This document shows, piece after piece, positions 1 to 64,000 of a stretch of 64,000 nt of DNA. Made by a program: the position numbers and the translations under genes. Numbering within the stretch: position 1 is the stretch's first letter; each line of letters starts with the position of its first letter. The notes beneath the pieces were generated by a model. The model was not told the DNA's origin, ran no database searches, and saw only the letters and a list, made by a program, of their open reading frames with translations. Source of the DNA: a virus; IMG/VR virus record IMGVR_UViG_3300037961_005010, positions 1 through 64,000 of that record; one strand, given 5' to 3'.

Positions 1-438
1 CCTTGGGATAGAGTAGTATCACGTTACTTCTTTGCAAAGAAAGTTATAGAAGTTGAAAAGAAAGAACCTGTTGGTAAGCACAAGGTAGATTCCTTTGAAC
101 ACTTTCTAGAGGAAAGATTTGAATGGGGTGATATGAAGTATATGTGGCATAGAGCCATTCGTGGCTGGTATCCAGCATATGATTATGTTACAGACAAAGA
201 AGGAAACATTAAGCCTGATATTCTAAGGTTTGAAAACCTTAACAGCGACCTATGTTTTTACTTCAACATACCTGAAATGACTCGTGCTAGAAATGTTACA
301 GCACTAAACCCAGGTACATATAAAGACTTGTATACGCCAGAAACTATTCAAATAGTTGCCGACTGGTATGCAAAGGACATTGAAACATTTGGATATGACT
401 TTGATACAGGTCCTACTAAAAATTATTGGAATGCATAA
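1..438 (+). CDS. Sulfotransferase-like protein, C-terminal part (5' end outside window)
   Basis: The reading frame is open from base 1, so the gene begins upstream; the first Met inside the window (133) is not a likely start. The visible 145 residues end in a stretch (NPGTYKDLY, then IQIVADWYAKDIETFGYDF) typical of the C-terminal helix of Sulfotransfer_2-type proteins, which use PAPS to sulfate glycans. The PAPS-binding N-terminal P-loop is not in the window, so the family call rests on the C-terminal pattern alone. The stop overlaps the start of the methyltransferase at 438 (TAATG), so it belongs to the same operon of sugar-modifying genes. Confidence 0.55.
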   Translation, partial: PWDRVVSRYFFAKKVIEVEKKEPVGKHKVDSFEHFLEERFEWGDMKYMWHRAIRGWYPAYDYVTDKEGNIKPDILRFENLNSDLCFYFNIPEMTRARNVTALNPGTYKDLYTPETIQIVADWYAKDIETFGYDFDTGPTKNYWNA

Positions 439-923
439 TGACACAACATCCTGAGATGCATAGAAAACTATGGCTCGATGAGCTCATAAAAGAAAACAAC
501 TTTACACTTGGAGCTGAGCTTGGTGTGCATGAAGGCGTGACACACATGTACTTATTGGAAAATAATCCTGATCTAACAATGATCGGAGTTGATTTATATC
601 AAGGAAAGCAAGCAAAGCATTGGGATGTGGTTGCACCTAAGCTAGACAGTGTAGGTGACCGTTCTCGTTTTTACAAAGAAAATACTGCCTCTGCAGCAAA
701 ACATTTTAAAGAAGATGAGATTGACTTTGTATTCATAGATGCAGATCATTCTTATAGAGGTGTTAAAGCAGACATTCAAGCTTGGATGCCAAAAGTTAGA
801 GAAGGTGGTTACATCACAGGTCATGATTGTGACAACTCAGGAGTAAAAAAAGCTTTAGTTGAAATCTTTGGTAGTGATGGATATGAAACAGCTTGGGATG
901 AAGTGTGGTACGTACAAAAATGA
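438..923 (+). CDS. Class I SAM-dependent methyltransferase (Methyltransf_24 type)
   Basis: 161 residues. Residues 26-33 (AELGVHEG) are the SAM-binding glycine motif I, VDLY (51-54) ends strand 2 with the acidic ribose ligand, DADHSYRGV (101-109) is the motif typical of Methyltransf_24, and GGYITGHD follows at 123-130. I chose the ATG at 438, which overlaps the previous stop, over an in-frame TTG at 426. The substrate is unknown; its neighbours (sulfotransferase-like, FkbM-type methyltransferase, glycosyltransferases) point to a sugar or sugar-linked acceptor. Confidence 0.75.
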   Translation: MTQHPEMHRKLWLDELIKENNFTLGAELGVHEGVTHMYLLENNPDLTMIGVDLYQGKQAKHWDVVAPKLDSVGDRSRFYKENTASAAKHFKEDEIDFVFIDADHSYRGVKADIQAWMPKVREGGYITGHDCDNSGVKKALVEIFGSDGYETAWDEVWYVQK

Positions 924-1498
924 AGAACGTTTTTATTGATTTAGGCGCTGGCTCTGGCGATGATATAAAAGGTTACTATAAGTTAGCTTCAGACAATAAA
1001 AACCATGAAGTACATGCCTTTGAACCAAACCCCAAGCGTACAGCTGGTATTAAAAAAAGGTATCCAAACATAAACACATACACTGCTGCAGCTGGTCTCA
1101 AAGAAGGCACTGTAAAGTTATACTTAGGTAAGAGTCTTAATACAAGCTCTACTAATAAGAATAAAGTTAGCATAAGTACAGATAAATTCATAGAAGCACC
1201 AGTTATAGATATTCCAACATGGTTAAAAAATAACTTCACCACAGAAGACTACATTACAATGGTGATTGACATTGAAGGTGGAGAGTATGATTTGCTTCAA
1301 GGCATGTATGATGCAGGCCTTTGGAGTTGGATTAATGAAATGTATGTAGAGTTTCATGGAACAAAACTGAAGGGGTTTGATATGCAAATAGAAAACGATC
1401 TTACAGATAAATTGATTGAATTTTATGGCGATAACGTATACATTTTTCGTAAGCATAACCACGATCAATTTGTAAAGTTAAACGCAGAAGGTGCATAA
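920..1498 (+). CDS. FkbM-family SAM-dependent methyltransferase
   Basis: 192 residues. It shows the SAM motif IDLGAGSGDD (6-15), the acidic strand-2 motif FEPNP (34-38) and the FkbM signature VIDIEGGEYDLLQGM in the second half. FkbM enzymes are O-methyltransferases, often acting on sugars or polyketides. The ATG at 920 overlaps the upstream stop by ATGA; an in-frame GTG at 905 lies inside the upstream gene and is less likely. The acceptor cannot be told from sequence. Confidence 0.75.
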   Translation: MKNVFIDLGAGSGDDIKGYYKLASDNKNHEVHAFEPNPKRTAGIKKRYPNINTYTAAAGLKEGTVKLYLGKSLNTSSTNKNKVSISTDKFIEAPVIDIPTWLKNNFTTEDYITMVIDIEGGEYDLLQGMYDAGLWSWINEMYVEFHGTKLKGFDMQIENDLTDKLIEFYGDNVYIFRKHNHDQFVKLNAEGA

Positions 1499-2115
1499 TG
1501 CTTGAACAATTATTGAATAAGTATGGGTCTGATAAAGCGAATAAGCATCACTATCATAAAGTCTATGAACCTGAATTTGATGGAATGCGTAACCTTCCTA
1601 TAAATTTTTTAGAGATAGGAATAGGCAAAGGGCAGAGCATCCAAGGACTTATTGATTTCTTTCCAAAAGCACAGTTTTATGCAATCGATACATTTGGTCG
1701 TATAGATCCAAAAGACATACCTGTTTTAAAGAATGAAAGAGTTAAGTGGGCTAGATGCGATTCAACTAAAACCAATACACGTGATCTTATTGATACCATC
1801 TGGAGTGATGTAAAGTTTGACATTATTATAGACAATGGTGTTCATACTCCCCGAGCCAATGGTCAAACTTTTAATGTCTTTTATCCTTTGCTCAATGATG
1901 AAGGCATGTATTTTGTAGAGAGTATGTGGCCATTACACCTGATGGATAAAGAAGAAATGAAACACCCTTGGATTGAGAAACATCCTGACAGGTATAATAA
2001 ATCAGAGATGGATTACTTTATGGAGCAAATTCCGTATGCTACAAAAGCTACAGAGTTTGACTTAAGATTCTCATCAGGTCATCCTGACAGTTACATTATA
2101 AAGATTGACAAATGA
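1498..2115 (+). CDS. Class I SAM-dependent methyltransferase
   Basis: 205 residues. The motif FLEIGIGKGQSI (about 37-48) is the SAM-binding loop, YAIDTFG (61-67) the strand-2 region, and FDIIIDNGVHTPRANGQTF resembles the post-II region of small-molecule or cephalosporin-hydroxylase-like methyltransferases. The N-terminal LLNKYGSDK and YHKVYEP patterns are common in sugar-cluster methyltransferases of this type. It starts on the TAATG overlap with the FkbM gene and ends ATGA-coupled to the glycosyltransferase at 2112. Third methyltransferase in a row in this island. Confidence 0.7.
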   Translation: MLEQLLNKYGSDKANKHHYHKVYEPEFDGMRNLPINFLEIGIGKGQSIQGLIDFFPKAQFYAIDTFGRIDPKDIPVLKNERVKWARCDSTKTNTRDLIDTIWSDVKFDIIIDNGVHTPRANGQTFNVFYPLLNDEGMYFVESMWPLHLMDKEEMKHPWIEKHPDRYNKSEMDYFMEQIPYATKATEFDLRFSSGHPDSYIIKIDK

Positions 2116-2807
2116 AAGCATATGCAATAGTTGTAAAAGATAATCAGGTCTCTGAGAAGGGATATGAAAATCTAGTTAAAAGTTCTAAGAGTGTAGGCAA
2201 TAAATTTAAAGTCAAGAAGTTTGATGCTGTTACACCTAGATCAGTTGATAACATCATGATAGAATCTGAAGTAAAGTGGAACTATCCATGGGAAGGTGAG
2301 ATAACTGATTTTTCCACCGGCCTGACAAAGAAATCATACCCTACAAAAGATAAGAGAAAACGAATGGCTTGTTCTATGAGTCATTTTCTTTTATGGCAGC
2401 AATCTTTTCATGAGCAAGAACCAATCTTGATATTAGAACATGATGCTATGTTTACTAATCGTATAGATTTTGATATAATGAAAACTAAGTTTAAGATATT
2501 AGGGATAAACAACCCTTTAATGGCGACTCGTAAGTCTCATGATTATTATGATAAGATAGTAAAATCATATGATTCTTATCAATACGCGCCATACATAGAT
2601 CAAGATATAAAAGTTCCACAAGGTTTGGCAGGAAACTCTGCATACATAGTATCGCCACAAGGAGCTGAAAAACTTATAAGCTTGACATATGAACATGGCC
2701 TGTGGCCGAATGACGCTATAATGTGTCGACAACTAATAATGGGATTAGGTGTAACACGTAAGTTTTACACTAGAGTCCAAGGATTACCGAGTACAACAAC
2801 GCTATGA
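2112..2807 (+). CDS. Glycosyltransferase family 25-like protein
   Basis: 231 residues. KKFDAVTP (35-42), CSMSHFLLW (87-95) and LEHDAMF (108-114) follow the order seen in GT25 LPS beta-galactosyltransferases: N-terminal strand, the 'SH..lw' helix, then the acidic metal/nucleotide-sugar site. The later GNSAYIVSPQGAEKLI matches the GT25 'ayiis..gA..ll' segment. It is a likely cytoplasmic enzyme using a nucleotide sugar; acceptor unknown. It forms a tandem pair with the gene at 2804, overlapping by 4 bases. Confidence 0.7.
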   Translation: MKAYAIVVKDNQVSEKGYENLVKSSKSVGNKFKVKKFDAVTPRSVDNIMIESEVKWNYPWEGEITDFSTGLTKKSYPTKDKRKRMACSMSHFLLWQQSFHEQEPILILEHDAMFTNRIDFDIMKTKFKILGINNPLMATRKSHDYYDKIVKSYDSYQYAPYIDQDIKVPQGLAGNSAYIVSPQGAEKLISLTYEHGLWPNDAIMCRQLIMGLGVTRKFYTRVQGLPSTTTL

Positions 2808-3451
2808 ATTATTATGTAATACAAGTAGGTGATATACCTCAATCAGTACAAGCCGCTAAGAGATGCATTGAATCAGGTTACAGGCATGGAGTATCAATAA
2901 AGAAGTTTGATGCTGTTACGCCTCGTAACTGTGACATATACGAAGTTGCACGTATGAATGGAATAGATGTTGAAGGATTTAGAGAGGTGTACTCTCGATT
3001 TGAAAATTGCTTGGCAGCTTTTTTATCTCACTTCCAGCTATGGAAGATATCAGTTGAGCATCAAGAAGATCTTACTATATTTGAACATGATGCAGTGATA
3101 GTGAATCAACTAAACAGTGACATACCTTTCGACAAAGTTATGACACTAGGCAAACCATCATACGGACAATACAGAACTCCAAACTTTCTTGGTACAGGAC
3201 CACTTACACAAAAGGCATACTTCAAAGGTGCACATGCCTACAGCGTAAAACCTGCTGGCGCTGAAGAACTCATAAAACAAGCGAGAATAAAAGCAAGACC
3301 AACGGATGTATTCTTAAACATTCATACTTTCCCTTGGCTACAGGAAAATTATCCTTGGAAGGTGGAAGTAAAAGAATCATTTTCTACTATACAAAAGATT
3401 GAAGGCTGTAGAGCTAAGCATGGATACGGCGAAGGCTATGAGTTACTCTAA
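2804..3451 (+). CDS. Glycosyltransferase family 25-like protein, paralogue of 2112-2807
   Basis: 215 residues with the same layout as its upstream neighbour: KKFDAVTP (33-40), CLAAFLSHFQLW (69-80) and FEHDAVI (93-99), then a GAHAYSVKPAGAEELI segment. The two share this plan but little further sequence, so they are divergent duplicates or separately acquired relatives. GT25 activity is inferred from motifs only. The end overlaps the next gene's ATG at 3438. Confidence 0.65.
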   Translation: MNYYVIQVGDIPQSVQAAKRCIESGYRHGVSIKKFDAVTPRNCDIYEVARMNGIDVEGFREVYSRFENCLAAFLSHFQLWKISVEHQEDLTIFEHDAVIVNQLNSDIPFDKVMTLGKPSYGQYRTPNFLGTGPLTQKAYFKGAHAYSVKPAGAEELIKQARIKARPTDVFLNIHTFPWLQENYPWKVEVKESFSTIQKIEGCRAKHGYGEGYELL

Positions 3452-4043
3452 TCTATTCATCACAGCTTATGACAAAAGTAACGAGTGGATGCTCGAGTGG
3501 TTTCTTAGTAACTTTACCAAACATAATAATACTCCTATACTTCCATATGACTTTGACACGTTTAAAACTCCAGTTGATAGTTCAAAAAATTGGTTTAAAA
3601 AACCATTTGCTATGATAGACGCGGCTAAGCAAGCAGACAAAGTTTGCTGGATAGATTTAGATTGCCACGTTCAAGGATCTATAGACGACATATTTGACTA
3701 CATTGAACCTAATAAGCTTGCTATGGTAGAGGATTTACCGTGGAGCAATAGGAGAGGTGAACGCTGGCACAACTCAGGTGTAGTTGCATTTCAAGGTAGA
3801 CCTATGATATTAGACACTTGGGCAGCACAGGTATCACTATCACCAGACGTAGGTGATCAAGAAGTTTTACACTCAATAGTAAGACACGATATGAAAAGAC
3901 TTATAAACATAACTGACTTGCCTAGGAGATACAATACACTTCGTCTTGATGTAATAGATAATACTGTACCAAGTGACATGAAAGTTATGCATTGGACAGG
4001 TGCAAAAGGGAAAGAAAAGATTTGGAGTTTGATTAATGAGTAG
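3438..4043 (+). CDS. Glycosyltransferase-like protein with a DxD site
   Basis: About 201 residues when started at the ATG at 3438, 14 bases inside the upstream gene; TTG (3399) and ATG (3420) alternatives would make unusually long overlaps. CWIDLDCHV (70-78) contains the DxD metal/nucleotide-sugar motif and HNSGVVAFQG is the aromatic/Asn-rich acceptor-side loop typical of GT-A enzymes resembling GT8. MKVMHWTGAKGKEK near the end matches the C-terminal 'H..G..KPW' segment of GT8-like proteins. Confidence 0.6.
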   Translation: MSYSNLFITAYDKSNEWMLEWFLSNFTKHNNTPILPYDFDTFKTPVDSSKNWFKKPFAMIDAAKQADKVCWIDLDCHVQGSIDDIFDYIEPNKLAMVEDLPWSNRRGERWHNSGVVAFQGRPMILDTWAAQVSLSPDVGDQEVLHSIVRHDMKRLINITDLPRRYNTLRLDVIDNTVPSDMKVMHWTGAKGKEKIWSLINE

Positions 4044-4641
4044 GGTGGCCCATATAATAGGAAATGGAAAATCGTCTGCAACATATAAGCCGGCTAAAGG
4101 ATTGAAAATAACATGTAACCTTCCTCCTTTCGAAATAGATAACGTTTACACTACAACTATCGTAGACTTTAAAATGTGTAAAGCTATAGATGAGGGAAGC
4201 GTTACTATACCAGGAGACTGGGTCCTAGGAGCAAGACCAAAGAAATATTGTGAAATGTTTCCTAGGTTCAGAATGAAATTTGCTGGACAAATGAAACAAT
4301 TTTATACACATCTTCCTAAGTATGCTCCAGATTTTACAGCGTTCAATTGCGGACACATGGCTACACACTACACTGCTAAAAAGTTAGGTGCTGATGAGAT
4401 ACACATGTATGGATTTGACACTATCTTTGCTTTTGATATTACTAGCACTTCAGATTTAGTTTTAAAGTCTGACAGACAAACAGGAAATACTCAAAGGTTG
4501 ACTAATAACTGGCGACCTATATGGGAAGGCATATTCAAAGAGTTTAAAGACACACAGTTTGTATTGTATTACTATAAAGAAGTTGATCCCTTAATCACAT
4601 TATCAGAAAACGTAGAGGTAAGAGTGGTAAAAAAGAAATGA
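4036..4641 (+). CDS. Putative sialyltransferase/DUF115-like glycosyltransferase
   Basis: 201 residues. HIIGNGKSSATY at the N terminus resembles the 'vGnGpS' nucleotide-sugar loop of sialyltransferase-like and DUF115 proteins, and FNCGHMATHYTAKKLGADE then MYGFDTIF resembles their second conserved block. This is a motif-level guess; a non-transferase member of the same fold is possible. The start overlaps the stop of the DxD glycosyltransferase, and its own stop is coupled to a 34-residue ORF. Confidence 0.45.
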   Translation: MSRVAHIIGNGKSSATYKPAKGLKITCNLPPFEIDNVYTTTIVDFKMCKAIDEGSVTIPGDWVLGARPKKYCEMFPRFRMKFAGQMKQFYTHLPKYAPDFTAFNCGHMATHYTAKKLGADEIHMYGFDTIFAFDITSTSDLVLKSDRQTGNTQRLTNNWRPIWEGIFKEFKDTQFVLYYYKEVDPLITLSENVEVRVVKKK

Positions 4642-4742
4642 TAAAAGACAGCAGCGATAGAAATGATGATCCATGCGATGACATAACGGATCATAATAGG
4701 TTATCAGACTGGATCAGATACAAAAAACCTGTAAGTAATTGA
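4638..4742 (+). CDS. Small hypothetical protein (34 aa)
   Basis: An ATG at 4638 overlaps the previous stop as ATGA and opens a 34-codon frame rich in Asp and Ser (MIKDSSDRNDDPCDD at its start). It is supported only by the coupling pattern common to every gene in this operon. The last codons lie inside the first copy of the repeated element upstream of the next promoter. Function unknown. Confidence 0.4.
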   Translation: MIKDSSDRNDDPCDDITDHNRLSDWIRYKKPVSN

Positions 4743-4788
4743 TAACAAACGAAAATAAAAAACGTAAGTAGTTGATTTCAAACGAAAC
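4731..4788 (+). repeat. Tandem pair of 25-bp promoter-upstream elements
   Basis: Two near-identical copies, 4731-4755 and 4764-4788, 33 bp apart (about three helical turns). The shared core is GTAAGTARTTGAT followed by CAAACGAAA. Related single copies sit upstream of the promoters at 8269, 9654 and 11469. In the second copy TTGA-TT-TCAA is a perfect short inverted repeat. Fixed placement just upstream of -35 boxes suggests an operator or activator site. Confidence 0.6.
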
Positions 4789-4795
4789 CTTTTCC

Positions 4796-4824
4796 TTTAC
4801 ATTCCTATTTTCTTATGGTATACT
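4796..4824 (+). promoter_or_regulatory. Sigma70-type early promoter P1
   Basis: TTTACA (4796-4801), a 17-bp spacer and TATACT (4819-4824) preceded by TGG, an extended -10. The same arrangement recurs at 8269, 9654, 11469 and 13317. It stands 30 bp before the ATG at 4855 and probably drives the 4855-6679 genes. Confidence 0.8.
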
Positions 4825-4854
4825 GCTTATATAAGGAATAAAAAGGAATCTAAA

Positions 4855-5118
4855 ATGGAAAATCTTGGAATCAACTATCTTAGTGCTAACGAAGCCGGAT
4901 TGATTATGCATATCGAAACTAGAAATGGTGAGATCATTCGCCGTGCTGATACTCTCGAAGATGGCATTAACTTAGTGGATAAATATGGATTAGCAGATAC
5001 AGTTATGGGTTCTTCTAGCATGGACTTCGGTACTGAAGAAGGATTCACTAAAGATTCTGGTCCAAAAGATTTCTGGAATGCAATCATAAAAGTTTCTCAA
5101 GCTAGGGGGTTAGTGTAA
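4855..5118 (+). CDS. Hypothetical early protein (87 aa)
   Basis: First gene behind promoter P1, with an AAGGAATC Shine-Dalgarno-like stretch just upstream. The 87-residue product is acidic, with no cysteine and no membrane segment; I recognise no domain. The stop is fused to the next start as TAATG, so it is translationally coupled with 5118-5474. Confidence 0.65.
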   Translation: MENLGINYLSANEAGLIMHIETRNGEIIRRADTLEDGINLVDKYGLADTVMGSSSMDFGTEEGFTKDSGPKDFWNAIIKVSQARGLV

Positions 5119-5474
5119 TGTATAGCGGATATCAGGAAAAATTGTTCAGTAATTCATGGGGTGTAAACTCTGGTTTTGAAACTGTACGTGATCAGCTCAA
5201 CGAGTTGATTCCACTTGAAGGTGCCTGTGAGAATCCACGAACTAAGAACAAAGCACTTGACAAGTTTCGTCGAGCTCAGAACGCTGCCTACGATCTTTTC
5301 AATAATGGCCTATGCAATAAGCGTGGTCTGTTCAACCAGATCTATGGATTTGCTCCAACAATGAGAGATACTGACAATGCTCGTCGCATGCAGTGGTCTC
5401 ACTGGGAGGATAGAGTCGAGGAAGTCTTGACTCCTATCATCATTGCTGCTGCTCTTGAACAGGGGATAAAGTAA
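5118..5474 (+). CDS. Hypothetical protein (118 aa)
   Basis: A soluble, mostly helical-looking protein with an Arg/Asn-rich centre (RTKNKALDKFRRAQNAAYDL) and several Trp residues (SHWED). No catalytic motif is recognised. Start on TAATG overlap, end one base before the ATG at 5475, so it sits in the middle of the P1 operon. Confidence 0.65.
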   Translation: MYSGYQEKLFSNSWGVNSGFETVRDQLNELIPLEGACENPRTKNKALDKFRRAQNAAYDLFNNGLCNKRGLFNQIYGFAPTMRDTDNARRMQWSHWEDRVEEVLTPIIIAAALEQGIK

Positions 5475-5747
5475 ATGTTAAAAGGAGAAACCATAGGGCA
5501 AATTGTGTTTCATATCATTGATAATGACATACACATGCCTCTCATAAAAGGTAAAGCCAATAGAGGTAATATAGAAGATCAGATCATTATCGGGCTTTAC
5601 TCACAAAAGATTCCACCTATCAACGGCAGTGATGTCGATATGATAGTGGAGCTAGTAGACGAGTTGATTGAGAATGACGCAGTCAACTTCGGTCGAGATT
5701 ATCTACAAAAAGGAATCAACAATGAAGAAAGAAGAGACCAATGCTAA
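5475..5747 (+). CDS. Hypothetical protein (90 aa)
   Basis: The start directly follows the previous stop (TAAATG), with AGGGG about 12 bases upstream of the ATG. Small acidic protein with a predicted C-terminal helix (VDMIVELVDELIE). No recognised family. It overlaps the glycine-zipper gene by 7 bases. Confidence 0.6.
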   Translation: MLKGETIGQIVFHIIDNDIHMPLIKGKANRGNIEDQIIIGLYSQKIPPINGSDVDMIVELVDELIENDAVNFGRDYLQKGINNEERRDQC

Positions 5748-6217
5748 AAGTAAATCTAATTGCCTGTGTGATTGGGGCGAGCCTTGTAACGGCGCCTGTG
5801 ATGGCAGATGCTGTTAAGGCAGAAGTAAAAGATTACTACAAAACAGTCACTGAAATGGTACCGTACTACAAGACTGAGTGCGCTACGGTTGATGTTCCTA
5901 TCTATGGAACTACTACTCAACAAGGTAACGCCGCAGGTGGTGCCTTAGCTGGCATGATCATTGGTGGCATCTTAGGTAAAGGTGCAACTGGCGACGATAA
6001 AGGTGCAGCAGTAGGTGCAATCATGGGTGGACTAGTCGGAGCAGACAAAGGTGCAAAACCAAAGACTGGTCAGGTCATAACTGGTTATAGAAAACAAAGA
6101 CAGTGCCAGAAAGTAGAGCACTGGAGAAATGAACAGCGAAGAACTTATGACTATTCAACTATCTCCTGGATGGAGAACGGTCAAAGAGTCACATTGGAGT
6201 TCTTTAGACCAAACTAA
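5741..6217 (+). CDS. Exported glycine-zipper (17-kDa antigen/SlyB-like) protein
   Basis: 158 residues. Residues 1 to about 22 form a classical signal peptide (hydrophobic IACVIGASLVTAPV, then AxA-like ADA); there is no lipobox Cys, so not a lipoprotein. Residues about 65-105 hold a double glycine zipper (GGALAGMIIGGILGKG, then GAAVGAIMGGLVGADKG), as in 17-kDa surface antigen and SlyB families, which insert in or associate with the outer membrane. Two Cys (YKTEC and RQCQ) could form a disulfide. In a phage this could alter the envelope, for example superinfection exclusion; that role is inference. Confidence 0.7.
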   Translation: MLKVNLIACVIGASLVTAPVMADAVKAEVKDYYKTVTEMVPYYKTECATVDVPIYGTTTQQGNAAGGALAGMIIGGILGKGATGDDKGAAVGAIMGGLVGADKGAKPKTGQVITGYRKQRQCQKVEHWRNEQRRTYDYSTISWMENGQRVTLEFFRPN

Positions 6218-6234
6218 ATCATAGGAGGTGAGAG

Positions 6235-6564
6235 ATGGATCCCTTAACCATCGCCGCTATGCTACTCGTCGTAGCGTTGAATAACGGCATAGAAGAAAAC
6301 AAAGCAAAGATATCGTTTCAAGAAGAGCAGATCATATACCTAGAGTCTGAGGTTGAAGCGAATCAACAACTACTTCATGACTTGAACATGGCCATGGGAG
6401 CAGAAGTTCAAGCTCTAATCCAGCAAGACATGGCTCATGCAGGATCGATCTCAGCGGTAGGTGCTGAGTCAAACTTATCAGATCAAATGCTGATAGATAG
6501 AATAGATCGACTAAAAGAAAAGGTTGACTTTCTAGACAACAAGATCATAGAACTCTATGACTGA
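6235..6564 (+). CDS. Small membrane-anchored coiled-coil protein (109 aa)
   Basis: Preceded by a near-perfect Shine-Dalgarno (AGGAGGTGAGAG, then ATG), so likely strongly translated. Residues 3-16 are hydrophobic (LTIAAMLLVVAL), a weak signal anchor. The rest is Glu/Gln/Leu-rich with heptad-like spacing ending RIDRLKEKVDFLDNKI. The topology resembles inner-membrane spanins, but no lipoprotein partner is next to it, so the lysis role is only a possibility. Confidence 0.6.
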   Translation: MDPLTIAAMLLVVALNNGIEENKAKISFQEEQIIYLESEVEANQQLLHDLNMAMGAEVQALIQQDMAHAGSISAVGAESNLSDQMLIDRIDRLKEKVDFLDNKIIELYD

Positions 6565-6679
6565 GAAAGAGCCGATAAGATACTATGAGTGGATGCTTTG
6601 GAAACTGAGGCAAGAGCGAGAAAAAGATGAAGAGTTGGAAAGACCTGTACGACAGTCACAAGCTGACGATATTCGTTGA
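6557..6679 (+). CDS. Small hypothetical protein (40 aa), overlapping
   Basis: The ATG at 6557 lies 8 bases inside the upstream gene and opens 40 codons with charged and aromatic composition (YYEWMLWKLRQEREKDEEL). It overlaps the start of the radical SAM gene (6627) by 53 bases in another frame, which is long for this phage, so either this ORF is a leader-type coupler or it is not translated. Function unknown. Confidence 0.35.
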   Translation: MTEKEPIRYYEWMLWKLRQEREKDEELERPVRQSQADDIR

Positions 6680-7451
6680 CATAAGTACGTACTGTAACGC
6701 AGGTTGTCCACAGTGTCACAGGACAGACTTCGAGAACGGAGGCCTGCGAAAAGTAGGTTGGCTTCCTCTCATCAGGTGGTCTCTTCAAGAGTTCAAGGAA
6801 GCATACGATCCAGAGCTCATCAGGCGTACTGACGGGTGGGAGATATGTGGCACTTGGGGCGACCCCATAATGTGTAAGGAGATGTATGAGATAGCCGAGT
6901 ACATCCTTACGATAAACCCTCGAACAGAACTCACGATAGACACAAACGGATCAGTCAGGCCTCTGAGCTGGTGGAAGAAGTTTGGAGAACTATCCTCTCT
7001 GTGCGTTGACAAGGGTATAATACGCTGTGACTTTGCGGTAGAGGGTATCAATCAAGAGATGCACGCTCACTATCGAAGACTCACTGACCTGAGTAAAGTA
7101 CTGGCTAACATGAAGGCCTTCACTGACGCAGGAGGTAAGGCCAAGGGGTTCTGCGTCGTACACAGACACAATCAAGACTATCTGCAAGAGATAATGGATC
7201 TCTGTCAGGCTCACGGAGCGATGACGGTAGACTACGTAGAGAACAATCGATTCTATGACGGGCCGAGCTTCGAGTTCACGAACGAGTACGATGAGATAGA
7301 CGAGATAGAGCAGATCAAGGGTGAGTACAAGAAGCCTAAGTACGTTCGAGACGCTCAGTCAGACTGGAAGACGAGAGTAGAGTTCAACCCCGCTCTAAAA
7401 GAAATGGTAGAGAAAGCGAGTCAGGTAGATGAAGAAGAAGACATACATTAG
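6627..7451 (+). CDS. Radical SAM protein, N-terminal catalytic part
   Basis: 274 residues. CNAGCPQC at 23-30 gives Cys23, Cys27 and Cys30, the CxxxCxxC ligand set for the SAM-cleaving 4Fe-4S cluster. CGTWGDPIM is the 'GGEP'-like strand-2 SAM contact and ELTIDTNGS follows as in SPASM-type enzymes. The frame ends at 7451, just where a SPASM C-terminal domain normally begins; that domain is in the +1 frame at 7429. The pair acts as one split enzyme or as a frameshifted one. Substrate unknown; peptide or small-molecule modification is typical of the superfamily. Codon use is more G+C-rich than the neighbouring island. Confidence 0.75.
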   Translation: MKSWKDLYDSHKLTIFVDISTYCNAGCPQCHRTDFENGGLRKVGWLPLIRWSLQEFKEAYDPELIRRTDGWEICGTWGDPIMCKEMYEIAEYILTINPRTELTIDTNGSVRPLSWWKKFGELSSLCVDKGIIRCDFAVEGINQEMHAHYRRLTDLSKVLANMKAFTDAGGKAKGFCVVHRHNQDYLQEIMDLCQAHGAMTVDYVENNRFYDGPSFEFTNEYDEIDEIEQIKGEYKKPKYVRDAQSDWKTRVEFNPALKEMVEKASQVDEEEDIH

Positions 7452-7749
7452 GTGCTCATGGATGGAGATGAGAAGAATACTCGTCAATCCAGACGGACAG
7501 GTCTGGCCGTGCTGCTACTTCTGCAACTCAAGTTTCAGCTCAGATCACGCTCGACCTGACAAGGACATGAACGAAAAAGTCTTTCAAGAGTACTATAAGC
7601 ACAAGGACGAGCTCAATCTCAAGAAGAACTCTATGGAGTCTATACTTAATCACGAGTGGTTCACGCAAACTCTGCCAGAATCATGGGAAAAAGAAGAGAC
7701 TCGAGTATCACATTGCCGTCGGTTTTGCGAACACTATGCAGAAGAATGA
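7429..7749 (+). CDS. SPASM-like auxiliary iron-sulfur domain of the radical SAM protein
   Basis: 106 residues overlapping the radical SAM gene by 23 bases, +1 frame. NPDGQVWPCCYFCN is the classic SPASM 'dG.v.pCC' core, and SHCRRFCEHY supplies the final cysteines expected to bind an auxiliary cluster. The start ATG lies in a GAAGAAGAAG run, with AGGT close upstream, so independent re-initiation is possible; the ribosome could also shift in the run. A genuine split gene, a programmed shift and a recent frameshift mutation are all open. Confidence 0.7.
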   Translation: MKKKTYIRCSWMEMRRILVNPDGQVWPCCYFCNSSFSSDHARPDKDMNEKVFQEYYKHKDELNLKKNSMESILNHEWFTQTLPESWEKEETRVSHCRRFCEHYAEE

Positions 7750-7773
7750 CAACTGCATATGAAATCTATACTA

Positions 7774-7781
7774 GATAAATA
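7774..7781 (+). promoter_or_regulatory. Possible late promoter box (GATAAATA)
   Basis: Seven of eight bases match the T4-type late box TATAAATA, 20 bp before the ATG at 7801. The distance resembles that of the exact late boxes elsewhere in the window. One mismatch keeps this tentative. Confidence 0.35.
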
Positions 7782-7800
7782 GACTAAAAAGAGGAAAGAA

Positions 7801-8061
7801 ATGGAAGATCTATTCGACTTTGGGTTCACAGCAGTAGACGAAGATGAACTCTCTGCAGTACAAGCAACGGCTCAAGAAGCCCTCGATGCCTCTCAAGCTG
7901 CTCTCTCTACTCAAGAAAAACTCGATAAACTATACAATGCTATTACACCTCTACTCACAAACCTCAAGGCAAACCCTGAAAAAGAGTATATTCTATGGCC
8001 TAATAGACTGGCTAAGGTAGAGCAATTCGAAACACACCTACAGAAGATATACCTCGGGTAA
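7801..8061 (+). CDS. Conserved marine T4-like hypothetical protein (86 aa)
   Basis: Acidic helical protein starting MEDLFDFGFTAVDEDEL, with an alanine-rich helix, and ending in ANPEKEYILWPNRLAKVEQF. I recall this N- and C-terminal combination from other marine T4-like phages, where it has no assigned function. The acidic/aromatic N terminus is the kind of short peptide that can dock on a sliding clamp or polymerase; that is speculation. A late-like box precedes it. Confidence 0.65.
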   Translation: MEDLFDFGFTAVDEDELSAVQATAQEALDASQAALSTQEKLDKLYNAITPLLTNLKANPEKEYILWPNRLAKVEQFETHLQKIYLG

Positions 8062-8073
8062 TAGTATATGCAT

Positions 8074-8208
8074 ATGAAACCAGTTGGGAAACTGCCATTC
8101 GGTCGCTCTCGCGGTTTCGCTACAAGTCCACCCTCAGTCCTCTCGCCATATCAGCCAGGCCCTCAGGTTCACCACCAACACCCAAACTATTTCAACCTTA
8201 TTACCTAA
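8074..8208 (+). CDS. Small proline-rich hypothetical protein (44 aa)
   Basis: A short frame in the 262-base gap after 8061: MKPVGKLPFGRSRGF at the N terminus, then SPPSVLSPYQPGPQ and HHQHPNYF. The basic and proline-rich composition is unlike random translation of AT-rich phage DNA, and the stretch is locally G+C-richer. The ribosome-binding site is weak (GGGTAATAG). It could instead be a structured leader or a remnant. Confidence 0.4.
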   Translation: MKPVGKLPFGRSRGFATSPPSVLSPYQPGPQVHHQHPNYFNLIT

Positions 8209-8234
8209 CGATATCAACAGGTTAGCAAAATAAC

Positions 8235-8297
8235 GCATAAGTTATTGATTCTAAAGCAAACCTTTTCCTTTACATTTGGTTCATTCTGTGGTAGATT
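8235..8297 (+). promoter_or_regulatory. Sigma70-type early promoter P2 with upstream element
   Basis: TTTACA (8269-8274), 17-bp spacer, TAGATT (8292-8297) with TGG just before it. The upstream block 8235-8262 is a diverged copy of the 25-bp element (ATAAGTTATTGATTCTAAAG). It lies 27 bp before the ATG at 8324, with TTAGGAGA as ribosome-binding site. Confidence 0.75.
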
Positions 8298-8323
8298 GCT
8301 ATTATACAGTTTAGGAGATTCAA

Positions 8324-8749
8324 ATGAAAGTTACCGTGATCCATATGCCACACCCATCTGCACCAGTAGACGAGGACGCTGTTCGAGTGGCAGAGGTCTC
8401 TATACCTGCAGAGATTAAGAGTGATACAGAGGCATGTGAATATGCTTACCACAGGACTCAAAACATTTTTGGTTCTTGGTCAATCAAAGATGGTAACGCT
8501 GATAACTGTGACAGTGTTAAGCGTATGTGCCCTTTACACGAAGGTGGCATGGGGTTACGTTCATCCATGATGGGTGATCATTTTATTGTGCATGGCGATA
8601 ATGCTTGGTCACATAACGAGCAGGGCGAGGTATATGAGTGTGCCATGCTAGGCTTTGAGTATAAGAACTCTATGATTCTTGTTGACTTCTTGTCTGAGCA
8701 GCAAGGAAAAGAGATTGCTTATGGAGTAGAGAGAGTGGAGTTAGTATAA
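8324..8749 (+). CDS. Hypothetical early protein (141 aa)
   Basis: First gene behind P2 with a good ribosome-binding site. Soluble protein with cysteines at intervals (ACEYAYHRT, NADNCDSVKRMCPLHEGG) and a GDHFIVHGDNAW stretch; the pattern does not match a zinc finger I know. The stop is TAATG-coupled to the next gene. Confidence 0.6.
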   Translation: MKVTVIHMPHPSAPVDEDAVRVAEVSIPAEIKSDTEACEYAYHRTQNIFGSWSIKDGNADNCDSVKRMCPLHEGGMGLRSSMMGDHFIVHGDNAWSHNEQGEVYECAMLGFEYKNSMILVDFLSEQQGKEIAYGVERVELV

Positions 8750-8931
8750 TGGTAGTATATAGAGTGAGAGCCACGAACAGAACCGGGGCATTTTTCCAGG
8801 GTACCTATGAAGATAAGTACGAGGCGGATAAAATCCATAATAACCTGTATAACGAGGTGACCGCAGAGGGCGGCTATAAGTGGGGTACCGTGGAGACTAA
8901 AAAGGTGGAGATAGGTACCATCAGACCGTAG
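8749..8931 (+). CDS. Hypothetical protein (60 aa)
   Basis: Translationally coupled to 8324-8749 (TAATG). YRVRATNRTGAFFQGTYED looks like a short beta-rich fold with a helix EADKIHNNLYNEV after it, as in small phage host-takeover proteins. No family recognised. Followed by a 175-base structured leader. Confidence 0.55.
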   Translation: MVVYRVRATNRTGAFFQGTYEDKYEADKIHNNLYNEVTAEGGYKWGTVETKKVEIGTIRP

Positions 8932-8945
8932 GAGAAAGGGGCTTT

Positions 8946-9071
8946 TAAATAATATTATTTAGAGGACCCAGCCTACCAGGCCTTAACTGGCTAATCCATT
9001 TATTGGGTTTCGAGAATTTTTTTCGAGAGGTTATCTGAAAAATTTTTTTCACAGGTAAAAAACCATCTCGA
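8946..9071 (+). other. Structured AT-rich intergenic leader
   Basis: It holds a perfect 16-bp palindrome (8946-8961), then a long stem: 9023-9032 (TCGAGAGGTT) pairs with 9061-9071 (AACCATCTCGA) with one bulged A, enclosing an inner AAAAA/TTTTT stem (9036-9042 with 9045-9051). It lies in the leader of 9107-9385. Possible terminator, operator or mRNA-stability structure. Confidence 0.4.
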
Positions 9072-9106
9072 GAGTCATTGCATAGATAGTATAGAGAGGA
9101 GAGACT

Positions 9107-9385
9107 ATGTTTAATAAATCGAATGAGATAGAGGACGACGGATTCATCACTGTGTACCCGAAGCTAGAGCACCCTCACATTGTAAAGGACGGTATACCAA
9201 AGCACGGATCTCCGCAGGATAGAGGCTCGGCTGATAGGTACTATGGACGTCCGTACGATCCACACTGGTATCCCGAGGGGACTGGTAAGGGGAGTCGTAT
9301 AGAGATGGCTCAGATGACTTCTAACCAGATAGTAGAGTATACCTGGGGATATAACAACGAGGAAGATCGGAAAGACTGGGGATGA
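9107..9385 (+). CDS. Hypothetical protein (92 aa)
   Basis: Preceded by GAGAGGAGAG as a strong Shine-Dalgarno. Hydrophilic, rich in Gly, Pro, Tyr and Asp (GSADRYYGRPYDPHWYPEGTG in the centre), probably partly disordered. No family recognised. Its stop is ATGA-coupled to the gene at 9382. Confidence 0.55.
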   Translation: MFNKSNEIEDDGFITVYPKLEHPHIVKDGIPKHGSPQDRGSADRYYGRPYDPHWYPEGTGKGSRIEMAQMTSNQIVEYTWGYNNEEDRKDWG

Positions 9386-9633
9386 TAACGATAGAGTTCG
9401 ATCAAGACGAGACCTGTATTACTATCCTTGATAATACAGGTGAGCTCGAGGATATATCAGTGTTGCTCTATGACGACTATTGCCACATCAGGCAGTACGA
9501 TGAGAAGAGAGACAGGTTTGATGTCGTGACTATGACTGCTGAGATGTACCTCAAGCTCATGAAGGCTTGGAACCTCCCCGAAGGGGCCTACGATATCGTA
9601 ATGGCCCACAGAAAAAAAAACGTAAGTAGTTGA
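9382..9633 (+). CDS. Hypothetical protein (83 aa)
   Basis: Acidic alpha/beta-looking protein (ITIEFDQDETCITILDNTGE). The last codons and stop fall inside the 25-bp element of promoter P3, so the control region overlaps the coding end. Function unknown. Confidence 0.55.
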   Translation: MITIEFDQDETCITILDNTGELEDISVLLYDDYCHIRQYDEKRDRFDVVTMTAEMYLKLMKAWNLPEGAYDIVMAHRKKNVSS

Positions 9634-9682
9634 TTCTAAACGAAACAAAAAGGTTTACATTTGGTTTAAACTGTGGTAGTAT
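9622..9682 (+). promoter_or_regulatory. Sigma70-type early promoter P3 with upstream element
   Basis: The upstream element GTAAGTAGTTGATTC (from 9622) is followed by TTTACA (9654-9659), a 17-bp spacer and TAGTAT (9677-9682) with TGG before it. The 5' leader after it (ATAGTTATATCAAATGATAA) is shared with P4, so the whole cassette was copied. Confidence 0.8.
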
Positions 9683-9710
9683 AGTTATATCAAATGATAA
9701 AGGATATTAC

Positions 9711-9959
9711 ATGTCACAGATAGTACACCTCAGCGACGGAACAGCCATCAAGGCAGACGTAGTAGAGTCTTTTAACAAGGCCGTAGGATCAAAGGAGAAC
9801 TGGAACACAGACGGTTCAATGAACTGGAACTTTGTGGACTCTGACATTAATCTCGATCTAGGAGCGTTCTACTCAGCTGACTACCTATATGAGTGCTTTA
9901 ACGCCTTAGCTGACAGATATGGAATCGGGTGGAAAGATACTGTAAGGGAGAATGTATAA
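9711..9959 (+). CDS. Hypothetical early protein (82 aa)
   Basis: I start it at the ATG at 9711, behind promoter P3 and AAAGGATA; the longer frame from TTG 9630 would translate through the promoter itself. Soluble, acidic, with several aromatic residues (DGSMNWNFVDSD). No family recognised. TAATG-coupled to the gene at 9959. Confidence 0.55.
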   Translation: MSQIVHLSDGTAIKADVVESFNKAVGSKENWNTDGSMNWNFVDSDINLDLGAFYSADYLYECFNALADRYGIGWKDTVRENV

Positions 9960-10357
9960 TGGGAAGAGTGGAATATACTTACGAGGATAACTTAATCAGC
10001 GACCTCCATAAAGATGCTCGTGGACACCGTCCGTCATACGGCTTTATGCTAATGTGGGACGATCTCTCTCCTGCTCAAAAGCAAGAGAAGTGGGATAGCC
10101 TCTGTGAAGAGATGGAGGAGTCCATCGAGATGGAGAAGCAGATGGAGAAGGTTTCTCTAGACGAGTTCAGAAAAACTCTCCGTGCAACTATGAAGACTAC
10201 TGGTACTAACTGGAAGCGAGCTCTGTTCTTCTTAGCTCAGGCTGAGGACATCAACATCGAGGATAACTCACAGGAGTTCTCTCACTTCTTATGGCGCCAG
10301 GGTATCGGCTACGAAGATCGCAATAAAATATGTAAACTTTATGAGGAGACTGTGTAA
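9959..10357 (+). CDS. Hypothetical protein (132 aa)
   Basis: Started at the TAATG ATG (9959) rather than an in-frame GTG at 9929. Charged helical protein: MWDDLSPAQKQEKWDSLCEE, then a Met/Glu-rich helix and a C-terminal half (KRALFFLAQAEDINIED). No catalytic motif found. It is coupled on both sides and part of the P3 operon. Confidence 0.6.
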   Translation: MGRVEYTYEDNLISDLHKDARGHRPSYGFMLMWDDLSPAQKQEKWDSLCEEMEESIEMEKQMEKVSLDEFRKTLRATMKTTGTNWKRALFFLAQAEDINIEDNSQEFSHFLWRQGIGYEDRNKICKLYEETV

Positions 10358-10602
10358 TGACTATCGCTACTACATATGATGAAAGAATGAACCTGATCAA
10401 GAAGATCGATCAGCGGCGTAAGAAGCTGGCCTCTGTAAAGAAGAGGACTCGTAAGGTAAGACCACCAAAGGTGGATCGATCCTTTATGGAAGTTCCAAAG
10501 GAGTCTAATATGTATCAGTGGACTGATGCGTCAAAGTACGCGAAGGAGTACTATGGCGAGACTCTTTATCATACGACTCGTTTCGATAACGACTGGGATT
10601 AA
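10357..10602 (+). CDS. Small basic hypothetical protein (81 aa)
   Basis: TAATG-coupled to the upstream gene. Residues 8-40 are strongly basic (KKIDQRRKKLASVKKRTRKV), the rest aromatic and acidic (YQWTDASKYAKEYYGETLY). A nucleic-acid-binding role is plausible from charge only. A G+C-rich hairpin follows its stop. Confidence 0.55.
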   Translation: MTIATTYDERMNLIKKIDQRRKKLASVKKRTRKVRPPKVDRSFMEVPKESNMYQWTDASKYAKEYYGETLYHTTRFDNDWD

Positions 10603-10609
10603 AATGCGA

Positions 10610-10624
10610 CGCGCCTCCGGCGCG
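10610..10624 (+). other. Short G+C-rich hairpin
   Basis: CGCGCC-TCC-GGCGCG: a perfect 6-bp stem with a 3-base loop, 8 bases after the stop at 10602 and 15 bases before the ATG at 10639. No T-run follows, so it is not a standard terminator; it may guard mRNA or modulate translation of the next gene. Confidence 0.45.
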
Positions 10625-10638
10625 AGAAAGAACTGATC

Positions 10639-10842
10639 ATGACTGTGTTTCCCGCAAGCCTCATAAATACAACAGGCCACTGGTTAGTAGGTACCGAGTG
10701 GCACTACGCGAAAGGAACAGTACGGATGGAGTCAGATGGCTTCAGCTGTTCTTGTCGCAAGAAAGCACGAGTACCGTGCAACCACATTAAAAATGTTAAG
10801 CTTCGTCTGTACGGAGTCTTTGACGAGAACTATAAGGAATAA
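10639..10842 (+). CDS. Mini SWIM-type zinc-finger protein (67 aa)
   Basis: Cys37, Cys39, Cys47 and His49 form CxC-x7-CxH (FSCSCRKKARVPCNHI), the metal-binding pattern of SWIM domains, which usually bind DNA or proteins within larger ATPases, transposases or kinases. Here the finger is almost the whole protein, with an N-terminal beta-like half. The family call rests on the four ligands and their spacing; metal binding is inferred. Confidence 0.6.
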   Translation: MTVFPASLINTTGHWLVGTEWHYAKGTVRMESDGFSCSCRKKARVPCNHIKNVKLRLYGVFDENYKE

Positions 10843-10846
10843 TAGT

Positions 10847-11431
10847 ATGAGTGACAAAAAACCACCAGGGATGGGCCTTAGGCCACCCTATGCTAGTTTC
10901 AAATTAAGAGACGAGCAGATTCACCTCTTAGAGACAGAGATTGCAGCTGAGGTCGAGAAGGCCGGAGGATTAGAGCAAGGTAAGGTAGGAAACGTTGGAG
11001 ATGCGAGAGGCGAGATTCGAAGAAGCGAGATCTTGTTCATGCCTAATAACATAGCGGTCAATTCTTTTTGCCACAATATCTTTAGAGATGCTAACCGACA
11101 GCTCTACGGTTTCCACCTTGAAAAGATATGGGACTTACAGTACACTGAGTATGATGCTTCTTATGAAGGACACTATGACTGGCACTGTGACACTATATGG
11201 AACAGTAGTACGTGGTATCAGAGAAAGCTCAGTATGACTATTCAATTGTCTTCTAGCTATGAGTACGAAGGTGGAGAGTTTGAGTTACAGAACACACCGC
11301 TGCCAGCTACCTATCAAGACAAAGGTACTGTACTAATGTTTCCTAGCTACTTGAATCACAGAGTCTTGCCTGTAACAAAAGGAAAGAGAAAATCTCTTGT
11401 CGCTTGGATTGAAGGTCCTTTGTTTGTATAA
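10847..11431 (+). CDS. 2-oxoglutarate/Fe(II) oxygenase (prolyl 4-hydroxylase-like)
   Basis: 194 residues from the ATG at 10847; an upstream in-frame start at 10736 lies inside the SWIM gene. The iron triad is visible: His113 and Asp115 (YDWHCDT) and His171 (YLNHRV), with Arg181/Lys182 in GKRKSLVAWIEG as likely 2OG carboxylate contact. YEYEGGEFEL is the conserved beta-turn of P4H-type enzymes. Phage members of this family are common in marine myoviruses; the substrate (a protein or nucleic acid) is unknown. Confidence 0.8.
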   Translation: MSDKKPPGMGLRPPYASFKLRDEQIHLLETEIAAEVEKAGGLEQGKVGNVGDARGEIRRSEILFMPNNIAVNSFCHNIFRDANRQLYGFHLEKIWDLQYTEYDASYEGHYDWHCDTIWNSSTWYQRKLSMTIQLSSSYEYEGGEFELQNTPLPATYQDKGTVLMFPSYLNHRVLPVTKGKRKSLVAWIEGPLFV

Positions 11432-11436
11432 AAAAC

Positions 11437-11497
11437 GTAAGTGGTTGATTTCAAACGAAACCTTTTCCTTTACATTTAGTTTAAACTGTGGTAGTAT
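11437..11497 (+). promoter_or_regulatory. Sigma70-type early promoter P4 with upstream element
   Basis: The element GTAAGTGGTTGATTTCAA (from 11437) is followed by CCTTTTCC, TTTACA (11469-11474), a 17-bp spacer and TAGTAT (11492-11497) with TGG before it. It starts 5 bases after the oxygenase stop and is nearly identical to P3 downstream of the -35. Confidence 0.8.
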
Positions 11498-11528
11498 AGT
11501 TATATCAAATGATAAAAGGATATAAAAA

Positions 11529-11792
11529 ATGGGAATAGCTTTAAACACACTTATCGATCAAACAGCGTCTTACTGCACAGAAGCTAATGACAAAGAATTA
11601 AAAGCTATGTACAGAGATGACATGAGGTTATTTTCAGAAGTTGCGGTTGCAATAACTTTTGGTAATTTCAAAAAAGCTTCTAGTTATGTTGAAGCTATGG
11701 ACACCTCAGCACGTGAGCAAGTCGTCACAGCTCTTGTAGAAGACTTAGGTGCTGAATTAGTTGCAGAAAAATTTGGTTATGAGGTACGTTAA
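11529..11792 (+). CDS. Hypothetical early protein (87 aa)
   Basis: First gene behind P4, with AAAAGGATAT upstream of the ATG. Alanine- and glutamate-rich, entirely helical-looking, single Cys (YCTEAND). No family recognised. Confidence 0.6.
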   Translation: MGIALNTLIDQTASYCTEANDKELKAMYRDDMRLFSEVAVAITFGNFKKASSYVEAMDTSAREQVVTALVEDLGAELVAEKFGYEVR

Positions 11793-11797
11793 TAAAA

Positions 11798-11995
11798 ATG
11801 GTTAAGGTTGTACACTATGTCGGTTTCCGTGGAGATGAGTTCGTCCGAGCTTATCGATTGTGGGGTGGTCCTGCAATGATCCACAAGTGGAATGACGATC
11901 GTGTTATGACTGAGGTCGGAGATTCAGATGTAGTTATATTCGGTCCCAAGTATCGTTATAATAAGTGGGTATGGGATGCTTCATCTGATATGTAA
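11798..11995 (+). CDS. Hypothetical protein (65 aa)
   Basis: Five bases after the previous stop. Trp-rich small protein with YVGFRGDEFVRAYRLWGGP, then a beta-like VGDSDVVIFGPKY. No recognised family. Last gene before the structured 150-base gap. Confidence 0.55.
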   Translation: MVKVVHYVGFRGDEFVRAYRLWGGPAMIHKWNDDRVMTEVGDSDVVIFGPKYRYNKWVWDASSDM

Positions 11996-12017
11996 AATCC
12001 TAGGTGTAATAGTAAGT

Positions 12018-12127
12018 TCCTGTACAGGGCACCGAGGTTGGTATAGCGGCTGGTACCAGTAAACCCAGACGGTTGCTGCATACGTTAAATGCAGATAGGT
12101 GGAGGGGCAACTGCAGAACGCCCCTCC
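12018..12127 (+). ncRNA. Candidate structured RNA in a 153-base intergenic region
   Basis: Three hairpins in a row: CTGG-TACCAG near 12049-12059, CTGCAT/ATGCAG (12076-12081 with 12089-12094, 7-base loop ACGTTAA), and GGAGGGGC/GCCCCTCC (12101-12108 with 12120-12127, 11-base loop). The stretch is clearly G+C-richer than its surroundings and has no open frame. A D-loop-like GGTATAGCGGCTGGTA is present, but no tRNA cloverleaf or T-loop. It could be a small RNA, a leader that controls 12149-12478, or a tRNA-derived remnant. Confidence 0.45.
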
Positions 12128-12148
12128 TCTGATTAAAAGGAGATTGTT

Positions 12149-12478
12149 ATGTCAATGCATATGATTCGTGGAATCCAAGTTCATGGTAAGTCTAAACTGA
12201 AGCGTAAGCCAGGTTGGAAAAAAGTTGTAGCTGAGCATGAAGCTTTTCTTAAAAAGATGGGTGTAAAGAACACCAAGTCAAACTATAGGGCAGAGCTACC
12301 TGATTACAGCACTGGTCCTAGGATGACATCTGACGCTATACCAGGCAATGGATCTAAAGTAAAAGCAAATGAATACACCGGTGACTATATCATTGGTATA
12401 GGCACTATGCACAAGTCTAACGCTGTGCCTGTTACTCGTAAGAAGGATGCCGAAGATATGGCAAAGATGAGAAGATGA
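12149..12478 (+). CDS. Conserved marine phage hypothetical protein (109 aa)
   Basis: Preceded by AAAAGGAG. The basic N-terminal half (KSKLKRKPGWKKVVAEHEAF) and the end IGTMHKSNAVPVTRKKDAED followed by MAKMRR match a small protein I recall from cyanophages and pelagiphages, including podoviruses; its function is not established. It is disorder-prone in the middle, and its charge suggests nucleic-acid or ribosome contact. Confidence 0.65.
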   Translation: MSMHMIRGIQVHGKSKLKRKPGWKKVVAEHEAFLKKMGVKNTKSNYRAELPDYSTGPRMTSDAIPGNGSKVKANEYTGDYIIGIGTMHKSNAVPVTRKKDAEDMAKMRR

Positions 12479-12822
12479 GTGGACTTACTCTAGCATTAGG
12501 ATTGTCTATGCATCTAGGATTTGAAGGTGACTATAATTCTATACATCCGCATGTGAGATGGGAAGATCCATCTTATATCGCGGGTGCTTATTTAAATAGT
12601 GAAAGCACAATAAGTGCGTATGTTGGACAGGAGTATAACTATGGAGAATTTGCAGTGGAGCTTGGATTGGTCAGTGGATATTATGATATTGCTGTTGCTC
12701 CTTTTATAAGAGGAAAGTATAAGAACTTTTTTATAGCGCCTGCTGCAGAAGCAGTTGGTGATTCGTGGAATGGTGGAATAGTAATAGGATTTGAAAAAAC
12801 TTTAACAAAAGGGAAAAAATAA
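12475..12822 (+). CDS. Hypothetical beta-rich protein (115 aa)
   Basis: Coupled to the upstream gene by ATGA. Alternating hydrophobic/aromatic strands (LTLALGLSMHLGFEGD, AYVGQEYNYGEFAVELGLVS, FIAPAAEAVGDSWNGGIVIG) resemble a small outer-membrane-type beta-barrel or sheet, but no signal peptide is visible. Family not identified. Confidence 0.5.
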   Translation: MSGLTLALGLSMHLGFEGDYNSIHPHVRWEDPSYIAGAYLNSESTISAYVGQEYNYGEFAVELGLVSGYYDIAVAPFIRGKYKNFFIAPAAEAVGDSWNGGIVIGFEKTLTKGKK

Positions 12823-13076
12823 TGGAACTTACAAGAGATGGATTAGCTAAAAGACTAAGAGAAACTAGAGCTAACATTATCTTTATCAAAGCAGATGGTA
12901 CTCAAAGAATCATGCACTGCACACTAATGAAAAAATTCTTACCAGAACAGATTGATGTAGAAGAATACATTTCAGACAAGTCTAAGAGTCAAGAAGCTTT
13001 AGCTGTATGGGACTTAGAGAAACAAGACTGGAGAAGCTTCAGACTAGATAGAATAGAAGAAATAATCTGGGCGTAA
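12822..13076 (+). CDS. DUF2693-like small protein (SH3-like barrel)
   Basis: 84 residues. The layout (F.K.DGT.R.M.CTL at 22-37, then ALAVWDLEKQDWRSFRLDRI) matches the DUF2693 family conserved in T4-like phages, predicted to form an SH3-like beta-barrel. Function unknown; it sits in the gene set leading to gp33 and gp32. TAATG-coupled to the upstream gene. Confidence 0.65.
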   Translation: MELTRDGLAKRLRETRANIIFIKADGTQRIMHCTLMKKFLPEQIDVEEYISDKSKSQEALAVWDLEKQDWRSFRLDRIEEIIWA

Positions 13077-13082
13077 TAAATA
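13075..13082 (+). promoter_or_regulatory. Possible late promoter box (AATAAATA)
   Basis: One mismatch to TATAAATA, overlapping the stop at 13076 and 26 bp before the ATG at 13108. Tentative because of the mismatch. Confidence 0.35.
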
Positions 13083-13107
13083 ATAGTATCTAATATAGGA
13101 GTTTACT

Positions 13108-13311
13108 ATGATTTTGATTTCTTCATTAACATTAAGTTGGATTCTCTTTTCTGCAGCCTCAGCTTGTGCATTTATGATTGGGTTGAACTGGACTAGAGCA
13201 TCTCAAGACGATATAATATCTCATACTATAATGTATATGGTAGACAACAACATGGTTAAATGGAGGAAAGACGAGAACGGCGAGATAGAACTACTCCAAT
13301 TAGATGAATAA
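13108..13311 (+). CDS. Small single-pass membrane protein (67 aa)
   Basis: Residues 5-25 are one hydrophobic helix (SSLTLSWILFSAASACAFMI), followed by a short cytoplasmic-looking domain with WRKDENGEIELLQLDE. GGAG ribosome-binding site 7 bases before the ATG. Function unknown; inner-membrane location inferred. Confidence 0.6.
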   Translation: MILISSLTLSWILFSAASACAFMIGLNWTRASQDDIISHTIMYMVDNNMVKWRKDENGEIELLQLDE

Positions 13312-13316
13312 AATGG

Positions 13317-13345
13317 TTTACATTTATCTCAAACTGTGGTAGAAT
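13317..13345 (+). promoter_or_regulatory. Sigma70-type promoter P5
   Basis: TTTACA (13317-13322), 17-bp spacer, TAGAAT (13340-13345) with TGTGG before it, the same design as P1-P4 but without the 25-bp upstream element. It lies 27 bp before the ATG at 13373, with AAGGAGAG as ribosome-binding site, and probably drives 13373 and gp33. Confidence 0.75.
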
Positions 13346-13372
13346 AATATTATATGATGAAGGAGAGAGCCA

Positions 13373-13855
13373 ATGGCTATTCGTAAGAAGCGTAAACCAA
13401 TGTCACCGGAACAAAAAGCTGCTGCAGTTGAAAGACTAGCAAAAGCTCGTGAAAAGAGGATGAGAGAGAATCCTCCTAAATATAAAAACATTCACCCTAA
13501 TGCTTTGAATCGTCCAGAAGACGACCCATTTTATTTTCGTAAGATTCAGTCTTGGATCAAAACGCAAAAAGAATTACTAGCTGGTGCTAGAAAAATGGTC
13601 AGGCTGAAAGAGAAAAACGCAGAAACTAAAGTAGCACATATTCAAGCTTACATCAATAATCTTCAGAAGTATTTAAGTACTGGAGAATATGTTGATATGT
13701 TCTATGGTGAGTATCAGCAACATAAGATTCGTTATCGTTGCGTTGTTCCAGCATACGAAAAAGATGGTACACCTAAATATTCGTACGGTGTGTTTTATCA
13801 AGACTTAGGATATACGTACACAGGCTTAGATCCAGAAGTAGAAGAGGAAACATGA
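13373..13855 (+). CDS. Conserved T4-like hypothetical protein upstream of gp33
   Basis: 160 residues. Very basic N terminus (MAIRKKRKPMSPEQKAAAVE), a helix-rich centre, and a beta C-terminal half (MFYGEYQQHKIRYRCVVPAY). Proteins of this type sit next to gp33 in marine T4-like phages. I do not know a function; nucleic-acid contact is suggested by charge. ATGA-coupled to gp33. Confidence 0.6.
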   Translation: MAIRKKRKPMSPEQKAAAVERLAKAREKRMRENPPKYKNIHPNALNRPEDDPFYFRKIQSWIKTQKELLAGARKMVRLKEKNAETKVAHIQAYINNLQKYLSTGEYVDMFYGEYQQHKIRYRCVVPAYEKDGTPKYSYGVFYQDLGYTYTGLDPEVEEET

Positions 13856-14082
13856 TAGAAGCAGAATTCATGAACAAATCAAAATTCAGTAAGATAGTTG
13901 AAAAACAAGTTTTGGATAAAAAGCTAGGTTACATTGATGCTGTAGTAGAAGCATGTAAGTTAACTAGCATTGATCCAGAAGATGTAAAAAAATTTATTTC
14001 TCCTGTTATAAAGGAGAAAATTGAAGCAGAGGCTATGAGTTTAAATTTCTTGCCTCGACAAAATACGTTATATTTTGAATAA
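13852..14082 (+). CDS. 33: Late transcription coactivator gp33
   Basis: 76 residues. It links RNA polymerase to the gp45 sliding clamp so that the late sigma gp55 can open TATAAATA promoters. The C-terminal LPRQNTLYFE is the hydrophobic/acidic clamp-binding tail, and ISPVIKEKIEAEAMSLNFLP is the conserved C-terminal block; the N-terminal helices are divergent as usual. A Met at codon 7 is an alternative start. Position just before gp32 and the many exact late boxes in this window fit the role. Confidence 0.75.
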   Translation: MIEAEFMNKSKFSKIVEKQVLDKKLGYIDAVVEACKLTSIDPEDVKKFISPVIKEKIEAEAMSLNFLPRQNTLYFE

Positions 14083-14118
14083 ATAGCTATGTACAATACA
14101 GCACATATAATGTATAAT
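14078..14118 (+). promoter_or_regulatory. Promoter region of gene 32
   Basis: TGTACA (14090-14095), 17-bp spacer and a perfect TATAAT (14113-14118), 38 bp before the gp32 ATG, give a good sigma70 promoter. A one-mismatch late box AATAAATA lies at 14078-14085 over the gp33 stop. Expression in both early/middle and late periods would fit gp32. Confidence 0.6.
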
Positions 14119-14155
14119 AATACAGTAATATTTCAGACATACGGAGAATATAAAA

Positions 14156-15067
14156 ATGTCATTCGAAAATTTAAAACGCAATCGCGGTAAAATCGATCAA
14201 CTGATTGCTGCAGCAGAAGCAACAGGCACACAAACTCAAACAAATAAGTATACAGACGATCGCATGTGGAAACCCACAGTCGATAAACAGAATAATGGTT
14301 ATGCCGTTATTAGGTTTCTTCCAGCTTCGGAAGGGTCAGACTTACCTTGGAATCGTTATTGGGATCATGGCTTTAAAGGTCCAACAGGTAAGTGGTACAT
14401 TGAAAGATCTCTTACATCAATTGGTCAACAAGATCCAGTCGGTGAGTTGAATTCTCGCTTATGGAACTCTGGTGTTGAAGCAGATAAAGAAACAGCTCGT
14501 CGTCAAAAGCGAAGACTTCATCATGTTTCTAACATTTATGTTGTAAGTGATCCAGGAAATCCTTCAAATGAAGGTAAAGTCTTCCTATATCAATATGGAA
14601 AGAAAATCTTCGATAAACTAATGGATGCAATGCAACCAGAGTTTGCTGATGAAGATCCTATCAATCCATTTGATTTTTGGAACGGCGCTAACTTCAAGTT
14701 GAAGATTCGTGATGTTGAAGGATATCGTAATTATGACAAGTCAGAGTTTGCTAACGTTTCTCCTCTATCAGAAAACGATGATGAGTTGGAAAAAATTTAC
14801 GATTCAATGCATGATCTTCGTGAGTTTACAGATCCTAAACACTACAAAACATATGATGAACTTCAAGCTAAATTACAATCAGTGATTGGTGGTGGAATCC
14901 TCGGTGGTGCACCAAAGATTGAAGATGAAATACGTTTAGGTGAAGAAACTCCAGCGCCGACAATTAAAGAAGTGCAACCAGCATCTTCTGCAGAAGAGAT
15001 ATCTACTTCCGAAGATGATGATACTATGTCATACTTTTCAAAATTAATTAATGATGATGCAGCCTAA
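14156..15067 (+). CDS. 32: Single-stranded DNA-binding protein gp32
   Basis: 303 residues, close to T4 gp32 (301). It covers ssDNA cooperatively and organises the replisome, recombination and repair proteins. The basic N terminus (LKRNRGK) is the cooperativity region, the core runs from about 30 to 230 with RFLPASEG, WDHGFKGPTGKWYIE and FDFWNGANFKLKI, and the acidic Ser-rich tail is the protein-interaction domain. The zinc-binding Cys of T4 gp32 are absent (no Cys anywhere), the core reading LTSIGQQDPVGELNS instead. The stop overlaps the opposite-strand gene's stop by 3 bases. Confidence 0.9.
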   Translation: MSFENLKRNRGKIDQLIAAAEATGTQTQTNKYTDDRMWKPTVDKQNNGYAVIRFLPASEGSDLPWNRYWDHGFKGPTGKWYIERSLTSIGQQDPVGELNSRLWNSGVEADKETARRQKRRLHHVSNIYVVSDPGNPSNEGKVFLYQYGKKIFDKLMDAMQPEFADEDPINPFDFWNGANFKLKIRDVEGYRNYDKSEFANVSPLSENDDELEKIYDSMHDLREFTDPKHYKTYDELQAKLQSVIGGGILGGAPKIEDEIRLGEETPAPTIKEVQPASSAEEISTSEDDDTMSYFSKLINDDAA

Positions 15068-16761
15068 TAAGGACCATGACTATTATCAGTGGTATTAGGA
15101 GTTCCACTGTTGTTTAATATAGTCTGATTTACTTTAGACTCATTGATATTATTTGTAGTCGGCGCCACTATTGGCATGTTACCTAATGGCATTGGCGCCG
15201 TCAAATATTCTGGCATCAGAGGATCAAAACGCCTTTCAAAAGGATTAATCACTGGTCCTAAATTAGGATTAGGTCCTTCTAATGGACTGGTTCTTTTAGT
15301 GAAGAGAGGACTAGTTCCAGCTCTTTGAGCTATCAGTTCAGATTCGGCAGCCATCTTTGTAGCAGCTCTGAGTCTTTCTTCTTTGTCTCTCTTTCTTAAC
15401 ATTTCCCCTATTTGTTTTATCTCACCTGGTTTTAGTTTTGATACGTCTTCAAACCCCATTTCAGGTAAAGTTACACTATGCATCTTTTCATAGTTCTGTA
15501 TTTGCTTTTGAAGATCAAGACTTTTAGGTTGATCATTTTCCATTAGTGATCTTACAAAATCAACGTATAGTTCTCTCAATCCACCTGTTATAGTACCATC
15601 TCCTAATTGATTAGGAAGAAGCATAAACTGAGCTGCCATTCCACCAGTACTTCCTAATATATTAAACATCTTAGTAAATATATTTCCAGGATACCTGAAT
15701 AGACGTTTATTAGAAGCAGCCATTGATCGAGATACTAGCTCTGCTGTTGTTTCATAAGGATTAAGCGCGCCTAGTGCGCCGACAGTTAAACCTTTATCGA
15801 ATCTTCGTAATATATTAGCTGCAGCAGGATTTGTCCTTCTACTTCCTGTTGAATTAAACTTTGGAAAACTTCTCATTGGAGCTTTTACAACAGATTTTGT
15901 ATCTATCTTCGGTGTATTAACATTAGCTGGATCAGGTAACTGAAGAGACGGAACCGATTTTAACATTTCACGAATAGCTATATCAGTCTTTACAAATCTA
16001 TTTTTATCAGTCAGGTTGATAAATCTTCCAGTACTTGGATCGAATTTTAACTTACCAATACTCGTTTGAACAGTTGGCCCTAACTTTTTTAATGATTCCA
16101 TAACAGAAGGATCTAATTTAACTATACCAGGTTTAACGTTTATATTAGCTATATCAGGTGTTACTGTTTTCTTTATTGAAGGATCTGGTTTTGTAGTTAA
16201 ATCAAAATTAGGAGAAATTTTTGGTGCTTTGATGGTAGACACAGATGTTTGAATAGATGGCGCTCTCAACCCTGATGATGTTCGAGTGTCAGGAGCAGCT
16301 GTGTTTTTAATAGACGCCACGTTTTTAGGCGTGAAGTTTCTGTTAGTAATTTTAGCTTTAGGATCTTTTGCGCCTAAAACTTTTGACGCCGACCCAGCTT
16401 CTATTCTTTCATCAAGAGTGGTCGCTATCTTGTAAGCTAAAGTACCACCTGCTGCTAAAAGAGCTGCTTGAGCAGCTTTAGTCATGATACCTAATGGAAT
16501 CCCTAAAACACCTAATCCTCCGGCTTTTAATCCTTGTGGCATCATATTAGCAAAGAAGCCTGGTCCAGATTTTTTATCTTTCTTTTTTTCTTCTAACTCG
16601 TCTAATCTTTGTCTTCTGTCAAACTGTATATCTTTAGCTATAGTGTTGTGTAAATCTTCTATAGCTTTAGTAGTTTGCCTTTGCTCAAGAATGAGTTCTT
16701 GCACAGTTTTTTCTGAAGCACTCTGTTTAAAAGCATCAGTTAATTGTTCTAAAGAGGCCAT
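15064..16761 (-). CDS. Tail tape-measure/virion protein candidate
   Basis: 565 residues, near the size of T4 gp29 (590). Residues 1-60 are a coiled coil, 60-68 a Lys cluster, about 78-112 a hydrophobic helix (LGVLGIPLGIMTKAAQAALL), followed by a Pro/Lys/Thr-rich low-complexity middle and an Asn/Thr-rich end. Tape measures usually follow the tail assembly chaperones, and this gene begins 2 bases after gp51. The hydrophobic segment suits the membrane-insertion role of ejected tape measures. I cannot show homology to gp29 from sequence alone. Confidence 0.6.
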   Translation of the reverse strand: MASLEQLTDAFKQSASEKTVQELILEQRQTTKAIEDLHNTIAKDIQFDRRQRLDELEEKKKDKKSGPGFFANMMPQGLKAGGLGVLGIPLGIMTKAAQAALLAAGGTLAYKIATTLDERIEAGSASKVLGAKDPKAKITNRNFTPKNVASIKNTAAPDTRTSSGLRAPSIQTSVSTIKAPKISPNFDLTTKPDPSIKKTVTPDIANINVKPGIVKLDPSVMESLKKLGPTVQTSIGKLKFDPSTGRFINLTDKNRFVKTDIAIREMLKSVPSLQLPDPANVNTPKIDTKSVVKAPMRSFPKFNSTGSRRTNPAAANILRRFDKGLTVGALGALNPYETTAELVSRSMAASNKRLFRYPGNIFTKMFNILGSTGGMAAQFMLLPNQLGDGTITGGLRELYVDFVRSLMENDQPKSLDLQKQIQNYEKMHSVTLPEMGFEDVSKLKPGEIKQIGEMLRKRDKEERLRAATKMAAESELIAQRAGTSPLFTKRTSPLEGPNPNLGPVINPFERRFDPLMPEYLTAPMPLGNMPIVAPTTNNINESKVNQTILNNSGTPNTTDNSHGPY

Positions 16762-16763
16762 TT

Positions 16764-16952
16764 CTATCCACCTGCTTTTTGTTTATCTCTTAATTCTTCT
16801 AAATGATCTAATAATAATGTAACGTATATTTCTTTTTCCCAAGGTATCAAACTTTCAATGTCGGCCAAGGACCATTTATGGTGCTGCATTAACGAAAAGT
16901 TGGTCTTATAGTGGTGCACCAAATTATCACCAGAAGACCATATTAAAAAAAA
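16764..16952 (-). CDS. 51: Baseplate hub assembly catalyst gp51 (-1 frame of gp26)
   Basis: A 62-codon open frame with no ATG at its 5' end. Its sequence (NFSLMQHHKWSLADIESLIP, then WEKEIYVTLLLDHL) matches my memory of gp51 from marine T4-like phages. It is in the -1 frame relative to gp26, beginning exactly at the T8 run that ends gp26, so the likely product is a gp26-gp51 fusion by -1 frameshift; an internal ATG (41 codons) is the alternative. gp51 and gp26 act as tail assembly chaperones for the hub. Confidence 0.65.
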   Translation of the reverse strand, partial: FFLIWSSGDNLVHHYKTNFSLMQHHKWSLADIESLIPWEKEIYVTLLLDHLEELRDKQKAGG

Positions 16953-17656
16953 TCAGAAATATTCCTGATCATTAGCGAGTTATCATGACTACAGTGAGAA
17001 CATTTAAAGTTCACTTTCTTTTCAACTACTGGCATACCATCTAAGAAGTTCTTTAGTTTATCAAGCTGTTCCACACTCATTGATTCTATAAAAGCGTTCA
17101 CAGCATCTCTTGGTTCTTCTTTTACGTTTATTCTTTCTTCTTCAGTTAATATAGTATGCATACTGTCTGCAATCAAATCAAGCATTTTTTCTATTTCAGT
17201 TAGTTCAGTATCAAATATTTTGGTGCTATTGAGTGTACTTAACCAAGTTGGATATTTCATTTCAACTGAAACATTCTCTGTAAGTTCAATAACACCGTTT
17301 TCTGTAACTTTAGGTATTTCTATTTCATCTAAGTTTAAATCTAGTTCAGTATCTTTTTCACACTCTTCACAGGTTCCTATTACTTTAGATGTTTCTCCAA
17401 CAGATTTAGCTCTCACTTTAGTAAACATATATTCTACATCAAATAAAGTCAAATCATTTACGCTGAAGTTATCATCTATCACTGCGCTTAGTGTATCGAC
17501 CACGGCTCTTAATCCAGCTTTTACGTCTTTAGATTCATTAGCCATCATCAATATTTTTTCTTCTTTAACTAAGTATGGTCTAAATCTTACGTTTTGTTGT
17601 GTAGACGGTATAACGAGATCATACTTAGGTGTTTCATTCAATTTTGGTAGTGCCAT
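16943..17656 (-). CDS. 26: Baseplate hub subunit/assembly chaperone gp26
   Basis: 237 residues. FRPYLVKEEKILMMA (26-40) is the conserved N-terminal block of the T4 gp26 family, and two Cys pairs (CEECEK near the middle, FKCSHCSHDN near the end) would bind zinc. It ends SDFF before a TAA directly after a T8 run. Role: hub assembly with gp51, by analogy to tail assembly chaperones with a frameshifted long form. Lies 13 bases after the tube-fold gene. Confidence 0.8.
   Translation of the reverse strand: MALPKLNETPKYDLVIPSTQQNVRFRPYLVKEEKILMMANESKDVKAGLRAVVDTLSAVIDDNFSVNDLTLFDVEYMFTKVRAKSVGETSKVIGTCEECEKDTELDLNLDEIEIPKVTENGVIELTENVSVEMKYPTWLSTLNSTKIFDTELTEIEKMLDLIADSMHTILTEEERINVKEEPRDAVNAFIESMSVEQLDKLKNFLDGMPVVEKKVNFKCSHCSHDNSLMIRNISDFF
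16945..16952 (-). promoter_or_regulatory. Candidate -1 frameshift site (T8 run at the end of gp26)
   Basis: On the coding strand GAT-TTT-TTT-TAA contains the perfect slippery heptamer T-TTT-TTT. Slipping back one base avoids the stop and enters the gp51 frame as TTA-ATA-TGG. No pseudoknot was evaluated. Confidence 0.6.
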
Positions 17657-17669
17657 GTTGTTGTTTTAG

Positions 17670-18197
17670 TTACCTCCAATTGCTATACGAAAGCTGGACA
17701 TTAATTTGTACTAATCCATTCTGTTCGCTTGTCAAATCTATTACGTTTAAAGTTGTAGGAAATGCTTCAAGCAGTTTAACTTCAGCTACAAGATTTTCTT
17801 CGTGATCTAATTGTTGCATAGTAACTGTTTCTGCATATTCGTTCTTATATCTTATTTCATATGAGTTTTGATTTAAAACTCTATTTTGCCAATCTTGAAA
17901 ATATCTTCTGATAGTGTATACATTATTCTCATAAAATGAAAGAGATACATCATCTTTCAAAAAACCTTGTGCCATCTTTTCGGACTTGATACCATATTGC
18001 CTGTCGTTAGTAGTTATTTGTCTACCAGGGAGCTGTGTAGCATTACACATTAAGTTTAAGATTCTTCCGTCTCTTTCACTAAAAGTATCTCCGCCTAAGT
18101 ACGCAGGTCGAGTTGGTAACTGTATCCTCCACAGATTATTTCTTGCTAATCCATAGCGAGCTGATATTGCGTTTTTAAAACTTTCTATTTGAAACAT
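17670..18197 (-). CDS. Tail-tube-fold protein, gp54-like tube initiator candidate
   Basis: 175 residues. LPGRQITTNDRQYGIKSEKM, then DVSLSFYENNVYTIRRYFQDW and the closing VQINVQLSYSNW follow the layout of T4-type tube proteins (gp19, gp48, gp54). gp48 is separately present at 19334 and no major tube or sheath gene is near, so the baseplate tube initiator gp54 is the likely identity; it is shorter than T4 gp54 (320). A gp19-like or capping tube protein is possible. Confidence 0.5.
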   Translation of the reverse strand: MFQIESFKNAISARYGLARNNLWRIQLPTRPAYLGGDTFSERDGRILNLMCNATQLPGRQITTNDRQYGIKSEKMAQGFLKDDVSLSFYENNVYTIRRYFQDWQNRVLNQNSYEIRYKNEYAETVTMQQLDHEENLVAEVKLLEAFPTTLNVIDLTSEQNGLVQINVQLSYSNWR

Positions 18198-18781
18198 TAG
18201 ACTGCTTTCCTAGAATCACTATAAACTTTAGTCTTAGAAGACTTTTGAAAATCAGCGGCAGGTAAGAAAGTAGCTATTTCCCATTCAGAAGGTGGGACAT
18301 AAGCAAATCTGCTTCTTACATGTTCATTTAAATAATGTTTATAGCATGGTTTAAAGTATTTCATTCTTGACGATCTTTTCAGCATGTTGTAGTTTAACAT
18401 AAATCTAGTAGATTCATCATATGTCATATTGTTTGTATTGTCCATTAGTGCATCTAAAAAACGAGCTCGAAGTAAAGGTGGAAGGTAATGAAGATTCAAA
18501 CCATAAAAACCACCTGGTGCTGAGTCAACTACAATAGCTAATGGAAAACTATCGTAATAAGGTAGAGTGCTTTTATTCTTAGGATCATAAAAGAACATGA
18601 ACATGCTACCAGGAACATTCCTGGCTTTTAGCTGAATTGGTTCTTCTCTCATCAAAGCAGCTCTGTTGTTAACAGATAATCTTTGAGCTTTTTGTCTAAA
18701 CCAATTTATAGACTGCCTTGTCCTAGGCTGTATTCCTGCTTTAAAAGCTTCTATCTCTAGTTGTTTAAATAAATTTGCCAT
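18197..18781 (-). CDS. Conserved T4-like protein next to gp4 (gp2-like candidate)
   Basis: 194 residues. PGSMFMFFYDPK, LPYYDSFPLAIVV, GFYGLNLHYLPPLLRA and PPSEWEIATFLP are strongly conserved in type across marine myoviruses, as far as I recall. In T4, genes 2 and 4 are adjacent (DNA end protector and head completion), and this gene adjoins gp4, which suggests gp2; I cannot verify by sequence. Start of gp54-like gene overlaps its stop by 1 base. A late box stands 6 bases upstream of its ATG. Confidence 0.45.
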   Translation of the reverse strand: MANLFKQLEIEAFKAGIQPRTRQSINWFRQKAQRLSVNNRAALMREEPIQLKARNVPGSMFMFFYDPKNKSTLPYYDSFPLAIVVDSAPGGFYGLNLHYLPPLLRARFLDALMDNTNNMTYDESTRFMLNYNMLKRSSRMKYFKPCYKHYLNEHVRSRFAYVPPSEWEIATFLPAADFQKSSKTKVYSDSRKAV

Positions 18782-18786
18782 GCTAT

Positions 18787-18794
18787 TATTTATA
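18787..18794 (-). promoter_or_regulatory. Late promoter box TATAAATA (minus strand)
   Basis: Exact T4-type late box on the minus strand, between gp4 and the 18197-18781 gene. It is very close (6 bp) to the ATG, so transcripts starting downstream would be leaderless or begin inside the gene; it may be fortuitous or serve an internal start. Confidence 0.45.
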
Positions 18795-18796
18795 TG

Positions 18797-19282
18797 TTAT
18801 TTCTTCTTTTTCTTCTTTTTATATGGAGCGAGTGGTTTTAGGCCTTTAGGCTTTATGCCCATCTTCTCAAGAGTCTTTTCAGTCCATATCTGAAACTCCC
18901 AACCTCTATCTTTTGCAAAAGAGTTTGCTGCTTCCCACTTATTCATATTTTTTACATAAGTGAGTCCTTCGGTTATGTATCTTTTAGTTTGTTTTCCTGG
19001 ATATTTTGGAGGCTTTGTTTCTTTGTCTGGTTTTATTTCTATGAGAATAACTTTGCCAGTCTTAAACTTTACTTTTAAATCGACAAAATACCTATGATAC
19101 TTTTTATCTATTTCATAGTAATATGGTACAACTATTTCTTCAGAGCTCCATTCTGATATATTAGGATTCTCATCACACCATTTAAAGCAGTGACGTTCCC
19201 ACATTGATCTATAAATAACGTTAGATGGGTCGCCTCTATACTTCTTAATATTTTTGACTTTATATTTACCTTTATAGGTCAT
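18797..19282 (-). CDS. 4: Head completion protein gp4
   Basis: 161 residues (T4 gp4 150). It completes filled heads before tail joining. YRGDPSNVIYRSMWERHCFKW (14-34), ISEWSSEEIVVPYYYEIDKK, HRYFVDLKVKF and VILIEIKPDKET give the TnsA-like endonuclease fold (E..D..ExK) conserved in gp4. The C terminus is a run of Lys. First gene of the leftward block, with the divergent late promoter region immediately upstream. Confidence 0.85.
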   Translation of the reverse strand: MTYKGKYKVKNIKKYRGDPSNVIYRSMWERHCFKWCDENPNISEWSSEEIVVPYYYEIDKKYHRYFVDLKVKFKTGKVILIEIKPDKETKPPKYPGKQTKRYITEGLTYVKNMNKWEAANSFAKDRGWEFQIWTEKTLEKMGIKPKGLKPLAPYKKKKKKK

Positions 19283-19290
19283 AATATCTT

Positions 19291-19298
19291 TATAAATA
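19291..19298 (+). promoter_or_regulatory. Late promoter TATAAATA for the baseplate operon
   Basis: Exact late box 35 bp before the gp48 ATG. On the other strand a one-mismatch box (AATAAATA, 19314-19321) faces gp4, so this 51-bp gap is a divergent late promoter region. Confidence 0.75.
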
Positions 19299-19313
19299 AT
19301 ACTAACACATTTC

Positions 19314-19321
19314 TATTTATT
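19314..19321 (-). promoter_or_regulatory. Possible late promoter AATAAATA for the leftward block
   Basis: One mismatch to TATAAATA on the minus strand, 31 bp before the gp4 ATG, at the spacing seen for exact boxes. No other promoter candidate serves gp4. Confidence 0.5.
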
Positions 19322-19333
19322 AAAGGTATTAAC

Positions 19334-20320
19334 ATGACGTTTGAACCAGACAGAAACATACCATATTATGCATATAACTATTACGGCAACTCTGATTTAG
19401 AGTTTCCATTAGTTGATCGAGATGAATATAAAGGAAGAGTCAAATTTCATGTTTATGAAACTAGACCACCTGAGTTCGAAAGATATGAAGACTTCAATGG
19501 TGTAGCTGTTCTTAGTGAAAAACAGCGGGAGGATTTTGAAAATTTTGAAGAAGCAGTTGGTAGTATAACCACAAGAGATAGAAACACTAGTAGAACTAAG
19601 CAAGGTGTTTCTAAAAGAAGAGACGTGCCAACTGGAAAAACATGTAGCATATATCTTCCTCAATCTGTTCAAATAACTGATGGAGTACAAATTGAGAATT
19701 TAGATCTAGGAGTAGTAGGAGCAGGTGTTGAAAGATTAGTAGGTTCTGGAACAGGCCCTATAGATGCTTTAATAAATGAAACAGGAAATGCTATAGCAAG
19801 CGTAGCAGATTTCTTGATGGCAAACGCTACGCAAGATACAGCTCGTGCAACAATGGCCAGACTTGCAGGTATGATACCTGGTGAAAAATATACAGGTGCA
19901 ATCCGATCTGCTTTAGCTACTACGCCTGCACCTAACACAAGAGCACTGTTTAAAGCAGTTAACTTACGAGAGTTTGCTTTTTCATTTAACTTCATACCTA
20001 AGACACAAAAAGAATCTGAAGAAATAAAAAAGATAATTAAATTCTTCAGATCAGAACTATATCCAGAATCAATCAGATCAGAAGGAAGTATTCCTTTAGG
20101 CTATAAGTTTCCAAACAAGTTTAAAATTTCTATTGAGTATGATGATAAACCAATTGCAACAGGGATCTTAAAGTCTTATCTAAGAAATTTTCAAGCGACT
20201 TATAACCCAAACAGTATGGCTATGTTTGAAACTGGAGACTTCCAAGAGATATCAATAACAATGAGTTTTGTAGAAGATAGAACTCTAGATAAAGACGATA
20301 TACTTAGCGGGAGATATTAA
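19334..20320 (+). CDS. 48: Baseplate tail tube cap gp48
   Basis: 328 residues (T4 gp48 364). It caps the baseplate hub and nucleates tube polymerisation. NTRALFKAVNLREFAFSFNF (about 214-233), KIIKFFRSELYPES and YLRNFQATYNPNSMAMF are the conserved C-terminal tube-like core; the region 145-195 is a Gly/Ala-rich amphipathic stretch typical of marine gp48. First gene of the rightward baseplate operon; TAATG-coupled to gp53. Confidence 0.85.
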   Translation: MTFEPDRNIPYYAYNYYGNSDLEFPLVDRDEYKGRVKFHVYETRPPEFERYEDFNGVAVLSEKQREDFENFEEAVGSITTRDRNTSRTKQGVSKRRDVPTGKTCSIYLPQSVQITDGVQIENLDLGVVGAGVERLVGSGTGPIDALINETGNAIASVADFLMANATQDTARATMARLAGMIPGEKYTGAIRSALATTPAPNTRALFKAVNLREFAFSFNFIPKTQKESEEIKKIIKFFRSELYPESIRSEGSIPLGYKFPNKFKISIEYDDKPIATGILKSYLRNFQATYNPNSMAMFETGDFQEISITMSFVEDRTLDKDDILSGRY

Positions 20321-21039
20321 TGCCTTATTTTATAAATTTTCCAGAAGTAGCGTATAAGTTTGGAAACGAATCAACTTTTAATGCTATTGAAAATATCGCA
20401 TCTTATGTAGACGTAATAGATTCTATAAAAGACCAATCAAGCTTTTATATAAAATATACAATATTAGATGGTGAGAGACCTGACATTTTATCTGAAAAAA
20501 TATATGGAACCTCTCGCTATTATTGGACATTTTATGCTATGAATGATAATATACGTAGACAAGGATGGCCTTTACCATATTCAGACTTATTGGCTAAAGC
20601 ACAGTTTGATTATCCTAACACCACAGTAGTAACAAGAAGTTTGATATTTGATAAGTTTGAAGTAGGAGATACAGTTTCTGGAAATACATCAGGAGCTCAA
20701 GGTACAATTTTAAGACGTAATCTAGATCTAGGTCAGATTATTGTTAAAGTGACTAACAATAAATCTTTTCAAGATAGTGAGATAATAACTGATGGAACTG
20801 ATACAGTTACAGTTCAATCATCATCAGCAGAACATCTATCAGCTCATCACTATGAAAACTCAGATGGAATAGTAGTAGATATAGATCCAGAAAATGGACC
20901 AGGTGGTTTATTAACCGAGGTGACTTATTTAGATAAGTACATTGAAGCTAATGATAACTTAAAAGAAATAAGAGTAATAAAACCAGAAAATATAAATCAA
21001 GTCGCTAGAGTATTTAAAGAGGCTCTAACAAGTGCCTAG
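20320..21039 (+). CDS. 53: Baseplate wedge subunit gp53
   Basis: 239 residues (T4 gp53 196). It locks wedges around the hub. DGERPDILSEKIYGTSRYYW (about 50-69), then FYAMNDNIRRQGWPLPYSDL, is the LysM-like signature of gp53. The extra length is an inserted beta module (FEVGDTVSGNTSGAQGTIL and following, about 112-170), a kind of insert that recurs in the gp8 homologue of this phage. Coupled to gp48 and to the gp27-like gene. Confidence 0.8.
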   Translation: MPYFINFPEVAYKFGNESTFNAIENIASYVDVIDSIKDQSSFYIKYTILDGERPDILSEKIYGTSRYYWTFYAMNDNIRRQGWPLPYSDLLAKAQFDYPNTTVVTRSLIFDKFEVGDTVSGNTSGAQGTILRRNLDLGQIIVKVTNNKSFQDSEIITDGTDTVTVQSSSAEHLSAHHYENSDGIVVDIDPENGPGGLLTEVTYLDKYIEANDNLKEIRVIKPENINQVARVFKEALTSA

Positions 21040-22369
21040 TCAACAACAAAATACGACCTCACCCTTTGATTTTGTTATTGAAGAGGTTACGATAACTGCA
21101 GATAGGTATGACTTTAAAGTCAATCTACACAGAGTTATAAGTGAAATAAATCTATATGAACATGTAGATAAACCATTTATAACAGGAAATATATTTTTTA
21201 AAGACAATGATAATCTTTTTAATGAAATAAACTGGCTTGGAACTGAAAAAGTTAGAATAGTATTGAGAACAGATGAAAATTCTTCATATGTTATGACTAA
21301 GGATTTCAGAGTAGAGAGAGTTAATCTAGGCGTAAAAACAAACGATAATACAGAAGCTTTTGTTATAGACATTGTAGAAGATCATGCATATCTTTCATCT
21401 CTCATAAATGTACAACAATCATATGAAGGATATCACGGCGAAATAATAGAACAAATATTAGACGACCATCTAAACAGAAAACTCCTGTATAAACCGGAAA
21501 CAGGTTTTAAAAAAGTTAGAACTATTGTTCCTAATTTAACTCCTTTGCAGGCTGCTAATTGGATTAAAGATGCTGCGCCAAATGCTTTTGGATCTCCGTA
21601 TTATCTTTTCTCAACTTTAACTGATAATTTTTTAAGACTTATAGATTTAGAAACTGTACTAGAAAATACTGCTATACATGGCGATAGGAAGTACATACAC
21701 TCTTTAACCTTTGGTCCTAACGTTTTATCTGATCAATATGATGAGATAGATGAAAGTTTTGTAATACAAGCTATGAAAACTGCTAACGTAAATGATTTAT
21801 TAAAGCTCGTAAGAAGAGGTTTTGTATCTGGAAAATTTACTTTTTTTGATATATTAAATGGTGATCGTTGGCAGGTTGAACATGATATAACTGAAACTTT
21901 TAATAGTATGATTGCTCGAAATGCTCTGTCTTCTTCTAAAGGCACCATAGATCCAATTTTCGATGAAGATGCTGGAATACAGGATTTTATGTCTAGAGAT
22001 TTAGATTACATATCTAACAGTCGAATATACACCGATTGGAATGACTTTAGTAGTTATCACGAAGGAAATGAACAATCATACTACAAGCAAAGAGTAACCC
22101 AACATGCTCTTAGACACTTTTTATTGAAGGCTCCAATAGATATCAATGTGCCTGGTAAAAACTTTTTAAGATCAGATAGAAATGTTTCTATTGGAAATAA
22201 AATTAATATTGAGTTTAGAATGTATGAAGAACAGCGCGGAGAAATGATAGACTATAAAAGATCAGGTGAATATTTTGTATATGCAGCCAGGCATAACTTT
22301 CAATCTAATAGATACACAGCAAACTTAAAGTGTGCTAAACTTGGTCAAGGAGTAGGGGTGGAAAGATGA
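21032..22369 (+). CDS. gp27-like baseplate central hub protein
   Basis: 445 residues (T4 gp27 391). Starts with GTG (21032) 8 bases inside gp53; no ATG occurs until well within the fold. FDFVIEEVTITADRYDFKVN begins a gp27/VgrG-type tube domain, with FITGNIFFKD, TPLQAANWIKDAA and SPYYLFSTLTDNFLRLIDLE matching hub proteins of contractile tails. gp27 trimers carry the gp5 lysozyme-needle, and the next gene is gp5, which supports the identity. Confidence 0.7.
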   Translation: MPSQQQNTTSPFDFVIEEVTITADRYDFKVNLHRVISEINLYEHVDKPFITGNIFFKDNDNLFNEINWLGTEKVRIVLRTDENSSYVMTKDFRVERVNLGVKTNDNTEAFVIDIVEDHAYLSSLINVQQSYEGYHGEIIEQILDDHLNRKLLYKPETGFKKVRTIVPNLTPLQAANWIKDAAPNAFGSPYYLFSTLTDNFLRLIDLETVLENTAIHGDRKYIHSLTFGPNVLSDQYDEIDESFVIQAMKTANVNDLLKLVRRGFVSGKFTFFDILNGDRWQVEHDITETFNSMIARNALSSSKGTIDPIFDEDAGIQDFMSRDLDYISNSRIYTDWNDFSSYHEGNEQSYYKQRVTQHALRHFLLKAPIDINVPGKNFLRSDRNVSIGNKINIEFRMYEEQRGEMIDYKRSGEYFVYAARHNFQSNRYTANLKCAKLGQGVGVER

Positions 22370-23250
22370 TGAAAGCTTTGAATCATGACTATTATGGCGA
22401 GGAGTTTCATTGGTTTCTAGGTAAAGTCACTAGTGATTCAGACCCTGAACATTTAGGTAGAGTACAGATCAGAGTGTATGGTGTGCACTCTCAGGATAGA
22501 ACATTATTACCAGATCATCATCTACCTTGGGCACAATGTTTAATTCCATCTACTGAAGGAGGAATTTCAGGAATAGGCCATCACGCTAAAATACTTCCTG
22601 GTGCTTTAGTGTTTGGTTTTTTCATGGATGGTAAGTCATCACAGGTTCCATTTGTATTAGGATCCATACATCATAAAGAGTATGGAGTAATGAATCAGAG
22701 CGAAGTTGAAAATTTAGAACAAAGACCAAATGAGTTCGATCCTAGAACTCCTTTATTTGAATCAAATCCTGTAGGATCTAATATAGACGATAATTTAGTA
22801 GGCGATAGCAATGCTGAAAAGATATTTAATTTCTTTACTTGTAATGGGTTTACTGCATATCAAGCAGCAGGATTTGTAGGAAACTTTTATGCAGAATCTA
22901 GCTTAGATCCAAAAAAAGTAAACCCTAACGATAAGGGAGAAAAGTCTGAAGGTTTAGCACAGTGGCGAGCCGATAGAAGAGAAAGACTTATTTCATATTC
23001 AAAAGAGTATAACTTACCGTATGACTCTTTAACAGCACAACTGAATTATGTACTCCATGAACTTGACAGTACAGAAAATAATGCGCTAGGAGAGATTAAA
23101 TCTTCTGGCACAGTTAAGGATGCAGCAACTGCGATTTGTAGATTTTATGAAAGGCCAGAGTTTAGAATAGTAAAAGGTGTATACACCTCTTCTAGTTTAG
23201 ATACAAGAGTAAACTCAGCTATAGACACATATAGAAGGTTTGCAAGATGA
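22366..23250 (+). CDS. 5: gp5-type OB-fold and tail lysozyme
   Basis: 294 residues. Residues 14-100 (FLGKVTSDSDPEHLGRVQI, then LPWAQCLIPSTEGG and FVLGSIHHK) are the gp5 OB domain that sits on gp27. Residues about 145-294 are a Phage_lysozyme2-type muramidase domain with GFVGNFYAESSL (candidate catalytic Glu177), SEGLAQW and LNYVLHEL. It lacks the C-terminal beta-helix of T4 gp5, which is encoded as a separate protein at 24783. ATG at 22366 is followed by a second ATG; either could be used. Confidence 0.85.
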   Translation: MMKALNHDYYGEEFHWFLGKVTSDSDPEHLGRVQIRVYGVHSQDRTLLPDHHLPWAQCLIPSTEGGISGIGHHAKILPGALVFGFFMDGKSSQVPFVLGSIHHKEYGVMNQSEVENLEQRPNEFDPRTPLFESNPVGSNIDDNLVGDSNAEKIFNFFTCNGFTAYQAAGFVGNFYAESSLDPKKVNPNDKGEKSEGLAQWRADRRERLISYSKEYNLPYDSLTAQLNYVLHELDSTENNALGEIKSSGTVKDAATAICRFYERPEFRIVKGVYTSSSLDTRVNSAIDTYRRFAR

Positions 23251-24773
23251 TTAACGTAAAAATATCAATTTCAAGTTTGTTAGTAAACGAGTTATTGTCA
23301 AATGTGTTTGCTGTTGCTGAAGTTGGAAGATTTAAGATTCAGATAAACACCTCTACCAGAAAATATTCTGCTACAAGAAGAACTACTTTAGCTCAAACTT
23401 CTGGTCAGGTTGTAAATGGATTTCTTGGAATAAGCCAAACTAGAGATAACTTAGGTGTAGGAATAGAAACGTTTACACCTATTGTAAGGCCAACTACTAG
23501 CGTTCCTCAAGTAGGATCTCTTTTAATTGGAAACGTTTCTAATAGTTCTTCACTAGGTAATATAACTGGAGGAACTGTAGGAAATGGTGACTTAAATGAA
23601 GTAATTATGTCAGGATCGCCAAGATCAATTAAAACAGTTTTGACAGATGTAACAGGAACTAAGCCAAACTACTCTTCTGTAGTTGAAAGTACAGTTCCAA
23701 CAGATCTTCAAGATGTTGGGGAAGAATCTTATAATCAAATAGATGAAACTAATAACGGTGATACTACTGCAATAATTAATAATGTACAAACAGATATTCA
23801 AAGTTTTGGCTCATCGTTAGATAATTCAGTTGATAAAAAAGGAAGTGGTCTTTTAGATAACGTGGCTTTAGTTGGAAATGATTATGTAGAAACTGAAATA
23901 CGAAGTGTAACTCTTCCAGAAATTCCTCAAGAAATTATAACCGAAAGCACTACTAGTATAATTGTAGATAAAAAACCTGTAGATGCAATTGAGAAGATTA
24001 CTCCTTATAAAAGACCTGATGTTACTGTAGAAGAATTAGAAGATACGATAGTCAATATACCAACATCACCTAGTACTACAATAACTACATTTTCTCCAGA
24101 GACAGATGATTTTGGATCTACTACAGAAGAAATTAAAGAAGTAAATCCTAGCTCACCTCAACTATGGGAAGGAAGAAATACTGATTTGACAACTTATAAG
24201 TTCACAGAAGTTTCTTCTGTAGAAGAACTTGTAGCAGAATTCAGAGGTATGACTAGAGAAGTAACAGAGTTTGTTTTACATTGGACTGCTCATTTCAATA
24301 ATCAAGGTCATATTGGTGCTAAGGAAATCCATGAGATAGCTATTCAAAATCAAAAAGTAAAGTTTGATGGGTGTATGTATCACTATATAATAAAAAAGAA
24401 TGGCGTTATTGAAAGAGGAAGGCCTGTTAATATAAAAGGTGCGCACACTTTAAATGGTCATAACAATTTAAGCATTGCAGTAGCTTTTGTTGCAGGTTAT
24501 AATTGTAATAGCGGGAACTCAAATTACAAAAGTTTTATTAGTGCAGAGTCTATAACTCAAGCACAATACAATTCTTTTAATAATTGGTGCAAAGCATTCT
24601 ATGCAGTTTGGCCTGGAGGACAAGCTTTTGGTCATAATGACACTGATCCTGGAAGAAAAGTAGATCCTGGTTTTAATGTACCTGAATACGTAAAAACTAA
24701 ATTCTCTAAAGAAAACGTAATAGCTGCATCTCAAGGACCACTAACATCTCAACAGCTAACACTAATAGCTTAG
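23247..24773 (+). CDS. Virion-associated N-acetylmuramoyl-L-alanine amidase
   Basis: 508 residues. Residues 1-320 are a low-complexity Ser/Thr/Asn-rich region of unknown role, perhaps baseplate binding. Residues about 335-485 are an Amidase_2/PGRP domain: FVLHWTAHF (zinc His345), FDGCMYHYIIKKNGVIERGR (core strand), LSIAVAF and FGHNDTDPGRKVDPGF (His463, Asp473). The third ligand is Asp as in AmiD, not the Cys of T7 lysozyme. Placement between lysozyme and needle genes suggests it is part of the tail tip and cuts a different bond. Confidence 0.8.
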   Translation: MINVKISISSLLVNELLSNVFAVAEVGRFKIQINTSTRKYSATRRTTLAQTSGQVVNGFLGISQTRDNLGVGIETFTPIVRPTTSVPQVGSLLIGNVSNSSSLGNITGGTVGNGDLNEVIMSGSPRSIKTVLTDVTGTKPNYSSVVESTVPTDLQDVGEESYNQIDETNNGDTTAIINNVQTDIQSFGSSLDNSVDKKGSGLLDNVALVGNDYVETEIRSVTLPEIPQEIITESTTSIIVDKKPVDAIEKITPYKRPDVTVEELEDTIVNIPTSPSTTITTFSPETDDFGSTTEEIKEVNPSSPQLWEGRNTDLTTYKFTEVSSVEELVAEFRGMTREVTEFVLHWTAHFNNQGHIGAKEIHEIAIQNQKVKFDGCMYHYIIKKNGVIERGRPVNIKGAHTLNGHNNLSIAVAFVAGYNCNSGNSNYKSFISAESITQAQYNSFNNWCKAFYAVWPGGQAFGHNDTDPGRKVDPGFNVPEYVKTKFSKENVIAASQGPLTSQQLTLIA

Positions 24774-24782
24774 GAAGAAATC

Positions 24783-26810
24783 ATGGCAGAAGAAAATGAA
24801 GAAGACTTAACACTTGAACAACAATACGCTGCGTATGGCCAAGGGCGTATTAATTCTTTAGGTGTGACTGATAAAAATAATGTTGATCCATCATTAGAGT
24901 ATCCTAAGTATTCTAATGAATCCTCTGTTAATAGAGTAGCAAGAGGAGTTGGAATCAATAATTTAGATTTAAAGATTGGTCAACAAGGTGTTCCTTTAAA
25001 TGTTTCTCAAAAAGTTGGAACAATTTATCAAAGAGCAAAGATAGATGAAACTCCTTCCGGTCACGTAATAGAATTGAATGATACTCCAGCTGGAGAAAGA
25101 ATACTGATAAAACATAACACTGGAGCAGGTTTTGATATTAGACCGGACGGCGCTATAGTCACAAGTGCTAAGACAGACCAAGTTCAAGTAGTAGGAGCTG
25201 ATTACCATTTGGTAGTAGGCGGAGATGGAAAGCTTACTTATCACGGAAATTTAGATCTAAATGTTACAGGCGATTTGAATATGACAGTAGGCGGAAATTT
25301 CATATTCAAAGTTAAAGGTTCAATTGTAGCAGATGTACTTGGTTCTGTTACTAAAAAAGTTGTAGGGAATGTAAGAGAAACTATAAAAGGAATTTACCAG
25401 TCTATAAGATTAGGACAAACACTTCAAATTACTCTAGGTGGCTTTAGTAATTACGTTAAAGGAAGTTTTAAACAATTAATTCACGGAACTGCTGCTTACA
25501 ACCATAAGAACGACGTCAATTTCACAGGTGCTGAAGATCTGGATTTATCTGCAAATAGTGTTAACATTGCTGGTAGATCAATGTCAGTGTTTGGAGATAC
25601 CGGTACAATCGGCGGTGAAAACATAATAATGTACAATTACAACATGCATACGAAAAAAACAGTTTGGACTGAAACTATAGATGCTACAGCTGCTTATGCA
25701 AATACATTTCATGGCAGCTTGAACGGAACTGCAAATTTTTCTAAGAAAGCTGCAGTGGCAAGTGGTAAGTCTACAGGAGGTGTTCCTGGCCCAACTATTA
25801 ATTCTACTGCTAAAGATACTACTGCTACGGCTCTTCCAACTGGAATACTATTAAATGATTACTTAGATAATTCTAGTAAAGGCGTTAGAAAAGTAAACAT
25901 TGATGGTGATAGTGGAATAGCTAAAAGTATTGATCTGTCTTCTTTTAACGGTGATGTCATAGATAGAGATTTAGATCCAAGAGAAGTAAGAGCTAGGATG
26001 AAAGATCCAGCTAACTTAAACAACACAACGTTTGTTTCAAATCAAATATCAGAAGGTAAATTAAATCCTTCTTTTAAAAATTCAGCTCCTGGTGAAGTTG
26101 CTAGAGTTGTTACAACTCTTTCAACTACAAATGTAGGACAGACTGCGATTGGAAAGAATGATGATTATTGCAAAATGAGATACAGACAATCTCCTGGACT
26201 ATTAAAAGCAGGAACTTTTGATTTTGTAGTTGATCCTAAGTATAACCCCAACAACCTAACAGAAATAAATTCTAAAACAAGATTGCATAAAAACATACCA
26301 CTAGCAAGATTCTTAGGCGGTGAGGGTGACGCTCATAATTTAAATCATGTAACTGAACTAAGCACTAAAAAACAAATCGCAAGAAATTTAATTCTACAAG
26401 CAAATATAATGTCTTACTTCAATGATTTAGAATCAATGAATGGTTTTAACTTAGTAGTTTCTGAAGGACTGTACAAACCTTACGTAAGAGAAGTCATAAC
26501 TTCCGGCAGTGTTTTAGACTATCGATCTTCTGGTAGAGCTGTAGCTTATGAAATGTATCAGAACTCTACAGGTTTAGAATCTTTTGATAAGTTATTTGAA
26601 TTCGCTGAACTTGTAAAAGATTCATTTCAATATCAAGAGTTATCTTTAAGATATGATGAGTTCGATCCAAAAGATAGTGGTAAGTCTGCTCAACTGGTTA
26701 TTATCATGCCAGAAATGCCAGAAACTTTTACAGCAAACTATGATAGAAAATTAAGTACGTACTATAATGAAAATCTACAGAGTGACGAAGCTTTGGTAGA
26801 ATTGGTATAA
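24783..26810 (+). CDS. gp5C-type needle protein with C-terminal extension
   Basis: 675 residues. Residues about 85-190 (HVIELNDTPAGERILIKHNT, FDIRPDGAI, YHLVVGGDGKLTYHGNLDLN, VTGDLNMTVGGNF) are the repetitive beta-helix of VgrG/gp5 needles. In T4 this is the C-terminal part of gp5; here it is a separate gene. After a Ser/Thr/Gly linker (about 300-360), residues about 430-675 form a second domain with FNLVVSEGLYKPY and SSGRAVAYEMY, faintly like M15 peptidases but without visible His/Asp ligands. Confidence 0.75.
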   Translation: MAEENEEDLTLEQQYAAYGQGRINSLGVTDKNNVDPSLEYPKYSNESSVNRVARGVGINNLDLKIGQQGVPLNVSQKVGTIYQRAKIDETPSGHVIELNDTPAGERILIKHNTGAGFDIRPDGAIVTSAKTDQVQVVGADYHLVVGGDGKLTYHGNLDLNVTGDLNMTVGGNFIFKVKGSIVADVLGSVTKKVVGNVRETIKGIYQSIRLGQTLQITLGGFSNYVKGSFKQLIHGTAAYNHKNDVNFTGAEDLDLSANSVNIAGRSMSVFGDTGTIGGENIIMYNYNMHTKKTVWTETIDATAAYANTFHGSLNGTANFSKKAAVASGKSTGGVPGPTINSTAKDTTATALPTGILLNDYLDNSSKGVRKVNIDGDSGIAKSIDLSSFNGDVIDRDLDPREVRARMKDPANLNNTTFVSNQISEGKLNPSFKNSAPGEVARVVTTLSTTNVGQTAIGKNDDYCKMRYRQSPGLLKAGTFDFVVDPKYNPNNLTEINSKTRLHKNIPLARFLGGEGDAHNLNHVTELSTKKQIARNLILQANIMSYFNDLESMNGFNLVVSEGLYKPYVREVITSGSVLDYRSSGRAVAYEMYQNSTGLESFDKLFEFAELVKDSFQYQELSLRYDEFDPKDSGKSAQLVIIMPEMPETFTANYDRKLSTYYNENLQSDEALVELV

Positions 26811-26813
26811 ATA
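26806..26813 (+). promoter_or_regulatory. Late promoter TATAAATA before gp25
   Basis: Exact late box overlapping the stop of the needle gene, 18 bp before the gp25 ATG. Confidence 0.6.
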
Positions 26814-26831
26814 AAGTAAAAAGAGTTTAAG

Positions 26832-27275
26832 ATGGCTAGAAAAGCTTTTGCTAACGAAGATAAAGATCTAGGAATAAAAAGTTTACTATCCTCTCGTAGT
26901 GTAGACTACAAGGATATAGATCTTTCTTTTAACGTTAAAACATCTGGTGATGTCTATAAAAAAACTCATGCTGCAGCCGTTAAACAAGCTGTAAAAAATT
27001 TAATAATGACTAATTTTTTTGAAAAACCCTTCCAACCTTTCTTTGGAGGAAATATAACAGCTCTTATATTTGAATTATCTAATAATACTACATCTGATGA
27101 AATAAAAGAAAACATTACAAATGCTATTGAATACTATGAACCAAGAGCTAAAATATTAGACATAATAGTAAATGCTAATCCAGACAGTAATACCGTTTCA
27201 GTATCGATACAGTTTAAGGTTGTTAGCACAGAAGAAATAGTAATTCTAGAAACATCAATATCAAGGTTAAGATAA
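26832..27275 (+). CDS. 25: Baseplate wedge/sheath initiator gp25
   Basis: 147 residues (T4 gp25 132). It starts the sheath on the baseplate and has a lysozyme-like fold in name only. NLIMTNFFEKPFQPFFGGNI (about 57-76), IENAIEYYEPRAKI-type segment with the conserved EPR motif (about 107-109) and the closing strand VSVSIQFKVV are diagnostic. One base separates it from gp6. Confidence 0.9.
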   Translation: MARKAFANEDKDLGIKSLLSSRSVDYKDIDLSFNVKTSGDVYKKTHAAAVKQAVKNLIMTNFFEKPFQPFFGGNITALIFELSNNTTSDEIKENITNAIEYYEPRAKILDIIVNANPDSNTVSVSIQFKVVSTEEIVILETSISRLR

Positions 27276-27276
27276 A

Positions 27277-29121
27277 ATGGCAACAAATATTACATCAACC
27301 CAACTTGATTTTGGAGGAATAAAAGATAGGCTTAAAGATTATTTAGAAAGTAGAACAGAATTTACTGACTATGACTTTGAAGCTGCAGGTTTATCAAACA
27401 TCTTAGATGTTTTGGCATATAATACACACTTTAATGCTCTAACTGCCAATTTTTCATTAAACGAAGCATTCTTAAATACTGCTCAGCTTAGAAGTTCTGT
27501 AGTAAGTCATGCTGATGTTTTAAGTTTAAACATACGTTCAAAAACATCTTCTCAAGTTGCTTTAAAAGTTTCAGTAGATTTATCATCTGCATCACCTAAA
27601 CCTCCAACAATAACTCTACCAGAAAATAGTACTTTTACTGCTACAGTAGATGGTACTTCCTATTCATTTCATACAGTAGATAGTTATGATGCAGTTGACA
27701 ATGGAAGCGGTCTATATACTTTTAAAAATGATGACGGTGAAGAAGAAGTATTAGCTTATGAAGGTGAAATAGTTAACAAAACATTTTACGTTAGTTCTAC
27801 TGGAGAATACCAAGTCTATATAATTCCAGATCAAAACATAGATACAGCTACAGCAAAAGTTTTTGTATATGACTCTACTACATCTTCAGCGTACACTGAA
27901 TATACAAAAATGTCAGAAGCTATTACAGTAGATGCTAACTCTACATATTATAGATTAAAAGAAGCACCAAACGGTAATTTTGAATTAACTTTTGGTGATG
28001 GAGTTGTTTATGGTAAAGCTCCAACATCTGGACAGAAGATAGTAGTTAGATATGTCAGAACCGCAGGAGATGTAGCAAACGGAGCGAGTTCTCTTGCATC
28101 TACAGAAACTATAACAGTAAATAGTACTGATTACTCTTTAACTGTAACAACTCTTTCTAAATCTGTTGGTGGAGCAGAAAAACAATCAATTGAATCTATT
28201 CGTCAAGAAGCTCCTATAGCTTTTGCCTCACAGCAAAGATTAGTTACGCCTTTAGATTATGAATCACATATTAGATCTAATTACACTACTGTGTCTGGTG
28301 TAAAAGCCTGGAGCGGAGATCAGAATGTACCAATTGATTACGGAAAAATTTATATAAGCTTACAATTTCCAGATACTACAACCGCCTCGACAAAGGCAAC
28401 TGTTCAGAATCAAATACAAACTCAATTAATTGATCCTCTTTCTGTTACATCAGTAACCTCTGAGTTTGTTGATCCAGAAGATGTCTATTTAGAATGTGTT
28501 ACATCATTTAACTATGATCCAGATCTCACAGGTTTAACCGGAGCTAATATGGAATCTAGAGTTAGAAATTTATTGATAGCATATTTTAACACATATTTAA
28601 ACTCGTTTGATAAAGTATTTCGTAGATCTCAAATTCTTGCAGATATCGATGAACTAGATAATGCTATACTGTCATCTAAAATGGATGTTAAGGTGCAAAT
28701 GAGATTATCACCGACTTTTAGTGCTAGTTCTATTTCTTACGACATTAACTTTCCAATGCCAATATCAATTCCTGATGATGTAAATCATATAGTAAAGTCA
28801 GAAAATTACTATAACAGCAATGGTGTATTAGTTTTTGTAAGAAATAAATTAAACACAACTCAGTTAGAGTTAATAAATGCTGCTACTGGTGATGTGATAA
28901 CTAACAATATAGGTTCTTATAATGCTGCAAAAGGAATTGTAAAGTTAGATGATTTTGCTGCTACTTCTGTTCAAAGCGGAAACAGTTATATAAAATTTTC
29001 TGTTACACCTGCAAACCAAGCAGTGGTTAAACCTTTAAGAAATTATATTTTAAAAATAGACCAAGAGAAGATTAAATCAATTGGTTTAAAAGATGATCAA
29101 AATACGAAAGTATCACTGTAA
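27277..29121 (+). CDS. 6: Baseplate wedge subunit gp6
   Basis: 614 residues (T4 gp6 660). gp6 dimers form the continuous inner ring of the wedge. FGGIKDRLKDYLESRTEFTD (about 13-32), FEAAGLSNILDVLAYNTHFN and LTANFSLNEAFLNTAQLRSS are the conserved N-terminal block; VRYVRTAGDVANGASSLAS and APIAFASQQRLVTPLDYESH mark the J-protein-like core. Coupled to the next gene by TAATG. Confidence 0.88.
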   Translation: MATNITSTQLDFGGIKDRLKDYLESRTEFTDYDFEAAGLSNILDVLAYNTHFNALTANFSLNEAFLNTAQLRSSVVSHADVLSLNIRSKTSSQVALKVSVDLSSASPKPPTITLPENSTFTATVDGTSYSFHTVDSYDAVDNGSGLYTFKNDDGEEEVLAYEGEIVNKTFYVSSTGEYQVYIIPDQNIDTATAKVFVYDSTTSSAYTEYTKMSEAITVDANSTYYRLKEAPNGNFELTFGDGVVYGKAPTSGQKIVVRYVRTAGDVANGASSLASTETITVNSTDYSLTVTTLSKSVGGAEKQSIESIRQEAPIAFASQQRLVTPLDYESHIRSNYTTVSGVKAWSGDQNVPIDYGKIYISLQFPDTTTASTKATVQNQIQTQLIDPLSVTSVTSEFVDPEDVYLECVTSFNYDPDLTGLTGANMESRVRNLLIAYFNTYLNSFDKVFRRSQILADIDELDNAILSSKMDVKVQMRLSPTFSASSISYDINFPMPISIPDDVNHIVKSENYYNSNGVLVFVRNKLNTTQLELINAATGDVITNNIGSYNAAKGIVKLDDFAATSVQSGNSYIKFSVTPANQAVVKPLRNYILKIDQEKIKSIGLKDDQNTKVSL

Positions 29122-30086
29122 TGAAAACACTTAAGGACCTCAACCGCTTACCCATAGTGGTCAAAAAAAGTTTGGTAAAAGAAGTTTTACCATCTTATTT
29201 TGTAACTGAGTATCCTACTTTAATAACTTTTTTAGACGCTTATTATGATAATTTAGATAGTGATACTAACTTTGGTGATTTGATAAATGATTTAAATACT
29301 ATTAGAGATATAGAAGACAACACATTAAGACAACTTGACTTGATGTTTAAGGAAGTTGGTCTTGGAGTTTCACAAAATCAATTTACTACACCAAGAGAGG
29401 TTATAAGAGACTTCGCTGATTTTTTTAGAGTAAAAGGAACTAAGTTTTCTGCAGAAAGATTTTTTAGAACTTTTTTTAGAGAAGATGTAGAATTAGTATA
29501 TCCTAAAAATAATCTTTTTATAGTAGGCGAATCTGAAATTGGTTTGGATAGTTTGGATGTTTTACAAGATGGAGCTTTACATCAGTTCTTATCTGTGCTT
29601 GTAAAGGCACCAATATCAATAGCAACGTGGGAAAAGCTTTATAGACAATTCGTTCATCCAGCTGGTTTTTATCTAGGGGCAGAAGTTCTTGTGCTTACAG
29701 CACAAACTAATCCCTTAACTGCACCTGATGTAATATTAGATTCTGATGCAGGTAAAGTTGTATATGAAACATCTATAAACTTATTGTCTAACCTAACAGT
29801 AGACAATGATACAACACTTATTCAAACTATGGGTAATACATCATACATAACAGGTGAATCTGATAACGATCAACAATACATTTGGTACAACTTGGAGGGA
29901 CTTTTGGAAACAGATTCTTCATATACCGACAGAAACGCAGATTCAAGTCAAACAATATTTACCGTTAGGATGGAGCCTAACGTGCAAATTAGAGATTATC
30001 GCAATTTGACAATAGATAGTGGAAATCAAACATTTAGTGATATTTATGACGCTGTGCAAGCATCTTATGAACATTATGCAATTTAG
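29121..30086 (+). CDS. gp7-like baseplate wedge protein (short, P2 gpI-like)
   Basis: 321 residues, far shorter than T4 gp7 (1032). VLPSYFVTEYPTLITFLDAY (about 23-42), LDLMFKEVGLG and FADFFRVKGTKFSAERFFRT match the N-terminal core shared by gp7 and P2 gpI wedge initiators. gp7 normally binds gp6 and gp53; the location after gp6 and before gp8 is as in T4. The C-terminal 110 residues are structurally uncharacterised. Confidence 0.65.
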   Translation: MKTLKDLNRLPIVVKKSLVKEVLPSYFVTEYPTLITFLDAYYDNLDSDTNFGDLINDLNTIRDIEDNTLRQLDLMFKEVGLGVSQNQFTTPREVIRDFADFFRVKGTKFSAERFFRTFFREDVELVYPKNNLFIVGESEIGLDSLDVLQDGALHQFLSVLVKAPISIATWEKLYRQFVHPAGFYLGAEVLVLTAQTNPLTAPDVILDSDAGKVVYETSINLLSNLTVDNDTTLIQTMGNTSYITGESDNDQQYIWYNLEGLLETDSSYTDRNADSSQTIFTVRMEPNVQIRDYRNLTIDSGNQTFSDIYDAVQASYEHYAI

Positions 30087-30089
30087 CAT

Positions 30090-30097
30090 TATAAATA
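30090..30097 (+). promoter_or_regulatory. Late promoter TATAAATA before gp8
   Basis: Exact late box 3 bases after the stop of the gp7-like gene and 48 bp before the gp8 ATG. Confidence 0.65.
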
Positions 30098-30145
30098 ATA
30101 CATAATAAATTGTGATATCACTGCAATTTTAATAGGACAAATAAA

Positions 30146-31504
30146 ATGGTAGCCGTAATAACTGATTTTTTTAAGAAAAGTATAGTACAAGATATCATTG
30201 ATGGTATTAATGATTCTAACGACAACTATTACATTGGTGTCGGTAGATCAGAGTATTGGGATAGTGCTGACAATCCCCCAACACCAGTCAATGATATGAG
30301 AGATATACGTGAATTCAGACAAAGCATGCAAGCAGTTAAAAAGATTCTTTCAACATCTTTTGCTGTAGCGAGAGTAAATTGGACAACTGGTACAACTTAC
30401 AGTCAATATGATGATACACAAGTTGGTCATCCATCTCCAAATTACTACGTTTTAAATCAAAACCATCAGGTTTATGTATGTTTAAGAACTGGAAGAGATG
30501 CGACAGGTGCAACTGTTCCATCTACAGTAGAACCAACTAATTCAAACAATCATGCTTTTGAAACTGCAGATGGTTATGTTTGGAAATTTATTTACACAAT
30601 CTCAGCACTAAGTGCTAATTATTTTCTTTCAGCTAACTATATGCCTGTAACTTATATTGCAGGTGAATTAGACTCAGACGCTACAGGAATTCAATTAAAG
30701 CAAAAAGAAATACAAGATACTGCTATTGGTGGAATGATTACATCAATTGTTGTTACTGACGGTGGATCCGGCTACACATCAAAACCAACAGTAACAATAA
30801 CTGGAAATAGTACTGATAGCGATTTTAACGTAACAGCATTTATAGATTCATCTACAAATACTGTTTCAAAAATAGAATTTGACAATGATTCGTCTACGCT
30901 ATCTTATCCAACAGGATTTGATTTTGCAGAAGTAACCATTACTGGTGGTGGTGGATCTGGCGCACAGGCAAGGCCTATTTTATCAGACCACAACGGAATA
31001 GGTCATGACGCAAGATCAGATCTAAAAGCTAATGGACTAATGTTGCACACTAAAACTGCTGGTAACCTGGATGATTTTATAATCTTACAAGATTTTCGTC
31101 AAATAGGTATTATCAAGAATCCTAAAAAGGGCGATGGTTCAGATTCAGATTTAACTGCAGAAACAGCAAATGCTCTTAAGTCAATGAGAATTGATCCAAT
31201 AACTTTAGCTTTTAATTCTGACAATGTTATCATAGGTGGAACCACTGGCGTAAAAGCTTGGGTAGATGAAGTAGATTCAGATATTCTTTACTATCACCAA
31301 AATGATTCTACAGGTTATGGATCTTTTCAAGTAGGAGAAACATTAACAGAATCAGATGGAACTGGAGATGGAACTATCGCTCAATTAATAGATAGCTCTG
31401 AGGTTGATCCATTTTCAGGTGAAGTTTTATACATCGATAATAGAACAGCTGTTGCTAGAACAGCAAATCAAACAGAAGATATTAAAATAATTCTTCAATT
31501 ATAA
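30146..31504 (+). CDS. 8: Baseplate wedge subunit gp8
   Basis: 452 residues (T4 gp8 334). NDNYYIGVGRSEYW (about 25-38), YVCLRTGRDATG and ADGYVWKFIYTISALSANYF are the conserved gp8 core, which binds gp7 and gp6 in the wedge arm. Residues about 205-280 contain an inserted module (DGGSGYTSKPTVTITG and EVTITGGGGSGAQARPI) plus a later GETLTESDGTGDGTI repeat type, not in T4 gp8. Follows its own late promoter. Confidence 0.8.
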   Translation: MVAVITDFFKKSIVQDIIDGINDSNDNYYIGVGRSEYWDSADNPPTPVNDMRDIREFRQSMQAVKKILSTSFAVARVNWTTGTTYSQYDDTQVGHPSPNYYVLNQNHQVYVCLRTGRDATGATVPSTVEPTNSNNHAFETADGYVWKFIYTISALSANYFLSANYMPVTYIAGELDSDATGIQLKQKEIQDTAIGGMITSIVVTDGGSGYTSKPTVTITGNSTDSDFNVTAFIDSSTNTVSKIEFDNDSSTLSYPTGFDFAEVTITGGGGSGAQARPILSDHNGIGHDARSDLKANGLMLHTKTAGNLDDFIILQDFRQIGIIKNPKKGDGSDSDLTAETANALKSMRIDPITLAFNSDNVIIGGTTGVKAWVDEVDSDILYYHQNDSTGYGSFQVGETLTESDGTGDGTIAQLIDSSEVDPFSGEVLYIDNRTAVARTANQTEDIKIILQL

Positions 31505-31517
31505 GAGTAGATAAAAA

Positions 31518-34500
31518 ATGACAATTACGTATACCGAAAATATTTTTGAAACTCGATACAGAGACGATTACGCTGACAGTGATAACTTTCACCGCATTCT
31601 CTTCAATAAAGGGAAAGCTCTTCAAGCTCGTGAACTTACACAGTTACAAACTATCATACAAAAACAAATTGAAAGATTCGGGCGTAATATTTTTAAAGAA
31701 GGTGCTACAGTTATTCCTGGTGGAATAACATTAAATGATTACTATGAGTTTGTAAAACTAGATACTACATCTTATTCACTTCCATCTGATGGATCTATAG
31801 ATTCTGAAACATTTTTAGGTCAAACATCAGGTGTTAGAGTAAAAGTAATTGAAACTCAAGCTATAAGCGGGAGCGATCCAGCTACGCTATATGTATCCTA
31901 TACAAACACATTAAATGCTACCACTGGAGCTGATCCTATACGTTTAACTCCAGGTGAAGATATAGTAGGAATAAACACTGGTACAGTGCTTACTGTACAA
32001 ACAACAAATACTAGTTCTAATCCTGCCGTTGGTAAAGCAGTACGCTTTTCAGTAGGTCAAGGTTTCTACTTTGTAAATGGATTTTTTGTACAATCTCAAG
32101 CTCAGTCAATAGTATTATCAAAGTATTCGCCAACTGTTACAGTTGAAGTTGGATTTAAGGTAACACAGGACATTGTTACAGTTGATGATGATCAAAGTCT
32201 ATACGATAATTCTGGTGCTTTACCTAACACTACAGCAGCCGGTGCTGACAGATATAGAATAACATTAACTCTTACAACAAAAGATCTGATTGATTCAGAT
32301 GACACTTTTGTATATCTTGCTAAAATAAGAAATTCAGAAGTATTAGAAGCCGTGACTGGTTTCGATCAGTATGAAAAAATAAACGACTTATTAGCATTAA
32401 GAACTAAAGAAGAATCTGGTAATTATTTAGTAAGACCATTTAAGATATCATATGATTCAGATGATTCTGATGGAAGCATTCTTAAATTAAAAGTTAGTGA
32501 AGGTACCGCATACGTAAATGGCTATAGAGCTCATAGAGATATTCAGACAGTATTAGATGTAAATAGAGCTAGAGATACTTTAACTATAGAAAATGAAGTA
32601 GTGGCTGCAGACTATGGAAATTACGTTGTAGTTAATAACTTACTAGGGATACCTAACTATAGTTTAAATGATGAGTTAAACTTAAGAGATGACGCTACAT
32701 ATGGAACAGGCACAGATATAGGTACTGCTAGAGTAAGAGCAGTTGATGCTAATGCTGATGGCACATATAAAATATATCTTTTTAAAATAGAAATGAATGA
32801 TGGTTTTTATTTTAGGGATATACGATCAATTGGTAAATCTACAACTGATAACGCCCAGCTAGTTTTAGAAAACGGCGTGCCAGTTTTACAAGAAGCCGAT
32901 AAGAATATTCTATTGTTTAAATTGCCAAATGGTCGTCCTTCTAACATGACTGATGTTTCATTTCAAGTTCAAAGAAAATTCTTAGCAACAACTGATTCAG
33001 CTGGAACCTTGGGTCTATCTTTGTCAGGAATTGGAGAAACATTTTCCAATACATCAGATTGGATTGTAGCAGTTGACTCTAGTGGATCGATTGTAACTCC
33101 TACTATTTCTGGATCAGGTACAACTTCTGCTACTGTATCAGGTGCACCAACTAATACACAATTAGAATTTTTAGCTTATGTAAACAAAAGTCAAGCTTCA
33201 CAAAGAAATAAGACTGCAGATGAAACAATAGCTCTTGGTGCAATAGAGTCTGATGGATCTGGAATTGAATACGTTGACTTAGGAGTTGTAGATGTATATG
33301 ATTATGAATATATAAGAGCAGATTCAGCAGCAGGTCCTGATATATCTCATAAATTTAACTTAGACGGTGGACAAAATGATGCCTTTTATGATATCGGTCG
33401 ACTAGTTCTAAAATCTGGACAAACTGTTTCTGGTAACGTAGCCTATAAGATAAACCACTTTTTACACAGCGTATCAGGTGATTTCTTCAGCATCAATTCA
33501 TATTCAAGCATAAATTATGCAGACATACCAAAACATACATTAAAAGATGGAACAGAAGTAGATATAAGAGATTATATTGATTTTAGACCAACTATTAACT
33601 CAGCAGGAACTTTTACAGGTTCTACTGCTAGAGTAAATGAGTTATTAAAACCAACTGATCTTGTAACTGCAGACGTGACTTATTATCTTCCAAGGTTTGA
33701 TAAAATCATTATAGATGAACAAGGGATTATATCAGTACTTGAAGGTGTATCTTCACTAGAGCCTAAGTTTAAAGAAGTTCCAGACAATGCTTTAGAACTT
33801 TATAGAGTTAAAATGAATCCATACACTGATACTGAAAGTGATATGAGTTTTCAATTTATCGAAAACAAAGGCTACACTATGTCTGATATTGGTAAAATTG
33901 AAAAAAGAGTTGATCAGTTAGAAGAAGTTACTGCTTTAACACTGTTAGAATTAGATACAAATAGTTTAGAAGTATTAGATTCAGCTGGTAGTAACAGAAC
34001 AAAATCAGGATTTTTAGTAGATAATTTTGCAGATCACTATCATTCTGCTACAACATCTCAAGAATATAAAGCATCTATAAATCCACAGGATAAAACATTA
34101 CACCCTTCATTTGTAGAAAAGAACGTAGGTTTAGTTTATGATTCAGACAACTCTACAAACACTATAATTAAAGGTGACAATGTTTACATCAAATATGATC
34201 AAGAATCTTATATCCTGCAAGATCAAGTTTCAAGGACTGAAAATGTAAATCCATTTGCAGCAATACAGTTCAACGGAACAGTGATGCTATCTCCTTCTTC
34301 AGATGAGTGGAGAGATACTCAAAGAGCTGCAGATAGAGTTATTCAAGGTGGAACTAGACTTGATACGAATCAAGAACTTTTAAGAGAATCAATAAAATGG
34401 AATTGGAATGGAGTCGATCAAAACGGAACTGCTGTCGAAAGAGTTGTTACAAGTGAAACAATACGACAAGTTGTTGATGATAGAGTTATAGATGTAGCAG

Positions 34501-36470
34501 TAATACCATTTATGAGATCTAGAAAAGTCTTCTTCGAAGCATATGGTTTAAGACCCAATACTAAAATGATTCCTTTCTTTGATGAAGTAGATGTTTCATC
34601 TTGGTGTAAAAATGAAAGCTTTCAAAACATAAATTCAGGAAGAACTGAATATGGAAATACTCAAGCTAATGCTACTAGCCACCCTGACGGATCATCTAGT
34701 TTAACTTCAGATGCTGCAGGCAGATTAACTGGTTCATTCTTCATACCAAACACATCAGCTGTAAGATTTAGAACTGGTGTTAGAGAATTTACACTATTAG
34801 ACATCACTGCATACGATCCAAACAATGCAACAACTGTAGCTACTGCAGTATTTTCTGCTGAAGGTGCTATAAACACTAAGCAAAGAACAATTGTGTCTAC
34901 TAGGAGACCTCAACCTCCAAGACCACCTGCAAGAAATAGAAGAACAGATCCTTTAGCTCAATCATTTATGGTCCATGAGGATGACGGTCTATTTGCAACA
35001 AAGATAAGATTGTATTTTTCAAGTAAGTCAGATACACTTCCAGTTTGGATTCAGCTAAGGCCAATGGTCAATGGACATCCTTCATCTGATCAAGTTATTC
35101 CTGGTTCTACTAAAATATTGAATCCTTCTTCAGTAAATATCTCATCTGACGCTTCAGTTGCAACCGACTTTGAGTTTGATGAGCCTATTTTCTTGAGCCC
35201 TAACACTGAATACGCAGTAATAATACTAACAGATAACACTGACTATAATGTGTTTACTTCTAAGATGGGAGACTTTGTATTAAATTCTACAACAAAAAGA
35301 ATTACTAAACAACCATTCTTAGGATCTTTCTTTAAATCACAAAACGCTGCGACTTGGTCACCTGCTCAAGATGAAGATTTAGTATTTGAACTATTTAGAG
35401 CTGATTTCTCAACCACTGCTGCAGAAGCATACTTTGAGAATAGTTCACTGCCAAACAAATTATTAGGGATAGATCCTATAACAACTACAGGATCATCTGC
35501 AGTAATAAAAGTTGCACATAAAGATAATGGCTTTGTTGTAGGTGATGAGGTAACTATATCAGGTGTATCAGGAACAATAGGTGGGATTGCTGCAGCTGCA
35601 ATGAATGGAACAAAAACTATAACAGCTGTTGATGGTGAAGGATATACGTTTAATCATGGATCAAACGCTTCATCAACTCAAACCGGAGGAGGCTCGGCTG
35701 TGCTAGCTTCTGAAAATGCTATGGTTGATGTTCTATATCCATATATCGAAACACTAACACCTACAAAAACTTCTCTTCTATTCAATGGTAAGTTTCATAG
35801 CGGTAAATCATTAGCTGGTAGCGAAACACCATACGTTGAAGATGTAGCTCAAACAGCATTAAGTAATAAGGAAGAAAATTACTTTCAACGACCTAAGGTT
35901 GTAGCTAACTCTGCTAAAGAAACATCATTAGGCACATCTACTGCTAAGATATATGTTGATATGACAACTACAAATTCTTACGTCTCGCCTGTTCTAGATT
36001 TACAGAGAGCCTCGCTGGCACTAGTAAATAATAGAATTGATAAACAGGCTTCGGCAACTGCAACAGGATTTAACGTTCCTATTGATTATATAGCAGAAAC
36101 AGATACTAACCAAGGTAGTCACATTTCAAAACATGTAACTAAACCTGTAACACTTGTAAATGATGCTGTAGGATTAAAAGTTCTTATTGGTGCTAATAGA
36201 CCATCAACTGCAGATTTTCAAGTATATTATAAAACATTAGTAGATGATTCTAAATTAGATGATACTAATTGGGTTTTAGCAACAAGAGAAAGTGAAGTGC
36301 CAAGTGACGAAGATAGATCAATATTTAGAGATTATAGATACTTGATAGGTGGACAAGGTGGAGCTTTAAATCCTTTTAATACCTTTCAAATAAAAATAGT
36401 TTTTAGATCTACTAACTCTTCTAAGGTTGCAACTATCAAAGATTTGAGAGTAATTGCTCTAGGTGTATAA
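31518..36470 (+). CDS. Large DUF4815 virion structural protein (gp10-like position)
   Basis: 1650 residues, the largest gene in the window. The N terminus FHRILFNKGKALQARELTQL, then IERFGRNIFKEGATVIPGG, is the DUF4815 signature found in peripheral baseplate proteins of marine T4-like phages. Mid-protein QSFMVHEDDGLFATKIRLYF and FLSPNTEYAVIILTDNTDYN look like a beta-sandwich domain; about 1330-1400 is a Gly/Thr-rich module (VGDEVTISGVSGTIGG). It occupies the place of T4 gp9-gp10, so fibre attachment is a reasonable guess. Confidence 0.75.
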   Translation: MTITYTENIFETRYRDDYADSDNFHRILFNKGKALQARELTQLQTIIQKQIERFGRNIFKEGATVIPGGITLNDYYEFVKLDTTSYSLPSDGSIDSETFLGQTSGVRVKVIETQAISGSDPATLYVSYTNTLNATTGADPIRLTPGEDIVGINTGTVLTVQTTNTSSNPAVGKAVRFSVGQGFYFVNGFFVQSQAQSIVLSKYSPTVTVEVGFKVTQDIVTVDDDQSLYDNSGALPNTTAAGADRYRITLTLTTKDLIDSDDTFVYLAKIRNSEVLEAVTGFDQYEKINDLLALRTKEESGNYLVRPFKISYDSDDSDGSILKLKVSEGTAYVNGYRAHRDIQTVLDVNRARDTLTIENEVVAADYGNYVVVNNLLGIPNYSLNDELNLRDDATYGTGTDIGTARVRAVDANADGTYKIYLFKIEMNDGFYFRDIRSIGKSTTDNAQLVLENGVPVLQEADKNILLFKLPNGRPSNMTDVSFQVQRKFLATTDSAGTLGLSLSGIGETFSNTSDWIVAVDSSGSIVTPTISGSGTTSATVSGAPTNTQLEFLAYVNKSQASQRNKTADETIALGAIESDGSGIEYVDLGVVDVYDYEYIRADSAAGPDISHKFNLDGGQNDAFYDIGRLVLKSGQTVSGNVAYKINHFLHSVSGDFFSINSYSSINYADIPKHTLKDGTEVDIRDYIDFRPTINSAGTFTGSTARVNELLKPTDLVTADVTYYLPRFDKIIIDEQGIISVLEGVSSLEPKFKEVPDNALELYRVKMNPYTDTESDMSFQFIENKGYTMSDIGKIEKRVDQLEEVTALTLLELDTNSLEVLDSAGSNRTKSGFLVDNFADHYHSATTSQEYKASINPQDKTLHPSFVEKNVGLVYDSDNSTNTIIKGDNVYIKYDQESYILQDQVSRTENVNPFAAIQFNGTVMLSPSSDEWRDTQRAADRVIQGGTRLDTNQELLRESIKWNWNGVDQNGTAVERVVTSETIRQVVDDRVIDVAVIPFMRSRKVFFEAYGLRPNTKMIPFFDEVDVSSWCKNESFQNINSGRTEYGNTQANATSHPDGSSSLTSDAAGRLTGSFFIPNTSAVRFRTGVREFTLLDITAYDPNNATTVATAVFSAEGAINTKQRTIVSTRRPQPPRPPARNRRTDPLAQSFMVHEDDGLFATKIRLYFSSKSDTLPVWIQLRPMVNGHPSSDQVIPGSTKILNPSSVNISSDASVATDFEFDEPIFLSPNTEYAVIILTDNTDYNVFTSKMGDFVLNSTTKRITKQPFLGSFFKSQNAATWSPAQDEDLVFELFRADFSTTAAEAYFENSSLPNKLLGIDPITTTGSSAVIKVAHKDNGFVVGDEVTISGVSGTIGGIAAAAMNGTKTITAVDGEGYTFNHGSNASSTQTGGGSAVLASENAMVDVLYPYIETLTPTKTSLLFNGKFHSGKSLAGSETPYVEDVAQTALSNKEENYFQRPKVVANSAKETSLGTSTAKIYVDMTTTNSYVSPVLDLQRASLALVNNRIDKQASATATGFNVPIDYIAETDTNQGSHISKHVTKPVTLVNDAVGLKVLIGANRPSTADFQVYYKTLVDDSKLDDTNWVLATRESEVPSDEDRSIFRDYRYLIGGQGGALNPFNTFQIKIVFRSTNSSKVATIKDLRVIALGV

Positions 36471-36676
36471 TGAAGTATATTAGTGTTGAAGGTCATTCTG
36501 ATCTTGTAAAAGATAAAAGAACAGGTGCCATATTGAATATTAATGCTGATTTTGAACAATTAAGGAAAAACAAACAAAAACGTAAACAGCAAGAACATGA
36601 GTTTGAAAAACTAAAAGATGATGTTAATCAGATGAAAGTTATGCTGGAACTAATAGCTAAGAAGATGGAAATCTAA
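36470..36676 (+). CDS. Small coiled-coil structural-region protein (68 aa)
   Basis: TAATG-coupled at both ends. The N-terminal VKDKRTGAILNINADFEQLR and a long Lys/Glu-rich coiled coil (KQKRKQQEHEFEKLKDDVNQ) are typical of a small conserved protein found behind large baseplate genes in marine T4-like phages. Role unknown; chaperone or linker is plausible. Confidence 0.6.
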   Translation: MKYISVEGHSDLVKDKRTGAILNINADFEQLRKNKQKRKQQEHEFEKLKDDVNQMKVMLELIAKKMEI

Positions 36677-36933
36677 TGGGTAGAAAAATTTATGTAGACT
36701 TAAGCGATACTTTTGACGCTCAAAGAGAAAAAATTAATATTTTATCTACTAACGTCGGTGACTTAGATAATTTAATTGTGCCATCAAATCAAGATTCTGA
36801 TTTAGTGGAAGCAATAAACTGGGTTTATAATAACGCCGTTGGAACAGAAGTTCGATCAGTATCTCTAAAACTCATAAACTCTTCAGGAACTGTAGTTAAA
36901 GAAATATTTGGTTTTGATTCTGCCGGAGCGTAA
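36676..36933 (+). CDS. Hypothetical structural-region protein (85 aa)
   Basis: Coupled to 36470 by TAATG. Acidic with a helical centre (LVEAINWVYNNAVG) and a beta end (VSLKLINSSGTVVKEIFGF). No family recognised; small fibre/baseplate adaptor by context. Confidence 0.55.
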   Translation: MGRKIYVDLSDTFDAQREKINILSTNVGDLDNLIVPSNQDSDLVEAINWVYNNAVGTEVRSVSLKLINSSGTVVKEIFGFDSAGA

Positions 36934-36938
36934 AGGTC

Positions 36939-37877
36939 ATGGCAGTTCGTAAACCATTAAAAATAAACTCTCAAAACGACCTAGAGGAAATGTCTACCGC
37001 TGAGATCGATGCAATCAAAGCGCGGATGATCTCGTTATGGGGTGCTAATCCTACAGTAACTCTTTCAGTAGTTGGTTCAGGTGGAAATCTTGGAACAATA
37101 ACAGATGAAAGATTATTAGCAGGACGTATAACTAAATCTTCTACTCCTGGTTTACCAAACACCGAAGTTTCTGTTCACACGATTGCATATTCTAGAATAG
37201 AGCAAACTGTAGATAGTTCTGTAACTCCATGTATTGATACTGATAACAGAGCGTATCCAGTTTACATGACTGATAGCGGGCATGTTAGATCCATGAACGA
37301 TTCTGATTTTCAAGATACATTTGTAAAGCCTGTTATAAACACATTAACATCTTCATCGATAACTCCAGAAGGTCAGGCTGGAACTTACTTCATAGCTTCA
37401 ACAAACTTAGCTTTAGATGCGGATTTAGTTTCATCAATTCCTGTTTTTGTAGATACTTTGGCCGATGCAGATGCTTTTACATCTGGTCCTATTGCAGAAG
37501 ATAGTGATCAGTTTATTATAGTAAATAGTTATTACTTACATAAATTAAGAACAGAACCTTTAACTAACTATGAAAATTTTGTTTTAATCGATAGCGATAA
37601 TCATTTAAGAGAAATGAATGATAGTGATAACGATCAACTAATGAATCACTGTCTCAAGTGGGCTACAGTTAGTTTACAAAATAATAAATTAAGATACTCA
37701 TACACTTCAGGAAATAGCCGCGGAACTGCGATGATAGATACTATATTGGATTCTGATAATGCAGTAATTAGAGAAGGCGAAGTATTAAATGAATATGCTG
37801 GTTATGATTATCAACAAGTTCCTGCAGGCGACCCAATAGTAAATCAAACACATTATTTGAGGATTGATAAAGTTTAA
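36939..37877 (+). CDS. Marine myovirus fibre/baseplate protein, MAVRKPLK paralogue 1
   Basis: 312 residues. Begins MAVRKPLKINSQNDLEEMST and contains TVTLSVVGSGGNLGTITDER, GQAGTYFIAST, EDSDQFIIVNSYYLHKL and SRGTAMIDTILDSD. Its order of motifs matches the gene at 43930 throughout, so the two are paralogues on either side of the second glycan island. This family is common in cyanophages; the exact place in the virion is unknown. Confidence 0.65.
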   Translation: MAVRKPLKINSQNDLEEMSTAEIDAIKARMISLWGANPTVTLSVVGSGGNLGTITDERLLAGRITKSSTPGLPNTEVSVHTIAYSRIEQTVDSSVTPCIDTDNRAYPVYMTDSGHVRSMNDSDFQDTFVKPVINTLTSSSITPEGQAGTYFIASTNLALDADLVSSIPVFVDTLADADAFTSGPIAEDSDQFIIVNSYYLHKLRTEPLTNYENFVLIDSDNHLREMNDSDNDQLMNHCLKWATVSLQNNKLRYSYTSGNSRGTAMIDTILDSDNAVIREGEVLNEYAGYDYQQVPAGDPIVNQTHYLRIDKV

Positions 37878-37883
37878 TATATA

Positions 37884-38330
37884 ATGGCAATTTTTAGTAA
37901 TAAGATTATGAGTGTCAGATTTTTTGACGCTCAACAAACAATTATAGAAGTCCTTTATAAAGAAGGCGATCAAACCGTAGCATACGCTTTAGAAGTAGAT
38001 TGGGAATCTCAAGATTTTCATGACTTACTAGAAGAATATAGTTTAGAAGATATTGAAAGAGCTACTATAAAGAAGCGTAAAGCAAAAGTAGAAAAAAGAA
38101 AAAAAGAACAGAAACCGGTTGAGAAAAAAATAATATATGAAACATCTCAACTTTTCAACTGTTTAAATTTTTTAGATCAAAGATTTGATCCTGGTATCGT
38201 GTTTCAAATAAAAGCAGATATATTTAGAATACGCGGTATGACACAACTTCCAAAAAGTAAGATAAATAAAATTAAGAAAAGCAATGATGCATTAGAATTA
38301 ATGTATCTTTTGAAATTAGCTATGAACTAA
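37884..38330 (+). CDS. Hypothetical protein (148 aa)
   Basis: N-terminal beta region (MSVRFFDAQQTIIEVLYKEG) followed by a very basic helix (KKRKAKVEKRKKEQKPVEKK) and a C-terminal helical domain (LNFLDQRFDPGIVFQIKADI). It starts the AT-rich island after structural genes and is not similar to glycosyltransferases. Function unknown. Confidence 0.55.
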   Translation: MAIFSNKIMSVRFFDAQQTIIEVLYKEGDQTVAYALEVDWESQDFHDLLEEYSLEDIERATIKKRKAKVEKRKKEQKPVEKKIIYETSQLFNCLNFLDQRFDPGIVFQIKADIFRIRGMTQLPKSKINKIKKSNDALELMYLLKLAMN

Positions 38331-38345
38331 AATACAGGATTTGTT

Positions 38346-39026
38346 ATGAAATTTCACACTGGCCCAGAGTGGGATGAGCGAGTTATAACATTAGAACCAA
38401 AAAGAAAAATTGGAGTACTATTATCTTCAGGTGTAGATAGTACAGTTCTTTTTAAAATGTTATGGGACAATTTTCCTACAATACAAATAAAAATATTTAA
38501 TGTTCAAACTAGTGAAAATCCTGAAAAACCTAAAATCACAGAAATATTAAAAAAATTAAGAATAGATTTAGACTTAGAGATAGTTGGCGAGTCAAGATGG
38601 AATTGGCCAATGAAATCGCACTATCCAAGACTATGTTTAGCTTTTCAAGAAATAAGAGATAATTACGACTGCGAGGAGCTGTATTGTGGGAATATACTGT
38701 CTCCTCATCCATATTTTTTTCCAAGATTTAACGAAACACAAAAAGGGATTCCTAAAAGAGTTTGGTTAACTAAAGATAAATTTTTAAAAAATCCTTTTGA
38801 GCATCTAGAAAAATATCACATCATTGATCTTGCAAGAAGAAATGAGTTTGAGTGGTTGCTTGATTATACTATATCATGCAACACTCATGCTGAAATTCCA
38901 TGTAAAGATTGCATGGGCTGTAGAGAATTAGAATGGGGTTATGAACAATTAGATAATCCTGTTGGAGTAAACTTAGACGATATGACTAAAGACGCAGTTA
39001 ATAAGTACGGTGATATAGGATGGTAG
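38346..39026 (+). CDS. QueC-like N-type ATP pyrophosphatase
   Basis: 226 residues. SSGVDS (27-32) is the PP-loop that binds ATP's pyrophosphate. Cys178, Cys186, Cys189 and Cys192 (C-x7-C-x2-C-x2-C) match the zinc site of QueC, the 7-cyano-7-deazaguanine synthase. Known QueC activity makes preQ0 for tRNA or DNA deazaguanines. No other deazapurine gene is in the window, so it may act on another substrate (adenylation then amination) in this glycan island, as PP-loop enzymes do in sugar pathways. Confidence 0.65.
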   Translation: MKFHTGPEWDERVITLEPKRKIGVLLSSGVDSTVLFKMLWDNFPTIQIKIFNVQTSENPEKPKITEILKKLRIDLDLEIVGESRWNWPMKSHYPRLCLAFQEIRDNYDCEELYCGNILSPHPYFFPRFNETQKGIPKRVWLTKDKFLKNPFEHLEKYHIIDLARRNEFEWLLDYTISCNTHAEIPCKDCMGCRELEWGYEQLDNPVGVNLDDMTKDAVNKYGDIGW

Positions 39027-39574
39027 ATTTAAGAGAAAAATATAACGAAGCATCTAGATGGTATGAACAGAAGTATGTAAAAGGCGGATGGGTAAAAAAT
39101 CACTATATGAAAGATGAGCTTGATGCGTATAACTTTTGGATGGACAACAGAGAAGACGGCAAGATTATTTCTTTAGGCGTAGGTTCTGGACAAGATATTG
39201 AGATCTTAGGTAGTCCTGATCCTTCTAATTTTGTAGGTTATGATATATCTGAAGGTATGCTTAAAAATGCAATGATGAAGTTTCAAGCATACAATTTTTA
39301 TTTAAGAGATTGCAATGAAAAAATAAAAGATTCGTGTGACATATTAGTAAGTATGTTTGGAACTCCTAATTACATAGGACTAGAAAAGCTTTTAGAACAT
39401 TATGAAAATTTTGGTGCTAAACATGCGTTTTTTATTTTTTATGATGAAAATTACAATGATGGCATAGGAGAGAACTATCATAGATATACTATGGATCATC
39501 TTAAAGACAGATTATCTGAATTTAATCCTATAGTAAACACCTTAAATGAAAACTATTACATGGTAAAGTGGTAA
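39020..39574 (+). CDS. Class I SAM-dependent methyltransferase
   Basis: 184 residues. IISLGVGSGQDIEILG (about 49-64) is the SAM motif I, FVGYDISEGMLKNA is strand 2 and the following helix with the acidic residue, CDILVSMFGTPNYI the post-I/II region. N-terminal EKYNEASRWYEQKYVKGGW is typical of UbiE/ToxA-like small methyltransferases. Coupled to the QueC-like gene by overlap. Confidence 0.65.
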   Translation: MVDLREKYNEASRWYEQKYVKGGWVKNHYMKDELDAYNFWMDNREDGKIISLGVGSGQDIEILGSPDPSNFVGYDISEGMLKNAMMKFQAYNFYLRDCNEKIKDSCDILVSMFGTPNYIGLEKLLEHYENFGAKHAFFIFYDENYNDGIGENYHRYTMDHLKDRLSEFNPIVNTLNENYYMVKW

Positions 39575-40272
39575 TGTTACAAATTATTGTGCATAAGTGG
39601 GGAGATTTCTATACAGAAAAATATATAGATTGCCTTAGAAAAAGTATCGATAAACACACCACAGTTGATTGGAACCTTACAGTTTTAAGAGATTATGAGT
39701 TGGGTTGGGATGTTTACAGCGAAAAGCATTTTAGAGGTGAAGGAAAGCCTGAAGTTGTTCAAGGTCCAAAGCTTGTCAATGGATATTATAATTATGATCT
39801 AGGAGGATTACCTTTATACAAAAAAATATATCCTTGGGTGCAGGACGAAAAAATAGGTAAAAAGAATGATGTTTTTATGTATTTAGATATTGATATGACT
39901 ATCAATGGTGATTTAAAATATTTTACAGAATTGAATTACGATAAACCATGGGTACAATATGATTACGACATCAATCCTCGTTTGCTAAAAAAAGATTACA
40001 AGAATCAAAACATAACCCCAATAAACACCTCAGTACTAACTTGGAAAAAAGGGCAGCTTAAACCTATTACAGATTTAATAAAAGATAAACCTGATGAAGT
40101 ATTTTTTACGTATAGAAGAGTAGACGCATATGTGTGGTATCAATTTGGAGTAAAAGATTTTTTTAATTATTTTCCAGTAGATAAAGTTGATTGGTATTAT
40201 AAAGGTACAAAATCATTAATAAGAAATTTAGCTGGTGAGTCTATTGAGTTGAAGGATGATGTAGTTGTTTAA
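39574..40272 (+). CDS. Glycosyltransferase-like protein with DxD (paralogue A)
   Basis: 232 residues from the ATG at 39574 (TAATG); an in-frame GTG two codons earlier is less likely. FMYLDIDMTINGDL contains the DxD nucleotide-sugar/metal motif, YYNYDLGGLPLYKKIYPW precedes it, and NTSVLTWKKGQLKPITDLI follows. The adjacent gene at 40265 shares all these positions. Enzyme activity inferred; acceptor unknown. Confidence 0.6.
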   Translation: MLQIIVHKWGDFYTEKYIDCLRKSIDKHTTVDWNLTVLRDYELGWDVYSEKHFRGEGKPEVVQGPKLVNGYYNYDLGGLPLYKKIYPWVQDEKIGKKNDVFMYLDIDMTINGDLKYFTELNYDKPWVQYDYDINPRLLKKDYKNQNITPINTSVLTWKKGQLKPITDLIKDKPDEVFFTYRRVDAYVWYQFGVKDFFNYFPVDKVDWYYKGTKSLIRNLAGESIELKDDVVV

Positions 40273-41050
40273 ATATTTAAGAAAGTCTATAGGTTTAAAA
40301 TCCAAGAATAAAGTAATATGTGCAAAGTGGGGATCAATATACGATGACTCTTATGTAAATAAACTTTATGAAAAAGTTAAGAAGAACTGTTCTGTAGATT
40401 TTGACTTTGAGTGCTTTACTGAATTTGATGAATCTTGGGAAAAATACAAAAAGAAACATTATAGGGCATCAGTAGATCCTGATCATAGATTTGATACTAT
40501 TCAAAATGGTTATTATAGAGATGATTTTGGAGGCATACCACACTATCGTAAAATAACATTATTTAATGAAGATAGTAAATTTAAAAGTACAGATAGGATT
40601 TTATTTTTAGATTTAGACACTAATATAGAAGGTGACATAGGATATTTTTTTGAAGAATTAAATGATGAAAAACCTTACATAGTTTGGAATTACTGGTGGG
40701 ATGATCCATATTTCAAAGATGGCTATGAATGGAAAAGGCAATATCATATCACTAGGTGCCCGCTGTTTAATAGTTCAGTATTAAGATGGAAACCCGGTCA
40801 AAATAAACCCATATATAATTTTGTAAACAATAATTTAGATAAATGTTTTTTTACCTATCCTTCAATGGATACTTTTATGTTTCATCAGTTTGGTCCCTAT
40901 AGTTCCAAGGAAAGAGCTAACCATTTCCAATATTACAAGGAAGGTATAGTTACTACTAAAAGAGAACTAAAAGAAAATGAAAAACCTGGAATCATCAATA
41001 TGCTGGAAGGTATGACTTTAGAAGAGAAAAGAGATAATGTATCAAGTTGA
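40265..41050 (+). CDS. Glycosyltransferase-like protein with DxD (paralogue B)
   Basis: 261 residues. It must begin at a non-ATG codon: TTG at 40265, 8 bases inside the previous gene; the first in-frame ATG is deep in the fold, past the DxD. VICAKWGSIYDDSYVNKLYE, YYRDDFGGIPHYRKI, LFLDLDTNIEGD and NSSVLRWKPGQNKPI align with paralogue A. It is a tandem duplicate with altered C terminus. Confidence 0.6.
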   Translation: MFKYLRKSIGLKSKNKVICAKWGSIYDDSYVNKLYEKVKKNCSVDFDFECFTEFDESWEKYKKKHYRASVDPDHRFDTIQNGYYRDDFGGIPHYRKITLFNEDSKFKSTDRILFLDLDTNIEGDIGYFFEELNDEKPYIVWNYWWDDPYFKDGYEWKRQYHITRCPLFNSSVLRWKPGQNKPIYNFVNNNLDKCFFTYPSMDTFMFHQFGPYSSKERANHFQYYKEGIVTTKRELKENEKPGIINMLEGMTLEEKRDNVSS

Positions 41051-41669
41051 AGAAGTAGATGTAATACGTTTTTGTGATGTGCTGAGAGCACAAAGATATA
41101 AATCCGATTGGGAAGATTATTGGCAAAATTTGCATGATCAAATGCATGTGAATGAATTTAAAATACAAAAGTGGTGGGCTAATAAAATAGATCTAATAGG
41201 AAAAGAAGTTTCTATTTTAAATTCTGGCGCAGGTTTTTATTCGGTTCCAATGTGTTTCGAAAAAGGAGCTACTTTAGTAAGAACTTATGATATGTGCCCT
41301 GTTACTGATGAAATAGCATGGGAAGCTAATACACATTATCAACCAAACTATATACATTATGTTGAAGACGTAGTTTTTGATAGCCGTAAACTTAAGTGGG
41401 ATTTATCTGATGTTTATATTAATACAAGCTGTGAACATTCTTATCACATGAAAGATGTAATACCTGACGGTGTTGAAGCTGTTGTAAGTAGTAATAACTT
41501 AACAAAAAGAGGACATATAAATAAAGTCAACTCTATACAAGAATTAGTCAAACAATCAGGAATTACTGAAGTAAAGTTTCATGAAGAAATGACACTTGAA
41601 TACCAAGATGAATTAGGACCTAGAGAATATAAACAATTTTTTGTTTATGGATTGAAAGGCAAAAAATGA
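41037..41669 (+). CDS. Methyltransferase-like protein (Rossmann type)
   Basis: 210 residues. VSILNSGAGFYSVPM in place of the SAM loop, TYDMCPVTDEIAWEANTHY as strand 2 and YINTSCEHSYHMKD as motif IV-like region suggest a class I methyltransferase fold, though the glycine motif is atypical. It could be inactive or act on another nucleotide-like ligand. Coupled on both sides. Confidence 0.5.
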   Translation: MYQVEEVDVIRFCDVLRAQRYKSDWEDYWQNLHDQMHVNEFKIQKWWANKIDLIGKEVSILNSGAGFYSVPMCFEKGATLVRTYDMCPVTDEIAWEANTHYQPNYIHYVEDVVFDSRKLKWDLSDVYINTSCEHSYHMKDVIPDGVEAVVSSNNLTKRGHINKVNSIQELVKQSGITEVKFHEEMTLEYQDELGPREYKQFFVYGLKGKK

Positions 41670-42559
41670 AAAAGATAATCTTTTCTATATGCATAGACAT
41701 ACCTGAAATATTGCTTGACGAAACTGGCTATTCTAGACACTCTGGTAAAAATCCTTGGAGAGTTGGTAGAGCTGAAGAAACTAAAGACAAATTTGCGGCG
41801 TTTAAAAACTATTTGATGTGGACTCAAAAAGCATATGCTGACGAGATAGATGCAGATTATAGAATGTACTCTTATGATAAAGAGTTTATAGACTATTATG
41901 TTTATTGCAAATCTGTGCATGAAAATCTACCAATGTATCATATAATAAATTATTATAAAAATCATTTATTACAAAAATTATCATATGACTATGATGCTGT
42001 GTTTTATGTAGACATTGATGTTATACCCAGAACAGATGAAGATATTTTTAAAGTTCATGACATGAATTATCTGTATGCTAAAAATAATAATGATTTAGCT
42101 GAATGGGGTAAAAAAATGGACCTCACTAAATATAACAGTTGCGATAGAAATCCAGCTATAAAATATTGGAACTGCTACGCTTTATTATTAGAAGAAGGTT
42201 ACCATCCTGAAAATGACGTGATAAACACAGGCACTGTGATAGGAGGATCTGAAGTTATTCAATCAATGGATTGGATAGGTGAGTTTGAAGGATTGATCAA
42301 AAAATTAAAAGACTTGCAAGAGCAGAAAGTAACAATGTTTCCTGAAGCTATCTTTAGTAGATTTGCTTTTGATAATGAAACTATGTTTAGTTACTTGGTC
42401 AATTCTAAAAAAATAAAATATAAAAGTTTATCAGATGAATGGCACGGTAGATTACCTGATGATGAAATAGATCCTAGCCATAAAATGATTCATGCTATAA
42501 ACAAAAAGTTTGAGCTTATATGGCCAGAGGTAGATTATCAGGGAAGAAGTTTTACATGA
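41666..42559 (+). CDS. Glycosyltransferase-like protein (297 aa)
   Basis: YDAVFYVDIDVIPRTDEDIF has the DxD motif flanked by aromatic strands as in GT-A folds. ENDVINTGTVIGGSEVIQSM resembles the acceptor-side 'N.G' loop, and FPEAIFSRFAFDNETMFSYL is a helical pocket. N-terminal KIIFSICIDIPE is a Rossmann-like strand. Related distantly to genes at 39574 and 42556. Confidence 0.55.
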   Translation: MKKIIFSICIDIPEILLDETGYSRHSGKNPWRVGRAEETKDKFAAFKNYLMWTQKAYADEIDADYRMYSYDKEFIDYYVYCKSVHENLPMYHIINYYKNHLLQKLSYDYDAVFYVDIDVIPRTDEDIFKVHDMNYLYAKNNNDLAEWGKKMDLTKYNSCDRNPAIKYWNCYALLLEEGYHPENDVINTGTVIGGSEVIQSMDWIGEFEGLIKKLKDLQEQKVTMFPEAIFSRFAFDNETMFSYLVNSKKIKYKSLSDEWHGRLPDDEIDPSHKMIHAINKKFELIWPEVDYQGRSFT

Positions 42560-43215
42560 AAATTTTCTGTTTAAGGATAGGTGATAAGTACGGTCCTGAA
42601 TATGAAGATTACATTAATAAAATGCTGGATGATTATGAAGTTGTTTGGATAAGAGAAGCAGTTAGTAAATCTATACCATTACAATGGAATAAAATACAGT
42701 TTATGAATTTAGATACCGATGATCCAATAGTTGTTTTGGACATAGATATAATCTTAAGAAAAGACTATAAAGAATTATTTGAATATCCGATTGAAAGAGG
42801 AGAGTTTCTTAGTATACCAGCTTGGTGGAATAGTAAATATCCTAAGTGGAAAATAAACGGAGGATTTCAAAAATACTATCCGAGAGATTGTAAATATATC
42901 TATGAAGCTTTTATGAAAAATCCAAAACATTGGATGATGCACTATATAAAGCAAGGACTAACAATAGGACCAGTTAACGGCGAACAGTTTTTTGTAGAAG
43001 AACATGTAAAAGATCATTTAGATTTAAAGTTAATTCCTAAGTCTTGGGTAACTAGATGGACTCCGGATGACACTATTAATAAGCACATAGAACTTAAGTG
43101 GGAAGAGTTTAATGATTCTAAATTAATAGAAGATGAAGAGTTTAATTCTGACATAAAACTTATACACTTCACTAGTTCTTTAAATAAACCTCATCTTACT
43201 TCTTTATGGAAATAA
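42556..43215 (+). CDS. Glycosyltransferase-like protein (219 aa)
   Basis: The ATG at 42556 overlaps the previous stop (ATGA); an upstream in-frame ATG at 42520 is less likely. IVVLDIDIILRKDYKELF holds the DxD motif; SIPAWWNSKYPKWKINGGF and FTSSLNKPHLTSLW follow. It ends the second island, 25 bp before a late promoter. Confidence 0.6.
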   Translation: MKIFCLRIGDKYGPEYEDYINKMLDDYEVVWIREAVSKSIPLQWNKIQFMNLDTDDPIVVLDIDIILRKDYKELFEYPIERGEFLSIPAWWNSKYPKWKINGGFQKYYPRDCKYIYEAFMKNPKHWMMHYIKQGLTIGPVNGEQFFVEEHVKDHLDLKLIPKSWVTRWTPDDTINKHIELKWEEFNDSKLIEDEEFNSDIKLIHFTSSLNKPHLTSLWK

Positions 43216-43239
43216 ACTTGATAAGCTCATCATAAAACA

Positions 43240-43247
43240 TATAAATA
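43240..43247 (+). promoter_or_regulatory. Late promoter TATAAATA before the fibre genes
   Basis: Exact late box 29 bp before the ATG at 43277. It restarts late transcription after the glycan island. Confidence 0.7.
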
Positions 43248-43276
43248 ATAAAAAAACACGTTTATAGAGGTATAGT

Positions 43277-43915
43277 ATGCCAAGAGTTTTAAGTTTAGAT
43301 GAAATGTTAAGAGATTCTGTAGACAGCGGAGATCTTATTGTCATATACGACGGATCAGCTGCTCAGGACGAGCCACTCCACAAAATAAAAGCTAGAGAGT
43401 TATCTAATGCGCTACAAAGTTTTGTAGACAGTGGAGATACTTTACACAGCGTAACAAACAACGGCAATACTACAAGTAATAGTATTACTGTTGGAGGTAT
43501 GACTGTTACTGGAGACTTACAAGTAGATGGTACTACTACAACTATAAACAGTACAGAAATGACTGTCAATGATAAAAATATTGTGTTAGCTGACGGTGCA
43601 GCAAGTGCCGCGGCGGCAAATGGAGGTGGCATCACCATAGATGGTGCTAACGCAACCATACAGTATAGTTCAGATAGCGATGTTTGGGCATTTAATAAAA
43701 ACGTAAAAGCTCCAAATTTACTATCTGATTTAAGTGGACAAACAACAGATAATTTATCTGAAGGTTCTACAAATTTATATTACACAAATAGTAGATGGGA
43801 TTCTGACTGGGATAGCGCTGTTGCTAGTAAACTTTCAGCAAAACTAATAATTTACGATTCTGCAAACGTAGCATTAAAAACAGTATATGGTTCACCCACT
43901 GGTTATGATGCCTAA
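43277..43915 (+). CDS. Tail fibre-associated protein with ligand-like tip (212 aa)
   Basis: The N terminus (PRVLSLDEMLRDSVDSGDLI) is adaptor-like. The middle carries VTGDLQVDGTTTTINSTEM, then NDKNIVLADGAAS, a module also present near the end of the 595-residue fibre at 46339. The C terminus (TDNLSEGSTNLYYTNSRWDS) is found in marine phage fibres. Function: fibre or chaperone-type tip; inference. Confidence 0.6.
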   Translation: MPRVLSLDEMLRDSVDSGDLIVIYDGSAAQDEPLHKIKARELSNALQSFVDSGDTLHSVTNNGNTTSNSITVGGMTVTGDLQVDGTTTTINSTEMTVNDKNIVLADGAASAAAANGGGITIDGANATIQYSSDSDVWAFNKNVKAPNLLSDLSGQTTDNLSEGSTNLYYTNSRWDSDWDSAVASKLSAKLIIYDSANVALKTVYGSPTGYDA

Positions 43916-43929
43916 TTAGGAGTTAAATT

Positions 43930-44874
43930 ATGGCAGTGAGAAAACCTTTAAAGTACGACGGAAGTGGTGGAATAAAACCTTTCTCCACTGGAGAAATTAA
44001 TGGGCTCATAACAAGAGCGATATATTCATTCAGTTTAGGTTCTGCTGTTACTCTATCTAGAGTTAATTCAGGAGGATCTTTAGGAAATATATCTGATACT
44101 CGAAAAACAGCTGGAGCTGCATTAACAAGCACAACCAGTACACCTCCTCAATCTTCAACTGATGACGTTGGAACAAATACTATAAATCATTCAAAAGTGA
44201 ATGAAACTGTAACTACAACTTCCAAACCTAGTAAACTCATGCCTCCGTTAGCTTATGCTACACCTGACGGTAATATAAAAGCTATGTCTGACGTTGATTA
44301 TTACGACACTATAGTTCATCCAGCTATAGATTTATTAGTTTCAGGATCTCTTACAACAAATCAAGCTGGTACTTACTTTATTTCAACAGCTACTAGTGTT
44401 TCAGGAGCTACGCTAGTAGATTCTAATCCAGTTTTTACTGATACTAGAGCTGATGAAACCTTGTATAGTGCTGGAGGAATTCCTGAAGATTTAGATCAAC
44501 CTAAAGTAATTCAACACTATTATTTACACGTACTAAATGGATCATCAGCAGATGTAACCAGACCATTGTGTATTTTAGATCAAAGTTCAGATCCTAACAA
44601 TGATCCTGGTAATTTAAGAGAATACTCTTTATCTGATTTAGATTTATATTTTAGAAATAGCATTAATTATTCAGCGTCTCAAGAAGTAGGTTATAGGATT
44701 AGATACTCATGGACATCTGGAACCACTAGAGGCTCTCTCATGCTAGACACGGCGTTAGATGGATCATCTTATAGAACTCTATTTGTCGATGCCGATGACT
44801 ATAGAGCACAAGAACATCCAGACGGTAATTCTACTGTAGTATCTAGTCATTCTTTGAAAATTTCTAAATCATAA
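43930..44874 (+). CDS. Marine myovirus fibre/baseplate protein, MAVRKPLK paralogue 2
   Basis: 314 residues. MAVRKPLKYDGSGGIKPFST, AVTLSRVNSGGSLGNISDTR, NQAGTYFISTATS, PEDLDQPKVIQHYYLHVLNG and GTTRGSLMLDTALDGSSYR run in step with the gene at 36939. Divergence is strong enough that the duplication is old. Confidence 0.65.
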   Translation: MAVRKPLKYDGSGGIKPFSTGEINGLITRAIYSFSLGSAVTLSRVNSGGSLGNISDTRKTAGAALTSTTSTPPQSSTDDVGTNTINHSKVNETVTTTSKPSKLMPPLAYATPDGNIKAMSDVDYYDTIVHPAIDLLVSGSLTTNQAGTYFISTATSVSGATLVDSNPVFTDTRADETLYSAGGIPEDLDQPKVIQHYYLHVLNGSSADVTRPLCILDQSSDPNNDPGNLREYSLSDLDLYFRNSINYSASQEVGYRIRYSWTSGTTRGSLMLDTALDGSSYRTLFVDADDYRAQEHPDGNSTVVSSHSLKISKS

Positions 44875-44877
44875 ACG

Positions 44878-44885
44878 TATAAATA
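44878..44885 (+). promoter_or_regulatory. Late promoter TATAAATA before 44913
   Basis: Exact late box 3 bases after the stop at 44874 and 27 bp before the ATG at 44913. Confidence 0.7.
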
Positions 44886-44912
44886 GAATAAACAAGTTTA
44901 GAGAAAAATAAT

Positions 44913-45263
44913 ATGGCACATTACGAAGAAATCCAAATTGATCAAGGTGCTGATGTGGCGGTGGAAGTTCACCTTGTTGAGACTTGTGGACAAACAATAA
45001 AAGATTTGTCTGGTTACACTGCAGCCGCAAAATTAAAGAAAACATATACTTCAGATAGCGATGACACTACAGATTTTACTATTACTATAGTAGAAGACGA
45101 AGGCATTGTTACAATGTCTTTAACTAACACACAAACAGATGCTTTAAAAGCTGGAAGATATGTTTATGATTTAGAAATTATGACTACAGATTCTGATAAT
45201 GTGACGCTAATAGAAAGAGTATTAGAGGGACGGGCTGTTGTTACACCATCAGTTACAAAATAA
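44913..45263 (+). CDS. Small baseplate/fibre protein with BppU_N-like fold
   Basis: 116 residues, all beta: DVAVEVHLVETCGQTIKDLS, GYTAAAKLKKTYTSDSDDT, IVTMSLTNTQTDALKAGRYV, YDLEIMTTDSDNVTLIERVL. The arrangement resembles the N-terminal domain of lactococcal baseplate upper proteins and similar adaptor domains. Probable fibre-linking role. Confidence 0.6.
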   Translation: MAHYEEIQIDQGADVAVEVHLVETCGQTIKDLSGYTAAAKLKKTYTSDSDDTTDFTITIVEDEGIVTMSLTNTQTDALKAGRYVYDLEIMTTDSDNVTLIERVLEGRAVVTPSVTK

Positions 45264-45269
45264 AAAGAT

Positions 45270-45719
45270 ATGACAGATAACAGAAACGGCTGCGCGCCGT
45301 GTGGAAACTCAAGATATGTACAATGCACGATCGTTAAAAAGGTTTGTGTAGGAACGCCAATTCGCGCGGTCACATCTTCTACTTCTTTATCTTTAAACGA
45401 TATAACTAATGTTAAACAATCTACTATAAGTTTAACAACTACAGCAGTACAACAAACTGCTGATTCATGGGCCATAACCATAGGAAATTTAGTAGAGTAC
45501 TTGGTTCAAATAAAAGTTGGATCAAAAATTCAAGCTTCGAAATTACTTGTATTACATAATGGAAGTTCAGCTAAATTAGTTGAATATGGTGTTTTAAGAT
45601 CAGATGATGATTTAGGAGATTTTTGCGCTGAGTTAGACGGTAGCAATGTTGTTTTAAAATTTTCTCCTACTTATGAGAACTCTGAAGTGAAACTTACAAG
45701 AATAGCAAATGAGCCATAG
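45270..45719 (+). CDS. Hypothetical virion-region protein with cysteine-rich N terminus
   Basis: 149 residues. Four to five Cys near the start (NGCAPCGNSRYVQCTIVKKV) could bind zinc or make disulfides. The rest is Ser/Thr-rich and beta (VEYLVQIKVGSKIQASKLLV). Between two structural genes with a 6-base gap; probably a fibre component. Confidence 0.55.
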   Translation: MTDNRNGCAPCGNSRYVQCTIVKKVCVGTPIRAVTSSTSLSLNDITNVKQSTISLTTTAVQQTADSWAITIGNLVEYLVQIKVGSKIQASKLLVLHNGSSAKLVEYGVLRSDDDLGDFCAELDGSNVVLKFSPTYENSEVKLTRIANEP

Positions 45720-45727
45720 GATAAAAG

Positions 45728-46339
45728 ATGAGTTGTAATACGTCAGAAAATTTTATACTAAAATCGGGTTTAGAAGTAGCAGATTCAGCTACTTTTAACG
45801 GCGTTGTTGATATATCCAATTTATCAGTTACTGATATCAATGGTATAGGTTTTCCAGATTCTGCAGGTGGAAGTGGTGACGTATTAATATCAGATGGAAC
45901 GTCTAACCTTACATATAGAGATGTTTCAAGCTTACTGTTCAACGCGATAAATGGTTCTAGCAACAGTAACTACATACTTAAAACTGATGGCTCCGGGACA
46001 ATGGAGTATGTTTCTTTAATTAACTTGCTTGTGCAGTTAGTAGGAAACTATGATTCTGGAGACATTATAAAAATTGATGGATCAGGTAATCTAGACTTTG
46101 ATTCCATTATAAATATATTATTATCAGCTCTAGGCGGGAATGGAAACCCTGATCAAGTCATAAAGACTGATGGATCTGGCAATCTTTCCTACGCAGATTT
46201 AGAAGATATTCTAGGATATAGGTTTAATCTCGGATCTGGTGCTGAAGACGGTGATTTACTTATTTACGATTCAGCAAATGAAGAATTTAGATTAAGCAGA
46301 ATATCGGAACAACACATAATTAACGGAGGCCAATACTGA
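45728..46339 (+). CDS. Repeat-containing fibre protein (203 aa)
   Basis: It carries three copies of a unit like IKTDGSGNLSYADL (about 93, 125, 153), each followed by a short hydrophobic helix (INLLVQLVG, INILLSALGG). This suggests a repetitive fibre shaft. ATGA-coupled to the large fibre gene. Confidence 0.6.
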   Translation: MSCNTSENFILKSGLEVADSATFNGVVDISNLSVTDINGIGFPDSAGGSGDVLISDGTSNLTYRDVSSLLFNAINGSSNSNYILKTDGSGTMEYVSLINLLVQLVGNYDSGDIIKIDGSGNLDFDSIINILLSALGGNGNPDQVIKTDGSGNLSYADLEDILGYRFNLGSGAEDGDLLIYDSANEEFRLSRISEQHIINGGQY

Positions 46340-48126
46340 TGGCAACAATTATTAGAATAAAAAGGTCTAGTACCGCTGGGAATCCAGCAACGCTTGCTGC
46401 AGGGGAAATGGCCTATTCGAGTCTCGCTGGTGGAGTTAACAACGGCGGGGACAGATTATACATAGGTACAGGTACTGAAACGAATGGTGATGCAGCAAAT
46501 CATGAAGTCATAGGTGGTAAGTATTTTACCAGCATGATGGATCATGCACCTGGTACTTTAACAGCTAGCAGCGCAATATTAGTTGACTCTAGCTCAAAAA
46601 TAAACATGTTAAAAGTTGACAACATTCAACTTGACTCATCAACAATAGATACTTTGGACGGCAATGCCCTTAAAATGGGTCAGCAGGTCAATATGGAGTC
46701 TAACAAGATTATTAATCTTGGAACTCCTTCTGCTGGTACTGATGCTGCAACAAAAGCATATGTTGACGGAATAACTGGTGGTGGTTCTATTACACTTCAA
46801 GGTGCTGGTGATACTGGCACTGTAAACGTCAGCCTTGCTGATTCAGCTCTTTCCGTATTAGGTGGCACGGGCTTAACATCAACAGCTACAGGCACAGCTA
46901 TAACCGTAAATCTAGACAATACTGCTGTAACTGCAGGTAGTTATGGTTCTGCAACAAGTGTACCAGTACTTACAGTTGACGCACAAGGTAGAATTACAGC
47001 TGCATCAACAGCTTCAGTTTCATCAACTCTAAACGTAAAATCTGGTCAGGCTGGCGGTGATTCATCAGACATATCACTTATAGATTCTGCATTAACATTT
47101 GGAACAGGTACTGGTATTGATGTTTTTGTAAGTGGCGCAACTGTAACATACTCAGCTGAACTTGCTACTACATCAAATATCGGTGCGGCTTCATTTAACG
47201 GTAATGATTTTAATGTTGTAGCTGGCGCGGTATCTCTTTCAGGTAACATCGGTGGAGCATCAATTCCATTACAATTCTTAGTCGACGGCGGTGACAGCGC
47301 AGTTGCTTCTGGAGGTGCCATTACAATTAATGGTGGAGAAGGAATAGATGTTGTTGCTCCTACAGCTAACTCAATTAGGGTTGACGCTGAAGACGCTAGT
47401 ACGACTAACAAAGGTGTTGCATCCTTTGCAACAGCGAACTTTACAGTCTCTTCTGGAGCGGTTTCTGCTAAGGACATAACACTAGGTTCTACTACTTTAA
47501 GTTTAGGTGGTTCAACTACTACACTAGCAGGATTAACACAAATCGATGTTGACAATGTTAGAATCTTAGATAACACGGTTGGTTCTACAAGTGGAACACT
47601 CTTTATCGACCCAGCTCCTCTAGATTCTGATGCTGGTACAGTTATTGTACGAGGTGACTTACAAGTTCAAGGTACAACTACAACCATCAACTCAACAGAA
47701 GTTAATATCGGTGATAAAAATCTTAACTTGGCTGATTCAGCGGATAACAATGGAGAAGCTGATGGTGCTGGTCTTACAATCGGATCGAGTTCTTACACTG
47801 GAACTAAACCAGCATTTGTATACGACGGTGCTACCGATAGATGGGATCCAAACAAACCTTTAGATATTCCACACGCTTCACTAGACAGCGCAGTTTTCTT
47901 AAACGGTGTTGGACTTGGAGAAAGAATTGAAGATCATTTAGCCAATTCATTCTTACAAGCAGGCGAAGGTATCGATCTAAACTATGTCGATGGATCAAAT
48001 CAACTTACAGTTGCTGCCGAACTAGCTACAGTTTCTAACCCAGGTGTAGCATCATTTAGTTCTGATAACTTTACTGTCACAACCGGTGAAGTTACTATAA
48101 CAACAATAGACGGCGGAACCTTCTAA
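46339..48126 (+). CDS. Tail fibre protein, Mtd_N-like, 595 aa
   Basis: N-terminal IIRIKRSSTAGNPATLAAGE, AYSSLAGGVNNGGDRLYIGT is the major tropism determinant N-domain type that attaches phage fibres. The middle repeats NVxGxxxSSxxxxG units and ends with the DLQVQGTTTTINSTEV, then IGDKNLNLAD, module shared with 43277. Gly/Ser/Asp-rich, probably trimeric. Downstream is a strong terminator. Confidence 0.7.
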   Translation: MATIIRIKRSSTAGNPATLAAGEMAYSSLAGGVNNGGDRLYIGTGTETNGDAANHEVIGGKYFTSMMDHAPGTLTASSAILVDSSSKINMLKVDNIQLDSSTIDTLDGNALKMGQQVNMESNKIINLGTPSAGTDAATKAYVDGITGGGSITLQGAGDTGTVNVSLADSALSVLGGTGLTSTATGTAITVNLDNTAVTAGSYGSATSVPVLTVDAQGRITAASTASVSSTLNVKSGQAGGDSSDISLIDSALTFGTGTGIDVFVSGATVTYSAELATTSNIGAASFNGNDFNVVAGAVSLSGNIGGASIPLQFLVDGGDSAVASGGAITINGGEGIDVVAPTANSIRVDAEDASTTNKGVASFATANFTVSSGAVSAKDITLGSTTLSLGGSTTTLAGLTQIDVDNVRILDNTVGSTSGTLFIDPAPLDSDAGTVIVRGDLQVQGTTTTINSTEVNIGDKNLNLADSADNNGEADGAGLTIGSSSYTGTKPAFVYDGATDRWDPNKPLDIPHASLDSAVFLNGVGLGERIEDHLANSFLQAGEGIDLNYVDGSNQLTVAAELATVSNPGVASFSSDNFTVTTGEVTITTIDGGTF

Positions 48127-48135
48127 TAATATAAC

Positions 48136-48160
48136 AGCCGGAGTTTTTACTCCGGCTTTA
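48136..48160 (+). terminator. Rho-independent terminator after the fibre operon
   Basis: AGCCGGAGT (48136-48144), loop TTTT, ACTCCGGCT (48149-48157), then TT. A perfect 9-bp G+C-rich stem 9 bases after the stop at 48126, the only strong terminator seen in the window. Confidence 0.8.
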
Positions 48161-48186
48161 AACACTACCTTTTTTAAGGATTAAAA

Positions 48187-49695
48187 ATGACAAGTACTAT
48201 TAAGCTTAAAAAATCCAGTGTCTCTGGAAATAAGCCAGGCACAAGCGATTTAGAATATGGCGAATTAGCCATTAACTTCGCGGACGGCAAATTATTTTAT
48301 AAAAACAGCTCTAATCAAATTAGATCTTTTGTTGATTCAGGCCTCGTCCAATCTCTTTCTTTAGATAGTTCTGAAGTAATTAATCTAGTTGACTCAGCAT
48401 ATGTTCAAGCTAGACAGACAGTTTCCACATTCGATTCAGATTCAGTAACTAACTTAGTTGACTCAGCATATATTCAAGATAGGCAAATGGGTGTTGGATT
48501 TAACCTATATGAATATAATGCTACTGACAATCAAACTACATTTGAAGATTCAGATATAGCAGGAAATGTGTTATCTTATAGTCAAAATAATATTTTAGTT
48601 CACTATAATGGTGTTTTATTGTCAACGACTGAATATACAGCAACTGACGGATCTTCAGTTGTTTTAGACGATGCTGCTGATTCCGGTGCTATTATAATGA
48701 TAGCACGTTGGAAAGAAGGTGGCCAAGATAGTGCCTCTGGAAGTTCGGGCTCATATGGTGGAGGTGGATCTTCTGGTGGTAGTGGAAATGCTTGGAGTGG
48801 TGATAGAGGACTTATTGGTGGTGGTGAGACCGCAAACAATGGAACGTCAGTAAACGTAATTAATTATATTGATATTACAACTACAGGCAATGCTCAAGAC
48901 TTTGGCGATCTAACGGGTACAAGAGAATCTCTTGGAGCATTAAGTAATCAAACAAGAGGTGTATTTTGTGGTGGTAATTCCGATGGTGCGCGTTCAAATG
49001 TAATGGATTATGTAACAGTAGCGACTACAGGCAACGCTCAAGATTTCGGTGACCTTACGTCTACAAAAAACGCGGTGACAGCAAGTTCCAATGGTACAAT
49101 AGGGATAATTGCAGGTGGTCTTGGAAGTGGTAGCTACCCAAATAATTATAAAAATGAGATAGAAAGTATTACAGTTGCAACGACAGGAAACGCAACTGAT
49201 TTTGGTGACATGACTTATCAAGCTCAAATGCCAACTTCTTTTGCTGACGCAACAAGAGGTGTTATTGCAGGAGGATATAGCACAGCTGCAGCGGGCGATG
49301 TGACAATGAATTATATTACTTTTGCTTCAGCAGGCAATGCTCAAGACTTTGGAGATCTTTCTCAAGGAAGATATCGTTTAGGAAGCTGTTCCGATTCAAC
49401 TCGCGGCGTAACAGCAGGAGGTGGAACGGCTTCATCAAACGGTGTAAATACAATGGATTATGTAGCTATTCAAACAACAGGAAACGCAGTTGACTTTGGC
49501 GATCTTACACAAGAGCGACAAACAAGCGGAATGGCTAATGCTACACGTGGAGTTTTTGCAAGTGGTGATACTAATTCAACATTTTATAATGTTCTTGATT
49601 ATATAACTATTCAAACAACAGGAAACGCTGCAGATTTTGGAGACAATACTGATACATATGGCAAGACTGCTTCATGTTCTGGAAGTGCTTCATAA
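48187..49695 (+). CDS. Tail fibre with six-repeat propeller tip (class A)
   Basis: 502 residues. An Mtd_N-like start (TIKLKKSSVSGN), a stalk with two VDSAYVQAR-type units, an NGVLLSTTEYTATDGSS module, a Gly/Ser linker, then six copies of an about 45-residue repeat ending xTGNAxDFGDLT. It ends SGSAS. The exact six copies suggest a six-bladed beta-propeller, probably the receptor-binding tip (inference). First gene after the terminator; no clear own promoter is visible. Confidence 0.65.
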   Translation: MTSTIKLKKSSVSGNKPGTSDLEYGELAINFADGKLFYKNSSNQIRSFVDSGLVQSLSLDSSEVINLVDSAYVQARQTVSTFDSDSVTNLVDSAYIQDRQMGVGFNLYEYNATDNQTTFEDSDIAGNVLSYSQNNILVHYNGVLLSTTEYTATDGSSVVLDDAADSGAIIMIARWKEGGQDSASGSSGSYGGGGSSGGSGNAWSGDRGLIGGGETANNGTSVNVINYIDITTTGNAQDFGDLTGTRESLGALSNQTRGVFCGGNSDGARSNVMDYVTVATTGNAQDFGDLTSTKNAVTASSNGTIGIIAGGLGSGSYPNNYKNEIESITVATTGNATDFGDMTYQAQMPTSFADATRGVIAGGYSTAAAGDVTMNYITFASAGNAQDFGDLSQGRYRLGSCSDSTRGVTAGGGTASSNGVNTMDYVAIQTTGNAVDFGDLTQERQTSGMANATRGVFASGDTNSTFYNVLDYITIQTTGNAADFGDNTDTYGKTASCSGSAS

Positions 49696-49704
49696 GGAAA
49701 CGTA

Positions 49705-49712
49705 TATAAATA
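49705..49712 (+). promoter_or_regulatory. Late promoter TATAAATA before 49735
   Basis: Exact late box 9 bases after the stop at 49695 and 22 bp before the ATG at 49735. Probably drives the following run of fibre genes. Confidence 0.65.
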
Positions 49713-49734
49713 TAAGTAAAAGTGAGAAATAAAA

Positions 49735-50484
49735 ATGCCAAGTTCAATAAATAGACATATTGCTAATTTAGCTCCAGCGATAGATAGTGCTAGTCCTGGT
49801 GATTTCTTAGGTATACATGATAATGGCGGCGGTAATTTTCATCATCAGATAGAAGCAGTTTTTGAAGTTGCGGCTAATGGATCATCTGCTTATACGTTTA
49901 CTGGATCTGGTTTTTCTTCAGGTGTAGATAACCCTACGTTATATCTTCAAAGAGGAGTAAAGTACAGGTTTAATTTAAATCAATCTGGACACCCATTTCA
50001 AATCAGAGTATCAGATGGAGGCAGTGCTTATAGCACTGGTGTAGTAAATAATGGTCAGAGCGGACCAGGAACAGTTACGTTTATTCCTGACATGGGTGCA
50101 CCAAACTCATTAGTTTATCAGTGTACATCTCATGCTGGAATGGTCGGCGACATTATCATTTTAGATAATACTTCATTCTTAGATTCAGCTGCAGCAACAA
50201 GTTTAATTGATTCTACATATGTAGCAGCCAGAGCTGGTGGCGCAGGTGGTGGTTTGGATTCAGCTGGTGTTACTGGAATAGTTGATTCAGCATATGTTGC
50301 TGCAAGATCTAGCGGCGGCGGTGGTGGTGGATCAGGATTCGCTACTGTTAACGTAGCATCTCAAAATTTAACATCCAACATAACAATAGCTGGAAATCAG
50401 AACGGATTATCAGTCGGACCGGTAATAATAGACAGTGGAGTTACAATCACCGTTAATGATGGTGCTAGATACGTGGTAGTTTAA
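49735..50484 (+). CDS. Fibre protein with a cupredoxin-like domain
   Basis: 249 residues. Residues about 40-142 form a beta-sandwich with His86 (SGHPFQI) and Cys130, His133, Met136 (YQCTSHAGM): His plus C-x2-H-x2-M, the type 1 copper ligand set and spacing of amicyanin. After it come two VDSxYVAAR units, a Gly-rich linker and a C-terminal LTSNITIAGNQNGLSVGPV tip module common in cyanophage fibres. It shares the N-terminal adaptor with the class A fibres. Copper binding is inferred from ligands. Confidence 0.65.
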   Translation: MPSSINRHIANLAPAIDSASPGDFLGIHDNGGGNFHHQIEAVFEVAANGSSAYTFTGSGFSSGVDNPTLYLQRGVKYRFNLNQSGHPFQIRVSDGGSAYSTGVVNNGQSGPGTVTFIPDMGAPNSLVYQCTSHAGMVGDIIILDNTSFLDSAAATSLIDSTYVAARAGGAGGGLDSAGVTGIVDSAYVAARSSGGGGGGSGFATVNVASQNLTSNITIAGNQNGLSVGPVIIDSGVTITVNDGARYVVV

Positions 50485-50485
50485 A

Positions 50486-51646
50486 ATGGCTGGACCCTTA
50501 AAAAGCGACATCATTCAGGTAAACTCAGGAACTGATCCAGTAGAATTTCCTCAAGGAATTACGATCGATAACAAAGAGTTAAGCGATCCTAGTTTAGCTG
50601 TTTCAATTATAGATTCAACAGGATTTCCAGATAGCGCTGATTGGGTAAATGGCCAACTTTGGTACGATAGTGCTAACAGTCACATGAACATATACACTCC
50701 AGATGGTTGGAGAACATTTGCCGGTGGATATGCAGTTCCTAGAGATGTAGGTCCTAATAGTGGAGACAGAGCAATTGTCTTTAATGCTTCTTCTGGTACT
50801 GGTGCTAATTATGGAAATAAAATTGAGTACTTTGACATAACTTCCACAGGTAACGCAGCGTCATTTGGTATAATGACTACTGCTAATGGCCAGTCTGGGC
50901 CTCACGGTGCAATTAGTAATGGCACTTATTGTATTAATGCTGAAACAAGAGCTCCATCCACTGGTTATTATGAGCTTGAGTATGTAGTTTCAGCAACAAC
51001 AGGTAACGCTCAAGATTTTGGATCTTTAGCTAGTTTAGCTTATTCAGGAAAATCTGGAGTCAGCGATGGAGCTTCCGGATATTACACAGGAAGTAATCAA
51101 ACAACCTCACAAATAGAAACACTTAACCTTGCAACTCAAAGTGATGCATCACTTGATTCATACACATCAGTTAGAAAACAAAACGGAGCTGCTTGGGCAA
51201 CTATAACTGGAGCGAGAGGAATATGGGCAGGTGGAACCAGCTCTACTACTTACTCCAATGAAATGTTTTACTTAGCATTACCAATTGTGGCTAACTCTAC
51301 AGACCGTGGTGATTTGACAGTTGGAAGAAACTACCCTGTAGCAGGTGGAAATGACGACTATATGGTTATAGGAGGGGGGTGGACTGGTTCTGCCAGTAAT
51401 GTCATAGATTACACAACAATGGGAACTTCAGGAAACGCAGTTGACTTTGGCGACTTAACTGTTTCAAGATACGCTGGTTGTTCTACTAACACGACAAGAT
51501 CATGTTTTATGGGTGGTTATAACGGTTCAACTAGAGTTAACACTATAGACTATATAACTATAGCTACTCCGGGAAATGCTTATGACTTTGGAGATATGAC
51601 GGATGGTGGAAATCATGCTAGAGGTACTTCAGGAGCTGCGTCATGA
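50486..51646 (+). CDS. Tail fibre with six-repeat propeller tip (class B)
   Basis: 386 residues. A short N terminus, an ADWVNGQLWYDSANSHMNIY, TPDGWRTF module that looks like a small beta domain, then six repeats, the second and third degenerate (for example ATQSDASLDSYTSVRKQ), the last ATPGNAYDFGDMT. Ends SGAAS. Only one base separates it from the cupredoxin-like fibre. Confidence 0.6.
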   Translation: MAGPLKSDIIQVNSGTDPVEFPQGITIDNKELSDPSLAVSIIDSTGFPDSADWVNGQLWYDSANSHMNIYTPDGWRTFAGGYAVPRDVGPNSGDRAIVFNASSGTGANYGNKIEYFDITSTGNAASFGIMTTANGQSGPHGAISNGTYCINAETRAPSTGYYELEYVVSATTGNAQDFGSLASLAYSGKSGVSDGASGYYTGSNQTTSQIETLNLATQSDASLDSYTSVRKQNGAAWATITGARGIWAGGTSSTTYSNEMFYLALPIVANSTDRGDLTVGRNYPVAGGNDDYMVIGGGWTGSASNVIDYTTMGTSGNAVDFGDLTVSRYAGCSTNTTRSCFMGGYNGSTRVNTIDYITIATPGNAYDFGDMTDGGNHARGTSGAAS

Positions 51647-52845
51647 GTCAAGTTAGAGTAGAAAGAATAGTTTCACTGAACGACTCTGCTGCGCCGGATT
51701 TTCCTACTGGCTTTACCGTTACAGGACAAACTTTAGATGAGAAATATCCAAAAAACATATTTGTAAAAGGTGTCGTAGATTCATCTGGTACTCCTGAAGA
51801 TAGTAGTAGCGGGCTTTATTGGTGGAACGCAGATCATGATAGTGGAAAAGGTCTCCTTGCAGTTAATGTGAAGGGAAGTTGGATAGGTGTAACTAAATAT
51901 GTAGAACCTCCAGTTCCTACTCCAGGTTGGTTAGGAAATAGAGCTCACTTAGCAGGTGGAGCTTTTCCAAATGATAGTACTATACAATACTATGACATTA
52001 CTACACCAGGAAACTCTACAGACTTCGGAGACTTAACATCTAATTTTTGGGGTAAAGGTACAGCATCAAGTGGTACAACAATTGTAAGCGCAGGTGGAAA
52101 TAGATATGATGGAAGTTATACTACTGGAAATCAAATCGACACTTGGACTTCTGCTACTCCGGGAAATGCAACTGATTTTGGTGACTTAAGTCAAGGTAGA
52201 CAAGACGTCGCTGCTACAGGCGATGGAACCTATGGTATTTGGGGCGGAGGCAGAACTGGTAACTCTAGCACTACTTATGTAAATACTATAGACTATGTGA
52301 CAATAGCTTCCGCCGGAAACGCAGCAGATTGGGGAGATTTAACAATTTCAAGATGGGGTTTATCAGCAGGAGGAGATGCAACTCGAGGACTTTACATAGG
52401 TGGTAAGTATCCGTACGATTATGGTGGTTCCTCTCCAGATCCTCAACAATCTAATGTAGTAGATTATATTACATACGCAACAGCTGGAAACGCAGTTGAC
52501 TTTGGAGATATGTTAGAGGCACATGAGTTAGCTCAAAACGGAATGGTTACGTCTGCAACGAGATCTCTAAGAGGCGGAGGAGAAAACACATCAACTAGTT
52601 CTATAGAGTACTATACAACTGCAACAACCGGTAATGGTACTGACTTTGGAGATTTAACTGCTAATAGATATCATTTAGCAGGAGCAAGCAACGGAACTTA
52701 CGGAACATTTGCAGCAGGAACAACTGGAAGCTATTCAAATGTAATAGAATATGTAACAATAGCAACTACAGGAAATGCTATAGATTTCGGTGACACCTAT
52801 GCTGCTAAATACGCGCTTTCAGGCGCAGCGGGGAATGCATCATGA
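51643..52845 (+). CDS. Tail fibre with six-repeat propeller tip (class B)
   Basis: 400 residues. Class B module with LYWWNADHDSGKGLL, then six clear repeats from TTPGNSTDFGDLT to ATTGNAIDFGDT. Ends AGNAS. Overlaps neighbours as ATGA on both sides, so the three genes 50486, 51643 and 52842 are translationally coupled. Confidence 0.65.
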   Translation: MSQVRVERIVSLNDSAAPDFPTGFTVTGQTLDEKYPKNIFVKGVVDSSGTPEDSSSGLYWWNADHDSGKGLLAVNVKGSWIGVTKYVEPPVPTPGWLGNRAHLAGGAFPNDSTIQYYDITTPGNSTDFGDLTSNFWGKGTASSGTTIVSAGGNRYDGSYTTGNQIDTWTSATPGNATDFGDLSQGRQDVAATGDGTYGIWGGGRTGNSSTTYVNTIDYVTIASAGNAADWGDLTISRWGLSAGGDATRGLYIGGKYPYDYGGSSPDPQQSNVVDYITYATAGNAVDFGDMLEAHELAQNGMVTSATRSLRGGGENTSTSSIEYYTTATTGNGTDFGDLTANRYHLAGASNGTYGTFAAGTTGSYSNVIEYVTIATTGNAIDFGDTYAAKYALSGAAGNAS

Positions 52846-53837
52846 GTAAATTAAAAGTAGATAAAATATTCGGATCAAATAGCACAACAAAGCCTAATTT
52901 TCCACATAGTCTTGTTGATGGTTCATCTAAATTAGGAGGCGGCAGTTTTGTTGCCGATACGAATGCAAATTTTCCACTTTCAGCCGAATCAGGTGGAACT
53001 AGCCTGGCTGGTGATTTCTTTTATGATACAACCTTTAACAATCTTTTTATGTACATAAACGACTCTATTGGCTATGAGAACATAAGTCTTACAGATTCTG
53101 CAGACGCCGCAGCCGGGCCTGGTTTGATTTATGTAGGTAAGGAGCAGTGGACTACGACTAATGGTAATACAGGAACTTTTACTTTTTCTAATTTGGATGA
53201 GGCAAACGGAACTAACTATACAGTACAAGCAGGAGACTTGATAGTTTTAGTTTTTGGTAGAGGTAATACATCTGGATACTACATTAGTAACACACCTTCA
53301 GACGAACTTGGTAACTTCACATTTCTATCCGGTGCTAAAATGGGAGGAAGTGATTCTTATGATCATGATCACGCTATATTCTACAGATACGTTACTGCTA
53401 GTGACATTTCAACTGGATCTGTAAGTCATCATCCTGATAACTACGGCACTCCTTCCTATCAAGCGTGCGCTTTTCACTTTTTAGTTTTTAGAGGTGTAAC
53501 TGGAATTGATAATGGAAAAGGCACCCAATATAACAATAATTCTCGTTATCAAAATACTAATTATAATCAGACAACTCTCGATGCCGCGGGTCAATTTATC
53601 ATTTTTTCAGCTGCTAATGGTTGGTACAGCAGTAGTGGAGTTCACACTACAGCTAGTTCAAATTATGAAACTGATCCTGGCCAAATTTCAAATTATGTTA
53701 ACGACACTGATGATATTAACATGCAGACTTGGATCTATAAATCGACTGCGGCTGAAACTTGGGGCAATCCTAGCTTTTCATCACCTTCAACCACATCATC
53801 ATCTGATTCAACACTAGTTTCATGCAGGGTGTACTAA
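52842..53837 (+). CDS. Fibre protein without propeller (331 aa)
   Basis: The N terminus (KLKVDKIFGSNSTTKPNFPH) and an FFYDTTFNNLFMYINDSIGY module match class B fibres, but the C-terminal 230 residues are a different beta domain (VQAGDLIVLVFGRGNTSGYY, ACAFHFLVFRGVTG, AGQFIIFSAANGW). Several Tyr/His-rich loops could bind sugars. A tip-domain swap on a shared base is the likely explanation. Confidence 0.6.
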   Translation: MSKLKVDKIFGSNSTTKPNFPHSLVDGSSKLGGGSFVADTNANFPLSAESGGTSLAGDFFYDTTFNNLFMYINDSIGYENISLTDSADAAAGPGLIYVGKEQWTTTNGNTGTFTFSNLDEANGTNYTVQAGDLIVLVFGRGNTSGYYISNTPSDELGNFTFLSGAKMGGSDSYDHDHAIFYRYVTASDISTGSVSHHPDNYGTPSYQACAFHFLVFRGVTGIDNGKGTQYNNNSRYQNTNYNQTTLDAAGQFIIFSAANGWYSSSGVHTTASSNYETDPGQISNYVNDTDDINMQTWIYKSTAAETWGNPSFSSPSTTSSSDSTLVSCRVY

Positions 53838-53838
53838 T

Positions 53839-55023
53839 ATGTCAACATTAAAAACAAATAAAATATCTGGAGTAGTTTTAACGACAACCGAAGCTCCGTT
53901 TGATGTTCAGATTGGGCCCAACTCTTTACCTCGAGCTTTTACAATAAATTTTACAGTAGATAGTACAGGTGCTCTACCTGATTCTGCTGGAGCAGGTGGC
54001 ACTGCTGAAATAGGACACTGGTTTTATGATTCTACAGGTGATTCTACTAATGACATTTTAAAGTTTTATGTCAATGATTCTATTGGCTGGGTTAACTTAG
54101 GTTTGACAGATTCTGCTGTGACAGCTGCCACCCCGGCCTCTTGGATGGGTGATAGAGCTCTTTTTCAACAAAGTACGAATCCTGCCAATCACGTAGACTA
54201 CTTGTCTATAGATACTCTAGGTAATGGAGCAGACTTTGGTGATGATTATTTAAACAGGAATTCATGTGCTGGAACATCAAATGGATCTAGAGGATTATTT
54301 TTTGGTGGAAACTCTAGTGGTTATTATACAAAAATAACATATTATACGATTGCTGTAGCAAGTAACTATACAGATTTTGGAAGTATGAACGCTCCGGGCT
54401 CACGATACGGGGATGCTGTAGGAGATGGTACATACGCAGTTGCAAGCAACGGTTACAGCACAAGCCATGCTGCTATGGATTATGTAACAGTAGCTACTAC
54501 AGGAAATGGAACGGACTTTGGAGATTTAACTGTACCTGGCACACAGTTAGCCGCTGCAAATGATGCGACCCGTGGTCTTTTTATGGGAAGATACTACGGT
54601 AGTACTCAACAAAGTGTTATCGACTATATAACAATTGCAACCCCTGGGAATGCTGTTGATTTTGGCGATCTTGCTACTCCAAGAACTCGATTAGCTATGG
54701 GGATTGGTGATGAAACATATGGTATATATGCTGGAGGTTATAACGGAAGCGCCCGTGAAGAAGACATAGACTATGTTACTATACAAACTCTTGGAAACAT
54801 GACAGCTTTTGGTAACTTAACTTCAATTAGAAGCCAATCGGGAACGGCTAACAGTCCAACAGTTGGAGGTACAGGCCGAGGCTTGTTTGCTGGAGGTTAC
54901 ACCACAACTCAAGTATCGTCTATAGATTATATAACAACTTCTTCTACAGGAAATGGTGCTGACTTCGGCGATCTAACTTATTCACTGAGTAATATAGCTG
55001 GTTGTGCTGGATCTAGTAGTTGA
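53839..55023 (+). CDS. Tail fibre with six-repeat propeller tip (class B)
   Basis: 394 residues. Class B base (HWFYDSTGDSTNDILKFYV, NDSIGWVNLGL), then six repeats: DTLGNGADFGDD, AVASNYTDFGSM, ATTGNGTDFGDLT, ATPGNAVDFGDLA, QTLGNMTAFGNLT, SSTGNGADFGDLT. Ends GSSS. Shares NDSxGW with 52842 and 55038. Confidence 0.65.
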   Translation: MSTLKTNKISGVVLTTTEAPFDVQIGPNSLPRAFTINFTVDSTGALPDSAGAGGTAEIGHWFYDSTGDSTNDILKFYVNDSIGWVNLGLTDSAVTAATPASWMGDRALFQQSTNPANHVDYLSIDTLGNGADFGDDYLNRNSCAGTSNGSRGLFFGGNSSGYYTKITYYTIAVASNYTDFGSMNAPGSRYGDAVGDGTYAVASNGYSTSHAAMDYVTVATTGNGTDFGDLTVPGTQLAAANDATRGLFMGRYYGSTQQSVIDYITIATPGNAVDFGDLATPRTRLAMGIGDETYGIYAGGYNGSAREEDIDYVTIQTLGNMTAFGNLTSIRSQSGTANSPTVGGTGRGLFAGGYTTTQVSSIDYITTSSTGNGADFGDLTYSLSNIAGCAGSSS

Positions 55024-55037
55024 ATTAGGAGTTAAAA

Positions 55038-56285
55038 ATGTCAACACTTAAAACCTCTAAATTATCTGGCATAGTAGACGCTAAGCTTGGGATTAAAGTA
55101 AACAATAGAAACTTAAAGGCTAACTTTCATGTAGATAGTTCTAGTGGTGCACCTTTGTCAGTAGACTCAGGAGGTAATGCTCAACCAGGAGACTATTTTT
55201 GGGATTCAGATAACAGTTCTTTAAAGGTTTACGTAAACGATAGTTATGGGTGGACTAATATTGGTTTGACAGATTCTTCAGGAGCAGGACCTTCAAACGC
55301 AGACACTGCATTTATATTAGGTGGAATCTATTACTTTTCATCTGGATCTGGAAATTGGAATGTGCCAGACAACAATATTGAACAGATTAATTTTGAAACT
55401 TTAGGAAACGCTACAGACTTTGCTGATTTTACTATTACAGGTACGACGGACCCTTACGGATATCCACGAAAAGGTGTTGCTGAAATAGTAGCTGGTGGCG
55501 ATCATAATAGAATTGTAATGGGCGCAGCTAGCGTTACAAATGTTAGTCATCAGACTGGTGACTTTGAAACTGGCATTGGCATACATTATATAACGTGTGC
55601 AACTGCAGCCAATTCAACTCAGTTTGGTAATTTACAATCAGCGTCATATCACAATGAAATGGGCGGTGATGGTGGAAATGGAGTTATGCACTTTAGAAAT
55701 ACTGGTAGTCAATCCTTTACTACTTTGCAACAAGTTACAATTCAAACAACTGGAGATGCTACTGACTTCATAGATTTACAAATGACAAATATGTCATATG
55801 GTGGAGTAAGCACAAACGATACTAGAGGCATTGCCTTTGGAGGTAGACGAAGCAATTATTACGAGTCTCACATAGATTATTTTACTCCTGGAAATGCATC
55901 AGTAGCAGCTGCTGACTTCGGTGATCTTATAACAGGTAATAATAAACCAGCAGTAACAAACGACAATTTAAATAGAACAGTTTATGCTGATATGTACCAA
56001 GGGACGCTTAGCTCAACATCTGGCTCAGTATCAAATACTATAAGCTATATTGACACTGCTACTCCGAGCAACGCTGCAGATTTTGGCGACTTAACAGTAT
56101 CACAGCAAGGTATGGGTGCTTCAGCCAGTAATACTAGAGCTGTATTTTTTGGAGGATCAATAAACACCGGAGTCAATGCTGATACTACTATATGCTACGT
56201 AACAATAGCTACGCCAGGTAACGCATCTGATTTTGGCGATTGCTCACCTAGAAGAGAAACGACTGGTTCTGAAGGAATAGGCTAA
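55038..56285 (+). CDS. Tail fibre with six-repeat propeller tip (class B, EGIG subtype)
   Basis: 415 residues. Class B base (GDYFWDSDNSSLKVYVNDSY), then six repeats of which the fourth is FTPGNASVAAADFGDL. VAEIVAGGDHNRIVMG and GIHYITCAT are shared with the gene at 62735, and both end SEGIG. Closest paralogue of 62735 although 7.7 kb away. Confidence 0.65.
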   Translation: MSTLKTSKLSGIVDAKLGIKVNNRNLKANFHVDSSSGAPLSVDSGGNAQPGDYFWDSDNSSLKVYVNDSYGWTNIGLTDSSGAGPSNADTAFILGGIYYFSSGSGNWNVPDNNIEQINFETLGNATDFADFTITGTTDPYGYPRKGVAEIVAGGDHNRIVMGAASVTNVSHQTGDFETGIGIHYITCATAANSTQFGNLQSASYHNEMGGDGGNGVMHFRNTGSQSFTTLQQVTIQTTGDATDFIDLQMTNMSYGGVSTNDTRGIAFGGRRSNYYESHIDYFTPGNASVAAADFGDLITGNNKPAVTNDNLNRTVYADMYQGTLSSTSGSVSNTISYIDTATPSNAADFGDLTVSQQGMGASASNTRAVFFGGSINTGVNADTTICYVTIATPGNASDFGDCSPRRETTGSEGIG

Positions 56286-56315
56286 AAATTTAATTTTATT
56301 CTTTCATCATAACAA

Positions 56316-56332
56316 TATAAATACTATAAATA
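56316..56332 (+). promoter_or_regulatory. Tandem late promoters TATAAATA
   Basis: Two exact late boxes, 56316-56323 and 56325-56332, one base apart, 22-38 bp before the ATG at 56355. Only site in the window with two adjacent exact boxes. Confidence 0.7.
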
Positions 56333-56354
56333 AGAGAGAAGTTAGGAATAGAAA

Positions 56355-57974
56355 ATGGTGACAAACAGAAAGCTCGCTGACTTAGGTTCTGCAGTAGACA
56401 GCGCGGCTACTGGTAATTTTCTCACAGTTGATGATTCTGGAGGTAAGTTCAGATCGATAGCATACTCAGAGATAGCTAGTAGACCAACTGTTTTAGATTC
56501 AGCTGCAGCTCAAGCTATAATAGACTCATCTTATATTCAAGCGAGACAGACAGACGTAGGGCTAGATTCGAGTCAAATTACGAGTTTAGTCGACTCTTCA
56601 TACATCACTGCTAGACAATCTACAACAGGCTTAGATTCAGCCGGTGCACTTAATCTAGTAGACTCTGCATATCTCTCAGCAAGATCAACAACAGGTTTAG
56701 ACTCATCAAAAGTAACTAATTTAATAGACTCAGATTATATATCTGGAAAAGCTGCAGTAAATTCAGGTTTTAAAACTTTTACATATTTTGCTTCAGATGG
56801 GCAAACAGACTTTTCAGGATCTGATTATAACGGTGAGGTTTTGTCTTACACCGCAGATGGTATTATAGTCTGGCTTAATGGCGTGCAGATACTTGATACT
56901 GATGACTACACAGCTTCTAATGGAACAAGCGTTGCTTTAACGGCCGGTGCTGATTCAGGAGCAAGTTTAGTTGTAGGCAGCTGGGCGCTAGGAGGAAGTG
57001 GCAGTAGCGGTGGAGTTTTTTATGGAGACAGGGCTTTTATAGGTGATGGTACATCAGGTACTCCTGCTGATGGACAAGTAGATTACTTTGATATAACAAC
57101 TACATCAAACGCTGCTGACTTTGGAGATTTCCAAACCACCAGTACAAACACTATTAATCATTCATGTTCTGTAAGTAATGCTACAAATATAGTTTTTTAT
57201 GAGCAATCAACTAACGCAGGTAGTTCTAATGACTACCAAACAATATCAGTAATAACATGTGCAACTGTAGGGAACGCATCAGACTTCGGTGATCAGTATC
57301 ATTATAGGTATGGCTCTGGTGGTGCATCAAATGGTGTGACTGGAATGTTTGCAGGTGGTTGGGGTCGACCAGGATCAAACAGTGGAGCGACAGCTGCCCC
57401 ATTAGATGAGATTGATTATGTGACAATAGCCACGGCCGGAAACGCTACAGATTGGGGAAGTACTCTTTCATCTGGAAGATACGGAATGACTAATGCCGGA
57501 ATAAGCAATGCAGATAAAGCCGTATATGTAGGAGGTGCTATTGGCGCTCCATCTTATGCAGCTCAAAATACAATAGAAACTTTTACATGGACTGTCGGAT
57601 CAAGTGCTACAGATTTTGGAGATTTAACATCAGGAACTTTAGATCACGCATGTGCTCAAAGCACTACGAGAGGATTAATTGCTGGTGGTACATCTGGCAC
57701 TCTTAGTAACGCATATAATACTATAGAATACATAACAATAGCTTCTCCAGGAAATGCTACAGATTTTGGTGATTTGACTACAAACAAATCTAGAAATGCT
57801 GGGTGTAGTAACACGACTAGAGCAGTGTTTGGAGGAGGTTTTTCAGCTTCTCCTATAAATGAAGTAAACGTAATCGAGTATGTAACAATTGCAACTACAG
57901 GCAATGCTCAAGATTTTGGAGATTTGACTACAGTAAAAGACCGCTGTTTCGCTGATACTGGAAATGCGTCATAG
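56355..57974 (+). CDS. Tail fibre with six-repeat propeller tip (class A)
   Basis: 539 residues. N-terminal adaptor RKLADLGSAVDSAATGNFLT, then a stalk of about four DSxYIxAR units, the NGVQILDTDDYTASNGTS module (T7-fibre-like), and six repeats from TTTSNAADFGDF to ATTGNAQDFGDLT. Ends GNAS. Driven by the tandem late boxes. Confidence 0.65.
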   Translation: MVTNRKLADLGSAVDSAATGNFLTVDDSGGKFRSIAYSEIASRPTVLDSAAAQAIIDSSYIQARQTDVGLDSSQITSLVDSSYITARQSTTGLDSAGALNLVDSAYLSARSTTGLDSSKVTNLIDSDYISGKAAVNSGFKTFTYFASDGQTDFSGSDYNGEVLSYTADGIIVWLNGVQILDTDDYTASNGTSVALTAGADSGASLVVGSWALGGSGSSGGVFYGDRAFIGDGTSGTPADGQVDYFDITTTSNAADFGDFQTTSTNTINHSCSVSNATNIVFYEQSTNAGSSNDYQTISVITCATVGNASDFGDQYHYRYGSGGASNGVTGMFAGGWGRPGSNSGATAAPLDEIDYVTIATAGNATDWGSTLSSGRYGMTNAGISNADKAVYVGGAIGAPSYAAQNTIETFTWTVGSSATDFGDLTSGTLDHACAQSTTRGLIAGGTSGTLSNAYNTIEYITIASPGNATDFGDLTTNKSRNAGCSNTTRAVFGGGFSASPINEVNVIEYVTIATTGNAQDFGDLTTVKDRCFADTGNAS

Positions 57975-57996
57975 TAAAGTTTAAAGGAAAGTAATA

Positions 57997-59553
57997 ATGG
58001 GTTTAAGTAGAAAATTAGCTGATCTAGGTAAATTCATAGATTCTGCCGCCACGAGTGACTTCTTAACGGTTGACGATTCAGGCGGTAAGTTTAGAGATGT
58101 TTTATGGACAGAGATAGCTGGAAAACCAACTACTCTAGACTCTGCGGCTGCACAAGCGATTGTGGACTCGGCATATGTCCAGGCCAGACAAGTTGACGTA
58201 GGCCTAGACTCAGCATTAGTAACATCATTAGTAGACTCATCTTACGTTCAAGCAAGGCAGGGCGACGTAGGCCTAGACTCAGCAGGAATAACTGGAATTG
58301 TAGACTCAGCATATGTAAATGCTAGAATAACTTCTGGTCTCGATTCAGCTGGAACGATAAGCTTGGTAGACTCTACTTATGTAGATGCAAGAACAACTGC
58401 TAACTCAGGATTTAAGAACTATAGGTACACAGCAACAGCTGGTCAAACCGCGTTTACTAACTCAGATGAAAATGGTAGTGTGTTATCTTATTCTGGCGAC
58501 GCCTTACTTGTTTTTTATAACGGTGTTGTTCTGGAACCTACGGTTGACTATAGTACTTCAGGAAGTAACACTGTAACTTTGACAGAAGGTGCAGATTCTG
58601 GAGTTTCTGTGAACGTTGCAACGTGGACAATTCAATCAAGCGGCGGTAGTACCTCTTTTTGGGGTGGAGATAGGGGACTTCTTGGTGGAGGAGATACTGG
58701 AGGCTCGCCAGGAACTAATGTTATTGATTATTGGGATATTACATCATCAGGAAATGCTACTGACTTTGGTGATTTAGTTAGCTCAAAGCACAGTATGTCA
58801 GATGGTACTGGTAATACTACTCGAGGAGTATTTTGTGGAGGTTATGTCGGTTCAACGTTTACAACTGTAGATGAGATTGATTATGTAACTGTTTCAACAA
58901 CAGGCAACGCTCAAGATTTTGGCAATTTAACTACTGGATCATATGTAGGAGCTACAGCAGGTAATGGAACTTATGGTGTAACTGCTATAGGTTATGATAA
59001 TGGAGCTACTGTTGTAAATACTTTAGATTACTTTACGATTGCCACCACAGGAAACGCATCAGACTTTGGTGATTTAACAACAGCTAGATACGCAACGGCA
59101 GGAGCTGAAAACGGTACTTATTCGTTATACATGGGTGGACAGTCACCGATAACTAATGTCGTTGACTATATAACCGTAGCTTCTCCAGGAAATGCTACTG
59201 ACTTTGGTGATCTGACTCAAAGCCTTCGTGGTGGGGCGGCTTGTGCTGATGCTACTCGAGCGGTTGTTGGCGGTGGATTTGACAGTTCTCCAGGAAGAAC
59301 TAACGTGATGGAGTATTTTACTGTTGACACCCCAAGTAACGGCACAGATTTTGGCGATTTGACAAACTCTATCAATAGCTCCCATGCTTGCTCTAACACT
59401 ACTTATGGCACATGGGCTGGAGGTAGCGATAATTCTGGTTCGGTTAATGTTATTCAAATTGTGACTATTCAAACAGCAGGGAATGCTACTGATCACGGGG
59501 ATCTAACATCATCACGGAACGGCGGGGCAGCATGTTCAGGCGCCGCTTCATAA
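57997..59553 (+). CDS. Tail fibre with six-repeat propeller tip (class A)
   Basis: 518 residues. Same order as its upstream neighbour; the stalk contains two nearly identical copies of a 23-codon unit (DNA repeated at 58195 and 58264). NGVVLEPTVDYSTSGSNT replaces the usual DYTAS module, then six repeats up to QTAGNATDHGDLT. Ends GAAS. Confidence 0.65.
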   Translation: MGLSRKLADLGKFIDSAATSDFLTVDDSGGKFRDVLWTEIAGKPTTLDSAAAQAIVDSAYVQARQVDVGLDSALVTSLVDSSYVQARQGDVGLDSAGITGIVDSAYVNARITSGLDSAGTISLVDSTYVDARTTANSGFKNYRYTATAGQTAFTNSDENGSVLSYSGDALLVFYNGVVLEPTVDYSTSGSNTVTLTEGADSGVSVNVATWTIQSSGGSTSFWGGDRGLLGGGDTGGSPGTNVIDYWDITSSGNATDFGDLVSSKHSMSDGTGNTTRGVFCGGYVGSTFTTVDEIDYVTVSTTGNAQDFGNLTTGSYVGATAGNGTYGVTAIGYDNGATVVNTLDYFTIATTGNASDFGDLTTARYATAGAENGTYSLYMGGQSPITNVVDYITVASPGNATDFGDLTQSLRGGAACADATRAVVGGGFDSSPGRTNVMEYFTVDTPSNGTDFGDLTNSINSSHACSNTTYGTWAGGSDNSGSVNVIQIVTIQTAGNATDHGDLTSSRNGGAACSGAAS

Positions 59554-59565
59554 GGAAATAAAAAA

Positions 59566-61122
59566 ATGGCTTTTAGTAGAAGTAGAAAATTAGGTAACTT
59601 AGGTAAGTCGATAGATAGCTCGGCACTAAGCGATTTCTTAACGGTTGACGACTCAGGTGGTAAGTTTCGCGATGTACAATATTCCGAAATAACTGGAAAG
59701 CCTACTCTACTAGACTCTTCAACTCTTTCATCTCTCGTAGATTCATCTTATATTCAATTAAGACAAACTGATGTTGGAATTGATTCCGGTCAAATTACTA
59801 ATTTAGTTGACTCATCTTACGTTCAAGCAAGACAAGGTGCTGGTGGTTTAGACTCAGCTAAAACTACTAACTTAATTGACTCATCTTACGTAGCTGCAAG
59901 AATAACAGCTGGATTAGACTCATCTTCTACAATAAACTTAGTAGATTCAGATTATGTAGGAGCTAGAACATCTGCTAATTCTGGTTTTACATACTACAAG
60001 TATACATCAACAGCAGGACAAACTGCTTATACTGGTGCTGATGATAATGGAGAAACATTATCTTACAGTACATCTACTGACAATATATTAGTTTTTTATA
60101 ACGGCATTTTGCTCATACCAACAGATGATTATACAACTTCTGGTGGAGACACTGTAACTCTTACTACTGCAGCAGATTCTGGTTCTCCAGTGACAATAGG
60201 AAGATGGGCTGTTGCTGCTCCGGCCGGTAACTTTATATCTTGGGGTGGAGCTCGAGCTTTGACTTTTATGCAAGGACAAACTAACGGTGACGCGATAAAT
60301 TATTTTGCTATGGCAACACCAGGAAATGCTTCAACTTTTGGTACTACATCAGGTGTTTCAAACGATGGCGGTAGTGCAGTTTCTGACGCAACATATGCAG
60401 TGTTTGCCGGTCACACTAATAGTACATCATATGACGATGTTCAATATGTAACAGTATCTACACTAGGCAATACTTCTACTGGAATGGTTATAGATCCTTA
60501 TGATGACATGGGATCAGCTTCTGATGGTACTAATGCTTTTTATTTTGGTGGATATAGAACAAATCCTTGGTTAAACAAAATTCAAAAGTTTTCTATATCT
60601 ACATTTTCAGGAACGGCATCAGATTTTGGTGATCTAGTAGAAGGTTTACTAGGCCTATGTGGTTTTGGAAATACTGATAGAATCATAGCAGCTGGTGGCA
60701 GCGCATATGCAAACTTGTATAGAAACACTATACAATACTGGAACCCTTCATCATCCACAAACGCATCAGACTTTGGCGATTTAAATTTTAGTACACACAG
60801 TCTTGGTGGATGTAGCGATTTAACGAGAGGTGTAGTGGGAGGAGGTTATAATGGATCTTCATATGAAAATAGCTTAGATTATGTTACTATAGCGTCTACA
60901 GGTAATGCTACAGATTTTGGAGATTTAAACTATTCAAGATCAGGAACAAAATCTGCTGGAACTGATGGTGTATACGGCGTATTTGCTGGAGGTTATAACG
61001 GCAGTGCTAGAGATGACGGAATAAATAGAATTACCATTCAAACAACCGGAAACTCCACAGACTTTGGTAATTTAACTGAAGGTGGTTCAACGGCTTCTAC
61101 AACAGCAGGTAATGCTTCATAA
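59566..61122 (+). CDS. Tail fibre with six-repeat propeller tip (class A, degenerate first repeats)
   Basis: 518 residues. Adaptor SRKLGNLGKSIDSSALSDFL, stalk of DSSYxxAR units, NGILLIPTDDYTTSGGDT, then six repeats. The first two have lost the DFGDLT core (ATPGNASTFGTT, STLGNTSTGMV), the last four are typical. Ends AGNAS. Confidence 0.6.
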   Translation: MAFSRSRKLGNLGKSIDSSALSDFLTVDDSGGKFRDVQYSEITGKPTLLDSSTLSSLVDSSYIQLRQTDVGIDSGQITNLVDSSYVQARQGAGGLDSAKTTNLIDSSYVAARITAGLDSSSTINLVDSDYVGARTSANSGFTYYKYTSTAGQTAYTGADDNGETLSYSTSTDNILVFYNGILLIPTDDYTTSGGDTVTLTTAADSGSPVTIGRWAVAAPAGNFISWGGARALTFMQGQTNGDAINYFAMATPGNASTFGTTSGVSNDGGSAVSDATYAVFAGHTNSTSYDDVQYVTVSTLGNTSTGMVIDPYDDMGSASDGTNAFYFGGYRTNPWLNKIQKFSISTFSGTASDFGDLVEGLLGLCGFGNTDRIIAAGGSAYANLYRNTIQYWNPSSSTNASDFGDLNFSTHSLGGCSDLTRGVVGGGYNGSSYENSLDYVTIASTGNATDFGDLNYSRSGTKSAGTDGVYGVFAGGYNGSARDDGINRITIQTTGNSTDFGNLTEGGSTASTTAGNAS

Positions 61123-61133
61123 GGGAATCATAA

Positions 61134-62711
61134 ATGCCAAACTATAGTAATAGAAGACTTGCAAACCTAGCTAATGCAGTTGACAGCGCTACTTCCGGAA
61201 ACTTTTTAACAGTAGATGATTCATCTCAAGGTAAGTTCTTATCTCCTGTGTGGAGTACACATATAACCAATGTGCCTAGTGGTCTTTTAGATTCTTCTTT
61301 AGCTCAAGGATTATTTGATTCTGCATATATTCAAGCTAGACAAACTGACGTAGGTCTAGACTCAGCATTAGTAACATCACTTATAGACACAACATATGTT
61401 CAAGCCAGAGCTGGAGGCGCTGGTTTAGATTCTGCAGCGGCAATTGCTCTTATAGACTCTGCGTATGTTGCTGCAAGATTAACATCAGGATTAGATTCTG
61501 CTGGAATTTCATCTATTATAGATTCAGACTACGCTGCAGCGAGAGTATCAGCCGGATCTGGATTTCAAATGTATGAGTACAAGGCAACTGCTGGACAAAC
61601 AGTATTTGACTCTACTGATGATAACGGAGAAACATTAGCATATGATGCAAATGGAATACTTGTATTTCTCAATGGTGTTTTATTACTAGACACGTTTGAC
61701 TACACCGCGTCAAATGGAACAAGTGTTACACTAACAGATAGTTCTGACTCAGGTGCTAATTTACAAATTATAAAATACGGTATTGCTACTAGTGGAGGTG
61801 GAACTAGTGCTTTATATTATGGTGATCGTGGACTTAGATTTGGTGGTTATGACACAGGCGTTGATCATTCAAATGTAATAGATTACTGGAACATAGCCTC
61901 CTCTACAGGAAACGCTGTAGACTTCGGCGATCTAACTCGAAAAAGAAGTTATATTGCTTCTTGTTCTAATGCATCTAGAGCTCTTTCATTTGGTGGTCAA
62001 TCATCTTCCCCCTTTGCTAGCGGATCAGATATAATAGATTATGTTACAATAGCCTCTACCGGCAATGCCACGGATTTTGGTGACATGCTTTCCGCGAGAA
62101 ACCGAGCAGCATGTGAAAGCAATGGAACAAGAGCTATTCATGGAGGTGGCACTGACGGAAGCAGTAATGTTAATACCATAGAGTATGCCACAATAGCAAC
62201 CACAGGAAACACTATTGACTTTGGTGATTTATCAGTAGCTAGAGAGCGTCTTTCGGCAGCATCTAACGGGTCGAGAATAGTTTTTATCGGTGGTCAGGCA
62301 GGCGGTTATTCCAACACTATGGATTATGTTACTGGCGATACTACAGGAAATGCGCAAGACTTTGGCGACCTTCTAACTCCTCTTAGTAACCACGGAGCTA
62401 CAGGAACAGGATCTGGAGATCGAGCTATAGTGTTTGGTGGCCTGGCCAGTGGTAGCTATCACAATGTTATTCAATATTTTCCTGTTTCAACAACAGGAAA
62501 CTCGTCAGATTTCGGAGACCTATTAGGAAATCACGCCTATGCTTCCGCTTGTTGTAATTCAACCAAAGCTCAGTTTGTTGGGGGTTACAATCCTGGTGAT
62601 ATAGACATAATACAACAAGTAACAATGGCTACTCTAGGAAACGCAACAGATTATGGAGATTTAACTGAAGCGGTGTATAGTTCTGGTGCAACTTCAGGAA
62701 ATGCGTCATAG
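61134..62711 (+). CDS. Tail fibre with six-repeat propeller tip (class A)
   Basis: 525 residues. Adaptor NRRLANLANAVDSATSGNFL, stalk units including DVGLDSALVTSLID, NGVLLLDTFDYTASNGTS, then six well-formed repeats from SSTGNAVDFGDLT to ATLGNATDYGDLT. Ends SGNAS. Its DNA at 61347-61379 matches 58195 with one mismatch. Confidence 0.65.
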   Translation: MPNYSNRRLANLANAVDSATSGNFLTVDDSSQGKFLSPVWSTHITNVPSGLLDSSLAQGLFDSAYIQARQTDVGLDSALVTSLIDTTYVQARAGGAGLDSAAAIALIDSAYVAARLTSGLDSAGISSIIDSDYAAARVSAGSGFQMYEYKATAGQTVFDSTDDNGETLAYDANGILVFLNGVLLLDTFDYTASNGTSVTLTDSSDSGANLQIIKYGIATSGGGTSALYYGDRGLRFGGYDTGVDHSNVIDYWNIASSTGNAVDFGDLTRKRSYIASCSNASRALSFGGQSSSPFASGSDIIDYVTIASTGNATDFGDMLSARNRAACESNGTRAIHGGGTDGSSNVNTIEYATIATTGNTIDFGDLSVARERLSAASNGSRIVFIGGQAGGYSNTMDYVTGDTTGNAQDFGDLLTPLSNHGATGTGSGDRAIVFGGLASGSYHNVIQYFPVSTTGNSSDFGDLLGNHAYASACCNSTKAQFVGGYNPGDIDIIQQVTMATLGNATDYGDLTEAVYSSGATSGNAS

Positions 62712-62734
62712 TAAAGCTTAAAGGAAAGTAATAA

Positions 62735-63988
62735 ATGAGTCAATACAGTGAAATAAGAGTTAACACTATAACAGATTCAACTGGATCTGTCGCTGTCGAT
62801 TTTGAAAATGGACTTACTATAGGAGGAAAGGCACTAGACGATTCAGGCGGAGCTATTCAATTAAATAAAATAATAGATTCAGCTGACGCGCCTTCAGATT
62901 CTGCTTCTTATTATGGCTTAATGTGGTACGACAGCGCTAACACTAGATTGAATATATACACTCCAATTGGTTGGAGAACAATAAGAGGTGATCAGGCTCC
63001 TAGCGGTGGTGGAGGTAGTTCGAACGCAACTCATGCTTTTGCTCTTGGTGGAACATACTACAACGGAAACTATTACGTTACCGCTGCAAATCACATTGAA
63101 ACATTAACAATAGCAACTACTGGTAACGCAACTGATTTTGGTGACATAACTGCTTCTGGTTCTATCGCACTAGGTATTTCAGAAATAGCAGCAGGAGGAG
63201 ATCATAGCAGAATCGTACTAGGTTCGGCGTTAGTAGATAACGGATATGGTAACGCAGGAGATCTTGCTAATGGTACCGGAATACATTACATAACTTGTGC
63301 GACCCCAGGTAATACTGTAGACTTTGGCGATCTTCCATCAGATTATTTTAATGAAAACGGAGGCGATGCTGGGGCTGGTTACATGCACTTTAGGTCCAAT
63401 GGATCTGGTAGCAGCACTAGTATTGTTACAGTTACAATTCAAACTACTGGAAACGCATCTGATCTAATAGATTTAAGTGGTGCGGAGGGATATTCATTTG
63501 GCGGTGTAAGTTCTAATGATACAAGAGCGCTTGCTTTTGGTGGAAGATATGGTAACGCTTTTGGTGTTGCAGTTGATTATTTCACTCCAGGAAATTCGTC
63601 AGTAGCAGCTGCTGACTTTGGTGATCTCTTGTTGGGTTCTAATAAACCAGCAGTAACAAACGACAATGTAAACAGAACAATTTATCACGAATCATATAAT
63701 GGCTCTGGATTTTCCTGGGGAAGTTTATCAAATACTTTAGCCTATCTTGACACAGCGACTTTAGGAAACGCAGTGGATTTTGGTGATTTATCATCGGCTA
63801 GACAAGGAGGAGGAGCTTCGGCCAATAACACTAGAGCTCTGTTTTTTGGTGGAGAATCAAATAGTTCAAGCGATAGCTATGCACACAATACGGTTGATTA
63901 CGTGACAGTAGCTACTCCAGGAAACGCTACAGACTTCGGTGATGTTTCAAGAAGAAGACAAACATGCGGTTCTGAGGGAATAGGTTAA
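62735..63988 (+). CDS. Tail fibre with six-repeat propeller tip (class B, EGIG subtype)
   Basis: 417 residues. Class B base (LMWYDSANTRLNIYTPIGW), then six repeats, the fourth FTPGNSSVAAADFGDL. ISEIAAGGDHSRIVLG and GIHYITCAT match 55038, and the end SEGIG is the same. Last complete gene of the window; whether the array continues is not visible. Confidence 0.65.
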   Translation: MSQYSEIRVNTITDSTGSVAVDFENGLTIGGKALDDSGGAIQLNKIIDSADAPSDSASYYGLMWYDSANTRLNIYTPIGWRTIRGDQAPSGGGGSSNATHAFALGGTYYNGNYYVTAANHIETLTIATTGNATDFGDITASGSIALGISEIAAGGDHSRIVLGSALVDNGYGNAGDLANGTGIHYITCATPGNTVDFGDLPSDYFNENGGDAGAGYMHFRSNGSGSSTSIVTVTIQTTGNASDLIDLSGAEGYSFGGVSSNDTRALAFGGRYGNAFGVAVDYFTPGNSSVAAADFGDLLLGSNKPAVTNDNVNRTIYHESYNGSGFSWGSLSNTLAYLDTATLGNAVDFGDLSSARQGGGASANNTRALFFGGESNSSSDSYAHNTVDYVTVATPGNATDFGDVSRRRQTCGSEGIG

Positions 63989-64000
63989 GGAAAAAACTAA

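Follow-up and report, generated by a model that had tools for sequence, protein, structure and literature searches.

The window, i.e. the whole stretch of 64,000 nucleotides analysed here, contains a run of fibre-type genes from position 48187 onwards, which are referred to below by their start positions. A first-pass annotation had described ten of them as members of one repeat family, and all ten open reading frames (ORFs) are present at the starts given there. It had also put the length of the array at about 15.8 kb; the repeat genes do reach 63988, but two more continue past the window end to 66912. The complete record is 121,083 bases long and holds these additional six-repeat genes at 64000-65241 and 65254-66912, which gives twelve propeller genes within 18.7 kb, as detected using an iterated repeat HMM. 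When all the proteins of the locus were scanned with this HMM, the array was found to consist of the twelve propeller genes and two interspersed fibres, 49735 and 52842; both have zero repeats, in line with their earlier description as non-propeller fibres.

48187..49695, plus strand: propeller gene 1; shortened class I anchor/shaft (residues 1-200) and predicted six-bladed head (residues 201-502, DNA 48787-49692); six repeats, AF2 model
49735..50484, plus strand: interspersed non-propeller fibre; N-terminus and shaft units similar to class I, contains a cupredoxin-like segment (H...CTSHAGM), no repeats
50486..51646, plus strand: propeller gene 2; class II anchor (~87 aa) and head (DNA 50747-51643), blade 3 degenerate
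51643..52845, plus strand: propeller gene 3; class II anchor and head (repeat HMM)
52842..53837, plus strand: interspersed non-propeller fibre; class II anchor (matches 53839/55038) and an unrelated C-terminal domain, no repeats
53839..55023, plus strand: propeller gene 4; class II anchor and head (repeat HMM)
55038..56285, plus strand: propeller gene 5; class II anchor and head (repeat HMM)
56355..57974, plus strand: propeller gene 6; class I anchor/shaft (~218 aa) and head (repeat HMM, anchor matches)
57997..59553, plus strand: propeller gene 7; class I anchor/shaft and head (repeat HMM, anchor matches)
59566..61122, plus strand: propeller gene 8; class I anchor/shaft and head (repeat HMM, anchor matches)
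61134..62711, plus strand: propeller gene 9; class I anchor/shaft and head (DNA 61809-62708; repeat HMM)
62735..63988, plus strand: propeller gene 10; class II anchor and head (repeat HMM)
64000-65241, outside the window: further propeller gene; class II anchor, six repeats, repeat 4 partial
65254-66912, outside the window: further propeller gene; class I anchor, six repeats

A second, independent contig (L100/G001) is collinear with the record; over 60,873 bases there are 22 mismatches, and two of them lie inside the array. Thus, the array is neither a chance result nor an assembly accident. The differences are too few for this contig to inform on population variation.

The major capsid protein is of the gp23 type and matches those of Phage C48C1, Melnitz and HTVC008M at 66.6%, 61.6% and 59.5%, respectively, and the genome is that of a T4-like (gp23) marine phage. 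The array lies between the baseplate genes and gp13-gp15, and at the matching locus before gp13/14/15, C48C1 and HTVC008M carry tail fibres or other large genes. Genes neighbouring the array match phrog_697, which is named 'structural protein'.

The comparison of the N-termini showed that the heads are carried by two unrelated anchor classes. Class I is found in 48187, 56355, 57997, 59566, 61134, 65254 and partly 49735, and class II in 50486, 51643, 53839, 55038, 62735 and 64000, plus the non-propeller fibre 52842. Residues 117-210 of class I match pelagiphage and roseophage tail fibres with E-values down to 2e-8, and the class I shaft repeats recur in long fibre proteins, two of which were confirmed to end in a Peptidase_S74 chaperone. 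The class II anchor was not identified elsewhere in the comparison with known fibres. The anchor of 49735 matches those of 56355, 57997 and 61134, and this protein matches phrog_677, a baseplate wedge tail fiber connector (E 5e-31). Its cupredoxin-like segment, HPFQI...CTSHAGM, contains possible type 1 copper ligands; no sequence match between this segment and solved structures was found.

Repeat number and predicted fold of the heads

The repeat profile was seeded with strict GNAxDFGD matches and iterated to 71 repeats, and the resulting 49-position HMM was applied using hmmsearch --max. All ten named ORFs have six repeats per gene, as had been counted before; the weakest is repeat 3 of 50486, which is degenerate (i-E 0.06), and outside the window repeat 4 of 64000 is partial. 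The order of the elements, a GG strand, an I-D-Y-x-T strand and then GNAxDFGDLT, is the one originally described, and the repeat length of about 45 residues was corrected to about 46-56. A kelch-type propeller should have 5-7 tandem repeats of about 44-56 residues in each domain, and the 49-position repeat with six copies in all 12 genes fits this.

If the ring is closed, whole rings and not single repeats should be gained and lost, and multiples of six are expected. In a set of 244 ORFs, all unique and complete and taken from viral and MAG contigs other than this one, 230 have exactly 6, 12 or 18 repeats (198, 30 and 2 ORFs, respectively); those with 12 or 18 repeats consist of rings in tandem. 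Among the 14 ORFs that deviate are three genes split by a frameshift and several others with a gap the size of one blade. The first-pass annotation had named a repeat count that varies on careful alignment as a finding that would refute a ring; the count is instead steady, in multiples of six, across hundreds of relatives. Array sizes in these relatives are lower bounds, with loci of at most about 21 kb. The blades inside one protein are 35.1% identical, compared with 34.5-37.0% between proteins; recent blade amplification inside the genes was rejected, as blades of the same protein are no more alike than those of different proteins.

Several single cases were observed among the relatives. Single chains with 17-18 repeats (L069 9926, L057 8570 and L050 8264) correspond to three tandem six-bladed rings. 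Propeller genes split by a frameshift occur in the arrays of L040 (4+3 repeats), L073 (4+2) and L116 (4+2), which could be due to sequencing error or to the decay of unused heads. The same propeller genes are also carried by the GTDB MAG contigs L092-L098, which were binned to bacteria and an archaeon and are probably viral contigs in these bins.

The structure of the 48187 head was predicted as a single chain using AF2 with 143 relatives, which gave a closed ring of six blades and 24 strands at a pLDDT of 96.9 and a pTM of 0.94; it is the sole head modelled confidently. The strand order is B-C-D, then A-B-C-D five times, then a final A. The model starts at strand B and its last strand (295-299) is strand A, which indicates that the C-terminal strand completes blade 1. 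A lone C-terminal strand A was detected by the repeat HMM in 11 of the 12 propeller genes. The ring of the BTB-kelch domain is likewise closed by a C-terminal strand in blade 1 (PMC4019986). When only the ten paralogs were used, AF2 gave a pLDDT of 58 and a TM-score of about 0.2 to the kelch matches, which was not counted toward closure; given the poor outcome of this shallow run, the fold assignment depends on the deep alignment.

Kelch, NHL and YWTD propellers had been put forward as candidate folds, and the fold search settled the type as kelch rather than either of the other two. Foldseek against the PDB returned the six-bladed kelch domains of KLHL12, KEAP1 and KLHL3 and the designed SAKe6 at TM-scores of 0.83-0.86 and identities of 9-16%. 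Against viral models, the matches were uncultured phage proteins, S-SKS1, BcepSaruman, CBB and Pseudomonas jumbo-phage virion proteins, including a phage protein named galactose oxidase. The AF2 ring, the kelch fold matches and the multiples-of-six counts bear out the six-bladed closed ring that had been proposed, and the view that the heads are closed six-bladed kelch-type beta-propellers is supported, although they are predicted and not solved.

The heads share with the BTB-kelch domains and SAKe6 the six four-stranded blades, the GG in strand B and the C-terminal strand in blade 1. The GG is present in 75-92% and the Tyr in 82-86% of the repeats; however, the position of the kelch Trp is taken in 88-97% by the Phe of GNAxDFGDLT, which lies farther away. 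The family shows the kelch fold together with most features of the motif; it differs by Phe for Trp, a longer CD turn and an identity of 9-16%, and its heads are fused to phage anchors instead of BTB domains. The Pfam kelch models miss them: the gathering cut-off was not reached (best PF24681, 29.6 bits vs 50), the match of 61134 to PF24681 (E 5e-7) being under the cut-off, and only 1 of the 143 relatives was matched at E 0.001. Profile searches of PDB sequences with two alignments (A1, and A2 with the 143 relatives) returned nothing, and a single-sequence search gave one kelch match (E 2e-6). The repeat family was not found by tblastn with single natural heads against phage records, for which low-complexity filtering is a possible cause; the family consensus searched against 50,697 phage records gave S-SKS1 as the sole match.

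Loop variability and exchange of heads

The variability of the repeats was calculated as the entropy of each region. In the window repeats, the values are 3.10 bits for the BC loops and 3.23 bits for the DA loops, vs 1.45 bits for the CD turns and 1.12 bits for strand D; the corresponding values in the relatives are 3.31, 2.92, 1.30 and 0.89 bits. By the geometry of the four-stranded blade, the BC and DA loops share one face, and therefore the variation gathers on one face of the ring; GNAxDFGDLT is the conserved structural part. A diversity-generating retroelement was considered and rejected, as no reverse transcriptase was found in the record.

The mean identity between heads is 35.7% within an anchor class and 34.9% between classes, i.e. 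head relatedness ignores the anchor class. Within the array, 55038 and 62735 share 59% identity in the head and 23% in the anchor. In the contigs L149/L151, whose backbone DNA downstream of the array is 76% identical, one gene matches 61134 at 98% identity in the head and at 53% in the anchor; its DNA identity rises abruptly where anchor and head meet, at about 61,816, and drops past the stop codon. In contig L155, the 48187 head recurs at 84% identity on a class I anchor that is 40% identical, and the 50486 head, which is borne by class II here, recurs at 71% identity on a class I anchor (anchor identity 26%). The edges of the corresponding BLASTN matches, 48783-49699 and 50754-51634, are near the head boundaries at 48787-49692 and 50747-51643. 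In L012, an apparent class II anchor is followed by a head with 74% identity to the 61134 head, and the reverse case was observed in L151, where a 57997-like anchor (76%) bears an unrelated head (40%). Metagenomic chimeras are unlikely for the cases at 71-84% identity because these heads are diverged and lie inside arrays. Within the reach of such comparisons, which are of sequences alone, these cases demonstrate that heads move between anchors and between phages as whole cassettes, which is new here; no report of such a propeller array or propeller exchange was found in the literature searched, which was mostly open-access.

Interpretation of the array and comparison with known systems

It is likely that the locus is a cassette array of modular receptor-binding propeller tips on tail-fibre-type anchors, where both the location in the virion and the binding of receptors are inferred. 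This reading starts from what was computed, namely the repeat count, the predicted fold and its closure, the anchor classes, the locus, the loop variability and the head exchange. The N-terminal anchor, either class I with its shaft repeats or the short class II, would dock the protein to the virion, and each protein would end in one closed six-bladed kelch-type propeller with its last strand completing blade 1. The ring would be built by the strands and GNAxDFGDLT turns, which are conserved, and the ligand surface may be formed by the BC and DA loops, which are variable and lie on one face. Duplication, together with recombination where anchor and head meet, could generate diversity, and the shift of whole propellers between anchors and between phages would change the surface ligand that is gripped. 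The oligomeric state, including any trimerisation, is also an inference; no trimerisation domain was shown, which was counted against this reading, and it would be unusual for a fibre to carry a monomeric propeller.

The propellers could also be decorations or sticking adhesins on the capsid or tail, which bind abundant environmental or mucus-like glycans and raise the encounter rate without deciding the host range. Such a role would be compatible with one fold in many copies with variable loops, with the carbohydrate-like ligands common for propellers, with the unknown virion site of the class II anchor and with the phrog_697 matches next to the array. Since the array lies in the gp9-12/fibre locus adjoining gp13 and the class I anchor is akin to annotated tail fibres, we regard it as unlikely, while leaving it some weight. 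An enzymatic role, in which the heads cleave or oxidise polysaccharide as sialidase and galactose-oxidase propellers do and clear host surface polymers, is suggested by the virus-library match named galactose oxidase and by the K1F endosialidase tailspike, an enzymatic phage propeller (PMC12632334). However, outside the structural core there is no conserved pattern of catalytic residues: the positions that are conserved, Gly, Asn, Asp, Phe, Thr and Tyr, sit in the strands and turns of all blades, and variability is highest on the BC/DA face, which leaves this role improbable.

Kelch domains elsewhere are mostly intracellular protein binders, and the kelch proteins of poxviruses are intracellular. 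The genes might encode kelch-type scaffolds that act inside the cell during infection, e.g. against host defence, and are not virion parts. We consider this highly improbable for genes that lie in a late structural cluster, share fibre anchors and shaft repeats, and lack BTB or another effector domain; moreover, mass spectrometry detected a kelch protein of jumbo phage CBB in mature virions (PMC5259590). An open solenoid or linear fibre made of the repeats was also considered, as linear phage fibres commonly contain tandem repeats. Such a structure is already contradicted by the multiples-of-six counts, the lone final strand A, the closed AF2 ring and the kelch fold matches; it was rejected on the multiples-of-six rule and the AF2 model and retains practically no credibility.

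The proposal that the array is a multi-receptor system is plausible but not shown; its only basis is the locus, the anchors, the loop variability and the head swapping, without virion, binding or host-range evidence. A standing repertoire can be suggested only tentatively, and we hold it to be possible but rather doubtful: virions would show several six-bladed heads at once on two docking sites, a simultaneous display that is purely inferred, phages differing by ~24% in backbone DNA would trade heads across anchors, and the host range would evolve by shuffling from a shared marine pool. In T-even phages, gp37/gp38 have a conserved virion-proximal part and a distal tip exchanged by recombination. 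In the array, by contrast, it is an entire globular propeller that is exchanged, and twelve paralogous genes carry one at the same time.

Propellers are already known as phage receptor-binding domains in a few single proteins, and the precedents are the propeller RBP of Staphylococcus phage phi11 (PMC4901313) and the virion kelch proteins of CBB (PMC5259590). The phi11 protein, Gp45, is similarly a host-recognition protein with a propeller domain, but it has a five-bladed platform, its ring is closed by an N-terminal strand and its ligand is the wall teichoic acid of Gram-positive hosts. Several kelch propellers per phage are also found in CBB (CBB_550, 552 and 554, of which CBB_552 is in the virion) and in phiKZ-like phages; these sets, however, comprise few genes, in which neither the GNAxDFGDLT type nor the anchor classes occur and no exchange of heads has been shown. 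Literature searches for kelch arrays in marine phages gave only passing mentions (P-HM2, CBB and long-read metagenomics), P-HM2 having a kelch gene (PMC3037559). Matches for DT57C and HFTV1 were rejected, as 'kelch' is an author name there. Synechococcus phage S-SKS1 has kelch-like tandem repeats YGYFGGG...NTIDRIDFSNETTSA in SWZG_00001, 00289, 00291 and an unannotated stretch, but at about 32% identity, with another turn motif and with annotated pieces not in sixes. In this cultured cyanophage (L141, L142), the diverged repeats lie at both ends of the record and are hypothetical or unannotated.

The family is an unrecognised kelch-type subfamily that is common in uncultivated marine phages and has one diverged form among the 50,697 deposited phage records. 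Its arrays contain as many as twelve paralogous heads. The head travels as a defined cassette, which provides a testable model for how ocean phages could vary host recognition. The repeat profile can give an annotation to many 'hypothetical' genes, the 6/12/18 rule is a sequence-only test for ring closure, and the heads offer a natural collection of putative six-fold ring binders with variable loops.

Elsewhere in the window, runs of small ORFs at 1-5000 and 38346-43215 flank the baseplate genes, the second being close to the fibre locus; inspected only by eye, these ORFs are presumed to resemble methyltransferases, glycosyltransferases and a PP-loop ATPase. At 6627-7749, what we take by eye to be a radical SAM type ORF (CNAGCPQCHR) is followed by an adjacent cysteine-rich partner, and similar pairs recur at record positions 106117-108304.

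Follow-up and report, generated by a model that had tools for sequence, protein, structure and literature searches.

A tail-fibre protein of a T4-like phage with a predicted type 1 copper cupredoxin domain, a module reused across marine phage virion proteins

We describe a short fibre protein, encoded by a marine T4-like phage, whose globular part is predicted to be a cupredoxin carrying a complete type 1 copper site. In our preferred reading, to which we give a probability of about 0.6, the protein is a short tail fibre or adaptor in which this domain, a module reused among phages, acts as a metal-clamped structural joint. The gene lies within the first 64,000 nucleotides of IMG/VR record IMGVR_UViG_3300037961_005010, the whole stretch analysed here and referred to as the window (Table 1). 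From its N-terminus, the protein consists of an adaptor, the beta-domain and two stalk units; a run of glycines then leads into a short tip at the C-terminus. The adaptor (about the first 35 residues) and the stalk units are common to sibling fibres, which lack the intervening beta-domain, while the last 45 or so residues are similar to the end of the PHROG 5342 tail-fibre family. Cys130 is the sole cysteine of the protein. The original prediction, made from the sequence alone, had named His86, Cys130, His133 and Met136 as ligands with a C-x2-H-x2-M spacing and had proposed a fibre adaptor, stalk units and a tip around them; the numbering and spacing proved correct on the sequence of the open reading frame, and the three fibre parts were recovered by sibling alignment and by the match to PHROG 5342.

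Table 1. Features of the fibre gene and its product, in window coordinates
Feature	Position	Strand	Basis
Fibre protein, 249 aa	49735..50484	+	Open reading frame starting with ATG
N-terminal adaptor, aa 1-37	49735..49845	+	Alignment with the starts of sibling fibres at 56355, 57997, 59566 and 61134
Cupredoxin domain (predicted), aa 40-144	49852..50166	+	AlphaFold2, Foldseek, VIA-align, PHROG 677
His86, first copper ligand (predicted)	49990..49992	+	Invariant in 142/142; aligned to the ligand His of plastocyanin 1b3i
Cys130, copper ligand (predicted)	50122..50124	+	Plastocyanin alignment, family conservation
His133, copper ligand (predicted)	50131..50133	+	Plastocyanin alignment, family conservation
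Met136, axial copper ligand (predicted)	50140..50142	+	Plastocyanin alignment, family conservation
Two stalk units LDSAxxxxxVDSxYVAAR, aa 149-197	50179..50325	+	45-71% identical to the other fibre stalk units of the record
C-terminal tip, aa 201-249	50335..50481	+	PHROG 5342 tail fibre C-terminus, 9.7e-5

Structure prediction assigns residues 40 to 144 to the cupredoxin fold with high confidence. An AlphaFold2 model of the domain alone, built with an alignment of 68 relatives, comprises eight strands and reaches a pLDDT of 93.3 and a pTM of 0.85; in the full-length monomer model, residues 40-144 are the only confident part (pLDDT 88-97). Foldseek returned 52 PDB chains at E<=0.001, mainly of cupredoxin fold. 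The majority are from type 1 copper or multicopper proteins, and the matches include rusticyanin, nitrite reductase, plastocyanin, amicyanin, laccases and a pseudoazurin with an engineered amicyanin loop. The best VIA-align match was the N-terminal domain of the nitrite reductase of Hyphomicrobium (Z 11.8, rmsd 2.5, 98 residues), and Z was about 10 against small laccases and rusticyanin. In the model, His86 stands immediately ahead of strand 88-91 and Cys130 closes strand 125-130; the loop from there to strand 137-143 contains His133 and Met136. This arrangement along strands and loops matches the cupredoxin layout. The predicted structure, which had been proposed as a check on whether the ligands come together, is favourable for the fold and for the strand positions of the ligands. 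Together with an alignment to plastocyanin 1b3i, these models support the idea of a beta-sandwich of about 100 residues with a complete predicted type 1 ligand set.

The relation to cupredoxins was revealed by profiles and structure, not by single-sequence searches. As a single query, the fibre protein matched nothing in Pfam, including the plastocyanin/azurin family PF00127, or in NCBIfam, and phmmer against PDB gave nothing meaningful. PHROG 677, annotated as 'baseplate wedge tail fiber protein connector', matched residues 42-144 (5.3e-31), with the match confined to positions 307-410 of its 412. A family profile of 22 sequences found plastocyanin 1b3i as its top PDB match (E 1.8e-4), the His, Cys, His and Met ligands falling in the same alignment columns, and lower matches to more plastocyanins, auracyanin, nitrite reductase and amicyanins (E 0.003-0.01). 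Weak matches to PF00127 were present in 17 of the 68 relatives, the best at 4.8e-4. When the ligand columns were masked, the profile gave no significant cupredoxin match in PDB, which indicates that homology at the sequence level rests mainly on the site itself; descent from cellular cupredoxins would accordingly be argued from fold plus site. Two further likenesses were noted. PF25489, a plant At5g54830-like domain, matches 28 of the 68 relatives (best 1.3e-5) and may be cupredoxin-like too, and BFVD contains weaker fold matches to 'beta-sandwich proteins' of the Marseillevirus LCMAC and Pithovirus LCPAC genomes.

The four ligands are conserved to a degree that shows selection on the site, far beyond a chance motif. 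Every one of the 142 distinct domains gathered from all loci keeps His, Cys, His and Met, and in a set of 17 non-redundant, divergent domains (25-41% identity to the domain of this fibre) they are the only invariant letters. That this conservation is a product of the search motif was rejected on two grounds, seeds lacking Cys, His and Met and a ligand-blind profile. The seeds of the control scan lacked Cys, His133 and Met136, and one of its two patterns contained His86; it yielded 66 distinct domains. Of these, 65 extend into the loop and every one has Cys, His and Met intact, and residue 132, which lies between conserved ligands, was occupied by seven different letters. The profile with all four ligand columns masked gathered 139 domains, 137 of which read HCHM directly and 138 of which contain the site: an apparent 'TCHM' was a slipped alignment in which the His is in fact present, and the second open reading frame of locus L192 was the one true loss. 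Extended to whole phage records, the masked profile returned the same conservation and one clearly degenerate copy, in ACG-2014j (1702-residue frame). S-PM2 likewise retains a degenerate remnant without part of the ligand set (1253-residue frame) and no intact copy.

The original prediction had presented the domain as an unusual feature of one fibre. On the contrary, tblastn located it in 296-301 of 50,697 phage records, mostly from Synechococcus and Prochlorococcus phages. It forms the C-terminal 100 or so residues of gp9-type connectors in S-SSM4, S-SSM7, syn9 and S-SM1, lies close to the fibre start in S-SCSM1, Sf-CH8 and P-GSP1, and is internal to very long virion proteins in MED4-213 and P-HM2; four matches were counted in each of P-SSM2, P-HM2 and MED4-213. 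Among 116 complete open reading frames from the loci collected, related sequences included, the domain is C-terminal in 61, near the N-terminus in 35 and internal in 20. Marine T4-like phages use this module repeatedly, in their baseplate connectors, fibres and giant virion proteins, and so do some podoviruses. PHROG 677 (cyanophage gp9) corresponds to residues 42-144 of the fibre through its C-terminal 104 positions, whereas the rest of the connector is missing from our protein, which is equipped instead with an adaptor, stalk and tip of its own. No copy was found in the records of T4, P-SSP7 and pelagiphage HTVC008M, and since S-PM2 has only a degenerate copy, the domain is dispensable. Scans of 84,980 genomes for cellular copies gave six loci. 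The three with neighbours read (L203, L204 and L207) are phage structural gene blocks inside marine MAGs, misbinned phages catalogued under marine archaea or Flavobacteriales, and with these seeds no cellular donor was found.

The source record comprises 121,083 bases and contains T4-like baseplate genes, and the fibre gene holds its single cupredoxin-type match. The nearest match to its gp6 comes from phage C48C1 (39%), with a pelagiphage and methylophages next, and no psbA/psbD-type gene was found in the 121 kb. Given these relatives and the missing photosystem-type genes, the host is a marine or aquatic bacterium and need not be a cyanobacterium; the phage itself is T4-like and marine, but it is no clear case of a cyanophage. 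C48C1, the closest isolate by gp6, has one copy of the domain with all four ligands. The fibre gene belongs to a tandem array of at least 10 fibre genes that occupies 46339-63988 and, beyond the window, runs on to 65.7 kb or further in the record. Several array members share the N-terminal adaptor and LDSAxxxxLVDSxYVxxR stalk units and differ in their distal parts, which consist of TTGNAxDFGDLT repeats, one of them matching a kelch-type model (5.3e-7); the array is possibly a receptor-binding repertoire. Elsewhere in the window, a QueC-like protein of the 7-deazaguanine pathway is encoded at 38346-39026, inside the structural gene region (2.9e-7), and two clusters beside structural genes, at 426-4641 and 39020-43215, look methyltransferase- and glycosyltransferase-like by eye.

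Compared with type 1 cupredoxins such as plastocyanin, pseudoazurin, rusticyanin and the N-terminal domain of three-domain nitrite reductase, the phage domain has the same Greek-key sandwich of about 100 residues and the same order and register of His, Cys, His and Met, but it is part of a virion protein and has no signal peptide. Its ligand loop is shorter than that of plastocyanin and has the C-x2-H-x2-M form of amicyanin. Amicyanin, however, works in the periplasm, where it carries electrons for methylamine dehydrogenase, and the phage domain has no such context: the protein is not an exported carrier, as it starts with a fibre adaptor and its gene sits among tail-fibre genes. Another difference concerns the residue after the first His, which is Pro87 here (Pro in 139 of 142 domains) and Asn in the plastocyanin/azurin group. 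Pro also follows His in the HPxHLHG motif of multicopper oxidases. A literature search found no publication joining a phage tail or baseplate with a cupredoxin or plastocyanin-like protein, subscription papers lying outside its reach, and none of the family libraries searched (Pfam, NCBIfam and PHROG) names the domain a cupredoxin. As a family, these short-loop virion cupredoxins are apparently undescribed, although domain databases such as InterPro may already assign the fold.

Regarding function, we infer a structural joint role, over catalysis or signalling, because the domain is found at the ends of connectors, at the starts of fibres and, in the present protein, in the segment joining adaptor to stalk. 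The N-terminal peptide would dock the fibre on the virion as in the sibling fibres, and the metal would most likely hold the C-terminal ligand loop against the sandwich, producing a rigid, protease-resistant joint. The bacterial cytoplasm offers almost no free copper, so loading would probably follow lysis, outside the cell. The suggestion that the domain senses envelope components was not borne out, as its position is close to the N-terminal, virion-proximal end, after the adaptor and before the stalk; this makes a structural module likelier than a tip sensor, and of the options first put forward, the use of copper only for stability is in our view the likelier. A very stable, metal-clamped joint or adhesion module is therefore favoured over a redox sensor. 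The C-terminal placement in about half of the open reading frames counts against the joint reading, since it also fits a receptor-binding tip, and so do the dispensability of the domain and the loss of significant sequence similarity to solved cupredoxins on masking of the ligand columns.

It is unlikely that the type 1 site instead trades electrons with the host surface, or presents copper to it, and in this way gates adsorption or fibre movement. Type 1 sites are established electron-transfer centres and the domain is frequent in cyanophages, but the phage studied here is not clearly a cyanophage, its fibre protein lacks a second redox domain that could act as a partner, and the site lies near the virion-proximal end of the fibre. 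A more specific form of this idea ties the site to light-dependent adsorption. S-PM2, reportedly a classic light-dependent adsorber (Jia et al. 2010), speaks against it, having no intact copy. In its favour, the several copies in P-HM2, which has been reported to be unable to adsorb in the dark (PMC7112961), contrast with their absence from P-SSP7, which infects in the dark. The link is unsupported, given the state of the S-PM2 copy and a sample of three phages confounded by family.

The identity of the metal is a separate matter. Zinc or iron could serve as the structural clamp in the virion: phage proteins acquire their fold in the cytoplasm, a compartment that offers far more zinc than copper, and iron-binding HxH motifs have been described in phage fibres, with sites proposed in T4 gp37 and marine phages under the 'Ferrojan/Trojan horse' idea (PMC11705849). 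Such sites would have in common with our predicted domain a location on a virion fibre, yet they differ from it in fold and ligands; the phage domain is globular rather than part of a stalk, and copper is the metal to be expected. The set of His, Cys, His and Met, with a Met never replaced in 142 of 142 domains, is the copper-specific type 1 set, and zinc sites do not need Met. We consider zinc or iron improbable and infer copper from the completeness of the ligand set and its invariant Met, which is specific to type 1 copper. Finally, a pure beta-sandwich of cupredoxin descent that has lost metal binding and works in structure or adhesion is very unlikely, for although the domain serves as a fibre module and the degenerate copies in S-PM2 and ACG-2014j exist, nearly all other copies keep the four ligands while identity drops to 25%, and a purely structural domain would be expected to lose some of them.

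In summary, selection maintains a complete predicted type 1 site in hundreds of phages that infect abundant marine cyanobacteria, and the literature searched names no copper centres among known phage virion parts. If copper is bound, these virions would be copper-carrying particles, with effects on fibre stability, host recognition and trace-metal cycling. A bolder and doubtful extension is that marine T4-like virions carry tens of functional blue copper centres, loaded from seawater or the lysing host, for redox- or copper-dependent contact with the host; if true, this would be a copper counterpart to the iron 'Trojan horse' idea and would make virions a viral pool of bound ocean copper. As the domain occurs in cultured cyanophages such as syn9, P-SSM2, S-SSM4 and P-HM2, the copper question is directly testable.
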